A stretch of DNA of 40,359 nt from a virus: positions 1-40,359 of the IMG/VR virus record IMGVR_UViG_3300025108_000133. One strand, written 5' to 3'. The notes below the pieces were generated by a model. The model ran no database searches and was not told where the DNA came from. It was given only the letters and a program-made list of their open reading frames with translations. Position numbers and translations under genes: made by a program. Positions 1-40,359 of this stretch are shown here, piece by piece (positions within the stretch are counted from its first letter, which is position 1; the number at the start of each line of letters is the position of its first letter).

Positions 1-556
1 TGTTGTGGCTTGCGGTGGTGTTGTTAACTAAAGCACTGCCCCCGACAGCAACATTATAACTACCTGTGCTATTGTTGTAGAAAGTTTGAAACCCTAACGC
101 TGTATTGAGTGTTCCCGTAGTAGTGCTATAAGCAGTCTGAAAACCAACCGCAGTGTTGTTGCTTGCGGTAGTGTTGTAGCTTAAAGCATCATCTCCCACG
201 GCTGTATTTGAAGCCCCAGTAGTGTTTGATGATAATGCACTTCTACCTGTAGCTGTATTGGAAGCACCTGTTGTATTTACATACAAACTGAATGCACCCG
301 TAGCAGTGTTTCGGCTTGCACTAGTATTTGCAGTAAGAGCATTAGCCCCGATTGCTACATTAGTAGCACCACTCGTTACACTATCCAACGCAGTATCACC
401 CAACGCTACGTTGTTTGTACCAGTAGGATAATTGCCATCTAGCTTAATTGTGCCGCTATCGACTGACACATTACCTGCAACAGTCAGCCCATCAAGCGTC
501 AGTGTCCCTGCAATATCCTTGTCAGCACTATCTGCTAAGTCTCTTGCTCTAGTCAT
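1..556 (-). CDS. Tail fibre / adhesin-like protein, truncated by window edge
   Basis: Partial gene: the start (ATG at 556-554, protein beginning MTRARDLADSADKD) is present but the reading frame runs off the left edge after 185 residues. Residues 1-49 form a short N-terminal region. Residues 50-185 are eight perfect-length 17-residue repeats of the form (T/V)Ax-G-x-x-A-L...N, typical of trimeric beta-solenoid or YadA-head-like fibre shafts in which N-T-A-V-G turns stack. By family analogy it would be a distal receptor-binding fibre or decoration on the virion. It lies downstream of the 82-residue gene at 561-809 in the minus-strand late unit, with a 4-base gap. The C-terminus, where receptor binding or trimerisation would be expected, is not in this window. 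The fibre class is clear; the receptor and exact position on the virion are not. Confidence 0.75.
   Translation of the reverse strand, partial: MTRARDLADSADKDIAGTLTLDGLTVAGNVSVDSGTIKLDGNYPTGTNNVALGDTALDSVTSGATNVAIGANALTANTSASRNTATGAFSLYVNTTGASNTATGRSALSSNTTGASNTAVGDDALSYNTTASNNTAVGFQTAYSTTTGTLNTALGFQTFYNNSTGSYNVAVGGSALVNNTTASHN
2..409 (-). repeat. Eight 51-bp (17-residue) in-frame tandem repeats
   Basis: Translation of the minus strand gives eight consecutive 17-residue units, for example VALGDTALDSVTSGATN, TATGRSALSSNTTGASN and TAVGDDALSYNTTASNN. Every unit is exactly 17 residues with no insertion or deletion. Conserved positions are A2, G4 and the final N. DNA identity between copies is only partial, so the array is old or diversified. 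It reaches the window edge and probably continues. Confidence 0.9.
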
Positions 557-560
557 GCGG

Positions 561-809
561 CTACTCCTGTTCTGCTAAGTGTGCGGCATAAGCTGTCTTA
601 ACTGCGTCTGTGTGGACTGCATTGCAGATTGCTTGCACCTCTGCGCTTTCGCCTGAGATGTCTGCATCTGGTGCTACAACATGGCGGTGGTAGTTACGGC
701 TGATTTCTGTACCATCACGCTTGATGACTGTAGCTGTGCGTACTTGCACATGCTTGAAGTCACCCACTACTTCGATTTTGTCTTCTACTGTTTCTTCTGT
801 TAGTGCCAT
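561..809 (-). CDS. Small conserved phage protein, unknown function (82 aa)
   Basis: An 82-residue soluble acidic protein beginning MALTEETVEDKIEVVGDFKH, with no signal peptide or membrane segment. It is predicted mixed alpha/beta: an N-terminal beta-rich part containing V-R-T-A-T-V-I-K, an R-N-Y-H-R-H-V-V patch, and a C-terminal Ala-rich helix. I recognise the style of a small protein found between fibre genes of marine podoviruses, but know no function for it. Its position between two fibre genes suggests a virion-associated or fibre-assembly role, which is inference only. The start is preceded on the minus strand by AGGAGATAAACAAG, a strong ribosome binding site. Confidence 0.8.
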   Translation of the reverse strand: MALTEETVEDKIEVVGDFKHVQVRTATVIKRDGTEISRNYHRHVVAPDADISGESAEVQAICNAVHTDAVKTAYAAHLAEQE

Positions 810-864
810 CTTGTTTATCTCCTATGATGGTTGTGGACTGTCCGACCCAAAGCTATGCAGTGGG

Positions 865-3800
865 TTATGAATCTGTTCTGTAGACAAGAGATATAGAAAC
901 TGGTCTACCATTTGTAACTTGGCTGTATTGAAAATATCTAATATTTGCTTGTTGGGCGCTTGTAGTAGACTTAACACCTAATACGCTTGTCGAGCCTCCA
1001 CCTAAATAAGCTGCACCTACTTCATCTCCTGCACCAGTAGATGGCCCACCGTTATCAATCCACATATGCCCAGTGACGAAAGTGGCGGAACTGTTACTGC
1101 TGCTTGTAAATGGCAAACTTCCCACTCTTAAATTTCCGTCAGTTCCTGTAGTGTTGTTTCTTACAAATGTAGCTTCAACAAACACCCTTTGTCCTATTTT
1201 TGTATATCTGCCAGCAGCACCTGTAACGGCTTGGTGAGTTCCATTACCATCTCCAAATGTAGGAGTAAAAGTTCCCTCCTCATAGTCGTCCAACTTATTA
1301 GCCGACCCAGTGCCGCCAAGGTAGACACCGCCAGAGAGGTAGAGGTCTTTCCAACGATAGGAAGAAGACCCTAAATCAGTTCCACCATTAGACAAACTAC
1401 CTGATTTCATTGGCATCATTTTGCTGTGTCCAAACTGAATACCACCAATGTTGGACACACTGCCAAAGATTTTGAAGTCATTACCACTTATTGCAATTTT
1501 TCCTGTTTCAGTACCTGCTTTTCTAAACCAAACTACCTCACCGTCTGCACCAGTGTTAAAGTCGCCAGAGATACCGTTGCTGCGACTTGCTGCAACCTTA
1601 CCATCTGATCTTAAACAAATACCACTTGCATCGTTATTTGTAGGTGGTTGTGAATCAGAAGTACCAACATAAAAGTGACCATCAGCATCCAATCTTGCCT
1701 TTTCAGCATCGTTTGTATGAAACCTCATAGTTGCATTTTCACGATTAATAAAATATGCATGACCTTGATAGCTTGCAATATCAAGACCATCATTATTGCC
1801 GCTGCCAGATGTGTTGTCAGTTAGCTTTAATCCACCACCATTGCCAGAGCCGTGAATGTGTACGTTTCTAGCCCAACCTGGGTTTCCTGGCGAACTTTTT
1901 CCATAGCCAACGTCACCGTTGCTAGCAATACGCAAAACTTCTGATGAACTAACTGCAAACCTTATATCTTCAGCCCTAAAGCCCATTGGTTTCAAAGCTG
2001 ACCCTGCGGAGTTCGAGGCTTGAAAAGCTAAGTTTCCAGAACCTACCTCACCCACATTATCATTAATTGTAAGTTTTGCGTTAGTAGCCGCAGTAATACT
2101 TATATCACCTTCGAAATTAGCCCCAGCTGCAAAATTAGCTACACCATTCTCAGACATATCGAGAGATAGTGCGTTTATTACAGAGCCACCATCATTCCCT
2201 TTAAATATAATATTTTGATCAGATATAATTGATTGAATAACAAAGTCAGAACTTACATTTTTAATTGAACCAACATGTGTTCCACCACTGTTAATTTTTA
2301 CATCACCGCTAACAGTCACATTTCCTGAGAAAGTACCGCCAGTAGAAGCTGGAACCATATCAGCCGTAGTAAACGACTTGAAAGCAGTAACTTGCAGCAC
2401 ATCGCTTGCAACTGCACCACTTGCTAATACAACGCTCGTACCATTCGTTGCAGTGTAATCAGTGCCGTTAAACAGCAATGAGCCGTTCAATGTCACAAGT
2501 ATATTATTAACAGTATAGCTTAGTGTAGCACTGTTAGCATCAGAGCCAGAGAATGTTGTCTGACCGCCTGACGCTGAATACTGATATGTTGTTAGGGATA
2601 CATTCCCTGCTGATGTTGCAGCAATCCAACTAGCACCATCATACACTTTCATAATGTTTTCTGAGCTAGAAAAATAAAGCATACCACTAGCTAAAGCATC
2701 ACCGTCATTGTCGGTTGTCGGGTCAGAATTTTTGACCCCCAAATATCTGTCGTCAAAGCTATCGAAAGAATTTGCCGCAGAAGAAGCACTGGCCGCAGCC
2801 GCAACTTGCGAAGCCGCAGCAGCAGTTTGGGAAGACGCAGCAGCCGTGGCGCTCGAAGCCGCATTAGTTGCATTTGTGCCAGCGTTTTGAATGGCGCTTA
2901 GATTATCAGTGACGTTTTGCAGATTTGTTGTTTGTCCGGCTACAGTTGTAACGTTTGCTGATATGCCAGCGACAGTTGTGACATTGCTAGATATACCAGC
3001 AACAGTCGTTACGTTGCCGGAAACTCCTGATACTGTGCTAACATCCGATACATTAGAAGCTACAGTATTTACATTCGTAATAGATCCAGCAACCGTTCCA
3101 ATTGTATCCGAACCACCCAAATCAGCCGCAACTGTGCCAATATCAGCCGCATCACCAGCAACAGCCGTAACATTACTTGATATTCCGGCAACTGTCGTAA
3201 CAGCCGCGCTAACACCAGCAACCGTCGTAACATTGCCCGATATGCCGGAAACCGTTGTTACGTTCGAACTTATACCAGCAACAGTGTTTACATCAGAAAT
3301 ATTCGTAGCAACAATCGGTACATTACCCTGTGTCGCCCAGTATTTAGCCGAATATTCGCTGGTATTTCCAACAGTAGAACTTGTTTTGGTAGCCCAATCT
3401 TTCGCAGAGCCAGAACCAGCATCAACGCCCGTGCCGCCTATCGCATAGGCTTTCGATGAATAATCGGCGCTTTCAACAAGACCAGTAGTCTTTCGCGCCC
3501 AGTTATCCGCTTCATCCGCAAAACCACTGGCGTTCGAAGCGCTTGCAGAAGCAGCATCAGCAGCAGCTTGCCCCACAACACTAGCACCCCACACAATCAC
3601 GTTTTCATTGCCGGACACCGTGGGTAATCCAGGTGCAGTAAATAACGTTAGCTGGTTGCCGCTAATCGTATAGTCATCAGTAGGGTTTAATAGCTCCCCG
3701 TTAACAAATACTTGTATCGATGTCGTGGACGCATAAGTGTATGTTAAAGTAAAGACTGTTGTAGTTCCGTCACCCTCGAACTTATCTACCGCTGAACTTG

Positions 3801-4212
3801 TACCAGATATGGCCGCGTTCGCTATCAATATCCACCTATTTGCAGTGTTATCAGTAGCAAAAGCAGAGCTAGATGTGTGCGCCGCAGTAGCTAAATACGT
3901 TCCGCTGTTAAAATCTACTATGTCGCCAACAGCATAAGATCTCCCCGTTGTCCAATCACCCTGGGGAGTAAATCCAGTAACGTTAATCAATGCTAATGCA
4001 CCTGGATCAAAAGCATCCTTGTGTACCGCCTGATTGCCCAGCTTGCCATCATCACGCTGAACCTTGGCAATGTTGGTGTTTAAATCATCTAAGGTTAGCT
4101 TAACCGCGTTAAGTTCCGCGTCTACTTGTGTACCTGGTAACGGATCAGCTGGCGTTGTCGCCTGATAATCCTTAAAATTAAACTGTCTGGTGTAGTCGCG
4201 TGGTTGTGACAT
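865..4212 (-). CDS. Large tail fibre protein (1115 aa)
   Basis: A long modular fibre. Residues 1-75 (MSQPRDYTRQFNFKDY...) look like a virion-attachment domain of T7 gp17-like fibres. Residues about 150-212 form a beta-rich module with F-V-N-G-E-L-L-N. Residues 305-440 carry degenerate ten-residue repeats (N-V-T-T-V-A-G-I-S-S type). Residues 441-482 are an Ala/Ser-rich coiled-coil-like spacer. The module near 580-640 (T-L-N-G-S-L-L-F-N-G-T-D-Y) resembles the first one. The C-terminal third contains L-D-D-Y-E-E-G-T-F-T-P-T-F, a signature seen at the base of many phage fibre tip domains. It would act outside the cell in receptor recognition. Its ATG overlaps the stop of the upstream gene as TAATG, showing translational coupling. 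The fibre role is confident; the receptor is unknown. Confidence 0.88.
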   Translation of the reverse strand: MSQPRDYTRQFNFKDYQATTPADPLPGTQVDAELNAVKLTLDDLNTNIAKVQRDDGKLGNQAVHKDAFDPGALALINVTGFTPQGDWTTGRSYAVGDIVDFNSGTYLATAAHTSSSAFATDNTANRWILIANAAISGTSSAVDKFEGDGTTTVFTLTYTYASTTSIQVFVNGELLNPTDDYTISGNQLTLFTAPGLPTVSGNENVIVWGASVVGQAAADAASASASNASGFADEADNWARKTTGLVESADYSSKAYAIGGTGVDAGSGSAKDWATKTSSTVGNTSEYSAKYWATQGNVPIVATNISDVNTVAGISSNVTTVSGISGNVTTVAGVSAAVTTVAGISSNVTAVAGDAADIGTVAADLGGSDTIGTVAGSITNVNTVASNVSDVSTVSGVSGNVTTVAGISSNVTTVAGISANVTTVAGQTTNLQNVTDNLSAIQNAGTNATNAASSATAAASSQTAAAASQVAAAASASSAANSFDSFDDRYLGVKNSDPTTDNDGDALASGMLYFSSSENIMKVYDGASWIAATSAGNVSLTTYQYSASGGQTTFSGSDANSATLSYTVNNILVTLNGSLLFNGTDYTATNGTSVVLASGAVASDVLQVTAFKSFTTADMVPASTGGTFSGNVTVSGDVKINSGGTHVGSIKNVSSDFVIQSIISDQNIIFKGNDGGSVINALSLDMSENGVANFAAGANFEGDISITAATNAKLTINDNVGEVGSGNLAFQASNSAGSALKPMGFRAEDIRFAVSSSEVLRIASNGDVGYGKSSPGNPGWARNVHIHGSGNGGGLKLTDNTSGSGNNDGLDIASYQGHAYFINRENATMRFHTNDAEKARLDADGHFYVGTSDSQPPTNNDASGICLRSDGKVAASRSNGISGDFNTGADGEVVWFRKAGTETGKIAISGNDFKIFGSVSNIGGIQFGHSKMMPMKSGSLSNGGTDLGSSSYRWKDLYLSGGVYLGGTGSANKLDDYEEGTFTPTFGDGNGTHQAVTGAAGRYTKIGQRVFVEATFVRNNTTGTDGNLRVGSLPFTSSSNSSATFVTGHMWIDNGGPSTGAGDEVGAAYLGGGSTSVLGVKSTTSAQQANIRYFQYSQVTNGRPVSISLVYRTDS
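2893..3300 (-). repeat. Degenerate ten-residue repeats in fibre shaft
   Basis: Residues 305-440 of the large fibre consist of about a dozen ten-residue units of the pattern N-V-T-T-V-A-G-I-S-x. They are interrupted once by a longer variant (around residues 357-380) and visible at DNA level as recurring minus-strand AACGTNACNACNGTNGC-type blocks. They probably form a repetitive trimeric shaft. The long antisense open frame here (2891-3448, plus strand) is a by-product of the repeat composition. Confidence 0.8.
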
Positions 4213-4394
4213 TAGCTATTCCCATATCCCATTGCAGAGGCCATTCGAGATTTCTTGGCTTGTTTTTTTGCTTCAGCGCCCTTCTTTGCAGAGCGAGGCT
4301 GGTTGCGTAATGCCTTGAAGTCAGCACCAGTTATTTTGTTTTTAGGATCAGCTGCGCCAGCTATCTGTTTTTGCTTTGGTGTTAGGTTAGGCAT
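4212..4394 (-). CDS. Small basic phage protein (60 aa)
   Basis: A 60-residue very basic protein beginning MPNLTPKQKQIAGAADP, rich in Lys, Ala and Arg, and ending S-A-M-G-Y-G-N-S. It overlaps its neighbours as TAATG at both ends, so it is part of a tightly coupled translational unit. Its C-terminus (K-S-R-M-A-S-A-M-G-Y) matches that of the adjacent 57-residue protein (K-S-K-M-A-K-S-M-G-Y), indicating that the two are paralogues or share a terminal motif. Charge and position suggest DNA-associated packaging or a minor virion protein. This is inference; no family function is known to me. Confidence 0.75.
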   Translation of the reverse strand: MPNLTPKQKQIAGAADPKNKITGADFKALRNQPRSAKKGAEAKKQAKKSRMASAMGYGNS

Positions 4395-4567
4395 TATGAG
4401 TACCCCATAGACTTAGCCATCTTGGATTTCTTTTTGGCCTTATTCTTTTTGCTGTTTGGGAAGCCAGCCTTCATATTAGAATATGACTTGTCGCTAATAG
4501 TGCTTTCGCTTTTTGGTCGGCTCGTGCCAGCCTTTTTACGCTTGTTAATATTTTCGTATAAACTCAT
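4394..4567 (-). CDS. Small basic phage protein (57 aa)
   Basis: A 57-residue Lys-rich protein beginning MSLYENINKRKKAGTSRPK and ending K-M-A-K-S-M-G-Y-S. It fills the gap between the 60-residue and 89-residue genes exactly: its ATG overlaps the upstream stop (ATGA) and its stop overlaps the next start (TAATG). This spacing and its resemblance to small marine-phage proteins beginning M-S-L-Y-x-N-I-x-x-K-R-K make it convincing despite its size. It shares its terminal S/K-M-A-x-S-M-G-Y motif with the neighbour. Function is unknown; a strongly basic protein beside the terminase small subunit could bind DNA. Confidence 0.8.
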   Translation of the reverse strand: MSLYENINKRKKAGTSRPKSESTISDKSYSNMKAGFPNSKKNKAKKKSKMAKSMGYS

Positions 4568-4833
4568 GATAAATTACACCTCCATCGTTTTAATGCTGCG
4601 CCCTTTCGGGTTAGTTCGCCGTTCTTGCTTGTTGCGCCTCTCATTCCCGACATTCGAGCGCAGAAACTTTTTTTTCTTTTCTTTGCCTCGCCAGTTGGGT
4701 TCGCTTCAGTTACAGCGCGTTTTAAGTTAGACCCCGTTGCTTTGTTGTACTTGTCGCGCCCATCATCACTTAAACCAGCACCATCTTTTGTAGGGCGTTT
4801 CTCCCCTCTACCCACCGAAAGATTAACTGACAT
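4564..4833 (-). CDS. DUF6321-like small basic protein (89 aa)
   Basis: An 89-residue basic protein beginning MSVNLSVGRGEKRPTKDG. It contains G-L-S-D-D-G-R-D-K-Y-N-K-A-T-G-S-N-L, E-A-N-P-T-G-E-A-K-K-R-K and S-F-C-A-R-M-S-G-M-R-G, the order I associate with the DUF6321 family of marine phages and cyanophages. No enzymatic role is known. It may bind nucleic acid or a virion component given its charge, which is inference. A near-consensus promoter lies 30-60 bases upstream (4864-4892), so this gene probably heads a strongly transcribed segment leading into the fibres. Confidence 0.8.
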   Translation of the reverse strand: MSVNLSVGRGEKRPTKDGAGLSDDGRDKYNKATGSNLKRAVTEANPTGEAKKRKKSFCARMSGMRGATSKNGELTRKGAALKRWRCNLS

Positions 4834-4863
4834 TGTTTATCGTTTTCCGTTACTGTTGATTGC

Positions 4864-4892
4864 ATTATACAGCTGTTGGCAGCATCAATCAA
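4864..4892 (-). promoter_or_regulatory. Sigma70-type promoter (minus strand) before the DUF6321-like gene
   Basis: On the minus strand TTGATT (4892-4887) is followed by a 17-base spacer and a perfect TATAAT (4869-4864). Transcription would start near 4857, about 24 bases before the ATG at 4833. The -35 sits in the GTTGATTG motif that recurs in other intergenic regions. It would boost fibre and downstream late transcription within the terminase-led unit. Confidence 0.72.
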
Positions 4893-4909
4893 CGAAACAG
4901 AGCAAAAGT

Positions 4910-4999
4910 TCAAAATTGCGTAAAATTTGTAGCGACCGCCATAATACACATGATGCCACCGATCGGAATAGGCCACGGGGTGGGGTCGATCGGGGTCAC
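4910..4999 (-). CDS. Possible 29-residue membrane peptide after terS
   Basis: A GTG-initiated minus-strand frame of 29 residues, starting T-P-I-D-P-T-P-W-P-I-P-I-G-G, then a hydrophobic C-terminal half (I-M-C-I-M-A-V-A). It lies in the 214-base gap between the small terminase and the next promoter. The Pro/Trp turn followed by a Gly-Gly hydrophobic stretch looks like a very small membrane protein, and codon composition is purine-first. No clear ribosome binding site precedes the GTG, so the call is tentative. The plus strand of the same gap has a competing hydrophobic frame that lacks a good start. Confidence 0.35.
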   Translation of the reverse strand: MTPIDPTPWPIPIGGIMCIMAVATNFTQF

Positions 5000-5047
5000 A
5001 TTATTATACAAATAGTCCCGATTGTACTAATCGTTGCATTGTTTTTA

Positions 5048-5515
5048 TTAGGTTTTTTCTGAGTTTTGCGCTGTTGTTACGTCTTTAGCTAGTTCCGCGC
5101 GTTCATTTTCCCATCGATCTATCATACTAGCCAGCTGGTCAGGCGTTAGCTCGGCGAGGTTACGCCCATCGATAGAACCATCTGCACCTTTTACCAGGTC
5201 GCCAGCAAGCTCGAGCGATGTCCTGGCTGCGCTAACCTTTGCGCTTGCTGGTGCATCAGGGTCTAACATCACCTGTTTAAGCGTTTCCGCTCCCAATGTG
5301 GCAAGATCCGTTTGGTACAGTGTTTGTCTCTGTTGCCGAATAATCAATAAAACTGAGGGGTTTCTAGTCAACTCATATGCAGCTTGCTTAGGGAATGAGT
5401 AGCCAGCCAAACGCGCTGCTTCAGTGGCGTTCTTGTTGTCTGCTACAAGGTATCTGACAAACTCTTTCTGTTGGTCAGTCGGTTTTCTGTGTCTAATTAA
5501 TCCCATTTGAGCCAA
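5048..5515 (-). CDS. terS: Terminase small subunit
   Basis: A 155-residue protein. Residues 13-45 (T-D-Q-Q-K-E-F-V-R-Y-L ... A-T-E-A-A-R-L-A-G-Y-S) form the N-terminal helix-turn-helix typical of Terminase_2 small subunits. The middle (A-S-A-K-V-S-A-A-R-T-S-L-E-L-A) fits the oligomerisation helix, and an acidic, helical C-terminus may contact the large subunit. It would recognise the packaging site on concatemeric DNA and recruit TerL. The likely start is TTG at 5515, because AAAGG lies 7 bases upstream; the ATG at 5506 has no ribosome binding site. It is about 32 kb from terL in window coordinates, but both are in one minus-strand run if the genome is circular. Confidence 0.85.
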   Translation of the reverse strand: MAQMGLIRHRKPTDQQKEFVRYLVADNKNATEAARLAGYSFPKQAAYELTRNPSVLLIIRQQRQTLYQTDLATLGAETLKQVMLDPDAPASAKVSAARTSLELAGDLVKGADGSIDGRNLAELTPDQLASMIDRWENERAELAKDVTTAQNSEKT

Positions 5516-5616
5516 TCTGTTACCTTTTTCGCTTGACAGTATTGTATAATTTTTTGCATGGTTTGTCTATTGGTGTAGCTCTACATCAATCAACAGCACA
5601 AAAAGGATATATTATT
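5516..5616. promoter_or_regulatory. Divergent control region between terS and the plus-strand cassette
   Basis: A 101-base divergent gap. On the minus strand TAGACA, 17 bases and TACAAT form a plausible terS promoter. On the plus strand TATAAT at 5545-5550 is a candidate -10 for the cassette, without a convincing -35. It contains a perfect inverted repeat TGTAG-CT-CTACA (5574-5585), GTTTGTCTA (5561-5569), CAATCAAC (5587-5594) and, overlapping the terS start, GCCAATCTG. All four have relatives in the repressor/Cro region at 14390-14532, suggesting shared control. Confidence 0.5.
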
Positions 5617-5940
5617 ATGATAAAAAACGAAATGATAACACGCTATGAGGGCGACCAGTGGAATCGCTGGTTAGTCGTTCGAGAAGTGGACATTCAGAAA
5701 GTTGGCTTAAATAAAAACGACTTTAGCCATGATAGCCGCACAACTGTACTCCCTCGATGGGGCTCAGTGTTTGCGCTCGATCAAGACAAGGACTGCGAGA
5801 CATTCAGAAAAGCTTGCAAACAATCCAAAGTATTTTTGACAATACAGAATTACGCACAGTGTGACGGACTGCACCAGATCCGCGATTGGGCATCAATCGA
5901 GATACTGCAAGACCACGCGCAAAAGTTGAGGTGCATGTAA
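5617..5940 (+). CDS. Unknown protein, first gene of plus-strand cassette (107 aa)
   Basis: A 107-residue soluble protein from ATG at 5617, chosen because AAAGGAT lies 9 bases upstream; the open frame extends further 5' only without a ribosome binding site. It contains W-N-R-W-L-V-V-R-E-V-D, a basic/aromatic centre and three Cys (C-E-T-F-R-K-A-C, Y-A-Q-C-D-G). No family is recognised. It leads a set of four genes overlapping by 1-4 bases on the strand opposite to the late genes, so it may be early-expressed or an accessory (host-takeover or anti-defence) gene. That role is only contextual. Confidence 0.65.
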   Translation: MIKNEMITRYEGDQWNRWLVVREVDIQKVGLNKNDFSHDSRTTVLPRWGSVFALDQDKDCETFRKACKQSKVFLTIQNYAQCDGLHQIRDWASIEILQDHAQKLRCM

Positions 5941-6179
5941 TGACCGGGCAATACGACATGTTTAACCAGGGCAGCGCTTCCCAGTTTGGGGAGCGACAGA
6001 CTGACCTCGAGGAACTAATAGAAGAAAGCCACCGCCTGGAAGCAACCCAGACAAAGTATAGAGGCTCGAACGACCAGGAATATCAAATATATTTAAGCTG
6101 CGCGGATGACGGCAAAGGCGGAGATATTACCAGGAACGGCTTGCCATTAAAAACCTATAGCGAATGGTTGGGCTCATGA
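5940..6179 (+). CDS. Unknown small protein (79 aa)
   Basis: A 79-residue protein starting MTGQYDMFNQGSASQFGE. The ATG at 5940 overlaps the previous stop as TAATG and GAGGTG lies upstream, fixing the start. It has a central acidic helix (D-L-E-E-L-I-E-E-S-H-R-L-E) and a C-terminal part with D-D-G-K-G-G-D and L-K-T-Y-S-E-W-L-G. The Y-D-M-F-x-x-G start is reminiscent of clamp-binding or short regulatory tails, but I make no functional call. It is translationally coupled to genes on both sides. Confidence 0.65.
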   Translation: MTGQYDMFNQGSASQFGERQTDLEELIEESHRLEATQTKYRGSNDQEYQIYLSCADDGKGGDITRNGLPLKTYSEWLGS

Positions 6180-6358
6180 AACCAGTATGCGAAAGTTGTG
6201 GGTCAGATAATATCCACATTAATTTGTTAGGCTATTTTGACGAAAAGAAAGACAGTTGGATAATCGAGCATTTTTCAACAGAGATTGTTTGTGGCGTTTG
6301 CTGTGTCCAGCAGTACGAACAGACAGAGAAATTGACAAGTAAAGAGGTGGTCTTGTGA
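6176..6358 (+). CDS. Small putative zinc-binding protein (60 aa)
   Basis: A 60-residue protein from ATG at 6176, overlapping the upstream stop by ATGA. It has two Cys pairs, C-E-S-C near residues 4-7 and C-G-V-C-C near residues 39-43, separated by a beta-rich stretch (I-H-I-N-L-L-G-Y-F-D). This four-Cys layout matches a small zinc-ribbon fold. Such proteins commonly bind nucleic acid or partner proteins; the actual role is unknown. It ends in E-V-V-L and its stop overlaps the GTG of the next gene. Confidence 0.65.
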   Translation: MKPVCESCGSDNIHINLLGYFDEKKDSWIIEHFSTEIVCGVCCVQQYEQTEKLTSKEVVL

Positions 6359-6483
6359 TACACGCGCTCGAAACCCTCAAACGCTGGTTATCAAACGAAA
6401 CCACCGAAATAGTAGCCGACGCTCTGGCGTGTGTGGGCTTGTTTGCTACTTGCGGAATACTTTTAGTCATATTCACGGCTTAA
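6355..6483 (+). CDS. Small single-span membrane protein (42 aa), GTG start
   Basis: A 42-residue protein from GTG at 6355, which overlaps the preceding stop (GTGA). AAGAGGTGG lies a few bases upstream, a good ribosome binding site. Residues 1-22 are an amphipathic, charged region (H-A-L-E-T-L-K-R-W-L). Residues 23-42 form one hydrophobic helix (L-A-C-V-G-L-F-A-T-C-G-I-L-L-V-I-F), giving a membrane anchor at the extreme C-terminus. Position in the plus-strand cassette suggests an accessory membrane peptide, possibly for superinfection exclusion or membrane targeting of a partner; this is inference. Confidence 0.65.
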   Translation: MIHALETLKRWLSNETTEIVADALACVGLFATCGILLVIFTA

Positions 6484-6496
6484 CACTATCAGAGAG

Positions 6497-6512
6497 CGCC
6501 CCAGATGGGGCG
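6497..6512 (+). terminator. Stem-loop between cassette halves
   Basis: CGCCCC-AGAT-GGGGCG is a perfect 6-bp GC-rich hairpin with a 4-base loop, 13 bases after the stop of the 42-residue gene. Only a weak T-rich stretch follows (TTCCGTGATGTTGTT), so it may act as an attenuator or RNA-stability element and not a strong terminator. The next gene has its own strong ribosome binding site. Confidence 0.45.
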
Positions 6513-6558
6513 TTCCGTGATGTTGTTACAGCATCGAAGCACAAAAAGGAGAAATTAA

Positions 6559-6951
6559 ATGGATGACAGTTTTGACCATAGTAAATCTTGCATTGTCTAC
6601 GAAGTAAACGACATATGCAAAAAGTATAAACAATATAGTGAACTGCAATATGGATTTGATTTAGACGCAGAAAACATAGTTGACCAATTGCGAGAGCAAC
6701 CAGCGTCAATCCAAGTTCGCTCTGGCTGGCACGACAGTCCGTCAGATTTTAAACCAGAGGAATTTAAAATTGAGTTAAGCGGCGGAGGCCCAGCAACGCG
6801 CATTATTGGCGAGCTAGACAATAACGGAGATGTTTGGAGCGTACAACCACAGCATCAAAACTGGGGAACGCCTTGGACAGACCTTGTTTTGGATGATCAG
6901 CAAACCATTGCCGTTAAATGGTTTGCCAGTTTATTTTATTACGGAGAGTAA
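6559..6951 (+). CDS. Conserved phage protein with SGGGPATRI signature (130 aa)
   Basis: A 130-residue protein from ATG at 6559 with AAGGAG 7 bases upstream. Residues 1-45 are a helical N-terminal extension. Residues 50-130 contain V-R-S-G-W-H, E-E-F-K-I-E-L-S-G-G-G-P-A-T-R-I-I-G-E-L, W-G-T-P-W-T and a final F-Y-Y-G-E. I recognise this order from a widespread phage and plasmid family of unknown function in which a (S/T)GGPAxRI(x)GEL core precedes a W-x-x-P-W and a terminal F-Y(Y/F)G. The fold and role are unknown to me. It is followed 3 bases later by the next gene. Confidence 0.7.
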   Translation: MDDSFDHSKSCIVYEVNDICKKYKQYSELQYGFDLDAENIVDQLREQPASIQVRSGWHDSPSDFKPEEFKIELSGGGPATRIIGELDNNGDVWSVQPQHQNWGTPWTDLVLDDQQTIAVKWFASLFYYGE

Positions 6952-6954
6952 GCA

Positions 6955-7221
6955 ATGCACGTAAAACTTAATTACTATGACTTAATTGACGCAATCGAGA
7001 ACAAACTAAACGAAACCTTTGAAGGTGCAATATATTTAGAAGAATGTGAAACCTATTTAAGAGTTGAGATAAGTGAGCTAGACCGACAACCTAAAAAGTA
7101 TAAAAATGGCCGCGTTATGAAAAATGAGCATGGCAACACAATTTGGGAAACGGTAGGCACTAAAAAGCATCATCTAACATTTGACGATGAAAGCTATCTA
7201 TCAATTGATATATACAAATAA
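6955..7221 (+). CDS. Unknown protein, last gene of plus-strand cassette (88 aa)
   Basis: An 88-residue protein starting MHVKLNYYDLIDAIENKLN, with GGAG 5 bases before the ATG. It is predicted alpha then beta: an amphipathic N-terminal helix, a beta strand with Y-L-E-E-C-E, a long basic loop (K-K-Y-K-N-G-R-V) and a C-terminal hairpin. No family is recognised. It converges on the DUF6378-like gene with only 12 bases between the stops, and no clear terminator is visible there. Confidence 0.65.
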   Translation: MHVKLNYYDLIDAIENKLNETFEGAIYLEECETYLRVEISELDRQPKKYKNGRVMKNEHGNTIWETVGTKKHHLTFDDESYLSIDIYK

Positions 7222-7233
7222 AAACTTACAATT

Positions 7234-7623
7234 TTATGAGCTTTTACCCTTAGCACCTAGCGCCTTTTCAACGGCATCATCGAGAGCGGCCAGATGGTCG
7301 CTCTTTTTGTTTTCAGCTGCTGCAATCTCATAGGCTATCGAGGCATAGCCCATTACATCCAACCAGCTGTCTAGGTGATACGGATCGAAGCCAGTGCGCG
7401 AGAGCTTATGCAGAACTCCGACAGCTGCCGCGTCTACCGCCTCGATGCTGCCAGCTGATCTATTACCCAGATATGCGCGGAGCAATTCAGCAAAGCGCGT
7501 CATGTTTTCCGTTGGGTCTCCGTGGTCTCTATTTCTATCCCCATCGACCAGATCGATGACTTTGGTTAATGCAGCTGCTCTTATCGATGATGTTTCCAAA
7601 TTTTTAGAATGGGAGTTTGTCAT
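7234..7623 (-). CDS. DUF6378-like protein, possible nucleotide-pool function (129 aa)
   Basis: A 129-residue helical protein. It shows D-R-N-R-D-H-G-D-P-T-E-N-M (residues 30-42), A-V-D-A-A-A-V-G-V-L-H-K-L-S-R and H-L-D-S-W-L-D-V-M-G-Y-A, the R/D-x-G-D-P-x-E-N...K-x-x-R...D-S-W-x-D-x-x-G-Y-A pattern of DUF6378. Such proteins look like all-alpha, metal-binding relatives of MazG-type NTP pyrophosphohydrolases, but I know of no proven reaction. Its placement at the end of the replication operon fits a nucleotide-pool role, which is inference. The start overlaps the upstream stop by 20 bases. Confidence 0.75.
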   Translation of the reverse strand: MTNSHSKNLETSSIRAAALTKVIDLVDGDRNRDHGDPTENMTRFAELLRAYLGNRSAGSIEAVDAAAVGVLHKLSRTGFDPYHLDSWLDVMGYASIAYEIAAAENKKSDHLAALDDAVEKALGAKGKSS

Positions 7624-8206
7624 TCAAGTTGCCTCCAGTTTTTATATCTATAATTTTTGAATCTTTAAATGTTGTCTTTGCTGCTTCTACTAATGGCTGT
7701 TGAAAGCTTTTAATAATCCGACAAACTTCATCGAGGGTATAAACAATCGGATACTTGTCTCGATCGATCGCCGCCGCATCGCTGCCCCATTTGACAATAG
7801 CAAAGTTATATTCGTCGCAATCTTCTGGCGCTATCCCATACCAAACTTCGGCGCTACCAGGTTTATGTCCAGCTTCGATCGCTGTTGTTTCCAACTTACG
7901 CCAACCCGTAATGAGGTTGTTGGCTTTTTGTACCAGGTATTCGCTATCATCGAGTTGACACGCTTCGCTAAAGTTTTGCCTCGCTTGCTCGAACTTAACT
8001 GCAAGGTTTGGCGCTGCAAGTTCCTCGAGTTTACCGATGCCCCATTTCATTTCGAGTTCTCGCGCTACAGCATCAACAGAATTAACAGCTGCACGACAAG
8101 TCTCTGCCCTGCTATCTCCCCACATCGCTGACACGCTGAAGCTTTCCTCCGCATCATCTTTTTTTAGATTTCTCTTTACTCTGCTGTATCGTCCCTTAAC
8201 TGGCAT
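7604..8206 (-). CDS. Unknown replication-region protein (200 aa)
   Basis: A 200-residue protein. I start it at ATG 8206 (MPVKGRYSRVKRNLKKDD), because GAGGAAG lies 6 bases upstream; the frame extends to 8251 without a ribosome binding site and would run into the iteron field. It has a basic N-terminus, a helical middle (A-V-A-R-E-L-E-M-K-W-G-I-G-K-L-E-E-L), and a C-terminal domain with P-E-D-C-D-E-Y-N-F-A-I-V-K-W-G-S-D. No family is recognised. It is the first gene downstream of the putative origin, so it could be an origin-binding or replication accessory protein. That is position-based only. Confidence 0.65.
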   Translation of the reverse strand: MPVKGRYSRVKRNLKKDDAEESFSVSAMWGDSRAETCRAAVNSVDAVARELEMKWGIGKLEELAAPNLAVKFEQARQNFSEACQLDDSEYLVQKANNLITGWRKLETTAIEAGHKPGSAEVWYGIAPEDCDEYNFAIVKWGSDAAAIDRDKYPIVYTLDEVCRIIKSFQQPLVEAAKTTFKDSKIIDIKTGGNLNDKLPF

Positions 8207-8256
8207 ACTGCTTCCTCTTTGCAATGCTTGTCCGTATCCCCCAGCAAACATTACTA

Positions 8257-8462
8257 TTCCGCGCTTGCGGAAGTAATGTATAGGGGGTACGGGGGTTTAC
8301 TTCCGCTTCATTTCCGCCCATTTCCGCCAATTTCCTTATATTTTGATGCTTTTTCATTTCTTACTTCCGCTAATTTTTGCTGTTTTTGCTTCCACTTCCG
8401 CCATTATTAGGGTTTGACCCCGTTCATTTCCGCCTTGCGGAAGTGGCGGAAGTGGGGCGGAA
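8257..8462. repeat. Iteron-like TTCCGC/GCGGAA cluster, candidate replication origin
   Basis: Eleven copies of TTCCGC or its complement lie within 206 bases. TTCCGC is at 8257, 8301, 8312, 8322, 8365, 8396 and 8428. GCGGAA is at 8267, 8437, 8446 and 8457. Two opposed pairs form short palindromes (8257-8272 and 8428-8442). Several neighbours are spaced 9-11 bases, about one helical turn, as in iterons. An AT-rich stretch lies inside (8328-8390). The cluster fills most of the gap between 8206 and 8407 and overlaps the 3' end of the next gene, beside the primase-helicase module. Confidence 0.6.
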
Positions 8463-8700
8463 GTGATGAATCTGGACGTATTTTGGGTTTGGTTATTTCG
8501 TTGCTTTGTACGGTTGATTGATCGCACCACATATATATCTTGTTGCCGCTGACATTATCCGCGATGTAGTCGTAAAAGTCTTCTAGCTGGATCATTGCTT
8601 CGATGCATTGATCGTAGCTTTTAAGCCAGAAAGTTGTCGTAAGCTTTTCGCTATCGAGCGAGTAACCGAACACCAGCGCAGTGTAATAAACTAACATCAT
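8407..8700 (-). CDS. Unknown small protein (97 aa)
   Basis: A 97-residue protein from ATG 8700 (or ATG 8697), overlapping the stop of the upstream gene. Residues 1-65 look like a real domain (V-Y-Y-T-A-L-V-F-G-Y-S-L ... C-I-E-A-M-I-Q-L-E-D-F-Y-D-Y-I), similar in layout to small phage proteins that process a residue string such as L-x-x-F-x-x-C. The last 20 residues (H-F-R-H-F-R-K-A-E-M-N-G) are encoded by the iteron-like repeats and are probably constrained by DNA rather than protein function. No family is recognised. Confidence 0.6.
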   Translation of the reverse strand: MMLVYYTALVFGYSLDSEKLTTTFWLKSYDQCIEAMIQLEDFYDYIADNVSGNKIYMWCDQSTVQSNEITKPKIRPDSSLPPHFRHFRKAEMNGVKP

Positions 8701-8942
8701 TTTGCTTCACCTCTTAGTATTATTTCTTCAATTTCGTTGGCTAGTATCCGCAGCTGCACACCCATTTCTTTTGTTATGATGCCGCTGAACAATGGCTTTC
8801 GATCTTTTGCGTTGAGAGCTTGACCAGGTATAAGCGCAAAGGTTTGATCCTTTTCGGACAACTCAAACGTCACATGGGCAACCTCGAGCCTTGTCATTGC
8901 ATCCAGATTACGGACGCTACGCCTATACAAATGGCTATTCAT
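8697..8942 (-). CDS. Unknown small protein (81 aa)
   Basis: An 81-residue protein starting MNSHLYRRSVRNLDAMTRL. Its ATG overlaps the end of the preceding zinc-ribbon gene by 8 bases and its stop overlaps the next ATG, so it is translationally coupled. The N-terminus is basic, the centre beta-rich (V-A-H-V-T-F-E-L-S-E-K-D), and the C-terminus an amphipathic helix (M-G-V-Q-L-R-I-L-A-N-E-I-E-E-I-I-L). No known motif is seen. Confidence 0.6.
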   Translation of the reverse strand: MNSHLYRRSVRNLDAMTRLEVAHVTFELSEKDQTFALIPGQALNAKDRKPLFSGIITKEMGVQLRILANEIEEIILRGEAK

Positions 8943-9093
8943 CTTCGACCAGCACCTCGCCCATCCCGTCGCAATGGTCGCAATCGACTTTTATCTCTTT
9001 GAGGTAGCCGCCGTTTTCATAATCGATGACCGCTTTTTCTTCTAACTGGAAGCCGTCACCACCACACAACTTGCACTCGATCCACTTATCCAT
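8935..9093 (-). CDS. DnaJ-type zinc-ribbon small protein (52 aa)
   Basis: A 52-residue protein from ATG 9093, whose start overlaps the previous stop (ATGGATAA). It is essentially one zinc site: C-K-L-C-G-G-D-G-F at residues 6-14 and C-D-H-C-D-G-M-G-E near residues 37-45. These are two CxxCxGxG-like knuckles as in the DnaJ cysteine-rich domain, separated by an acidic linker, with an acidic C-terminus. Phages often encode such isolated repeats near replication genes, where they may act as structural or chaperone-like adaptors. The exact role is unknown. A longer frame begins upstream at 9132 but lacks coupling. Confidence 0.75.
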   Translation of the reverse strand: MDKWIECKLCGGDGFQLEEKAVIDYENGGYLKEIKVDCDHCDGMGEVLVEDE

Positions 9094-9256
9094 CTGATGC
9101 CTCCCTTGCCTCGAGGATGCGAACAGCTGCAAACTTTATGCTCTCGACGCGCTGCGCTGCGGTCAGTCTTGCCGGATGACGTTTAAGATCCTCGACCAGT
9201 ACATCGCACTGCCGCACAATGGTCTCGAGATACTTAATTTCTGTTTCTTTAAGCAT
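9086..9256 (-). CDS. Small helical protein downstream of primase-helicase (56 aa)
   Basis: A 56-residue protein starting MLKETEIKYLETIVRQCDV, with GGAGGGC just upstream of ATG 9256, a strong ribosome binding site. It overlaps the last 8 bases of the primase-helicase gene and its stop overlaps the start of the zinc-ribbon gene, so the chain is fully coupled. It is predicted entirely helical: two amphipathic helices separated by H-P-A-R-L-T. A frame on the same strand over 9163-9360 is incompatible with this one and is rejected. Function unknown; perhaps an accessory of the helicase. Confidence 0.75.
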   Translation of the reverse strand: MLKETEIKYLETIVRQCDVLVEDLKRHPARLTAAQRVESIKFAAVRILEAREASDG

Positions 9257-11390
9257 ATGCCCTCCATGCTGGCTGATCTGGTGCTTTCAACACCTTCACG
9301 CCTTTGCTTTTTGTTTTTGAATCGTGTGTCGCGCTTTCGATGAAGCCTTGCGACTGCCATGCGCTGATGTAGCTTTTCGCTGATCGCTTTGGCATCCCGT
9401 AGTCGGTATGCAGAAACGTCTGTAAGCTGCGCTGAGTGTTTACCGCTATCGAGAACGGCTCTGCACTGTGCCAGCGTTTAGCAATTTCATCGAATATTGC
9501 TGCCGTTTGTCCATGATCTAGCTTGGTCGAGGCATCGAGGATCGCTTCGACTTCCATTGTTTTATCGACCAGCAAGCCAGTATCGCCACGAATAAAGCTG
9601 CGGATAAACATATCGCACTGGTCGTTGGTCTTGACGACTGCACCTTGAGCACACTGCCCTACACCAGCCTCGATGTTGTCCATCTTTTGCGCTAGTACGA
9701 GTTCATCTGCCTCGTTCATTGCCCAGAGCGAATACGCCCATCGAGCCCCATCGACTAATGCCGTTGTGCCTCTGATTGCTTCCCGTGCTTGTGATGCCTT
9801 TGTTATGTTGAACGCACCATCTTTGCGCATATGATGCGCTATTAAGATATTAGCATCAGTCTCGACGCACAAATGTGACATGACTGACCACCAGAATTGA
9901 CCAGCGGCAGGGTCGCTGTTTATATCGGCTGCGGCGAACGCTTGTAGCGGATCGATGATGATTAACGCTATATCGCCTAACTCTTTCAGCTGCGACTTCA
10001 TATCGAGAAACGCGGGCGTGACTGAATACTCGCCCATTGCGTGTGTAATCAGGCTCGATGTACCGCCAGCATCCGGCATCGGCACGACAAAAAGATTACC
10101 AGCTGCTCGATCTCTAAGGTTTGCACCTCCGATTGATGCGATACGACGGTGCATCGAGTTGGCGCTATCCTCTGCACCAAAGAACACTACTTTGCCATTG
10201 TGTACTATGTTGCCGCCGAACGCCCTCTCTTGGTGCATACCCTGATCACCACCAGCCACCTTCATTGCCAGATCGAGCAAGATAAAGCTCTTGCCCAGCC
10301 CACCGATTGCGCTGATTAGTCCTGGCACTCGACGCGGCAAGATACCATCGATGAGCCACTCCATTTCTGGCGGTTCACCTGAGTATCGCTGCATCGACCA
10401 ATCTGTGATCCGAAAGCCACTGACAACAGGGGGTGCTTCAGAGCTTTCGGATCGACCGTCCGACCTGACATTGGCGACGGTATTCTTATTTTCTTCTGTT
10501 ATGATGCGTAGTTCGTTATTCTTGGCGCGTTTTAGCTGATACCAAGCTTTCTTCTTAAACAGATCGAGGCCACGCCCATCGTCTGCCAGTGTTTTGTTAC
10601 GCGACTTCGCTTTACGCTCGAACACTGGCCATGCTTCTTCGACCAGCTGCTCGACTGTTGGAAGTTCACCGCGTTGCGTCCACCATGTATGCAGTGTTCC
10701 CAATATCAGCTGCACCATGTACCCTTCCCGACCATCGACCATTTTGCCGAACATGTTGGTTTGGGTATCTTGGAGGTTGCTGCCGCCGTTTAATCTATGC
10801 GCTTCTGTCTTTGCGAGTTCTGTAATCCATTCTGGACTGTCCTCGATATTAAGGTCTTTCGCCCAATCCTCGACGCTATAATGCTGGCCGGACTTGTGAT
10901 TGCTTGGAGCTACAACCACAAATCCGCCCTCGCCCCGGGTATCGACCCCCTCCCCGAGCACGTTTTTGCCCGTGATTATTGTTTGATCGTCTGGTGCTTT
11001 TAGAAATATATGCTTACCACCTGACCCCGTTCTTTGCTCGAACGTCATTGGCAGATCGTCGTATGCCATACACAGATCATCGAGGCTCTCTTGCCCGTCT
11101 TTGCCCTCACCGATGTCTACATCAATGGCATAGATGTTGCCGCTGATTTTGCCAGTGACCACGCCTAAGTTGTATTCTGCGTATTCTTCTTCAAACCACC
11201 ACTCTAGCTGGTCGTAGTCTGCCCGTTGTTCCTGATATTTTTTCCACGATCGAGGCGCTGGATGTTTGCCAGGTGAATGGCAATCTTTACCAGCCGAACA
11301 GCTGCATCCGCCATCTTCTGTGACGTAATGTACTGGAACGACGCTGAAACCGCGATCATGCCAATGCTTTGCCCACTTAACTTTGCTCAT
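9249..11390 (-). CDS. Primase-polymerase / RepA-like helicase fusion (713 aa)
   Basis: A two-domain replication protein. Residues 1-190 are an archaeo-eukaryotic primase (Prim-Pol) domain: a Cys/His-rich insert (C-S-C-S-A-G-K-D-C-H), the catalytic A-I-D-V-D (88-92), G-S-G-G-K-H (122-127) and D-T-R-G-E-G-G-F-V-V-V-A-P-S (150-163). Residues about 340-570 are a hexameric AAA_25/RepA-type ATPase with Walker A I-G-G-L-G-K-S (362-368) and Walker B L-I-I-I-D-P-L (476-482). The C-terminal 100 residues resemble a winged helix. It would unwind and prime phage DNA; with no phage polymerase visible, host DNA polymerase III probably extends. GGGG lies before the ATG. It is preceded by a stem-loop and followed by coupled small genes. 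Confidence 0.9.
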   Translation of the reverse strand: MSKVKWAKHWHDRGFSVVPVHYVTEDGGCSCSAGKDCHSPGKHPAPRSWKKYQEQRADYDQLEWWFEEEYAEYNLGVVTGKISGNIYAIDVDIGEGKDGQESLDDLCMAYDDLPMTFEQRTGSGGKHIFLKAPDDQTIITGKNVLGEGVDTRGEGGFVVVAPSNHKSGQHYSVEDWAKDLNIEDSPEWITELAKTEAHRLNGGSNLQDTQTNMFGKMVDGREGYMVQLILGTLHTWWTQRGELPTVEQLVEEAWPVFERKAKSRNKTLADDGRGLDLFKKKAWYQLKRAKNNELRIITEENKNTVANVRSDGRSESSEAPPVVSGFRITDWSMQRYSGEPPEMEWLIDGILPRRVPGLISAIGGLGKSFILLDLAMKVAGGDQGMHQERAFGGNIVHNGKVVFFGAEDSANSMHRRIASIGGANLRDRAAGNLFVVPMPDAGGTSSLITHAMGEYSVTPAFLDMKSQLKELGDIALIIIDPLQAFAAADINSDPAAGQFWWSVMSHLCVETDANILIAHHMRKDGAFNITKASQAREAIRGTTALVDGARWAYSLWAMNEADELVLAQKMDNIEAGVGQCAQGAVVKTNDQCDMFIRSFIRGDTGLLVDKTMEVEAILDASTKLDHGQTAAIFDEIAKRWHSAEPFSIAVNTQRSLQTFLHTDYGMPKRSAKSYISAWQSQGFIESATHDSKTKSKGVKVLKAPDQPAWRAYA

Positions 11391-11410
11391 GTTTTCCCCT
11401 GTTTATTAAA

Positions 11411-11442
11411 GGGCGACGGATAACCTACCAAAACCGCCGCCC
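11411..11442 (-). terminator. Stem-loop between SSB-like and primase genes
   Basis: On the minus strand GGGCGGCGG, a 14-base loop and CCGTCGCCC form a 9-bp stem with one mismatch, followed by TTTAATAA. It occupies most of the 62-base gap. It looks like a weak intrinsic terminator or attenuator that could lower primase expression relative to the SSB-like protein. Confidence 0.45.
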
Positions 11443-11452
11443 AGTTCGAACG

Positions 11453-12052
11453 CTAGATTTCGTCGTTGTCAAAATCCACGTTCGGCGCACCACCTGACTG
11501 TGAAGCCGGAGAAATGGGCGGTGCGGTTTTTTCTGGTGGAGGTACGTCACCAGAAAGCTCGTCTGGTCGATTGATCCATTTTACGATTTCAAACTGAGGA
11601 ACACGGCTATCGTTCTTGCCCATTTTAACTTTTTTGCCGTCTGTTATTTTAACAGCTGGTACTTTGCCGCTGCCAAACTCCTTAGATTTCTCTGCTTCTT
11701 CGTATAAATCCATGACAAACTGCCTGATGCCAGCGCCACTTGCAGACAACTCACGCACTGGTTCATCTTCAAACAGCTTTGTGCTGTAGAACATGACTGA
11801 AAAGCCTTGATTATGTGCATCGCTGGGCTTTGTCACCTTCATCGGGTCATTTTTTGGCCACGGATGCCAATCTCTGCCACCTTCAAGTTTAAGCCAACCA
11901 AGCTGTATGTTTTCTATATCAACAACAACTGGTGCGCTGGACATATCTACTGTTTCCATGCCAGCTGCCCCTGACATTTGCCATTCGTTGTCTCTGACCA
12001 TAAATCGGATGTAAGCGTTTCCGCCTGTTTCTTGTATAAAGTTTAACGGCAT
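11453..12052 (-). CDS. Putative single-stranded DNA-binding protein (199 aa)
   Basis: A 199-residue protein. Residues 1-165 are beta-rich with many aromatic residues (I-R-F-M-V-R-D-N-E-W, L-G-W-L-K-L-E-G-G-R-D-W-H-P-W, F-S-V-M-F-Y-S), plausible for an OB-type fold. Residues 166-190 are a Pro/Ser/Gly-rich linker, and the end is acidic with aromatic/aliphatic tips (V-D-F-D-N-D-E-I), like SSB tails that recruit partners. It sits between the recombination nuclease and the primase-helicase. AAAGGAG lies before the ATG. The SSB role rests on tail, composition and neighbours; no Walker or nuclease motif is present. Confidence 0.55.
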   Translation of the reverse strand: MPLNFIQETGGNAYIRFMVRDNEWQMSGAAGMETVDMSSAPVVVDIENIQLGWLKLEGGRDWHPWPKNDPMKVTKPSDAHNQGFSVMFYSTKLFEDEPVRELSASGAGIRQFVMDLYEEAEKSKEFGSGKVPAVKITDGKKVKMGKNDSRVPQFEIVKWINRPDELSGDVPPPEKTAPPISPASQSGGAPNVDFDNDEI

Positions 12053-12057
12053 AAGTT

Positions 12058-12426
12058 TTAATCTCCTTTAATATTCCGTTGTTTAGCGCCTAATTTTTCG
12101 TGGTAGGCGATCACGCGCAGCAGAAGTGACTGCGGATAATTAGAGCGACAAAAATTAAGCACCCTATCTCTGAATCTTACTGGGTCTACGTCGGCTAGCT
12201 GGCAAACCTCAGTGAAGTCTTCGTCTGGAAAACGCACCCACGCGATTGCTTCGATGGCGTCACGCCGCTTATAAACATCGTTGCTATCAAGCTCCTCGGC
12301 ATCCCGTGTGACTTGATCGAGAACGCGCAACCACAACAAACCTTTTTTAGATCTTTCACGCGCCACTGGTTCGCTGAACCAAAAGGCTTCCCTAGCCAAA
12401 GAATTGCGTGGCGATTTCTTCGGCAT
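12058..12426 (-). CDS. Unknown recombination-region protein (122 aa)
   Basis: A 122-residue mostly helical protein. The N-terminus is basic (P-K-K-S-P-R-N-S-L-A-R-E-A-F-W-F), the middle contains R-D-A-I-E-A-I-A-W-V-R-F-P-D-E-D-F, and a region around V-D-P-V-R-F-R-D-R-V could be a helix-turn-helix-like recognition segment. It overlaps the nuclease gene by 35 bases and ends 5 bases before the SSB-like gene, so it belongs to the replication operon. No family is recognised. Confidence 0.65.
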   Translation of the reverse strand: MPKKSPRNSLAREAFWFSEPVARERSKKGLLWLRVLDQVTRDAEELDSNDVYKRRDAIEAIAWVRFPDEDFTEVCQLADVDPVRFRDRVLNFCRSNYPQSLLLRVIAYHEKLGAKQRNIKGD

Positions 12427-13213
12427 TGTTCCAATAGAAACTGTCTGGGTTATGTGGTGTTGCTGCTATAAGCTCGTTGCTATCGGACGATAGACTTAAA
12501 AATGCCTCCATTTGTTGAACTGATTTTTTAAAGATTTTTAGATATTTCGCTGCATCGTCGTCGCTGAGTTCTAACCAGACCCAAGGATCGCGCTGCCGCG
12601 TTAATGCGTAGCCAAACTTTACTGTTGGCTTTTTGCCCGTCATGCTTTTGACAGCTGCCTGATACACGGCTGCTTGTATTCCGTGACTAAGCGACCACTT
12701 TGTTGGCGCTTTCGAGGTTGTTTTCAGATCGACAACCAAATTCTTTTCTTCATAGTAATAATCGAGGTAGCCAAGAAGCGGCACAGTACCATCATCACCA
12801 GGACGAAACCGAACGTTAATACCAACGTTATGCTGCTTCTGATCTTTAGGTGGATCGTCTGGTCTACCCAGCGGCATCAGGTGTTCTAAGGCTGTTGCCG
12901 TCATACGCTCCACAATGGGAACGCGCTTTTCTAATTCTTCGGCTCGTTTAGGTAATGTGAGGCTATCATCTTTTAAATAACGCACTGCTTTCTTTACGCA
13001 GCCGTCTATATCCTCACCTTCGTAAAGCCCAAGGTCTACACCTCTCTCAACTGCTTTACCTTGCACGGCTGCAAACCCAGATGGAAACCGAACCTTACCT
13101 AAGTATCGAGCAACCCATACGTCAGGTGCTTCGCGGAAAGTATTTACATTGCTAACGCTGATACGCTTAATGTTATGTGTTACAAAGCCGTTTTGTCTGT
13201 CGTTGTCGGTCAT
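12392..13213 (-). CDS. PD-(D/E)XK superfamily nuclease (RecB/Cas4-like), 273 aa
   Basis: Residues are numbered from ATG 13213 (MTDNDRQNGFVTH), one base after the RuvC stop; the frame continues upstream but overlaps RuvC. Motif I is near A-A-V-Q-G-K-A-V-E-R-G (48-58). Motif II is G-Y-L-D (148-151). Motif III is V-V-D-L-K-T-T (160-166), the D-x-K core. Motif IV is Q-A-A-V-Y (180-184). This layout is the RecB-like/Cas4-like exonuclease family often used by phages for recombination or genome processing. It would digest DNA ends in the cytoplasm, working with the SSB-like protein and the resolvase. I see no separate annealase with certainty. Confidence 0.82.
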   Translation of the reverse strand: MTDNDRQNGFVTHNIKRISVSNVNTFREAPDVWVARYLGKVRFPSGFAAVQGKAVERGVDLGLYEGEDIDGCVKKAVRYLKDDSLTLPKRAEELEKRVPIVERMTATALEHLMPLGRPDDPPKDQKQHNVGINVRFRPGDDGTVPLLGYLDYYYEEKNLVVDLKTTSKAPTKWSLSHGIQAAVYQAAVKSMTGKKPTVKFGYALTRQRDPWVWLELSDDDAAKYLKIFKKSVQQMEAFLSLSSDSNELIAATPHNPDSFYWNNAEEIATQFFG

Positions 13214-13214
13214 A

Positions 13215-13682
13215 TCAATCAACACTTTCGACAAATGAAATGGCGTAATAAGCAAGTAAAGCTGCATCCGCACGGCCATCGTCTTTCTTTCGAGAGAACA
13301 AATGACTGTATTTAGGGAACAACTCGCAAGCGCGTTGACGATTAGCGTCTTTACCTTTTTGGCATTTTAACGCCTTCATCCATTGTTGCGGTGTTACTTG
13401 TGTGGTTTGCAGACCTAATCCGGCAGCTACGCCCAGTAAGACCCCGAAACCTTTTCCAAAATTAAACATTGATGTTACGCCTTGACCTGGCATTGCTGCG
13501 ACTTTCTCAATATACACGGGCGCTGCCGCCTCTTTTAATATGTCTACCACAAGATATGGGCTTATTGTTTTCTTTTTATTTACTTCGAGGATTGGCATAT
13601 CCCAAACATCGAGGGTAGCTTTGCTGGGATTATACCTGGCTATTGCTCCGCTGATGCCTGGGTCGATACCTATAACTGTCAC
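13215..13682 (-). CDS. RuvC-like Holliday junction resolvase (155 aa)
   Basis: A 155-residue RNase H-fold resolvase. It shows G-I-D-P-G (D7), Y-I-E-K-V (E59) and the C-terminal D-D-G-R-A-D-A (134-140), giving the four acidic metal ligands in RuvC order. P-G-Q-G-V-T-S-M-F and G-F-G-V-L-L-G are typical of the family. It would cleave four-way junctions before packaging or during recombination. The start is GTG at 13682, overlapping the previous stop as GTGA. It is immediately followed by the PD-(D/E)XK nuclease, forming a recombination pair. Confidence 0.88.
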   Translation of the reverse strand: MTVIGIDPGISGAIARYNPSKATLDVWDMPILEVNKKKTISPYLVVDILKEAAAPVYIEKVAAMPGQGVTSMFNFGKGFGVLLGVAAGLGLQTTQVTPQQWMKALKCQKGKDANRQRACELFPKYSHLFSRKKDDGRADAALLAYYAISFVESVD

Positions 13683-13966
13683 CCAATGTTCCTCACTTTG
13701 GCTTCAGCATCGTATAAAATATCTGATACTTCTTTCGATCCGTACCTCAGCATGGATTTTAAAGTGTCGCTATGTTTAAGCAACAATTGTATTGTTTTAG
13801 TTTTATCTGTTTCACGGATATTATCGCTTTCTAAAATTGTAATTAGTAAAGAAAGTAAATGATATTTTTCAAAACTGTGTGGAACAGCTTCCGCTAAATA
13901 TATGTCAAATTCGTTTAAATCATCGTTAAGAGTTTTTGGAAAATTTGTAACAAGCGCTAGTGACAT
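13679..13966 (-). CDS. Unknown helical protein (95 aa)
   Basis: A 95-residue acidic, helical protein starting MSLALVTNFPKTLNDDLNE, with GAGG 4 bases before ATG 13966. It contains several amphipathic helices (F-E-K-Y-H-L-L-S-L-L-I-T-I-L, T-I-Q-L-L-L-K-H-S-D-T-L) and no catalytic motif. It overlaps the RuvC start by four bases, so the two are coupled. Located just after the Cro-like gene, it is an early gene. No family is recognised. Confidence 0.65.
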   Translation of the reverse strand: MSLALVTNFPKTLNDDLNEFDIYLAEAVPHSFEKYHLLSLLITILESDNIRETDKTKTIQLLLKHSDTLKSMLRYGSKEVSDILYDAEAKVRNIG

Positions 13967-14163
13967 AGCACCTCACTCTCTACTGGCGGAGCTAAAGACG
14001 CGATTAAGCTACCCCAGCTGTTTCCAGAAAACCAATCACTTTGCGGACATCCGCGTCGAGACTGAAATTTAAAAATTGATATTACAAGATTTGTGGTATT
14101 AGCAAGATACCGATAAGTATAACTGCTAGACCAAAAATATAAATTACAAAAATTATGCATCAT
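13957..14163 (-). CDS. Doubtful 68-codon frame between Cro-like gene and operon
   Basis: An open minus-strand frame from ATG 14163 that overlaps the Cro-like stop by 11 bases and the next start by 10, with GGAGGAG upstream, so position favours a gene. Its composition, however, is Trp/Cys/Ser-rich and atypical. The next frame encodes a convincing hydrophobic helix (V-I-Y-I-F-G-L-A-V-I-L-I-G-I-L-L) and later S-L-D-A-D-V-R-K-V-I-G-F-L with purine-first codons, but lacks a start. A single-base slip in the TTTTT run after the second ATG codon would join the start to the membrane helix, giving a 26-residue peptide. Whether this is real, frameshifted or decayed is unresolved. Confidence 0.3.
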   Translation of the reverse strand: MMHNFCNLYFWSSSYTYRYLANTTNLVISIFKFQSRRGCPQSDWFSGNSWGSLIASLAPPVESEVLCH

Positions 14164-14389
14164 TATCTTTCTCCTCCGTTGCTACATAATCCAACAAGTC
14201 AAACCGTTGATTGTTGCCACGCGCTATGTACGCAAGCGTAAGCACACTATCTATCGGTATATTATTTCTGCGCACCCAGTTTCGTACTGCGTGTGCTGTT
14301 CTCGGATGGCCGACTTCTTTTAATGCTCGAGTAACTTTTTTTACGCCACCAAAGTGTAGAATGATTTTTTCCGCATCTATTGTCAACAT
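14153..14389 (-). CDS. Cro-like DNA-binding protein (78 aa)
   Basis: A 78-residue protein, first gene leftwards from the immunity region, divergent from the repressor. Residues 8-45 (I-L-H-F-G-G-V-K-K-V-T-R-A-L ... A-V-R-N-W-V-R-R-N-N-I-P) form a Cro-type helix-turn-helix: the G-G-V-x-x-V/L-A-x-A-L then W-x-R-R-x-x-I-P order is characteristic. The rest is a helix and an acidic tail. It would bind operators in 14390-14532, repress the repressor gene and favour lytic growth, by analogy with lambda Cro and YdaS-like proteins. The start is ATG 14389; the ribosome binding site is weak. Confidence 0.75.
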   Translation of the reverse strand: MLTIDAEKIILHFGGVKKVTRALKEVGHPRTAHAVRNWVRRNNIPIDSVLTLAYIARGNNQRFDLLDYVATEEKDNDA

Positions 14390-14409
14390 TTTCTATTTTG
14401 TCCGCCAAA

Positions 14410-14509
14410 GTTGATTGTAGTTTGTCTACATAAACATAGCCAAATTGGTAACGCAAGTGTAAAAAAATAAAAATTTTTGTTGCCAATCTGACAACATTGT
14501 GTCTATTTA
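14410..14509. promoter_or_regulatory. Immunity operator/promoter region
   Basis: The 143-base gap between the divergent Cro-like and repressor genes. Two related sites face each other: GCCAAATTGGTAAC (14439-14452) and GTTGCCAATCTGAC (14479-14492). The second extends to an imperfect dyad TGTTGCC-AATCT-GACAACA. Rightward, TTGCCA (14480) and TATTTA (14504-14509) could be a repressor promoter; leftward, TTGCGT-17-TTATGT could serve the Cro-like gene, with each site overlapping a promoter. TGTAG-TTTGT-CTACA (14416-14430) and GTTGATTG (14410-14417) are also present. Confidence 0.55.
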
Positions 14510-14532
14510 GTATGCATCAACAGGGGAATGAA

Positions 14533-14940
14533 ATGGCTAAATCAATAATGACAAGAGGTCAACCTGGTGGCGAGGTAGACTACTCACAACGCATATTAAC
14601 ACGCGCTGAATTTGGCAAAAGGCTATATTCTTATATGCTTAAGAAGGGCTGGAATCAATCCACGATGGCTAGAGAAGTTGGTTTGGGCAGAGATAGCATT
14701 AGCCAATATGTACGGGGACGATCTATTCCAAATCCGATTAACTTGGACAAATTGGCAAAGGCACTTAACGTCGAGGCAGACGTTTTGTTCCCAAACTATG
14801 ACGCGCAGAGTAATGCGGTAGAAGAACCGACGCTGGAAATGAAATCTATCGACAATGATGCAGAAAATATGTGGCTGCGCATCAATATGAAAGTTGACGC
14901 TAAAAAAGCGTTAGAAGTATTTAAAATTTTAAAAGGTTAA
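14533..14940 (+). CDS. XRE-family repressor, CI-like (135 aa)
   Basis: A 135-residue protein from ATG 14533 (MAKSIMTRGQPGG), chosen because AGGGG lies about 8 bases upstream. Residues about 30-90 are an HTH_XRE domain: F-G-K-R-L-Y-S-Y-M-L-K-K-G-W-N-Q-S-T-M-A-R-E-V-G then S-I-S-Q-Y-V-R-G-R-S-I-P and L-D-K-L-A-K-A-L. The remaining C-terminus is short, with no LexA-type Ser/Lys peptidase residues evident, so induction by RecA-stimulated self-cleavage is unlikely. It probably maintains lysogeny by binding the divergent operators. It is followed 2 bases later by the excisionase-like gene, forming a lysogeny operon with integrase. Confidence 0.8.
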   Translation: MAKSIMTRGQPGGEVDYSQRILTRAEFGKRLYSYMLKKGWNQSTMAREVGLGRDSISQYVRGRSIPNPINLDKLAKALNVEADVLFPNYDAQSNAVEEPTLEMKSIDNDAENMWLRINMKVDAKKALEVFKILKG

Positions 14941-14942
14941 TT

Positions 14943-15242
14943 ATGGAACTGCTTACACAAAAGCAAGCAGCTGATTTACTTTGCGTGTCGATTCGTACAG
15001 TCGAACGATACAGACACAGCGGATTATTAAAATCTATTCAAATAAATAAACGAACAATAAGAATACCAAAATTAGCAGTGGAGAAACTGCTGGGAGAATT
15101 AACATGGCACAAGAGCCAAGACTTGAAAGATTTGAAAACAACAAATACTACATCATCTACAGAAGCCAAAACCGCAGCCAAAGAGTATCGACGAGGACGA
15201 CGGATTTATCAATCGCAACTGCACGGTTTCAAGGCTGGTTAG
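14943..15242 (+). CDS. Excisionase-like MerR/HTH_17 DNA-binding protein (99 aa)
   Basis: Residues 1-50 (MELLTQKQAADLLCVSIRTV, then R-Y-R-H-S-G-L-L-K and R-T-I-R-I-P-K-L-A-V-E-K-L-L) are a classic HTH_17 / excisionase winged helix: Q-K-Q-A-A-D-L-L-x-V-S-x-R-T-V-x-R. Residues 54-99 overlap the integrase in another frame and look like low-complexity by-product sequence (T-T-N-T-T-S-S-T). By family it would bend attachment DNA and direct excision or regulate integrase. The ATG follows the repressor stop by 2 bases. The long overlap (139 bases) with the integrase gene is unusual. Confidence 0.72.
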   Translation: MELLTQKQAADLLCVSIRTVERYRHSGLLKSIQINKRTIRIPKLAVEKLLGELTWHKSQDLKDLKTTNTTSSTEAKTAAKEYRRGRRIYQSQLHGFKAG

Positions 15243-16162
15243 AAGAAAGTAAAATAAACTTTACGGTTGAGAACGACCCTACTGTTGGTCGCTGTTTAGA
15301 TCTTTGGTTTAATGATTGGATTAAAGATCGAATGATAACTGAGAACCGTTACCATTCGATTATAAATAATTTAAAAAAATATTTTGATAATATGCCAGTT
15401 AGTTCGGTGCAGAGAAAACATTCTAAGAAATACATCGAACTTAGAGAAAACGGTTTGATTGGCCAATGCCCAGCGGCATCAGGAACAATACGAAACGAGT
15501 TGCAACGTCTTAGAGCTTGCTTTCGATTTATGGTTGAACGTGTAGAGCCTAAAGAACAGCGTCTTGACCAAGAGCTCATACCTTATGTCGAGTTGCCGCC
15601 GCCTAGCCCACCAAGGGATCGAGTTTTAGATGATGATGAAGTAAACTTACTTAGAGAAGTTTGTCCTGATCTTATCCTAAACGGGTCGGGTCGCAGACCA
15701 TCGAACCGAGTATCGAGGATCGGTAGGTTTATAATGTTAGCAATGGAGACAGCACAACGTAAAGCAGCAATACTTGATCTCACTTGGGATCGAGTAAACT
15801 TTGAGACGAACCGAATAGAGTTTAACGCAAAAGGACGGCAACAAACAAAAAAGAAACGCCCAACTGTAAGTATGAGCCCTCGATTACGCAAAACGTTGTT
15901 ACGAGCAAAAGAAGAAGCTATCAACGAGTATGTCCTTGATAAGAAGACCGACGTTTATGAGGCTGTTAAAAGTTTTGGCAAAAGTATTGGCATTGACGAT
16001 TTAAACCCTCACGTTTTCCGCCATACCTGGGCAACAAGAGCAGTTATGCGTGGTGTAGATTTAACAAAAGTTGCTGCAATGCTGGGCGATAAAATAAAAA
16101 CTGTTGAGGATAATTACCAACACCTATCGCCGGATTACTTGGACGATGTGCATGAGGAATAG
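15104..16162 (+). CDS. int: Phage tyrosine integrase (352 aa)
   Basis: A tyrosine recombinase. Residues 1-50 resemble an arm-binding domain and 55-150 the core-binding SAM-like domain. Residues about 170-350 are catalytic: R219 (T-A-Q-R-K-A-A), lysine in the K-G-R-Q-Q-T-K-K-K beta hairpin, H303-x-x-R306 in H-V-F-R-H-T-W-A-T-R, and nucleophile Y338 in E-D-N-Y-Q-H-L-S. The usual third His (L-G-H) is L-G-D here. It would recombine attP, probably in the gap just downstream, with a host attB. The ATG at 15104 has GGGAG 7 bases upstream, which supports the start even though it lies inside the excisionase frame. Confidence 0.9.
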   Translation: MAQEPRLERFENNKYYIIYRSQNRSQRVSTRTTDLSIATARFQGWLEESKINFTVENDPTVGRCLDLWFNDWIKDRMITENRYHSIINNLKKYFDNMPVSSVQRKHSKKYIELRENGLIGQCPAASGTIRNELQRLRACFRFMVERVEPKEQRLDQELIPYVELPPPSPPRDRVLDDDEVNLLREVCPDLILNGSGRRPSNRVSRIGRFIMLAMETAQRKAAILDLTWDRVNFETNRIEFNAKGRQQTKKKRPTVSMSPRLRKTLLRAKEEAINEYVLDKKTDVYEAVKSFGKSIGIDDLNPHVFRHTWATRAVMRGVDLTKVAAMLGDKIKTVEDNYQHLSPDYLDDVHEE

Positions 16163-16498
16163 TCATTGTGGCTCAATTAATGGCGCAAAAAAAGTTTTGT
16201 TGATTGCTATTTATTATTTTATATCAATAATTTAACGGACATAACGATTAGTTCCGGGCCTACCAGATTATGACATGTTGATCGACAATCGACACCTTTA
16301 AAATAGACGTTTGGTTAAGTTGTCGATCACATTTTCCCGACATAAGCCGACATAAAACGGCGCAAAATGTGCCAATTGGCGCAAAATGCGCCGCTTACCT
16401 ATTGATCTACAAATCTCAAAAGTGTAACGTTTTCGTGAGGCCGGAAAGTTCGCAAGAACCTTTTTGTGCTAAAAAGATTTAAATTCTGGCCTCACCAA
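16163..16498. other. Repeat-rich intergenic region, candidate attP
   Basis: A 336-base non-coding gap between the convergent integrase and giant ejection genes. It contains CCGACATAA twice 10 bases apart (16337, 16347) with a relative at 16236. GGCGCAAAATG appears twice 19 bases apart (16359-16373 and 16378-16392), each near-palindromic, with a partial third copy at 16182. There is a perfect 10-bp inverted repeat TGATCGACAA / TTGTCGATCA (16279-16288, 16320-16329), GTTGATTG at 16199, and a structured element at the right. Such short direct and inverted repeats beside int fit arm- and core-type sites. The core crossover cannot be named without the host site. Confidence 0.5.
16435..16495. other. 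Branched stem-loop element (terminator or structured RNA)
   Basis: An outer perfect 8-bp stem GTGAGGCC (16435-16442) with GGCCTCAC (16488-16495) encloses two hairpins: GTTC-GCAA-GAAC (16448-16459, GNRA-type loop) and CTTTTT-GTGCT-AAAAAG (16460-16476), then a palindromic ATTTAAAT. On the plus strand the first hairpin is followed at once by CTTTTT, as in an intrinsic terminator for integrase transcripts. The 3' side reads ACCA after the stem, superficially tRNA-like, but no T-arm fits. Confidence 0.45.
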
Positions 16499-19400
16499 TC
16501 ATTTAAACATACTATTTCCAAACGGGCTCGATGATCCGCCACCCGATCCACCTCTACGATATTCTACGCCATGCGTCATTTTAATAAACTCTCGAACGAC
16601 ATAATGTTTAACCGATGGAGAAGATAAGGCCATATCAGCTGCACCTAATCCGTAGCCCAGAGTTGTGCCAACACCTGGCAATGACGTTAAAAATCCGGCG
16701 ATAAATGGAACGGCTATATCATATGTGCCTCGAGCAGCCTGATATTCTTTTGAAACAGTATTCGGGCTATTATCGATGCCAAGACCAAATATCCGCTGCA
16801 ATGCTTTTAGGTAATACGAACCAGTAGCACCAACCAAAACGTTAGAAAAATCTGATTGATATTTCAAACTGTATAGACTGTTGATAAACGGATCTGCACG
16901 ACCAGTAAAACCAGACCGTGATAAACCTAACGTCGCAAGGTATTTGAATGGCGCTACTCGACCTTCTTCTTCCTTTTCTTCTTCCCACTTGTCGCGGTTA
17001 AAAATAAACTCTCTAGCAGCTGAAACTAATGTGTGACCGACGTATAAAGAAAACAACGGTAAGAAAGATTGTCTAGCTAATCGCAATCCTCCTCTAGCTG
17101 CACCTCTAGTTTCGATACCTCGAACACCACGCTTAATAGCCATTTCTAATACGTTACGTTGAAACGCTGCAATGAATGATTGAATACCAAATACAATTCG
17201 ACCTATTGGCGCTTCTGCCCACTTCGGCCTATCAACAATTTTTGGATCTTGTATCGATTGATCGACGAATCGATTTGTAGCAACTGACAGCACTGATCCC
17301 ATATCGGTTAGAGATCCGTCAGCGTTCATTATCTGATCTATTTCGTAAAAGCCTTTTCGGGTTTTTGTTAAATTGCTTGCATACTCAGCAAAAGTTTCCA
17401 TTTGCTCTGGTCGCACACCCAAATCTTGTAGAGCTAGTCGTGATTCTTCTTTCATTCCGGCGTCTGTCGTTTCTCTAAATTGTTTGGCTTGCTCTGAAAT
17501 AAACTGAATACCTACTCGCATCGAGGCTCGACGTTGTGCAATCGTTACGTTTGTAAGCCCTGTTCTTAAAAAGAAATTTGCCAACTGCATTGCGCTTTTA
17601 CTATCTTCGGCTTGCATACCGCCTAACCGATTAGACATAACTTCGCCTGTTTGTGGTAGATCGATTACGCCTAGTATGTTTGCCAACTGGGAATAATACC
17701 TTTTTCTTTCAACTGCATTTTTTCCGCGCATCGATGCTCCAAGACCATCGAAAGCTAAGAACAACGCTTCTAGACCCTTGATGCTGCTACCAGCTTGCAC
17801 ACCAACTGTAAGAGGTTCTGCAATCGATGATATGACAGCACGGGGTAGCAACGACATTGTTCCGTAAGTGTTGATTCTATTGATAGCATGAGCAAGCATA
17901 TTGTCCTGTCCCCCATGCCGACCAGTAACCATATTTACGATTGTTCTTACTTCCTGTGCTTCATGCGGTTTCATTCCAGCGCCTACCGCTTCCTCGAGCA
18001 AGTAATCTGCAAAGTCTCGAGGGTTGCCGTCCACATCTTTTCTTTTGCCCTCTGGAACTAAATCTCGACCAAACCTTTTATTGTACTCTGTTGATCGAAC
18101 CGCAGCTGGTATGTACTGCATGATTGCGTCAGTAGAGTTAAGATAGAAGTCATTCATATATTTATCGGCTTCACCTGGCAATTTACGTTTGCTTGAAAAT
18201 TTACCTTGCGAACCATTAGTGGATGGGTCAGCCCCTTCTCGAGCTTGTATTCGATGCAGCCAATTATCTGCTGCCGCAACTGCGAATGGTCGTCTTAAAT
18301 AATCGTGCAATCTTTTATGGGTTGCTTCAATTTTTGCTTTGTCTTGATCGATCTCTCTTTGCAAATCAGCTGTAGGTTCTCCCTTTGCTTCTGCTTTTTT
18401 AAGAGTTTTTTCCAAGTCTAATAATTTTTTAACAGTCGGGCGTATTTGATTTGCCATCTCTGTGAAGTCTTGATCGACGTAGCTGCGTAAACCTTTACTT
18501 CGTGCAAGCGTAACAAGTTTGTCTGCCTGTTCGATGTTACCATTTTCGTATTCGCCATACTCATTATCGAATATGACTTTTTCGTATAAAGGTATTGCGC
18601 CCTTGTCTCCGCCTAGCTCACCTTTAAACTGCGATGGGTTTTCCATAGCAAGTGGCACATCGAGCATACGAGGCATATACCCTACATCTTGAATGTAGTT
18701 CACATCTTGGCCGCTTTTAACCATGTAATCATATACTGGGTTGAGCAATTCGCGCCTTAGTTTACCAGCAAGCTTTATAACTTTAGGTGAAGCGTTAGCT
18801 GTGGTTTCAGCCTCGCCCGTCAGTAATAAGCGTAGCGATTTTAGTTCGCTCTCGCTCATAGTATCCATGTTAAATTCTTTGTTAAGTCGATCAAATGTTG
18901 CGTAAAACCTACGAGAGTTTATTCTTGTAGCTTCTTCAAACGTACCACCTTGATCGGTAACTCTGTTTTGTCTTGAGCCTGGATCTGTGGCAACACTGCT
19001 AATAATTCGCTCCATAATTTTTTTGACGCGAGGATTTCCTTTAACAACTTCACCTTCTGCATTTTTTTTAGCAGTGTATCGATCGGCAATGTTAAATAAT
19101 ATCTGACGCTTCGTGTTTATAAAGTTGCCGCCATATGTATCCTTTATTTCGTTATACTTGCGCTCAATGAACGTATCACCAGTAAATTTCTTAGGCCGTT
19201 GCCTCAGTTGGGCTGCATTGTTTCTTGCTATGCGAAATGCTTTTTTCTGGTCGCTTATAATTGCTTGCGCTACTCGTTTGGGCGCAGACGCCAGACTACC
19301 GCGTTCCTCATATTGCACTTCTCCCCAGAACGTTGCTTCTGCATCAATAAAATCAGATCCGCCAGGTGCGTCTGCCGCCGTACCTTCTGCAATGCTTTCG

Positions 19401-22400
19401 GTTCGTAGTGCTTCCATTAGCTGATCCATAGCTAACATTATATTGTGTCGCTCATGGTCTTTAGGGAATGTCATGGCTAGACGAATATCTGCACCCTTTA
19501 CTTGGTCGAGCGCAATTTGGTATGCGGCATCGCCCTTTGTAATAAACTCATTGTTACCGCCGGATGCCTCAACGCTTTGCGCTATGTAAGCTTCAAAAGC
19601 TCGAGCAAACATTTCCGTTGGTCGTTTATAATAGTTTTTCCTGTTAGGCTGTTGCATATCGCCAAATTCAGAAGATTGTTCTTTAAACTTCGTAGGTGTG
19701 ATTTGGGTTCGGCCACTGCCCTCTTGCAGTTTAAGCAGCTGTTCTCTTTTCTTTTCCAAAGTTTTATTTGGCTTGCCCGTTTTAAGTTGCCTTGCTTCGC
19801 TTTTAGCAATGTCTTGCTCAAGCTGCATAATCTTCAATGACACTTCAGCTTTATCGAGAAACAACGCATTAATTAAATTACCGAAAGCTTCTTGGACATT
19901 ACGAGGTGTTTGACTTAGCCAAGGACGTTCACCAGAATTTGATGTGCGCCTTACTAAACCAGTAATCCCTTTTATATCTTTTGTTGGATCGCCAGTACCG
20001 TATTTCTCTAAGATGTGGTAATCAAGCGCATGCGCCCATTCATGTGCAAAGCTATTAGATCTTTGCGGCATAATAATTTGTTTCGCACCTGGACTATATG
20101 CCCCAAGAAATCGAGTAGCACGATCTGGCAAGGATAAAGAAAGGCTACCATTTAAACCCATAAGTGTATTAGGCATTGAAAGGCTGTGCGTCATCCACTG
20201 TAGGTTATGGTAAGCATCGAGCAGCTGGTTTACTTGCGTGTAGCCAGCACCTTCTTTTGGTGCTTGTATGTCTTTCAGCCCAAATTTATCCATTAAGACT
20301 TTGCGTAAAATTTTAAATTTTTCTTCGGTCGATTTGTTTTCGATCGCATCGACATTTACATCGCTATCTGAAAACGCATCGCGGTATAGAGATTGTCGTA
20401 ATGTTTGGCTTCGCGTATCAAATATACTGCCTGAGTTTATTGTGCCAATATCATCAGTGTTCGGGGTAGCAGAGTTTACTTCGTCAAAGTCGAGGTCTGC
20501 TTCTTTACTGCGTCGTCTAGTGTTTTTGCTGCTTTTCGCCACGTTTTGCTTTTGTACTTGTTGGCTACTCGCTTCATCGCGTTCGACATTACTTTCAAAG
20601 AGTCCTGATTGTTGTCCTTTTCCTTCATTGCGCTTGGCCTCCGTTCGCTTTTTGCCAGCCTCGATCACATCATCAGGTGTTGTTGTGTCTTCAATAAGAC
20701 CGCCAGTTTCCTTTTGTAATGCTTCTTCAACATAAAAGTCGAGGAAATCTTTCATAGCTTTTGTGCTATTAGCTCTGGTTAAGTCAGTATTATAAAACGC
20801 TCGAACAAGAGCTTCTAATGCTGGATCTGGTGCGGAAAGCATATCCGTCTGATTAAAATAATCTTGCACCTTAGTACCATCACGGCGCAAACGACTAACC
20901 AAGTTAGCCATTTCTGCTAGTCTGGGTGTAATATCCCATTGTGCTTCGGTTCGACCATCAGCCACTTGTTTCTTTAACTGAGCAAACTTAGGGGCAGCTG
21001 CCATAAACGCATTAGAAATAGCTTTTATGTTTTCGTCGCTGCTTTCGAGCATTGTTGCCAACGTGTCGGTATTATCAAAAGCAGAACCTAGTATGGCGTT
21101 CTTTACTCTTGCTACACCCTCTTGACTAATAACGCCGTTTGCATCAACAAACGCACCTTGCTCTGTAGGTGAGAGTATTTTCTTTGCATATTCTTGAACA
21201 AATTGTCTGTTTTGCGCTGCATCAATATCAAAGTCACCACGATACAACTCTATAATCTTGCTATCCGTTAATCGTTTTGCATCACGACCAGCACGTTCTG
21301 TCATAGACATTGTCGCTTGCGCTTCAGTGTTTGATAGATCCGCAAACTCTTTTAACTCAGCGACATTCATGTCGTCTGTTAGCTGCCGCACAAACACTGG
21401 TTGCGAAAACCCTTCGGTGTTAATCCCAGCACTTTCTAACGACGCTCGATACTTTGACAAACTTTCTGGCTGGTTGGCATAGACCTCTTGCAGTGTAAGC
21501 ACTCGCCCATTACCAGACATAATCGTTCCATCTCGGGCAATAATAGGCGCACCAGAACCAGAAGTAGGATCATCGAGCAATCGATCTGGATTAAACATTG
21601 TGCCAGCCCGTTGCTTGCTTAGTGCTTCGCTTTCTTTGCGTGATCGATCACGCGGCTGCAGTTCGCCTTGCGCTTGCTTTAAATCTGCAAGTTCAACAAC
21701 TTTACCTTTGACGTTGTAATTCTTTTGACCATCTGGGGTTTGTACGCTTTTAACCACATCATCAGTGCTAGTACCAACTTCGTCAGCTTCTTGGGGATTG
21801 GGTAGCTCTGGTGCTTTTTGTCTTTCTAAACGTTGATTTTCAAGACCTATAGATTCTTGCTCTTTTTGTATTTCTTTAAGTCTTTTCTTTATTTCAGTTT
21901 GTCTTGGATTTATACGCGCAACTATTTCTTTCTTACTTAACCCTTGATCTGACAATCTCATTGTCTCATTCATAAGTTCTGTGCTTTCAGCATCTAAACG
22001 TTTTTTTTCTGCATCTAATTCGTCATAACGTTTGTTAATGGTTGCAAGCTGCTCGTTTATATTATTATTATTTACAGCACTAGCTTTTGGCTGTACTGGC
22101 GCTTGCTTCTGAACATCAACAGGCTGGGCTTGTTGCGGTATAACTGGCTGTTTTTCTGTTGTAGTACCTGGCAATTGGCTTTGCAGCGCATTGCGTAAAA
22201 CAGTTTTTTCGTCGTCTGATAATCCCGACAACTCTGGCGCGTCTTCGTTGTCTAGTGCATCTATTAGCTTCTGCACAAGTTCCGGCGATTGTGATTGCGC
22301 GTCAACGGGTGCTGTTGGTTGCTCGATGTTAGGTTGAGAAGCCGCAGACGGAGGAACAGGTTGCGCCGGAGCGTCATCCTGTTTAACCGTCTGCGTAGTT

Positions 22401-23707
22401 ACCGTCGGATCAGGGAGTGCGTCATCGACGGGTGGAGCAACGGGTTGTTCTATATCTGTTTGTGGATCATCTGGTTTATTATTTCTTCTTGGGTTTGCTA
22501 TTATACCTTCTGCAATAGTAGAGCCACCGCCAGCCAATGCTTCTGTAGTAGTTTCTTTAAAGCTAAACGGATCGCCTACGGCTCTTGTTGCAGCAGCCTC
22601 CCCAGCACCTTCGGAAGTCGCTTGGGCTACTGTTTGTCGTGTAAGGCTAGTTTTAATTATGTTTTGAGCAACTAAACCCTGACCAGCTAAATCTGCCGCA
22701 GCTATAACTAAACCTCGAGTTAAACCGCGTTCGTTTGCTTCGTCCATAAGTTGAGGGTTTTTAAACATTTTAGAGGCAGCATCAGGCGCAGAAAGATCGA
22801 TGCCATTTTCTTTTAAAAAAGAGTCTATTTCTGCCGCGTACTCTCTGCTAAAGCCACCAAGAGACATCACCGCTGCACCAGCTGTAGGGTTTCCAGTTAC
22901 AAGACTTGTCGCAACACCAGCTGCTATCTGCGGTACGTTTTCCGCAAGTGTCTCGCCCATAAACGCCATAAAGCCTATTGGATCGTCAGTAACAGTTGAT
23001 AGCCACCCTCTAAAGGTATCAGGAGCATCTGCTAGTAACTCTCCGTATGCAGCTGCTGTTGGAGATTGAGCAAAACCCTCGGCTAGTTCAAATAATTCCC
23101 CCACCCTTTTCGTATTAGCAGTTAGTCTTTTAATATATGGCGCTGGGTTCTGCATCGCGTTTTGTCGTGTTTGTAGACGCTTATCAGTTACTTGCTGGTA
23201 GTTTACATTTGCTTGCGGTAAAACTCCATATTGACCCATCATTGCGTCTACTTGGGCAGGGTTACTTACTGTTGCTGCCCTTGAAGTAAAAGCTTGCGGC
23301 GGTACGCCCGATCTTATTATTTCATTATATCTAATAGCATCTTCTGTTTTTTGTGTATCCGCCAGAGCCCTTGCATCAGCTGTTGCCAGCATCGAGGGTA
23401 ACGCTGCATATGTCGTAACAGCACCTCTTTTTACAGCCCTGCCAACCCCCGTACCATCTGGATTATTTGGATCAACCAACGGAGAGCTAGACGAAATGGG
23501 AGGGTTCGCGCTAACCACGTTCCCAGGAGGCGGCAACGCTTCCGTTGATTGATTGTTTATAGATGCCGGACGAAAATCAAATTCCTCAGAGGAGTTTGAA
23601 TTAGTCTCAGCATTATTGTTTAAAATAGCAGACGGTCTAAAATCAACAGTTTGATCTTCTTCATCTTCACCTTGTTCGGTGGCTATTGAAGCTGGTCTAA
23701 AGTCCAC
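16499..23707 (-). CDS. Giant ejection/polyvalent protein with DdrB/ParB-like and zincin domains (2402 aa)
   Basis: Last and largest late gene, 11 bases after the 487-residue gene. Three D-F-R-P-(A/S)-(S/A)-I motifs lie at residues 2-8, 22-28 and 44-50. A hydrophobic Ala/Gly region lies at about 245-400, then a Pro/Gln-rich linker (410-545) and a coiled coil (550-630). About 690-815 contains G-S-G-A-P-I-I-A-R-D-G-T-I-M-S-G-N-G-R and L-S-N-T-E-A-Q-A, as in DdrB-like ParB domains. A-H-E-W-A-H-A-L-D (1221-1229) with E-M-F-A-R-A-F-E-A-Y (1365-1374) is a zincin metallopeptidase site. Helical repeats and hydrophobic segments continue to a Gly/Ser tail. Size and position match T7 gp16-like ejected proteins; the domains match polyvalent proteins injected with DNA. 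Enzyme activities are predicted, not shown. Confidence 0.8.
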   Translation of the reverse strand: MDFRPASIATEQGEDEEDQTVDFRPSAILNNNAETNSNSSEEFDFRPASINNQSTEALPPPGNVVSANPPISSSSPLVDPNNPDGTGVGRAVKRGAVTTYAALPSMLATADARALADTQKTEDAIRYNEIIRSGVPPQAFTSRAATVSNPAQVDAMMGQYGVLPQANVNYQQVTDKRLQTRQNAMQNPAPYIKRLTANTKRVGELFELAEGFAQSPTAAAYGELLADAPDTFRGWLSTVTDDPIGFMAFMGETLAENVPQIAAGVATSLVTGNPTAGAAVMSLGGFSREYAAEIDSFLKENGIDLSAPDAASKMFKNPQLMDEANERGLTRGLVIAAADLAGQGLVAQNIIKTSLTRQTVAQATSEGAGEAAATRAVGDPFSFKETTTEALAGGGSTIAEGIIANPRRNNKPDDPQTDIEQPVAPPVDDALPDPTVTTQTVKQDDAPAQPVPPSAASQPNIEQPTAPVDAQSQSPELVQKLIDALDNEDAPELSGLSDDEKTVLRNALQSQLPGTTTEKQPVIPQQAQPVDVQKQAPVQPKASAVNNNNINEQLATINKRYDELDAEKKRLDAESTELMNETMRLSDQGLSKKEIVARINPRQTEIKKRLKEIQKEQESIGLENQRLERQKAPELPNPQEADEVGTSTDDVVKSVQTPDGQKNYNVKGKVVELADLKQAQGELQPRDRSRKESEALSKQRAGTMFNPDRLLDDPTSGSGAPIIARDGTIMSGNGRVLTLQEVYANQPESLSKYRASLESAGINTEGFSQPVFVRQLTDDMNVAELKEFADLSNTEAQATMSMTERAGRDAKRLTDSKIIELYRGDFDIDAAQNRQFVQEYAKKILSPTEQGAFVDANGVISQEGVARVKNAILGSAFDNTDTLATMLESSDENIKAISNAFMAAAPKFAQLKKQVADGRTEAQWDITPRLAEMANLVSRLRRDGTKVQDYFNQTDMLSAPDPALEALVRAFYNTDLTRANSTKAMKDFLDFYVEEALQKETGGLIEDTTTPDDVIEAGKKRTEAKRNEGKGQQSGLFESNVERDEASSQQVQKQNVAKSSKNTRRRSKEADLDFDEVNSATPNTDDIGTINSGSIFDTRSQTLRQSLYRDAFSDSDVNVDAIENKSTEEKFKILRKVLMDKFGLKDIQAPKEGAGYTQVNQLLDAYHNLQWMTHSLSMPNTLMGLNGSLSLSLPDRATRFLGAYSPGAKQIIMPQRSNSFAHEWAHALDYHILEKYGTGDPTKDIKGITGLVRRTSNSGERPWLSQTPRNVQEAFGNLINALFLDKAEVSLKIMQLEQDIAKSEARQLKTGKPNKTLEKKREQLLKLQEGSGRTQITPTKFKEQSSEFGDMQQPNRKNYYKRPTEMFARAFEAYIAQSVEASGGNNEFITKGDAAYQIALDQVKGADIRLAMTFPKDHERHNIMLAMDQLMEALRTESIAEGTAADAPGGSDFIDAEATFWGEVQYEERGSLASAPKRVAQAIISDQKKAFRIARNNAAQLRQRPKKFTGDTFIERKYNEIKDTYGGNFINTKRQILFNIADRYTAKKNAEGEVVKGNPRVKKIMERIISSVATDPGSRQNRVTDQGGTFEEATRINSRRFYATFDRLNKEFNMDTMSESELKSLRLLLTGEAETTANASPKVIKLAGKLRRELLNPVYDYMVKSGQDVNYIQDVGYMPRMLDVPLAMENPSQFKGELGGDKGAIPLYEKVIFDNEYGEYENGNIEQADKLVTLARSKGLRSYVDQDFTEMANQIRPTVKKLLDLEKTLKKAEAKGEPTADLQREIDQDKAKIEATHKRLHDYLRRPFAVAAADNWLHRIQAREGADPSTNGSQGKFSSKRKLPGEADKYMNDFYLNSTDAIMQYIPAAVRSTEYNKRFGRDLVPEGKRKDVDGNPRDFADYLLEEAVGAGMKPHEAQEVRTIVNMVTGRHGGQDNMLAHAINRINTYGTMSLLPRAVISSIAEPLTVGVQAGSSIKGLEALFLAFDGLGASMRGKNAVERKRYYSQLANILGVIDLPQTGEVMSNRLGGMQAEDSKSAMQLANFFLRTGLTNVTIAQRRASMRVGIQFISEQAKQFRETTDAGMKEESRLALQDLGVRPEQMETFAEYASNLTKTRKGFYEIDQIMNADGSLTDMGSVLSVATNRFVDQSIQDPKIVDRPKWAEAPIGRIVFGIQSFIAAFQRNVLEMAIKRGVRGIETRGAARGGLRLARQSFLPLFSLYVGHTLVSAAREFIFNRDKWEEEKEEEGRVAPFKYLATLGLSRSGFTGRADPFINSLYSLKYQSDFSNVLVGATGSYYLKALQRIFGLGIDNSPNTVSKEYQAARGTYDIAVPFIAGFLTSLPGVGTTLGYGLGAADMALSSPSVKHYVVREFIKMTHGVEYRRGGSGGGSSSPFGNSMFK

Positions 23708-23718
23708 ATTTACACCTT

Positions 23719-25182
23719 TTAGTTTTGATAGTTTACAAGGGCTTCGGCTTGCTCGTTACTGTATCCCATTTCTATTGCTGTAGTTTTTAACTTTGCTGGA
23801 TTATTTCTAGTTGCGTTGTAGAAATATTCTGGAAATAAAAACTTGCCGCCGCCAAAACGCCCTGTGGCAACAGTTATGTTACTGCTTTGTAAAATGGGAA
23901 GGACGCTTTCCGCGTATGCTTGGTCATACGTTTTCCCATCAGCAATATCTAAATTTAGGTTGTTATAAGCATATTCCCTAACCTTAACGAGCGCAGAACC
24001 AGGTAGTTCACCTAACGCAGTATAGTTCTTAATATCTTTTTCAAAACTACTGTTAAATTTAGTTAAGTTTTCACGGTTTTCTTTAGGAGTTGCAGCATTA
24101 AAATTATGCCCGTCAGGTATAACAAGCTTACCGTTCCTCAATACTGGATTTAACTTCTCAATATTTTCCGGTGCTATTTTAACTGTTGTAGGAGAACCAC
24201 CTGGATTTTCGATCTCTACTTCGATCATGCTCTCAGTGTTGCCAAAGCTCATGGTATACTTGCCATCTGCATTAGGCTTTATATCTAACTTCTTAGCAAG
24301 ACCAGGGGAAACAATCATTTCGTCATTGATAGTGATATACTGTTTATAAACGTTTTCGGCTTTTAAACGTTCTTGGTTTTGTTTCAGTTCTTCTCGTTTA
24401 AAAGTGTCTTCTATTCCAGCAATTTTTTCAGCACTTGCTGTGGTAATATCCGCAACGGCTGATTTCCATTCTTTTATAGCCTTTTGTTTAATGTTCTCAA
24501 TTTCTATGTTGCCAGCAACTGTAGCCTTAGTGTCACGATCCCCCTGTCCACCTTCGGCAAACCGCAGCTTATCTTCGTATCTCTTACCAGCTAAGTCATC
24601 TTCAGACTCTAAGTTAGCAATGTCATAAAGGTTATCGAGTTGCATTTCTGCAAAACCTGGGTTTTGATATTGGCCTCCAGTTGGATCTAATAATAACGCA
24701 CCTCGTCCAGCTTCAGCATCGTTACCAGTAAGTATTTGTCTTTCAGCAAACCTTTGCGCCCTTCCGCTTCCAACAGTGTCCAAAGCACTTGCTCTTTGGT
24801 CAGGGTTTCCGCCTTGCAGAATTGCTCTAACCATTGCCCCCGATACCTCTGGGTTAATAGTAATTGGCTGCCCATTTTGAGTTGTTTTTGGTAAACCTAG
24901 TGGTTCAATAAAAGCTTGTGCAATAGTTGAATCACTTGCAAGAAGATTAAGGGCATCACTCATAGCCACAAGATCAGCGGTTTCTTGATCAAATTTACCA
25001 GCTTGTGAATTATCTCTAGCCGCCGCCGCTTTCAATTGTGCCTGTTCAAAAGGTAGCAAGGTATTCACTCGATTGGTCCGTGAAACCTGATAATCCGTCT
25101 GCGGATCACCAATCAAAGCTTTAGTCAAATTACTAAAGCCTTGCGCTAAAAAAGGATCCATTTGGTACGGATTTCTTGCCAT
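23719..25182 (-). CDS. Putative internal virion / ejection protein (487 aa)
   Basis: A 487-residue protein starting MARNPYQMDPFLAQGFSN, with Ala/Gln-rich helices at the N-terminus and a charged coiled coil (about 220-285: A-E-K-I-A-G-I-E-D-T-F-K-R-E-E-L-K-Q-N-Q-E-R). Next comes a beta-rich section (M-S-F-G-N-T-E-S-M-I-E-V-E-I), and a C-terminal helical domain ends in Y-S-N-E-Q-A-E-A-L-V-N-Y. It sits between a gp14-like protein and the giant protein, the position of T7 gp15 (internal virion protein C). An ejectosome role is inferred from order and composition; sequence similarity to gp15 is not obvious. Confidence 0.6.
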   Translation of the reverse strand: MARNPYQMDPFLAQGFSNLTKALIGDPQTDYQVSRTNRVNTLLPFEQAQLKAAAARDNSQAGKFDQETADLVAMSDALNLLASDSTIAQAFIEPLGLPKTTQNGQPITINPEVSGAMVRAILQGGNPDQRASALDTVGSGRAQRFAERQILTGNDAEAGRGALLLDPTGGQYQNPGFAEMQLDNLYDIANLESEDDLAGKRYEDKLRFAEGGQGDRDTKATVAGNIEIENIKQKAIKEWKSAVADITTASAEKIAGIEDTFKREELKQNQERLKAENVYKQYITINDEMIVSPGLAKKLDIKPNADGKYTMSFGNTESMIEVEIENPGGSPTTVKIAPENIEKLNPVLRNGKLVIPDGHNFNAATPKENRENLTKFNSSFEKDIKNYTALGELPGSALVKVREYAYNNLNLDIADGKTYDQAYAESVLPILQSSNITVATGRFGGGKFLFPEYFYNATRNNPAKLKTTAIEMGYSNEQAEALVNYQN

Positions 25183-25184
25183 TT

Positions 25185-25814
25185 CTAATTTCCTTTATCT
25201 GGATCGTACAAACTATACCCAAGACCTACTTGACCAGCGCCTTGAAGAACTTGCGCCATTGGTGAGTTTGCTAATGTTGCAGCTGAACTCATTCCCGTGT
25301 CTAAAACATTTGTGTTGCCGCGCATGAAGTTACCCGTAAGCATCCCAGATGCTGCCGAATCTGCAAGTTTAGGCTGGATGGTCTGTGTTAAATATCTGTT
25401 TGTAGCGTCAAGCTTTGCAATGTTCTTTGCGTCTGCTTGTGCTTTTAGTATGGCAGCAGCTTCGCTTGCCGCCTTTTGATCCATAAATACTTTTGGTGCT
25501 GATCTAGCACTTTCGCTATTTGGTGTGCTTCTTTGGCTAATTGCTGCTTGTAGTATTTTAGAAAGCTCATTGCCAGCTGCTTCAATACCAGCCTGTCCAA
25601 CGGATGAAGTTGCGGAATTGGTTGCGTTTTGTATTGCAGCTGCTTGCTGATCTTCTAGACCTCTGTTTCTGTCTCGAGTTTGCTGCATCCGCAACGCTTG
25701 CAAATCGTTTGCTTTGTTTGCGGCTCGGTTTTGAAGCCCTACTCCTATCGCTTGAGCAACAATACTTGGGCCAATACTAGAAGTTAAAGCTGCACCTACT
25801 GTCGGATCACACAT
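25185..25814 (-). CDS. gp14-like internal virion protein (209 aa)
   Basis: A 209-residue protein starting M-C-D-P-T-V-G-A-A-L-T. A short hydrophobic N-terminal segment (S-S-I-G-P-S-I-V-A-Q-A-I-G-V-G-L) is followed by long Ala/Gln/Asn-rich helices, and the C-terminus contains Q-V-L-Q-G-A-G-Q-V-G-L-G-Y-S. The M-C-(D/E)-P start with a membrane-active N-terminus is typical of T7 gp14-like internal virion protein B, which forms the outer-membrane part of the ejection channel. Its ATG overlaps the upstream stop (TAATG). Confidence 0.65.
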   Translation of the reverse strand: MCDPTVGAALTSSIGPSIVAQAIGVGLQNRAANKANDLQALRMQQTRDRNRGLEDQQAAAIQNATNSATSSVGQAGIEAAGNELSKILQAAISQRSTPNSESARSAPKVFMDQKAASEAAAILKAQADAKNIAKLDATNRYLTQTIQPKLADSAASGMLTGNFMRGNTNVLDTGMSSAATLANSPMAQVLQGAGQVGLGYSLYDPDKGN

Positions 25815-27421
25815 TAATTTACTACCTTCACGCTGCCGCCGGAAATAGGATCGAATATTCCGGCGATTGTGGATGGCGCAGTGTTCGCGCCTTTTTCATT
25901 AACTGATTGAGATACCCGTCGAGGGCCACCAGAAGCCACGGCTGTTGGATCAACATTATACGATGGATCATATGATCGTTTTACAAAGTCAGTAAAGAAA
26001 TCAACGACTTCTTGCTCTTTTGGTGTTTTGTATGGCTGTACTGCGCTTGGGATGTCGAACGCTTCAATTTCTTCAGCAGTCCCAAAACCGCGTAATTGAT
26101 TTTCAATTGATGATTTGCCGCTATCAACAAAGTTTCGGTTAGCCGTAACGTATTGATTTACGATGTTATCAAGCCTATTACCTTCACCACTCTCCGCACC
26201 AGACAGCAATCCTAAATCATCATCAACATCAGATTGTGCAAGCATCCCAGCAGATTTGTAGGTATCGTATACTCCTCTTAAAGCGTCATCGTAAGCAGTT
26301 GAAAATGCTTCACTAAGACCACCTTCACGATAGCTCGTTCCTAATCCACCAAAGTAATCGTCATTTGCAAATCCAAAAGCACTACTTAAACGCCCTAATG
26401 CAGCATCGAGCGCAGCTTGCCTTGCTTTTTCAGCTTCAGCAGCAGCAAGTTCTTCATCTGTCGGGCCAGTAATTTCATTACCACCACCGCCACCACCACT
26501 GCCACCGCCACCGTCAAATGGTGGTTCTTCTCCTGGAATTACAACACCGTCTGAACCACCCCCAGGCGTGTACTCTCCGTCAGGGTTAATAGTATTTATT
26601 GGCCCTACTGGGCCTGGTATAACAACACTATTATTGCCGTTGCCGCCTTGCGTGGAGTAGGTTACAGTTCCAGCACTCCCGTCGTTGCCAGAAACATTAA
26701 CAAAACTGCTAGAGTCTGTGCCGCCACTATTTAAAAATTCGGCAAGACCTAACGTATTTGCAATATTTACTGGATTATCTGTTGGCTGGTAGAGGCTTCC
26801 ATTTGCATTACGCGCCATCGCTGGTGCTTTACTTGCGTCTAACCCACCTAGTAATTCTCTAGTGCCGTCAGCGTTTACTCGTATCATTGGTGGGTTTCCA
26901 GCATCAAACGGCGCAGCTGGTCGTACTTTACCACCAATATTCATAACGCCAGTACCGCCTAAAGTTTTCGCAAGCTCTTGATTTGCGCTATTATCTACTA
27001 ACTGACCACCAACATACTCTTTGCCGTCATCTGGGGTTACTAAGTTTACAAGTGTTTGTAGAATGTTGTTTTCTTTTGCCGCCGCAGCGTCTGCTTCTCT
27101 CTGGGCTTCGTAAGCTGCTGCTGCTTGTGCTGCTTCAGCTGCTTCCCTTTGCCTTTTTTTACGTCTTCTTCTTTGCGCGGAAGTTTCGTTTTTCCTACTT
27201 GAACTTGGCCCAACATTAGCGCCAGCACCACTTTGACTGCTTGGGGGGTAAGCTGGAATACCAGCAAAGCTAGGTATTTCTGCACCACCAGCACGTTTAA
27301 GCATTTGGCGTTCGGCTTCGTTTATATACGCCAGCATATGCGGTTCACCAGCAATTGTGGCATTTCGAGGGGCATTTCCACCCGACGTTATTTCTTTCCA
27401 TGTATTATCCCACCAACCCAT
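25814..27421 (-). CDS. Large structural protein, probable virion/ejection component (535 aa)
   Basis: A 535-residue protein of mixed low-complexity and folded regions. It starts M-G-W-W-D-N-T-W-K-E-I, has a very basic cluster at 84-92 (R-R-R-R-K-K-R-Q-R) followed by an Ala/Glu coiled coil, and a Gly/Asn/Ser-rich middle (including a polyglycine run near 305-315). A helical C-terminal third follows (A-L-G-R-L-S-S-A-F-G-F-A-N-D-D-Y ... S-A-V-Q-P-Y-K-T-P). It sits between two M-C-type ejection-protein genes, so an internal or neck protein is likely. No enzymatic motif is seen. Confidence 0.6.
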   Translation of the reverse strand: MGWWDNTWKEITSGGNAPRNATIAGEPHMLAYINEAERQMLKRAGGAEIPSFAGIPAYPPSSQSGAGANVGPSSSRKNETSAQRRRRKKRQREAAEAAQAAAAYEAQREADAAAAKENNILQTLVNLVTPDDGKEYVGGQLVDNSANQELAKTLGGTGVMNIGGKVRPAAPFDAGNPPMIRVNADGTRELLGGLDASKAPAMARNANGSLYQPTDNPVNIANTLGLAEFLNSGGTDSSSFVNVSGNDGSAGTVTYSTQGGNGNNSVVIPGPVGPINTINPDGEYTPGGGSDGVVIPGEEPPFDGGGGSGGGGGGNEITGPTDEELAAAEAEKARQAALDAALGRLSSAFGFANDDYFGGLGTSYREGGLSEAFSTAYDDALRGVYDTYKSAGMLAQSDVDDDLGLLSGAESGEGNRLDNIVNQYVTANRNFVDSGKSSIENQLRGFGTAEEIEAFDIPSAVQPYKTPKEQEVVDFFTDFVKRSYDPSYNVDPTAVASGGPRRVSQSVNEKGANTAPSTIAGIFDPISGGSVKVVN

Positions 27422-27425
27422 TATA

Positions 27426-28037
27426 TTATCCTCTTATAATTGATGAGCTATTAGTTGGTGCAAACAGTTGCGCCATCTCATATCTGTTTTTATTTCGCGC
27501 CTCGAGTTGCGCTTGCGTTGCTAAACCTTCGGTAGCATTTGCAAAAATATTACTTATTGGATTGTATTCTGGCACTTGGGTATTAGCCATTATTTGATTT
27601 TGCGCTTGTGCGGCAATAAGTGAAGGATCTGCCAAACTTGCGTTTTGACCTAATAAATTACTTTTAATGGTCGCAAGATTTGAACGTGTAGTATCAGCAA
27701 TAGATTGACCTTTTCTTGCAGCTTGTAACTCCGCATCATTAAATTTTTTAAGCAATTCGTTTTCTCGCTCAATGCGTTCACTACCTACTAATTGACCACT
27801 TCGAGCAAGCGCAATCCGCAAATCTTTCATTGCCTTTTCATACTGATCTTCAATTTGCGGTTGCGCGTATGACATATAATCAGCTGCACGGTCTGCGTAG
27901 AACTGGTCATTATAACCACTAAACGCTGCATCAATGTTGTCTTTCCCCTGCGTAATACGCCCCTGCCTAGCTTCTTCTTCTGCAAGCTGGCGTTGGTATT
28001 CTTCTTCCATTGCACTGCTGCCGCCGCCCAAACACAT
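27426..28037 (-). CDS. Internal virion-like protein (203 aa)
   Basis: A 203-residue protein starting M-C-L-G-G-G-S-S-A-M, then strongly charged helices (E-E-E-Y-Q-R-Q-L-A-E-E-E-A-R-Q-G-R-I) and Y-A-Q-P-Q-I-E-D-Q-Y-E-K-A-M-K-D-L-R, with Ala/Asn-rich helices to the end. The M-C-x-G-G-(G/S) start and coiled-coil character recur in podovirus internal or neck proteins of marine phages. It follows the GNAT-fold gene directly, with the stop adjacent to the ATG. Role inferred from position. Confidence 0.6.
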   Translation of the reverse strand: MCLGGGSSAMEEEYQRQLAEEEARQGRITQGKDNIDAAFSGYNDQFYADRAADYMSYAQPQIEDQYEKAMKDLRIALARSGQLVGSERIERENELLKKFNDAELQAARKGQSIADTTRSNLATIKSNLLGQNASLADPSLIAAQAQNQIMANTQVPEYNPISNIFANATEGLATQAQLEARNKNRYEMAQLFAPTNSSSIIRG

Positions 28038-28553
28038 TTATATCACCTCACCCTTTCCGCGCCATCGAACATTTGTGTCCGATAATCGAACGTAACTAAA
28101 AACTTTAAAATCTTCGCCATTTTTGCCATATTTTTTGAGCGTACATTCTTCTTTCAAACCTAAAAATTTTAACCACCTATGCACTTCGTCATACCCATCA
28201 ATACTGTAAGCTTCGACCCTATGAGCTCTAGCGTTGTTTAATGCTGGTATTATACCGCGAATTATTGCTTTTGTCAGGAAAAGGCCGATACTTTTAAATT
28301 TGTCAGTCGCAAACATCCCAAGTGTCCACACACCTGGGCGCACGGGAATATAACTTATTATTGCTATTGGGTTGTTAAGCTCTTTTTCTACACAAAATAC
28401 AGTTTGAAAATTAGCTAAACTGTCTGCAATGTCAGCCGCTAAATTTTTTTTATCTCTCGTAAATCGCAATGCGTCAATTTCTTCATAATCTCTTTGCCTC
28501 ATGTTTGAGGCTACATGAAAAACATCTTGTGGTTCGGCCTCTCTTAGTATCAT
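28038..28553 (-). CDS. GNAT-fold protein, T7 gp13-like (171 aa)
   Basis: A 171-residue protein with a GNAT-like order: N-terminal I-L-R-E-A-E-P-Q-D-V, a strand-rich core (P-I-A-I-I-S-Y-I-P-V-R-P-G-V-W-T-L-G-M-F-A-T-D-K-F), a helix with R-G-I-I-P-A, and a final A-Y-S-I-D-G-Y-D-E-V-H-R-W-L-K-F-L-G-L. This matches the T7 gp13 / DUF2833 family, an acetyltransferase-like fold encoded among internal virion genes and thought to aid assembly. The acetyl-CoA pyrophosphate loop (R/Q-x-x-G-x-G/A) is not clear, so catalysis is doubtful. It overlaps the upstream gene by 4 bases. Confidence 0.7.
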   Translation of the reverse strand: MILREAEPQDVFHVASNMRQRDYEEIDALRFTRDKKNLAADIADSLANFQTVFCVEKELNNPIAIISYIPVRPGVWTLGMFATDKFKSIGLFLTKAIIRGIIPALNNARAHRVEAYSIDGYDEVHRWLKFLGLKEECTLKKYGKNGEDFKVFSYVRLSDTNVRWRGKGEVI

Positions 28554-30616
28554 CCGCTTTCCCCACTTGTATAGTGAATGGCAATATTACCTAGTTTTGC
28601 TGCACCTGGCTTTGCACAAGTCAGTCTAGGTGCTATGTGAGTGCTGTAACCATTAATAGCCGCCCTACCCAATCCAAAAGTCGTTTTATTAACAGTCGCT
28701 ACTTCCTCAAGAGCAGTAATGTCTTGCGGATCAGTAGCGACACTGACGGTCCAAACATTTTCGCAAGTCACATCAATACTATTGTAATCTTTAAAGGTTG
28801 CCGGACTGCCGCTATCCAAAAACGGCATTTGTACAACAACTTCAGAACTATCGTAAATATTACCGTCTTCACCACCTAATGAGTAAAGTTTATTGCCGCT
28901 TCTGCATAGTGTTTGTCTGCCGTCGTATGCCCACCGATCAACAACAAAACCTGGCTCATATATTGACCACGCAGATACCTTCGATGATGGAAAATAACTA
29001 AAAACATACATCGTTGATCCGATTGCCAGTATATACCGACCATCGCGCTGTTCGAGGGTTGCTTTTGACTTTTCAGCTAACGCCCTATTGTCTTGGATTG
29101 ATTTAACAATAAGCTCGTCAATTGGATTCCCAATATCCCCGACGAAAGCAGCGTTTGAAGAGTCTCGAGAACGTAAACTTCTTAAACCAGATAAAGACAG
29201 GTAAAACACATCGTTTTCGCCAAACTCAACTACACTATCAGGTGCTATAGTTCCTGTGTTTTGAAGAACTTGTATTTGCTGATTTAATGACGGGCTTGGA
29301 TCGACAAACCATATTTGTATTGCTTCTTGCGCTAGTACCGCCAAATTATCAAAGTAAGTAGCCATTGCCTTTAGATCTTCTGATCCACGCGAATGGTTAG
29401 CTAAGTTGATAAATCCAGCACTAAGAGAAGTGTCGTTCCACTCTGTTGGGTCATCGATTGCAGAAAAATGCAGCAAACTATCTGACAATGCATACATTTT
29501 TGTTTTTACTGGCATTACAAACTTGCCCGGGCTGTAAGCGTTTATTGTTGCTGCATCTGCGCCGCCATCTAAGAAATTTTGAGTTGTCGGATCAAAAGCT
29601 GTTGTTACATTGCCAGTTGTTGTAACAGCTACGGTTTTATTGTTGTGGGAAGATGTGCTTTCTTTTGCAATAATATTAACAAAGGCATTAACCGCTGTGG
29701 CCTCGTATTCTGGCGCAGAAGCAAAACTATTAATAGCAGCTGCAACTTGGGTTGCAGTGTAGCTGTGTGACGTTTCCCAAACGACTTGTGACCCTATTAA
29801 GTTTATGCCGTCAACAGTAATGGCTGTGACTGCATTATCAACGCCACCAGACATATGATTTATGTTACCAACCGTAAATGCACCAGTGACTTCCAGTGTT
29901 ACTTGGAAGTTGTTAAAAGAAATACCAACAGAAGGTGCTGTTATTGTGACAACATCACTTGTTGCACTGGCTGTAAAATTACTCGATCCAGTAGTTATGG
30001 CAGCTGCAATATTAGATGCCGTTAAACTGTTTGACCCGTTATGATTTACTGCACTGTCAATAATGTCTACGTTATTTATGCGTAAAAAACGTATTTCATC
30101 GCCTGGATTTGACGTACCACCAGTTATTTGTATTGATGCAGTAGCAGCTGTACCGCCAACACTCCCAGCTGTTATTTGAAAAGTGTTTCTTGCCCTGCCG
30201 TCAAACCAATCTGTAATTCTAGTGCCGTCGTAGTAGTGAAAAATTCTACCATCAGCAAATTGCGCTGCGACATACAATTTACCGTTATAAAACTCTACTG
30301 AATGTACGTTTGTAAGCGCATCACCGCTAGGATGCTGTAGTTGCACATAACTTAAATTAGTCGGGGTATTAGCTGGAAACGTTACGGCTGACGGCGCAGC
30401 TGATCCAAACGTGTAGATCTGACCAGCACCAGCAGCCAAGCCAATTGTGTTCGAGGGTAAATCTACTAGCTCAACAAACGCTGGACGTTTTTCTATTTCA
30501 CCGCCGCGAGTGATGTGTGCGTTTTTAAGCTCAATTAGCGTACCAGGTGGGGCTGTGACGTTCATACGTCTGCGGTCTAACCCACCTCTAAAATCCTCGA
30601 CCAGAACGTAAGGCAT
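28550..30616 (-). CDS. P22 gp10-like tail/stabilisation protein with tandem insert (688 aa)
   Basis: Residues 1-140 (Y-V-L-V-E-D-F-R-G-G-L-D-R-R-R, P-G-T-L-I-E-L-K-N-A-H-I-T-R-G-G-E-I-E-K-R) and the C-terminal part from about 360 (W-F-V-D-P-S, G-L-R-S-L-R-S-R-D-S) resemble head-tail stabilisation proteins that plug the portal (P22 gp10 type). Between them, about 146-258 and 259-355 are two related beta-rich modules, each with T-A-(S/T)-x-(I/V)-A-A-A-I followed by strands and ending (S/D)-G-G-(V/A)-D. The modules look inserted and could decorate the tail. It overlaps the adaptor gene by one base. Confidence 0.72.
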   Translation of the reverse strand: MPYVLVEDFRGGLDRRRMNVTAPPGTLIELKNAHITRGGEIEKRPAFVELVDLPSNTIGLAAGAGQIYTFGSAAPSAVTFPANTPTNLSYVQLQHPSGDALTNVHSVEFYNGKLYVAAQFADGRIFHYYDGTRITDWFDGRARNTFQITAGSVGGTAATASIQITGGTSNPGDEIRFLRINNVDIIDSAVNHNGSNSLTASNIAAAITTGSSNFTASATSDVVTITAPSVGISFNNFQVTLEVTGAFTVGNINHMSGGVDNAVTAITVDGINLIGSQVVWETSHSYTATQVAAAINSFASAPEYEATAVNAFVNIIAKESTSSHNNKTVAVTTTGNVTTAFDPTTQNFLDGGADAATINAYSPGKFVMPVKTKMYALSDSLLHFSAIDDPTEWNDTSLSAGFINLANHSRGSEDLKAMATYFDNLAVLAQEAIQIWFVDPSPSLNQQIQVLQNTGTIAPDSVVEFGENDVFYLSLSGLRSLRSRDSSNAAFVGDIGNPIDELIVKSIQDNRALAEKSKATLEQRDGRYILAIGSTMYVFSYFPSSKVSAWSIYEPGFVVDRWAYDGRQTLCRSGNKLYSLGGEDGNIYDSSEVVVQMPFLDSGSPATFKDYNSIDVTCENVWTVSVATDPQDITALEEVATVNKTTFGLGRAAINGYSTHIAPRLTCAKPGAAKLGNIAIHYTSGESG

Positions 30617-31332
30617 TAGCTACCACCCGTGGTCGCAATCAAGGGTGGCCCTTTTGGTTTGTACATCCCTTCTGGTTCACCACCACCAATTACAAAAGTC
30701 TCTGTTTTACTCATACGCGCTTTTAGTCGAGCGTAATGTGCTTGTGCAGCTGCTAGTTTGTTTTGCGCGTCACCTTGTTTCTGCCGTGATAATATTTCAG
30801 CAGCAGAATAAAGAATTATAAGTTGATCGTCTAAATCAGCTGTGTCTGCTTCAGCAACAAATGGTGTGAGATTGCGAATACCGTATATTCTAATGCTATC
30901 CGTGCCAGTTGTGGCATTTGAATTGTTTGCTGGTATCGGCCAAAACTCTATTTGATTGTTTTCGTAAGTATCAAACCGCCTTATTGGTGAAGATCTTATA
31001 CCTCGATCACTGTCATGCTGGTTGTATTCTTGCGCTCCAACACCGTAATGAAGCTTAGTCCAATAATCACCATGCTTTGTTTCTATACGCTCTATGCGCT
31101 CAAATACTAATCCATCAGGTACATCATAATATCGCTGACCAGCATTTATTGTTATGTCACGGGTAATACGCAAAAACGGCCAGCTATAGTCTTCCCATAG
31201 CCGCCGTTGTGTGCGCTGCAACATATTAATAAATACATCTCGCGTTGCTTTACCCAAATTAGGCTGTAGCGAGTGACCAACTTCTGCTCGTAAATCGGTT
31301 ACAAGTTGACCTAATGATGTACCTCTAGCCAT
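30616..31332 (-). CDS. Head-tail adaptor protein (238 aa)
   Basis: A 238-residue protein: an N-terminal helical region (L-G-Q-L-V-T-D-L-R-A-E-V-G-H-S), then R-T-Q-R-R-L-W-E-D-Y-S-W-P-F-L, a beta section with Q-R-Y-Y-D-V-P-D-G-L and I-E-F-W-P-I-P, and helical C-terminus A-E-I-L-S-R-Q-K-Q-G-D-A. The L-W-x-D-Y-x-W-P-F-L motif is common in podovirus adaptor (P22 gp4 / tail-tubular A-like) proteins that dock on the portal. Position between capsid and gp10-like genes agrees. Confidence 0.7.
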   Translation of the reverse strand: MARGTSLGQLVTDLRAEVGHSLQPNLGKATRDVFINMLQRTQRRLWEDYSWPFLRITRDITINAGQRYYDVPDGLVFERIERIETKHGDYWTKLHYGVGAQEYNQHDSDRGIRSSPIRRFDTYENNQIEFWPIPANNSNATTGTDSIRIYGIRNLTPFVAEADTADLDDQLIILYSAAEILSRQKQGDAQNKLAAAQAHYARLKARMSKTETFVIGGGEPEGMYKPKGPPLIATTGGS

Positions 31333-31335
31333 TTA

Positions 31336-31752
31336 CTATTCCTCGACATATGCCTCGTTTTTTTCTGTGCTGGGATCGTCGGCAATAAAATGTCCGTTTT
31401 CATCCCGTGCGCGTTTACGAGTGGTTTTCTTTTTTACTGGCTTCTTTTTCTCTGGCTTAAACGTGGGATCTAGCAACTCTGCCGGAACACGGGCTGCTTC
31501 TAATGTGTTTGGAAGATCTCCGAACTGATTAAACAAACCGACAACTTTACCATCGCCATAAAACTCGCCTAATCGATTTCTCTCTTGATCCATTGTCGCA
31601 TCAAGCTCACCATTTACTCTAATATTTGTAACGGCATCGTCGCCGTGGATGGATTGCAACAGCATTATTTCAGCTGGTGTCACCATTGTTTTTGGTACAA
31701 CGCTGCGAATGTCTCCCCCAATCGCCACTGTACATGAACATTTTTCAAACAT
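31336..31752 (-). CDS. Head-region protein of unknown function (138 aa)
   Basis: A 138-residue protein starting M-F-E-K-C-S-C-T-V-A-I-G-G-D. Residues 1-85 are compact (V-T-P-A-E-I-M-L-L-Q-S-I-H-G-D-D-A-V). The C-terminal 50 residues are highly basic then acidic (K-K-K-P-V-K-K-K-T-T-R-K-R-A-R ... E-E). It is consistently placed after the capsid gene in phages of this style and may be a minor head or decoration protein. The basic tail could contact DNA. A good ribosome binding site (AGGAGGAAAG) precedes the ATG. Confidence 0.65.
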   Translation of the reverse strand: MFEKCSCTVAIGGDIRSVVPKTMVTPAEIMLLQSIHGDDAVTNIRVNGELDATMDQERNRLGEFYGDGKVVGLFNQFGDLPNTLEAARVPAELLDPTFKPEKKKPVKKKTTRKRARDENGHFIADDPSTEKNEAYVEE

Positions 31753-31772
31753 ACTTTCCTCCTGGTTGATCG

Positions 31773-31790
31773 GAGGGCGCGAACGCCCCC
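31773..31790 (-). terminator. Stem-loop after the major capsid gene
   Basis: On the minus strand GGGGGCG-TTCG-CGCCCTC forms a 7-bp GC-rich stem (one G-T pair) with a four-base loop, 10 bases after the capsid stop. No T-run follows, so it is likely an attenuator or a 3' stabilising/processing structure and not a full terminator, raising capsid mRNA relative to downstream genes. Confidence 0.5.
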
Positions 31791-31800
31791 CTTGGTTAAA

Positions 31801-32853
31801 TTAAGAAATTTCGTAAACACCGTGGCAATTCAGCTGTGTTGCTGAAAGTGCTGCGGTAGTTGTAATCGCACGATACATAACGTACTGGTCAGCTGGTCTA
31901 GCTGGTGAGTGACGTTTCATCTTCTCGCCGTCCATGTAGTACATGCACAATTTTGAGGTATCGATGATGTAGCATCGCTTGCTTGGCGTTTTGCCAGAAA
32001 TGGTCAAATCGTCCATAGTAGGATCATAAGCAAAAGTAAGACCGTTATAGTTGATCTCACCCATACTAATGTCCTGATTTCTTGCAAAACCAGTGTTACT
32101 ATAGTTACCGTTTCTGCGTAGTTCGTCTGCAAGACGATCTAAGAAAGCAGAACCACAAACAGCAATGTTTGGTTTTCCGCCAAAACGCTTCAACTGACGC
32201 ATTTCTGAATGTAGAGTTTCAATCAACTCTTGCCCAGTAGCAGATGTTGTAATTGCTACATTTGCTCGGTTTCTCCACCAGGTATTAGATACTGTGGACA
32301 ATCCGCCAACTGTTGTACCAGAAGCTGTTGGATCATCGAGAACCAAAGTCTGAATACCAGCAATTGCATTTGCGTCGGCTGTACCATCGCCATAAAGAAA
32401 ATCATTCATGCCTCTAGAATAACCTTCCATCATATCGTCCAGCTTATCTTGAAAAAGATTAGCTAAGACTGTTTGATCGCGGCCTGAGTGATTGCTAACA
32501 CCAGCTGATGTTGTGCTTTCAGTAACGCTAATACCGTCCTTTTTAAGTTCGGTTAGTGTTAATGAAATACCAGCGTGATGCTCTTTCCATGCGTAGTTAG
32601 CACGTTTAATGTTTGCTGGATTTGCATAAGTCACTGTATCGTTATGCGTATATCCAGAAACGGTTGTTGTGTATGTGCCTTTAACACCTACACTGAGCTC
32701 GCCCTTCCCACCTGGAAAAGTTTTAGCACCTGAGTCCATTGCTTTTAACAATGGTTTGTCTTGTAAAGACTGCGAGTAGACATTGCCTTTATCGATGTAA
32801 TAATCGAGTGCGGCATTGGCTATGTTCGCAAGTTCGGCTGATGAAAAAGCCAT
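31801..32853 (-). CDS. Major capsid protein (350 aa)
   Basis: A 350-residue protein starting M-A-F-S-S-A-E-L-A-N-I-A-N-A-A-L. It includes D-K-P-L-L-K-A-M, H-S-E-M-R-Q-L-K-R-F-G-G-K-P, M-G-E-I-N-Y-N-G-L-T-F-A-Y-D-P-T and the C-terminal H-S-P-A-R-P-A-D-Q-Y-V-M-Y-R-A ... L-N-C-H-G-V-Y-E-I-S, which I recognise as a major capsid family of marine podo- and siphoviruses. It presumably adopts the HK97 fold. It follows the scaffold gene by 20 bases and shares its promoter. No N-terminal prohead protease site or capsid protease gene is evident, consistent with a separate scaffold. Confidence 0.85.
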   Translation of the reverse strand: MAFSSAELANIANAALDYYIDKGNVYSQSLQDKPLLKAMDSGAKTFPGGKGELSVGVKGTYTTTVSGYTHNDTVTYANPANIKRANYAWKEHHAGISLTLTELKKDGISVTESTTSAGVSNHSGRDQTVLANLFQDKLDDMMEGYSRGMNDFLYGDGTADANAIAGIQTLVLDDPTASGTTVGGLSTVSNTWWRNRANVAITTSATGQELIETLHSEMRQLKRFGGKPNIAVCGSAFLDRLADELRRNGNYSNTGFARNQDISMGEINYNGLTFAYDPTMDDLTISGKTPSKRCYIIDTSKLCMYYMDGEKMKRHSPARPADQYVMYRAITTTAALSATQLNCHGVYEIS

Positions 32854-32873
32854 TTTACTTTCCTAACATAATT

Positions 32874-33836
32874 TTAGGAGTTCCCCATTGCCGCTGCAAT
32901 CGCTTCCTGTAACGATTGTGGTTCGGGCGCTGGGCTACCTCCAAGTTTACCACCAGACGCAGTTTTCATAGAAGGTCGATTACCAAATTTAGCATTAAAT
33001 TTTTGGTTCACTTGGTCATAAGCACTTTGCGCCAATTGAATTGCTTCTTGTGGCGTTTGTGCGGTCTGTCCTCGTTCGGCAATCATCGATCTAACTCTTG
33101 CGTCAATTAAGTCTTCTTTGAGGTCATAATCAGGGTCGCTTGCTCGGGTGTTTTCTTCCCAATCAGTTACAGTTTCAGCTAAATAATTAATTTGCTGTTG
33201 CTGCACTTGTGCATTTTGTTGCTGCAACATCATCTCGTTCTGTTGCTTCTGCCTTGCGGCTTCTGCTCTAGCTCGAGACAATTCCCGTCCAGCATCTTCG
33301 TCCAAATAACCATCATCAACTCGGGTCTGAATGTCTTGTGGCATAACAATGCCAGCCGCTTGGGATAATTGCTGCACATAAGGTTTTAATGCTGTTAATG
33401 CTGCCATTGGGTCAGATTTCATTTTAACCATAATATCTAAACCAATTGCCGCTTCGTCACCTGACAAATTATTTGTTGCCAGATAATTTTGCATTACATC
33501 AAATTTCTGTGCGCTTTCCTTTGCTTCATTCCTTTGTTGAACAAGTTCTTTAAAACGAGGGTGCTTGTGAAACGGTAAATTAGAATAATCTTCTTCCTGA
33601 TCTGCAAACTCAACATCTGCATCACTTTCCGTAGATTCCGCTGCAACTTCATCCCTTTCTACTTCCTCACTCTCAGAGTGCGACTCTGGTTCTTCTTCGG
33701 GTTGAGCAGCGTCCTTAATGACACTAAGCAAATCCGCTTCAGTTTCGCTTTCAACGGGTGACGACTCCGCCTTTTCGTCCTCGATTATATCGTCGGCCTC
33801 GGTGGACGTTTCCGATTCCGTGGTTTCATCAACCAT
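32874..33836 (-). CDS. Scaffolding protein (320 aa)
   Basis: A 320-residue, very acidic N-terminal half (E-T-S-T-E-A-D-D-I-I-E-D-E-K-A-E) followed by a Gln-rich coiled coil (about 190-225: Q-K-Q-Q-N-E-M-M-L-Q-Q-Q-N-A-Q). The C-terminus (Q-S-L-Q-E-A-I-A-A-A-M-G) is short, helical and typical of the capsid-binding helix of scaffolds. It would guide procapsid assembly and then leave the head. It lies directly upstream of the capsid gene and downstream of the portal, the standard order. Confidence 0.85.
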   Translation of the reverse strand: MVDETTESETSTEADDIIEDEKAESSPVESETEADLLSVIKDAAQPEEEPESHSESEEVERDEVAAESTESDADVEFADQEEDYSNLPFHKHPRFKELVQQRNEAKESAQKFDVMQNYLATNNLSGDEAAIGLDIMVKMKSDPMAALTALKPYVQQLSQAAGIVMPQDIQTRVDDGYLDEDAGRELSRARAEAARQKQQNEMMLQQQNAQVQQQQINYLAETVTDWEENTRASDPDYDLKEDLIDARVRSMIAERGQTAQTPQEAIQLAQSAYDQVNQKFNAKFGNRPSMKTASGGKLGGSPAPEPQSLQEAIAAAMGNS

Positions 33837-33860
33837 ATTAGCGTCCTTCCTTCTATCTGC

Positions 33861-33889
33861 ATTTTACCTCTGTTGATCGTAACAATCAA
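33861..33889 (-). promoter_or_regulatory. Sigma70-type promoter (minus strand) before scaffold/capsid
   Basis: On the minus strand TTGATT (33889-33884), a 17-base spacer and TAAAAT (33866-33861), starting transcription near 33854, about 18 bases before the scaffold ATG. The -35 is embedded in GTTGATTG, as at 4864-4892. The spacer includes ATCAACA, giving a perfect inverted repeat TGTTGAT-n7-ATCAACA (33871-33891), possibly a regulator site. It would boost scaffold and capsid expression inside the late unit. Confidence 0.68.
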
Positions 33890-33903
33890 CAAACAGCAAA
33901 AAA

Positions 33904-35973
33904 TTACTGGTTATTCGCCCCCATTGGTGCAACACCTCCCGAACCAGAGGGCAATTGTCTAGGCGCGTTATCCGCACCTCCTCCTGGCACACCAGCTAAC
34001 GCTGGATCACCAGTTCCTTGTCCTTGCCCCTGGTTCATAGAGACAATTGAAGGAATTTTGTCTGTAAACGCTGAGTCAAGATCAAGCTTGTCATCAAGAC
34101 GTTTTAACAATTCTTTTGCTAACCATTTTGGATCAATACCAGGAATTTGCAGCAAGAACGGCATGATCCGTTCTATGTTTGCTAGTTCAGCAGCGCGATT
34201 AGGTTTACCCGTTGATCCAGCCTCGATCTCTAGAAATACTTCTTCCATAATCTGATCTCTGGTCATTTCCGGCCACACCGCGCCATTACCTACAATCTTA
34301 ACTACCTCTTCTCTGCCAAGATTTGCTAATAACACTTGACCAGCTGCACGGGTAATCTCTGACATAAAGCTATCAAGTTCATCGACATTCGCACCCAAGC
34401 TAGACATTCTTGCGCTTTCGGCAATCGATGTCTCTGTAGCCGTCGCTTTTGACAAACCACCAAAGCTGCTTTCTTGAGCTCCAACAACCAGCTGAATATC
34501 GTCAAAAATTGTACGAACTTCGTATAAATTAGGATCTATTCCAATCTGACCTACGGGCTGGATAACGTCATTTACTTTTTGACCAGCCGCCAAGGCTTGT
34601 AACTCGATTACGGCATTAGCTGGGTGCGTTGCCAACTTTTCTTTATCGTGATCCTCTAAAACACCAGCTGGTGCTGCATACTTCGGTCTGTTTGCCCTTC
34701 GATGTTCCCTTAATCCCTGCCTTGCTCGATTATATTCATGCTGCATCGGCAGCAGCAAACTAATGTCGCTGGGTGGGTATAAGTGATCTTTATGCTCAAC
34801 CTCGTTAAAGACAAGAGCAAATATCGGCCAGAACGTTTCGACGTTTACTGGTGGCGCTGTAGGTTCACGCAAAAAGTCTGGGTGTCCATCTGCAACCACA
34901 TACTGCACACCCGTCTTTCTATCGTATACTTCGTAAACTTGTGCTAATCCTTTCGGCGCACCTTCGCCAGAAATACCATCGTAAGACGTTGATAGCTTGT
35001 TGGCATCACCATGACCAATCAAGCGACCTTTCATGTCATACGTTTTATATGAATTTTTTAGGTCAACGTCGTATATTTCTTTTATTTCATCTGGCGTAAG
35101 ATATAGCTCATGTGCAACCCACTCGCATCCAACAAAACCACGCAACTGGCGGCATCTAGGATCAATGATAACCGAATTTGCTTCTGGAAAATCAAACACA
35201 AGTCCCTCGCGGATCGTCACCATTGGTTCTTCAAGTAACGCTTGCATAGACAACATAAGTTCTTCGATCTGTGGATCGTCTTTTTGTATTTCACCTTCAG
35301 CCGCTTGCTCAGTAACTCGACGCATAAAATCTATCTGTGCTTGAACATCTGCAATCTTAGCAGCAACCTCTGGCGCTCGATCAATGTCACGCTGAAACCC
35401 AACTTTTACAAAACCAACACCAGTAGTAACTACACGACGCACTAAAGCTTTCATTTGAGATTTAAAGGCTGGCTGCTGCTCCTTCATGTAATATTCAAAA
35501 AGATTTTCTAATGTTTTAGCAACATTATCGAGCATTTTGTTTTGTGTTTTACCAGCCGTGTAATCTTGAATAATGTTTGCTGCCGCTGGTGGAACAGGCA
35601 ACCCAGTATTAGCAGCTTGCTCGGAAGTCATAAACGCTTGAGCAAGTGTATCAGCTTCCCCATCCCAAAACTGGTAGCTCATTCTATTCCGTCTTTTAGC
35701 TACCGCCTTGGGGTTTTTAGCGTACAACTGTGCTGTTCGTTGCTGCACATGACGCTGTAATATGTTGGCTACATAATTTTCGTCAGACCATTTTGTATCT
35801 TCAAAGCCATTCAGTGCAGCATCCATATCGCGCTTCATGGTTGTAAATGATTTTTTGTGAAATTCTTTGGCGTGTTTAATTCTTGCCAACCATTGATTTA
35901 CTAGCGCCTTGCGACGTTCTGTTGGTTCTGGCTTGTCTACGTCTGTCGTAGTTATCGTCATTTCTTCGTGCAT
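33904..35973 (-). CDS. Portal protein (689 aa)
   Basis: A 689-residue protein beginning M-H-E-E-M-T-I-T-T-T-D-V, adjacent to TerL (ATG follows its stop directly). Family-like segments include W-L-A-R-I-K-H-A-K-E-F-H-K-K-S-F, Y-V-A-N-I-L-Q-R-H-V-Q-Q-R-T-A-Q-L-Y-A-K-N-P-K, V-I-I-D-P-R-C-R, L-L-P-M-Q-H-E-Y-N-R-A-R-Q-G, and a Gly/Ala-rich tail. The N-terminal Y-A-K-N-P-K-A-x-x-K and the D-P-R-x-R segments are typical of podovirus portals. It forms the dodecameric DNA gate and nucleates assembly with scaffold. Confidence 0.85.
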   Translation of the reverse strand: MHEEMTITTTDVDKPEPTERRKALVNQWLARIKHAKEFHKKSFTTMKRDMDAALNGFEDTKWSDENYVANILQRHVQQRTAQLYAKNPKAVAKRRNRMSYQFWDGEADTLAQAFMTSEQAANTGLPVPPAAANIIQDYTAGKTQNKMLDNVAKTLENLFEYYMKEQQPAFKSQMKALVRRVVTTGVGFVKVGFQRDIDRAPEVAAKIADVQAQIDFMRRVTEQAAEGEIQKDDPQIEELMLSMQALLEEPMVTIREGLVFDFPEANSVIIDPRCRQLRGFVGCEWVAHELYLTPDEIKEIYDVDLKNSYKTYDMKGRLIGHGDANKLSTSYDGISGEGAPKGLAQVYEVYDRKTGVQYVVADGHPDFLREPTAPPVNVETFWPIFALVFNEVEHKDHLYPPSDISLLLPMQHEYNRARQGLREHRRANRPKYAAPAGVLEDHDKEKLATHPANAVIELQALAAGQKVNDVIQPVGQIGIDPNLYEVRTIFDDIQLVVGAQESSFGGLSKATATETSIAESARMSSLGANVDELDSFMSEITRAAGQVLLANLGREEVVKIVGNGAVWPEMTRDQIMEEVFLEIEAGSTGKPNRAAELANIERIMPFLLQIPGIDPKWLAKELLKRLDDKLDLDSAFTDKIPSIVSMNQGQGQGTGDPALAGVPGGGADNAPRQLPSGSGGVAPMGANNQ

Positions 35974-37554
35974 TTACCAACCACCTGTTTTTACATTCAT
36001 AAAGTCTTGCTTTTTTCTTAAAGCAGCATCCCACTTAACCCAAGCCAGAGTGCCGACCTTTGGCGTACTTGTTGTTTTTACTATACCACCACCAGGCGTA
36101 GTAAGTCGAGCCAAACCCATACCTATCCACGCAAGGGTATCTACAAAGTCATCATGGCGACCATTTGGAAACTTTAATATCTCGTCGGTGGCTTTTTGTG
36201 TCCAGACTGATTGCTTTGGAAATAGCACCTTATTCATTGCAATACGACCTAAGATCGATTGCGCTCTTTGAACTTTATTGGCTACTGGCGTTACTTCCTC
36301 GATACGACAATATATTCGTTCTTCTGCCATGCGCTTACGCAAAAACGGGCCAATAGCTTTAGAAATATGACCTTTTTCTGCCCACCAGATAAGAGGCTTC
36401 CATTTCTTTATTAATCCCAGCATGGCATCGACCACTTTATCTGTAGGCTGCTTTTCCCACCAAGTATCGAGCAAATATATATCGTCGTTCTGATCTACGC
36501 CTACTATCAGCAAGCACGTTGCGTCATTTCTAGTTCTATCGACACCAACCGCATGATCGCTGGCCGCATATATCCTTAAATCTTTTGGTGCATCTTTGCG
36601 ATTATAATATTTTATATTTTCTCTGCGAAACAAATCACCATCTTCGGGCGTAGGACGGCCTTGGTACAATGCGCTAAAGCCTCGAGAGTCCAAACGCCTT
36701 TGGGCTTCCATGAACTCCATATCAAATCGATCCGGCCACAACAGTTCGCCAACCTCTCGACCCAATGGGTCATCTTCTTCCGCTAATGCTGGTAAATTAA
36801 TAATCTTCCACTTTGCAGCTTCTTCTGGGCTATAGTGTGGATTAGTGGGGTCAGTCAGTCTGCCGATTAGATCATCTTCGTGCCACCTAGTTTGCACAAT
36901 GACAATCGATGCTGATGCAGTCATTAGACGGGTCATAAGCACCTGGGTGAACCACTGCCATAGCTGTTCGCGCAACGTCGGGCTGTTAGCCTCAATGCTA
37001 TCCTTGATCGGATCATCGAGAATAACAAAATCACCGCCTCGACCAGTGATAGATCCCCCTCGCCCAACAAATACTGACATACCGCCAGATCCAGTTTGTA
37101 TTCTAGATTTACTTGCACCACCTTTTCGCAACCCAAAGCTCGGGAAAACGTGCTTATACTGAGGCAACATCATTATATTACGCACATCTGCACCGAAATC
37201 TTTGGCAAAATCTTCGTTATATGTGGCAAAAATTACGTTTCTGTACGGATCTCGACCTTGCAACCAAGGCACAAATCGACGCGATATTAGTTCAGATTTA
37301 CCGTGTCTGGGCGGCATCGAGACTATTAATCGCGGGATATGCCCCTTTTCTACCTTCTCGAGAACCTTTGCTAACGCTCGATGGTGCTTTGCATCCTTAA
37401 ACATACTTTCGTCAATGTTTTCTGGATCATCCGCATCTGGCATGGTGTACTTAACAAAGTCGATAAAGCTTGTGCGGCACTCAATAGCTCTCTTTTGCCG
37501 CTTTGCAGCAGCAATCTTATTCTCTAGCTCATTAAGTACCTTGGCGTTACTCAT
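35974..37554 (-). CDS. terL: Terminase large subunit (526 aa)
   Basis: A packaging ATPase-nuclease. Walker A is P-P-R-H-G-K-S-E (81-88), Walker B F-V-I-L-D-D-P (176-182), and the coupling motif Q-T-R-W-H-E-D-D (221-228). The nuclease domain has S-D-H-A-V-G (D333), a central acidic residue in W-W-A-E-K-G (E393), and the C-terminal H-D-D-F-V-D (467-472). Full length for the Terminase_6 type. It powers DNA entry through the portal and cuts concatemers; the cut style (cos or headful) cannot be read from the protein alone. It overlaps the endolysin stop by 8 bases. Confidence 0.93.
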   Translation of the reverse strand: MSNAKVLNELENKIAAAKRQKRAIECRTSFIDFVKYTMPDADDPENIDESMFKDAKHHRALAKVLEKVEKGHIPRLIVSMPPRHGKSELISRRFVPWLQGRDPYRNVIFATYNEDFAKDFGADVRNIMMLPQYKHVFPSFGLRKGGASKSRIQTGSGGMSVFVGRGGSITGRGGDFVILDDPIKDSIEANSPTLREQLWQWFTQVLMTRLMTASASIVIVQTRWHEDDLIGRLTDPTNPHYSPEEAAKWKIINLPALAEEDDPLGREVGELLWPDRFDMEFMEAQRRLDSRGFSALYQGRPTPEDGDLFRRENIKYYNRKDAPKDLRIYAASDHAVGVDRTRNDATCLLIVGVDQNDDIYLLDTWWEKQPTDKVVDAMLGLIKKWKPLIWWAEKGHISKAIGPFLRKRMAEERIYCRIEEVTPVANKVQRAQSILGRIAMNKVLFPKQSVWTQKATDEILKFPNGRHDDFVDTLAWIGMGLARLTTPGGGIVKTTSTPKVGTLAWVKWDAALRKKQDFMNVKTGGW

Positions 37555-38092
37555 TTAATAATCCTAACGCCAATTCTAGCGTTTCTTTATTACGCCTAGA
37601 CCAACCCTTTCCGTAAATTTTAAAATCATCAAGAGACTCATAGTATTGCTGTCTGCCGTGATGGTATTTATCAAGTGCGTCTTTAGGATTTAAATCGTGG
37701 CAAGCAGCAATTGTCTTACTTCCTATTAAACCATCTGGTTTTGCCGCAACCGCACGTTGCAATATCTTTACACTTCTACGACCTCCGGCATTATAAGCCA
37801 TATCCGCAACACAAATATCTAAACCGCTCGGTAATTGGTCGCCGCGCACATTATCCCAGTATTGTGTTTTGACAAAAGGCTTAACATCTTCTTTCGTCAG
37901 GGCTTTCATCACATCTTTGGGTGCTGGCTTGTCTGTATATTTAGCCCAATTCCAAGCAGTAACGCCCCACATAGTAGAGCCCTCATTGCCATGTCCATCG
38001 CCTTGAGAATTTCCAGAATCCCTTTGGTCGTCTTGGAAAGCTCCTTCGTGAACCATCAACATATCAAAAAACATATCCCAATTTTTTTCCAT
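37547..38092 (-). CDS. GH108-family endolysin (181 aa)
   Basis: Starts at ATG 38092, overlapping the upstream stop (TAATG); a longer open frame to 38227 is a by-product. Residues 9-28 carry the catalytic V-H-E-G-A-F (E16) and D-D-Q-R-D-S-G-N; G-W/M-W-G-V-T follows around 40-46. The second half (A-D-M-A-Y-N-A-G, D-G-L-I-G-S-K-T) is the PG_binding_3 domain normally fused to GH108. It would act as a muramidase in the periplasm. No signal peptide is seen, so export needs a holin. Confidence 0.88.
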   Translation of the reverse strand: MEKNWDMFFDMLMVHEGAFQDDQRDSGNSQGDGHGNEGSTMWGVTAWNWAKYTDKPAPKDVMKALTKEDVKPFVKTQYWDNVRGDQLPSGLDICVADMAYNAGGRRSVKILQRAVAAKPDGLIGSKTIAACHDLNPKDALDKYHHGRQQYYESLDDFKIYGKGWSRRNKETLELALGLLNE

Positions 38093-38358
38093 TATTCTGT
38101 CTCCACTTGTTTTGTTCCCCACGTTCGGGTGTAGCCAAATTCTTCGTAAGCAGCCGCCCATCGGTTCTCTGTAAAGGTGGCAAACTTTATTAAGTTTTCG
38201 GTGTCTGCATAAAGCTGGTCGATCCATTCGTTGTTTTCAGCAACTTGGCTCTCTAAATGCGATATTCGGTGTGCTTGTTCGCTAATCCACCAAACACCAC
38301 CAACCAGCTGCACAGCCATTGCAAGAACTAAGGCTAAAGGTACTTTTAAATCAGCCAT
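38092..38358 (-). CDS. Small membrane-anchored lysis protein (88 aa)
   Basis: One N-terminal membrane segment (V-P-L-A-L-V-L-A-M-A-V-Q-L-V-G-G-V-W-W) followed by a coiled coil (H-R-I-S-H-L-E-S-Q-V-A-E-N-N-E-W). This N-in/C-out layout next to the endolysin fits an i-spanin-like or holin-accessory (XhlA-like) role. No Cys near the tail and no lipobox are seen. It overlaps the endolysin start and abuts the three-span holin, so the trio is coupled. Confidence 0.65.
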   Translation of the reverse strand: MADLKVPLALVLAMAVQLVGGVWWISEQAHRISHLESQVAENNEWIDQLYADTENLIKFATFTENRWAAAYEEFGYTRTWGTKQVETE

Positions 38359-38741
38359 TATTTTTTACCGAATAGATGTTTGCCACCGCGTATTCCTATG
38401 GCCGCGCTGCATACAGTGAAAACCAGCCAAGTGTACCACTCGGGCAACTCAGAAAGACGGGTAAAACCGTTTTTAACCGTTTCTTCCAAACCTGGAATAA
38501 AACATAAGATTACTGGAATAAGCACAATTACAGTCACAAACTCGTCCTTGAGAGAGTTTTGCGTACCTTGCGCCATTATCTTTTCCCAATCAGCCGTCGA
38601 GGTTTCTTTCGAGAGCAAAATCTTAGCTTTCGCTTCCGCCTCTGTTAATTTTAGCTTGGCATTAGCAGCTTGCGCTTGAGTTTTGGCGTTGAGCCATCCC
38701 CCAGCCAGTTCAGCTACTGGGCCGATCAGTGCTTGCAGCAT
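38358..38741 (-). CDS. Holin, GTA_holin_3TM family (127 aa)
   Basis: A 127-residue protein with an amphipathic N-terminus (I-G-P-V-A-E-L-A-G-G-W-L), a long charged helix (A-K-L-K-L-T-E-A-E-A-K-A-K-I), then two membrane spans (V-T-V-I-V-L-I-P-V-I-L-C-F-I-P; W-L-V-F-T-V-C-S-A-A-I-G-I-R-G). This is the holin family first named in gene transfer agents (PF11351-like). It would permeabilise the inner membrane to release the endolysin. It overlaps the EF-hand gene by 32 bases. Confidence 0.82.
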   Translation of the reverse strand: MLQALIGPVAELAGGWLNAKTQAQAANAKLKLTEAEAKAKILLSKETSTADWEKIMAQGTQNSLKDEFVTVIVLIPVILCFIPGLEETVKNGFTRLSELPEWYTWLVFTVCSAAIGIRGGKHLFGKK

Positions 38742-39036
38742 TTTTAGCCTCCATCATGTTAAACCCAAAATAACTCGCAATTACCCCGGAACTCCCTATG
38801 ACATAGACGCTTGCTATGTCTGTAATGAGCTCTGCGGCTTGAGATAAGCCTACGTAAGAGGCGAAAAGGATTGCCACCGGGTAAGCGAGCATTCCGACAG
38901 TACACGCCACCACAAGGCGTCTCTGCACGTCTCTTTTCTTGTCCATGTCTTCCATGTTGCGGCGTCTATCCTCAAGCATAATTTCCCGTTCGTCTGGATC
39001 AATTTTTCCGTTTCCGTTGATGTCGTACTCGTTCAT
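38710..39036 (-). CDS. EF-hand-bearing membrane protein (108 aa)
   Basis: Start set at ATG 39036 (MNEYDINGNGKIDPDE), preceded by GAGGAAAG; a TTG 15 bases earlier is less likely. The N-terminus is a canonical 12-residue EF-hand loop (D-I-N-G-N-G-K-I-D-P-D-E), then a charged helix (M-L-E-D-R-R-R-N-M) and two membrane spans. Marine phages often carry such a protein beside holin genes. Calcium-controlled membrane disruption is a natural but untested idea. Confidence 0.75.
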   Translation of the reverse strand: MNEYDINGNGKIDPDEREIMLEDRRRNMEDMDKKRDVQRRLVVACTVGMLAYPVAILFASYVGLSQAAELITDIASVYVIGSSGVIASYFGFNMMEAKNAASTDRPSS

Positions 39037-39145
39037 TAGCTTTCCTCGCAATCCGTAATGCGACTGCTCGATCTCGAGTTATCACAATTACTTTTTTGTT
39101 TTCGTCGTACAAAACCCATCTATTTTTTCTCTCGACTAACCTCAA
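38999..39145 (-). CDS. Small basic protein hidden between lysis-region genes (about 48 aa)
   Basis: A minus-strand frame from TTG 39145 (start uncertain) to a stop at 38999, overlapping both neighbours. The core R-W-V-L-Y-D-E-N-K-K-V-I-V-I-T-R-D-R-A-V then R-I-A-R-K-A-N-E-R-V has strong coding character: a beta hairpin, a helix and purine-first codons. The alternative ATG frame in the same gap (39122 leftwards) is Ser/Arg-rich and looks non-coding, although its stop touches the next ATG. No good ribosome binding site precedes the TTG. Function unknown. Confidence 0.5.
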   Translation of the reverse strand: MRLVERKNRWVLYDENKKVIVITRDRAVALRIARKANERVRHQRKRKN

Positions 39146-39290
39146 AACAGTGAACCGCACTATTAGTATTCGTTATTAACACTCGCGCTTTGACCATTTC
39201 CGTTTTGCAAGCTTCCTCGCTGCCATACGTGCCAATCTGAAAGTAAGAAAACTCTTGCGCTACAAATTGCATCCAGACCAAAAACCACAT
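39120..39290 (-). CDS. Small secreted or membrane-anchored protein (56 aa)
   Basis: Starts at ATG 39290, overlapping the previous stop (TAATG). An N-terminal hydrophobic signal/anchor (M-W-F-L-V-W-M-Q-F-V-A) is followed by Y-F-Q-I-G-T-Y-G-S-E-E-A-C-K-T-E and a second Cys near the end (V-H-C-F-E-V). The two Cys may form a disulfide in the periplasm. This type occurs in lysis regions of marine phages; function is unknown. Confidence 0.7.
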   Translation of the reverse strand: MWFLVWMQFVAQEFSYFQIGTYGSEEACKTEMVKARVLITNTNSAVHCFEVSREKK

Positions 39291-39766
39291 TACCAGCGCC
39301 CTTGCCACTTGCCCAAAGCGTAAAACCCTAGAAACAAAATGCCGCCACTAACTACAAAAATGACTGCGCCGATAGCAAAGTTGATTGCGGCATCTATTCT
39401 TTCTTGTTTTTTGTACAATTCTTGCTTTCTTTTTCTACGCATCTGAGCCTCAATCTGTAGAACCTCTTTCCAGGCACTTGGCCCATAATTAAAGCTAATA
39501 TGATCTTTTATCTCAGCCCTCATTTGCTCCATCTTCTTTTTATTGGCAAAGATTTCTAACGCTGTTTCTTCATCACTCCCTTTGAACGTCTGCTTCCACC
39601 AAGGCGGATTTTTTTCTCTTTCTTCTAGATTAGTAAAATCGGAAAACGCCTTTCCCCATTGGCTTAAAGTTCCAGACATTTCTTGTAGATCCTTGCCCGT
39701 GCTTATCGCTGCACGAAGCGTTTTGTACGCTCCTGTCGCTAAAGCAACGCAAGAAACCGGATCCAT
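39290..39766 (-). CDS. Membrane-anchored conserved phage protein (158 aa)
   Basis: A 158-residue protein starting M-D-P-V-S-C-V-A-L-A-T-G-A-Y-K-T. N-terminal helices (I-S-T-G-K-D-L-Q-E-M-S) lead to N-P-P-W-W-K and a long basic helix (Q-M-R-R-K-R-K-Q-E-L-Y-K-K-Q). A C-terminal membrane span follows (I-G-A-V-I-F-V-V-S-G-G-I-L-F-L-G). I recognise the type from marine phages, where it lies between small holin-region genes, but no function is established. It may be inserted in the host membrane with its body in the cytoplasm. Confidence 0.72.
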   Translation of the reverse strand: MDPVSCVALATGAYKTLRAAISTGKDLQEMSGTLSQWGKAFSDFTNLEEREKNPPWWKQTFKGSDEETALEIFANKKKMEQMRAEIKDHISFNYGPSAWKEVLQIEAQMRRKRKQELYKKQERIDAAINFAIGAVIFVVSGGILFLGFYALGKWQGRW

Positions 39767-39769
39767 TTT

Positions 39770-39964
39770 TCACCCCATTTTCAACAAAACAGCTACAAGC
39801 AAAAGAATGATGCTGCCACATGCGCCCACCAACACAGCCTCTAAACGCTTTACTCGCCCAAATAAGTCTTTAAATTGAATGGAAATTTCTGTTTTAATCG
39901 CAATGATTTCTTTCTCTAGCCCGTCAATTCGTTCGTGTGCGCTTGCAACTGTAGATTTTTTCAT
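39770..39964 (-). CDS. Coiled-coil plus membrane-span protein, XhlA-like (64 aa)
   Basis: A 64-residue protein: residues 8-42 form a heptad coiled coil (H-E-R-I-D-G-L-E-K-E-I-I-A-I-K-T) and residues 44-62 a single C-terminal membrane span (L-V-G-A-C-G-S-I-I-L-L-L-V-A-V-L). This is the layout of haemolysin XhlA / holin-accessory proteins. It is followed 3 bases later by the next membrane-protein gene. Confidence 0.7.
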   Translation of the reverse strand: MKKSTVASAHERIDGLEKEIIAIKTEISIQFKDLFGRVKRLEAVLVGACGSIILLLVAVLLKMG

Positions 39965-40012
39965 TTGTCTGCCTCTGTAGGACGTATAAATCGACTAGTT
40001 TTGACTGTACGT

Positions 40013-40216
40013 TTATACATCGTTCCCTAACTCTTGCTTTAAACGGTGCATGAAAGCCTCTCGGCCTACTTGCAGTTGCGTTAGATTAAACTGTGTGCTT
40101 GCTATCTTTTGATCCAAAGAACCAATGTGATTTACACAGCCCTTTGCTTCGTCTGATAGTTGATCTTCTGTGTATTCTATATCGTCAATCGTGATGGTCT
40201 TTTTATCTTCAACCAT
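40013..40216 (-). CDS. DUF6447-like small protein (67 aa)
   Basis: A 67-residue protein starting M-V-E-D-K-K-T-I-T-I-D-D-I-E-Y, with L-S-D-E-A-K, then a helix D-Q-K-I-A-S-T-Q-F-N-L-T-Q-L-Q-V and R-E-A-F-M-H-R-L-K. The I-T-I-D-(G/D)-x-x-Y ... L-S-D-E-A-K ... helix order matches the DUF6447 family common near fibre/lysis genes of marine phages. Function unknown. GGAAGGGGAT precedes the ATG. Confidence 0.78.
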   Translation of the reverse strand: MVEDKKTITIDDIEYTEDQLSDEAKGCVNHIGSLDQKIASTQFNLTQLQVGREAFMHRLKQELGNDV

Positions 40217-40234
40217 GTTGATCCCCTTCCTTGG

Positions 40235-40359
40235 TTAAGTATTTGCTGCAATCGCAGCGTTTGCGGCAGTCATATCCTCTGTAGTCCAAAAGTCCTTGGC
40301 TACCATGAGTTCCAGATGCTCGACATTTCGTGACACTGTGTCAGTCCAATCGGCATCTT
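40235..40359 (-). CDS. C-terminal fragment of a fibre-region protein, truncated by window edge
   Basis: Only the last 40 residues are inside the window: D-A-D-W-T-D-T-V-S-R-N-V-E-H-L-E-L-M, then A-K-D-F-W-T-T-E-D-M and an Ala-rich end. The N-V-E-H-L-E-L-M-V-A-K-D-F-W segment is one I recognise from small proteins next to phage fibre genes (possible fibre assembly or tip proteins). Its frame agrees with that of the truncated fibre at the left edge, but a direct fusion would end the 17-residue repeats abruptly, so a separate gene or missing sequence is as likely. Confidence 0.6.
   Translation of the reverse strand, partial: DADWTDTVSRNVEHLELMVAKDFWTTEDMTAANAAIAANT

Follow-up and report, generated by a model that had tools for sequence, protein, structure and literature searches.

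The window, by which we mean the whole 40,359-base virus record analysed here, belongs to a temperate phage. It encodes an integrase, an excisionase-like protein and a CI-like HTH_3 repressor, together with terminase subunits, a capsid protein matching SU10_MCP, a tail fibre, a lysin and a protein with a weak Cro-like match (Table 1). Its nearest relatives are IMG/VR viral contigs, and it is our reading of this set, which carries no such label, that the phage is marine. The closest named relatives found were Rhizobium phage RHph_N65 and Microcystis phage Mae-Yong1326-1, both of which have an integrase and an annotated repressor. The late genes of the window are transcribed leftward. In a relative with the late head and packaging genes on one contig (L007), the 4855/4886 pair of sites precedes terL in the reading direction, and on this ground we take P_late to be the promoter that heads the late operon.

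Table 1. Genes, promoters and putative operator sites of the window
Feature	Position	Strand	Remark
Small basic protein, widespread in phages, first gene under P_late	4564..4833	-	
Third half-site (minus strand reads CAATCAAC), immediately past the -10 and close to the predicted transcription start	4855..4862	+	
P_late, late operon head; -35 TTGATT (4892-4887), 17 bases, -10 TATAAT (4869-4864)	4864..4893	-	conserved in relatives
Putative operator dyad over P_late -35/spacer, CGTTGAT-N7-GCCAACA	4874..4894	-	
Dyad TGTTGAT-N8-AGCTACA, between terS-like gene and divergent gene 5617-5940	5574..5595	-	includes 5587
Cro-like small regulator	14153..14389	-	weak P22_Cro match, under curated cut-off
Dyad AGTTGAT-N8-GTCTACA, CI/Cro divergent region, overlapping the -10 of a weak Cro-direction promoter	14409..14430	+	includes 14410
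Dyad TGTTGAT-N9-AATAGACA-type, with ATAGACA as right arm, immediately before the CI-like gene	14500..14522	-	
CI-like HTH_3 (XRE) repressor (135 aa), the protein that may read the sites	14533..14940	+	HTH_3 match
Excisionase-like HTH_17 protein	14943..15242	+	
Integrase	15104..16162	+	
Dyad TGTTGAT-N5-ATCGACA, region after integrase	16276..16294	+	
Major capsid protein (SU10_MCP)	31801..32853	-	
Probable scaffold protein, first gene under P_scaf	32874..33836	-	function assigned from position and composition
P_scaf, before scaffold and major capsid genes; -35 TTGATT, 17 bases, -10 TAAAAT	33861..33890	-	conserved in relatives
Putative operator dyad TGTTGAT-N7-ATCAACA inside P_scaf, both arms perfect	33871..33891	-	

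More than 500 relatives of the small basic protein were found among viral contigs. The region that follows the integrase (16163-16498), possibly attP, contains the inverted repeats TGATCGACAA/TTGTCGATCA and a long hairpin, GTGAGGCCGGAA...TTCTGGCCTCAC; no tRNA or Rfam element was matched in the window. The word ACTTCCG/CGGAAGT has 10 copies in the window, seven of which fall within 8268-8464, close to the primase/helicase (region 8252-8465), and is also among the top intergenic 7-mers of G007, G018, G023 and G028, with CGAAAGT in G020; the cluster looks like a set of origin iterons.

A repeated word concentrated between genes

A sequence-only reading of this DNA had listed seven copies of one word, at 4855, 4886, 5587, 14410, 16199, 33883 and 13216, and had estimated that about one copy would arise by chance on both strands. 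All seven are exact matches at the positions given. On the whole, GTTGATTG/CAATCAAC is matched 12 times on the two strands against 1.41 expected, and none of 100 dinucleotide shuffles reached 12. It is also the most over-represented 8-mer of the window (12 versus 2.16 under an order-3 model). The five copies absent from the earlier list (8513, 14206, 23544, 32220 and 39380) all lie within genes. By our own gene map, six of the 12 copies are intergenic and fall in 1,710 bp, or 4.2% of the window DNA, the small share that had been claimed, in which 0.08 copies would be expected. A count by coding and non-coding class gave 3.5 copies per kb between genes versus 0.16 per kb within genes, densities that are far from equal; a cruder automatic ORF call, which lays spurious ORFs over real gaps, left only three of the 12 intergenic (p = 0.01). 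Within genes, seven copies were counted versus 2.13 expected, a number reached in one of 500 codon shuffles, where the copy at 13216 enters twice (two genes overlap there); the six distinct coding copies comprise two in the sense and four in the antisense direction relative to the gene that contains them. The coding copies thus exceed the codon shuffles, yet most are not conserved in relatives. Another word, AGTTTGTC, found at 14419 and elsewhere, has 10 copies versus 1.87 expected, nine of them in genes.

We consider the repeated word very probably a regulator site. Three copies are clearly conserved: 4855, 4886 and 33883. The suggestion that the copies lacking a good -10 serve as regulator sites is supported at 5587 and 14410, each of which forms one arm of a dyad, and at 4855, where 11 of 14 aligned relatives keep the word without change. 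The copy at 16199 is a lone half-site near the 16276-16294 dyad with no clear second arm, and that at 13216 belongs to an N7 dyad (13204-13224) inside the RuvC/nuclease overlap that is without a good -10 and in which the word is exact in only four of 19 relatives. The further suggestion that these copies mark activator-dependent promoters found no support.

The two structural promoters and the other dyads

P_late and P_scaf are of the sigma-70 type: their hexamers are 17 bases apart, within the 16-18 of that class, stand before a gene and are conserved. The earlier description of TTGATT followed by 17 bases and TATAAT or TAAAAT on the minus strand at 4886 and 33883 is correct, and the 4886 promoter scores 10 of 12 as such a promoter. 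That both are near-consensus promoters is supported by their conservation across diverged relatives. The full element GTTGAT-N9-CAACA-N3-GTAnAAT occurs exactly twice in the window, at P_late and at P_scaf, both times without mismatch; a count of two at three or fewer mismatches was equalled in one of 100 shuffles. The earlier reading had missed that the word is a half-site whose second arm lies in the promoter spacer. TGTTGAT is paired with ATCAACA seven bases on, and the dyad overlaps the -35 box and the spacer.

The same layout recurs in relatives. At the late head, L094, L096, L098 and L103 carry the perfect dyad GTTGATTG-N3-CAATCAAC, and in several relatives GTTGATTG-CTG-CAATCAAC is followed by TATAAT and then by a third CAATCAAC. 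In most relatives, with flanking proteins down to 54% identical, the gap before the scaffold gene contains TGTTGA, an arm such as CGATCAACA or GCGACAAACA, and a -10-like hexamer, as read in those loci whose flanking coding sequence allowed it; some more distant relatives (such as L039) are degenerate in the right arm of P_scaf. The spacer arm is conserved although sigma 70 needs no such arm, and therefore it is probably read by a regulator. A different palindrome, GTCGATCGAC with flanks, is present upstream of terS in L096, L093, L094 and L098 and may represent a second operator class.

The same type of site is found at several separate promoters of one phage, as in dispersed-operator systems of the P1 C1 type. 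The sequence of the 5574-5595 dyad is poorly conserved (exact in one of four relatives). The dyads were listed at a loose threshold with both strands counted, 19 of 80 rows being intergenic at the lower cut-off and eight of 16 at the higher, and the weaker ones could include chance pairs.

Spacing and dispersion across the phage group

Scanning with a CI alignment yielded 80 viral loci, and of the 24 large CI-carrying contigs chosen from them, 21 also encode a portal; therefore the repressor and the structural module travel together. Contigs longer than 40 kb were covered including their tails, except for the G033 tail, and G006, G007 and G008 were covered over the first 40 kb only, plus the CI end of G008 (L216). 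G014, G027 and G035, without a portal match, were left out. Among the 31 genomes, 28 entered the spacing test (G010 lacks the portal end, and G023 and G024 have an inserted gene). In the portal-scaffold gap of these 28 phages, a TGTnnnn/nnnnACA pair is spaced by seven bases in 17 and by 17 bases in 11; the next-best spacing was seen four times and the largest count among 2,000 shuffles was five, although kinship of the phages inflates several of the group counts. Some gaps contain both kinds of pair. Between the two spacings lies roughly one turn of the helix. By eye and unscored, the right arm ends four bases (N7 type) or five bases (N17 type) before the -10, so that it would be the left arm that has moved by about one turn. 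The arms of P_scaf in Mae-Yong1326-1 are 16 bases apart, which is neither of the two spacings.

We rejected GTTGATTG itself as a group-wide word, since it was absent from the top words of the other genomes; what is common to the group is the geometry and the TGT start. When 7-mers were ranked de novo by intergenic excess, with the gap unused, TGTTGAT came first in the window, TGTAGGT in RHph_N65 and G021, TGTATGT in G016 and TGTCTGT in G017, and in many other genomes some other word ranked first. By its own annotation, RHph_N65 has 11 of 12 TGTAGGT copies between genes, including the CI/Cro region and the gaps before the endolysin and scaffold genes. With each phage's half-site picked by eye from the gap beforehand, as was also done for the two tests on CI described below, a phage's own half-site was 5.6-fold enriched between genes outside P_scaf (81 versus 14.3 expected; 27 phages, G034 being left out for having no clear half-site), whereas the half-sites of other phages were enriched 1.8-fold (190 versus 105.5). 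The own half-site ranked first of 12 in 14 of the 27 phages; with the P_scaf gap masked, no further intergenic copy of it was present in G006, G026, G017, G032 or G029. Many phages of the group thus disperse a version of the site that is their own. In Mae-Yong1326-1 (L189), TGTCCTG/CAGGACA occurs 89 times versus 26.7 expected, with 66 copies coding and 23 intergenic by annotation, which is much denser than an operator needs, and the word may not be a simple operator.

The candidate reader and its alternatives

The HTH_3 domain of the CI-like protein scored 49.8 bits against a cut-off of 23, and its gene lies near the integrase and opposite the Cro-like gene, as is usual for a CI/XRE repressor, the Cro-like match being below cut-off. 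Among the regulator-like genes of the window, our search detected no other both in the marine contigs and in the two named relatives. The recognition helix is formed by residues 53-60 in a structure model and aligns with the helix of the 434 repressor; the C-terminal part is a predicted beta hairpin and helix, and a domain search found no match to a peptidase domain in the protein. CI has relatives in bacterial genomes, the best matches coming largely from alphaproteobacteria, and an integrase match is also present at nine of the best 16 of these loci. A TerL search of genome contigs found no relatives.

We compared operators with CI sequences in 25 phages (G009 and G033 lack CI in the part covered). 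With the rest of CI held constant, the operator distance was correlated with the recognition-helix distance (partial r 0.24; 64 of 5,000 permutations), kinship being partly controlled, and the 11 best of 97 CI blocks in the correlation with operator distance start at residues 41-52, in the HTH. Every one of the 12 TGTTGA phages has G52, against two of the 13 others. By single-column mutual information, which is confounded by kinship, S105 and E97 ranked above G52, Q58 was tenth, and the helix was not singled out. G017 and G019 have a helix nearly identical to that of RHph_N65, yet carry TGTCTTG/TGTCTGG at P_scaf; G019 disperses TGTAGGT despite its different P_scaf half-site. In the 200 bases before CI, also in 25 phages, own half-sites numbered 12 versus 5.1 expected, a count reached in 19 of 5,000 label permutations; the CI/Cro region of G003/G010, whose CI is 75% identical, is without TGTTGAT. 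Taken from synteny and a moderate covariation with the HTH, the CI-like protein is a fairly likely binder of the sites.

We propose that GTTGATTG is one arm (TGTTGAT with its flank) of a dispersed operator, and that this operator is probably read by the CI-like repressor, which would shut the structural promoters in the prophage. At these promoters two arms would face each other at seven bases, the left containing the -35 and the right lying in the 17-bp spacer, and the less perfect dyads, which lie at the terS/early region, within the CI/Cro switch, ahead of the CI gene and next to the integrase, would be further operators. In the prophage, a CI-like HTH_3 dimer on the dyads would exclude RNA polymerase from both the late and the capsid promoter; once the repressor is lost, host RNA polymerase would use the near-consensus P_late and P_scaf directly. 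No gene for a phage RNA polymerase or phage sigma factor was met among the window proteins searched. The repeats, the geometry of the promoters, their conservation and the dispersion within single phages are observed; we infer that CI is the binder, that it would repress rather than activate, and where transcription would start. More tentatively, and with some doubt, the window may belong to a large group of temperate phages, from marine and soil bacteria, with a readable immunity code, in which a private half-site of TGT plus four variable bases would be read by variable CI positions near the helix (such as residues 52 and 58), CI would shut even the capsid promoter directly, and two dyad spacings (7 or 17) one turn apart would have evolved. 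If such a code were true, immunity groups would be predictable from sequence alone. The repeated word would lead to a map of the regulatory circuit for a group of phages met mainly in metagenomes, points to a protein to test, offers sequence rules for mutual immunity among phages, and suggests that a temperate phage may silence its structural operon at the promoter itself.

The arrangement can be compared with known systems. In P1 a single repressor, C1, acts on operators scattered through the genome, 22 per P1 DNA (PMC8546580), and the window similarly has many putative dispersed operators and one candidate repressor; P1 operators, however, are asymmetric 17-mers, whereas the window sites are facing arms at a set spacing, and the likeness drawn here is one of site arrangement. 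In Cluster A mycobacteriophages (L5, Bxb1) the dispersed site differs from phage to phage, as the half-site does in the group of the window, and it has diverged in step with the repressor (PMC6550527); in contrast to the conserved promoter dyads of the window, their stoperators are 13-bp sites mostly outside promoters and in one main orientation. The SPBRE of SPbeta, a repeated intergenic element at several promoters, was found in silico, as was the present one, and later proved to be the site of the master repressor MrpR (PMC10516654); binding is predicted here, and the candidate is an HTH_3 protein whereas MrpR is a recombinase-derived repressor. The CI HTH domain matches the 434 and P22 C2 repressors by sequence and fold, but unlike them CI has the C-terminus described above. 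Dispersed repressor sites are already known in P1, mycobacteriophages and SPbeta. The words promoter and motif are absent from the main text of the Mae-Yong1326-1 paper, no paper was found by name for RHph_N65, and among titles and abstract openings on stoperators, dispersed or P1-type operators and alphaproteobacterial phage repressor operators, none describes the sites of this group.

It is unlikely that the Cro-like protein is the reader instead, lowering the promoters in lytic growth, or that both proteins read the sites as in lambdoid switches. Its gene is syntenic in G003/G010, G004, G006 and G007, and a dyad is present within the promoter region of the gene itself; however, the gene was not found in RHph_N65 or Mae-Yong1326-1, two phages with repeated sites of this kind, and the protein's helix region is not the same in G006/G007/G004 as in the window, although the P_scaf half-sites there are still TGTTGA. 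We regard as equally improbable that a phage or host activator binds the sites and turns the structural promoters on late. In favour of an activator, late genes require timing in lytic growth and the right arm is just upstream of the -10, but each promoter has a good -35 and a good -10 box 17 bases apart, and the left arm over the -35 and the third arm at the predicted start suit occlusion. Nor would one shared host regulator explain a half-site that differs between phages. FNR-type boxes have the consensus TTGAT-N4-ATCAA; an FNR/FnrL box was rejected, with no match in the window at one mismatch or fewer.

Repression through the dyads is also to be set against plain sigma-70 promoters with similar -35 boxes, the remaining copies being chance. 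TTGATT resembles the -35 consensus TTGACA, but the conserved spacer and third arms, the spacing statistics and the intergenic excess make this very unlikely. Least probable of all are stoperators, coding and intergenic copies that would stop elongation as in mycobacteriophage L5: the excess of coding copies over codon shuffles would fit, but these copies lack a common orientation and are mostly not conserved, and unlike mycobacteriophage stoperators, which lie mostly outside promoters and are oriented with transcription, the conserved copies of the window are dyads in promoters.

Follow-up and report, generated by a model that had tools for sequence, protein, structure and literature searches.

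The DNA analysed here (the window) was an IMG/VR virus record of 40,359 bases with no host genome attached, and it contained a giant open reading frame on the minus strand (16499..23707, stop included) encoding a protein of 2402 aa. The frame was intact, with 2402 codons and 0 internal stops, and started at a GTG codon with a Shine-Dalgarno-like sequence (AAAGGTG) directly upstream. As originally predicted from the sequence, the giant gene was the last of the late unit, which ran from the large terminase (PF03237) through a gene at the portal's place, the major head protein (phrog_9953), an adaptor and smaller virion-type genes to the giant gene. The adaptor was of the SU10 type (gp11-like connector; 30616..31332, minus strand; PF24175, E=4.4e-15). 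Four genes immediately upstream of the giant gene (23719..28037, minus strand; 487, 209, 535 and 203 aa) occupied the position of T7 genes 14-15 in an order kept by relatives; none had a Pfam match, and the gp14/15-type roles suggested for them are read from position only. A tyrosine integrase (15104..16162, plus strand; PF00589, E=1.1e-16) was convergent with the giant gene, and HTH repressors were found close to it on the strand opposite the giant gene. Together the integrase and repressors suggest a temperate phage, in keeping with the lifestyle first proposed. Two further genes were observed in the window. A 171-aa gene (28038-28553) stood where the phage Mae-Yong1326-1 has an N-acetyltransferase, and Pfam at E 0.1 found nothing in it, while a 1115-aa protein at the left end (865-4212), which contains numerous TVAGISSNVTTVA-type repeats and matches CBM_5_12, is probably a tail fibre.

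All parts of the giant protein described below are encoded on the minus strand. A conserved N-terminal domain (aa 180-430; 22418..23170) was kept in 42 relatives, including several without a ddrB-ParB domain. By eye it was tempting to equate this domain with the first membrane region of T7 gp16, and the comparison failed by hhalign (P=0.05). It was followed by a Pro/Gln-rich variable linker (aa 431-600; 21908..22417), of which aa 451-600 contained 0 invariant columns even among close relatives. Beyond the linker, Pfam and structure matches identified at least two functionally unrelated domains within this one phage protein, and the label "polyvalent" given to it at the outset was appropriate.

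The first of these was a DdrB-type module (aa 661-1040; 20588..21727), consisting of a ParB fold (aa 661-799) and a helical extension like that of P1 DdrB. The ddrB-ParB family (PF18763) matched aa 661-776 with E=1.4e-25 and 90.2 bits, against a curated cut-off of 27.6. The original prediction had placed a ParB-like segment at about residues 690-815 and had proposed structure prediction as a check; the fold was borne out, while its Pfam boundaries lay slightly upstream. When aa 600-1480 were modelled from an alignment of 41 sequences (pLDDT 83), the model contained both the ParB and the zincin fold that had been expected, and ParB CTPase structures matched it with Z of 8.2-8.6 and rmsd of 2.7-2.8 over 93 residues. 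The motif GNGR (aa 732-735; 21503..21514), which includes Arg735 of the ParB/Srx pocket, was invariant in 41 of 41 sequences, and the role of this arginine in the pocket has been described (PMC5512222). Both the profile score and the pocket arginine thus identify a DdrB-type ParB domain, and on sequence and model we predict a nuclease/NTPase-type activity for it.

The second was a zincin metallopeptidase-like domain of the CLCA_X/LPD1 type (aa 1090-1455; 19343..20440), which matched zincin structures with Z of 6-9. The H-E-W-A-H site was found exactly where it had been predicted, at aa 1222-1226, within the sequence HEWAHALD (aa 1222-1229; 20021..20044), which supplies two predicted histidine ligands, the general-base glutamate and a conserved aspartate. 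The E-x-F-A-R-x-F-E motif proposed to carry the third ligand was present as E-M-F-A-R-A-F-E (aa 1365-1372), and together with Y1359 it forms the predicted catalytic tyrosine and third-ligand helix (Y1359 and E1365-x-x-A-R-x-x-E1372; 19592..19633). Nine positions were invariant across 61 aligned proteins (H1222, E1223, H1226, D1229, Y1359, E1365, A1368, R1369 and E1372). The invariance of HEW is biased, as NSFAHEW was one of the two peptides used to retrieve the relatives; the tyrosine, glutamate, arginine and glutamate at 1359, 1365, 1369 and 1372 played no part in the retrieval. On average a shuffled copy of the giant protein contained 0.008 HExxH motifs, and in 5000 shuffles ExFAR never fell 60-200 aa downstream of HExxH. 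Other ORFs from the loci of the relatives (0.93 million residues) contained 64 HExxH motifs and 0 pairs of HExxH with ExFAR.

The predicted structure of this region had the zincin order of elements, namely helix, strands, HExxH helix and glutamate helix, with an N-terminal helix and a small sheet, and pLDDT was > 90 both at the HExxH residues and along the helix that carries E1365. Zincins headed the list of matching structures, including the lethal factor catalytic domain (Z 9.3), a Bacteroides metallopeptidase (Z 7.3), PPEP-1 (Z 6.6) and thermolysin (Z 6.2). Y1359, six residues ahead of E1365, is reminiscent of the catalytic tyrosine of the PPEP/lethal-factor type. The proposal that E1365 would act as the third zinc ligand is well supported by conservation. 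For CLCA_X, Lenart et al. 2013 (PMC3650047) proposed an aspartate as the extra zinc ligand; in the present family the invariant Tyr-x5-Glu favours E1365 instead. Phage MPTases in general have a glutamate on the second helix (Iyer et al. 2017, PMC5512222).

Pfam also matched LPD1 within the zincin (aa 1354-1437; 19397..19648; PF18796, E=3.9e-16) with 59.3 bits against a curated cut-off of 27, and E1365 sits near the start of this match. Iyer et al. (PMC5512222) file LPD1 among domains of unclear function, not as part of a zincin. We searched 398 Pseudomonadota genomes for LPD1 without HExxH. LPD1 was present in 31 of these genomes, and 27 of 29 newly fetched LPD1 loci had an in-frame HExxH about 73-116 aa ahead of a motif of the E-x-x-A-R-x-x-E type, a spacing that reached 132 aa in four prophage loci. 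The frames at the remaining two loci were short and truncated (145 and 77 aa), so that every intact LPD1 frame examined in this sample had an upstream HExxH. The NCBIfam model CLCA_X (NF041907) spans the HExxH and LPD1 stretches alike; the giant protein scored 44.2 bits against its curated cut-off of 260, making it a relative and not a member of that family. Because the upstream HExxH accompanied all intact LPD1 frames and the CLCA_X model covers both stretches, LPD1 is best read, from these sequences, as the second (C-terminal) half of a CLCA_X-type zincin and not as a separate domain. Four loci (L120, L122, L125, L126) encoded LPD1 proteins of 2.3-2.8 thousand aa in which another HExxH follows the first at a distance of about 240-285 aa, perhaps marking a second zincin.

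The front enzyme varied among relatives. Among 45 relatives whose N-terminal half was intact, ddrB-ParB was found in 31 and ART-PolyVal in 1, and the rest had no known enzyme domain by Pfam; the zincin and the C-terminal module persisted whatever the front enzyme. When the presence of ddrB was mapped onto the gp16-C tree, 8 changes were needed and 7 were forced by supported branches. The ParB module thus came or went at least seven times on this tree, while the zincin and gp16-like parts stayed. PHROGs searches of nine cargo slots gave matches in a single protein (L065:3780-8066), where RusA-like resolvase and DNA-polymerase-like matches take the place of ddrB-ParB. In four other loci (L009, L040, L061, L080) about 480-530 aa lay between the N-terminal domain and the zincin; neither Pfam nor PHROGs gave a convincing match there, and these stretches are candidate cargo. 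In one relative a frame change (L006:16010-16020) broke the homologous giant gene, with a stop near codon 2264, which may be an assembly error or a real inactivation.

Two predicted disordered linkers flanked the zincin. The first, between the ParB module and the zincin (aa 1031-1085; 20453..20617), had pLDDT < 50 (model residues 432-486) and is a candidate cleavage region; the second (aa 1455-1480; 19268..19345) was also seen in the structure model. The zincin could be an injected weapon that cuts host defence or envelope proteins instead of processing its own chain, as might be suggested by its fold, which is near those of host-targeting zincins such as the lethal factor catalytic domains, and by solo CLCA_X/LPD1 proteins of about 260-300 aa in Pseudomonadota, which have no fused cargo to free. 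We regard this as unlikely, given that one would expect a weapon to vary as the neighbouring enzyme does, while the zincin is constant and is flanked by flexible linkers. Because the zincin is constant and the ParB module exchangeable, the pattern of conservation favours the zincin as part of the delivery chassis over a second weapon. A role as a recognition fold for packaging or assembly, in which the zincin would cut little or nothing during infection, appears quite improbable. Its precedent is the virion RNA polymerase of N4, whose MPTase region is required for encapsidation and which stays uncut (PMC5512222), so that self-cleavage is not general among such proteins; in the giant protein, however, the catalytic positions, including the predicted tyrosine and glutamate, were all invariant (61 of 61 proteins), which argues for catalysis.

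The remainder of the protein formed an all-helical module (aa 1480-2402; 16502..19270), modelled with AF2 from 58 sequences (pLDDT 87, pTM 0.85). Foldseek searches of the PDB with the two multi-domain models gave no match at E < 0.001, and sequence searches against the PDB returned noise only. A second-look structural aligner then matched the module to T7 gp16 (7eyb_I, Z 6.2, 245 residues; 9jyy_I, Z 6.0, 290 residues) and to the E1004 core (9vvp_W, Z 5.5, 278 residues), although Z values of 5.5-6.2 are within the chance range of helical proteins. These alignments had rmsd of 5.4-5.9 over 245-290 residues, whereas most other re-aligned PDB entries covered about 50-100 residues. Against viral structure models, 54 matches were observed at E <= 0.001, several of them internal virion protein D or core proteins from Bordetella, Ralstonia, Pseudomonas, Vibrio, Burkholderia and Providencia phages, with the internal virion protein D models matching at about 1e-8 to 1e-5. 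The "structural protein" of Pseudomonas phage KPP25, also among these viral matches, has this module in common with the giant protein and matched it nowhere else. Comparison with six T7 gp16 sequences by hhalign gave P=4e-4 over 323 columns with a probability of 34%, while control modules gave P >= 0.019; the signal was confined to the middle of the module. The sequence match to gp16 could not be carried on into the C-terminal membrane region (hhalign P=0.15).

These results bear on whether the C-terminal part is merely a large helical virion protein and no gp16 homologue, in which case gene position would be the sole link to T7 gp16. The low Z values, the modest hhalign probability and the blank Foldseek search fit such a reading, but the longest compact alignments in the PDB list were those to gp16 structures and the internal virion protein D models matched as well, and we consider it very unlikely. 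The structures, viral models and hhalign result, each modest singly, jointly support a gp16-C-like module, as judged from models and sequence. The match to gp16, formerly drawn from position, thereby gains structural support at the C-terminus. It does not extend to the transglycosylase, as Pfam found no SLT match in the giant protein and T7 gp16 has one; gp16 homologues of the P22 type likewise have no transglycosylase (PMC8954989).

With moderate confidence, we propose that the giant protein is a T7 gp16-type ejection protein turned cargo carrier, whose zincin would release or trim the cargo. Its domain order is a ParB cargo slot, then the CLCA_X/LPD1-type zincin, then a C-terminal part of about 920 residues that would act as the gp16-C-like DNA-translocating or inner-membrane part. 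The protein would be packed in the head core and would exit through the tail before or with the DNA, its gp16-like part lodging at the inner membrane. The ParB cargo would then enter the cytoplasm and may target incoming or host DNA or nucleotides. Most likely the zincin would cut the carrier, either in the head or on entry, freeing the cargo. Such self-processing is our leading inference, which we hold to be somewhat more probable than its alternatives combined; it draws on the model and on analogy, through the flanking linkers, the constancy of the zincin, and P1 DdrB, which is reported to be proteolytically processed (PMC5512222) and is located in the P1 head (PMC9024508). More tentatively, and with less than even confidence, the ejectosome may be a general effector-delivery device in which a fixed gp16-like chassis, widespread among podoviruses, would use its built-in zincin to detach exchangeable cargo (ParB, ART or other domains) in the cytoplasm.

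The giant protein joins two literatures, on polyvalent effector proteins and on podovirus DNA ejection, in one polypeptide, and the role of injected polyvalent proteins becomes a question that can be split into testable parts. If LPD1 does supply the missing half of a protease site, as suggested here, many phage and bacterial proteins could be better annotated. New anti-defence enzymes may be sought in the relatives' unannotated cargo slots.

Several features of the giant protein have counterparts in known systems. The combination of a ParB-like and a zincin region in the main ejection protein of a temperate podovirus had been considered perhaps little studied, a novelty that was overstated, since P1 DdrB (995 aa) already pairs DdrB-ParB (ELQPRDR...GNGR) with a downstream zincin (HELGH at 872) in the same order (PMC5512222). 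The two proteins shared 26% identity over aa 682-1039 by BLASTP; P1 is a myovirus, and BLASTP found no similarity of P1 DdrB to the gp16-C-like part. As in the polyvalent proteins of Iyer et al. 2017 (PMC5512222), several unrelated domains are joined in one late phage protein, and the aspartate three residues after HExxH is that of their widespread phage type of MPTase. The HExxHxxxD motif is also shared with CLCA_X (PMC3650047; NF041907), a zincin of phages and plasmids. T7 gp16 is likewise the product of the last ejection gene and has a C-terminal helical fold, but its N-terminus is a transglycosylase, where the giant protein has about 1050 residues of linker, ParB and zincin ahead of the gp16-C-like part.

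The Microcystis phage Mae-Yong1326-1 has the same gene order, and its protein UUJ74515 resembles the giant protein in the zincin and in the C-terminal module (31% over aa 1100-2363). UUJ74515 is without ddrB-ParB and is annotated as a peptidoglycan transglycosylase, yet Pfam finds no such domain in it. The published description of this phage (OP028995, L007) is of a Microcystis cyanophage whose flexible tail measures 340 nm (PMC9503304). In its genome, by contrast, the late module is of the podovirus type, the GC content is 71.8% and many of the best hits lie in Alphaproteobacteria; there may have been a mix-up of host or microscopy. Some temperate podoviruses were already known to close their late unit with a giant polyvalent or antirestriction protein, as BPP-1 does with Bbp10 and JC1 with gp69 (PMC9144972). 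Bbp10 ends its late unit like the giant gene and has LPD22 and PBECR1 ahead of the motif pair HESGH (797) and EQFARGFEA (863); it has no ddrB-ParB match, its cargo domains differ, and the zincin-family profile of the giant protein misses it, leaving the motif pair as the sole link. JC1 gp69, from a Bcep22-like phage, is a giant DarB-like/polyvalent protein with other cargo domains that closes a podovirus late unit and was virion-associated by MS (PMC9144972). Against this background of ParB-zincin pairing in P1 DdrB and giant polyvalent proteins in JC1 and BPP-1, what is newer is the gp16-type chassis, with its slot for exchangeable cargo, and the reassignment of LPD1.
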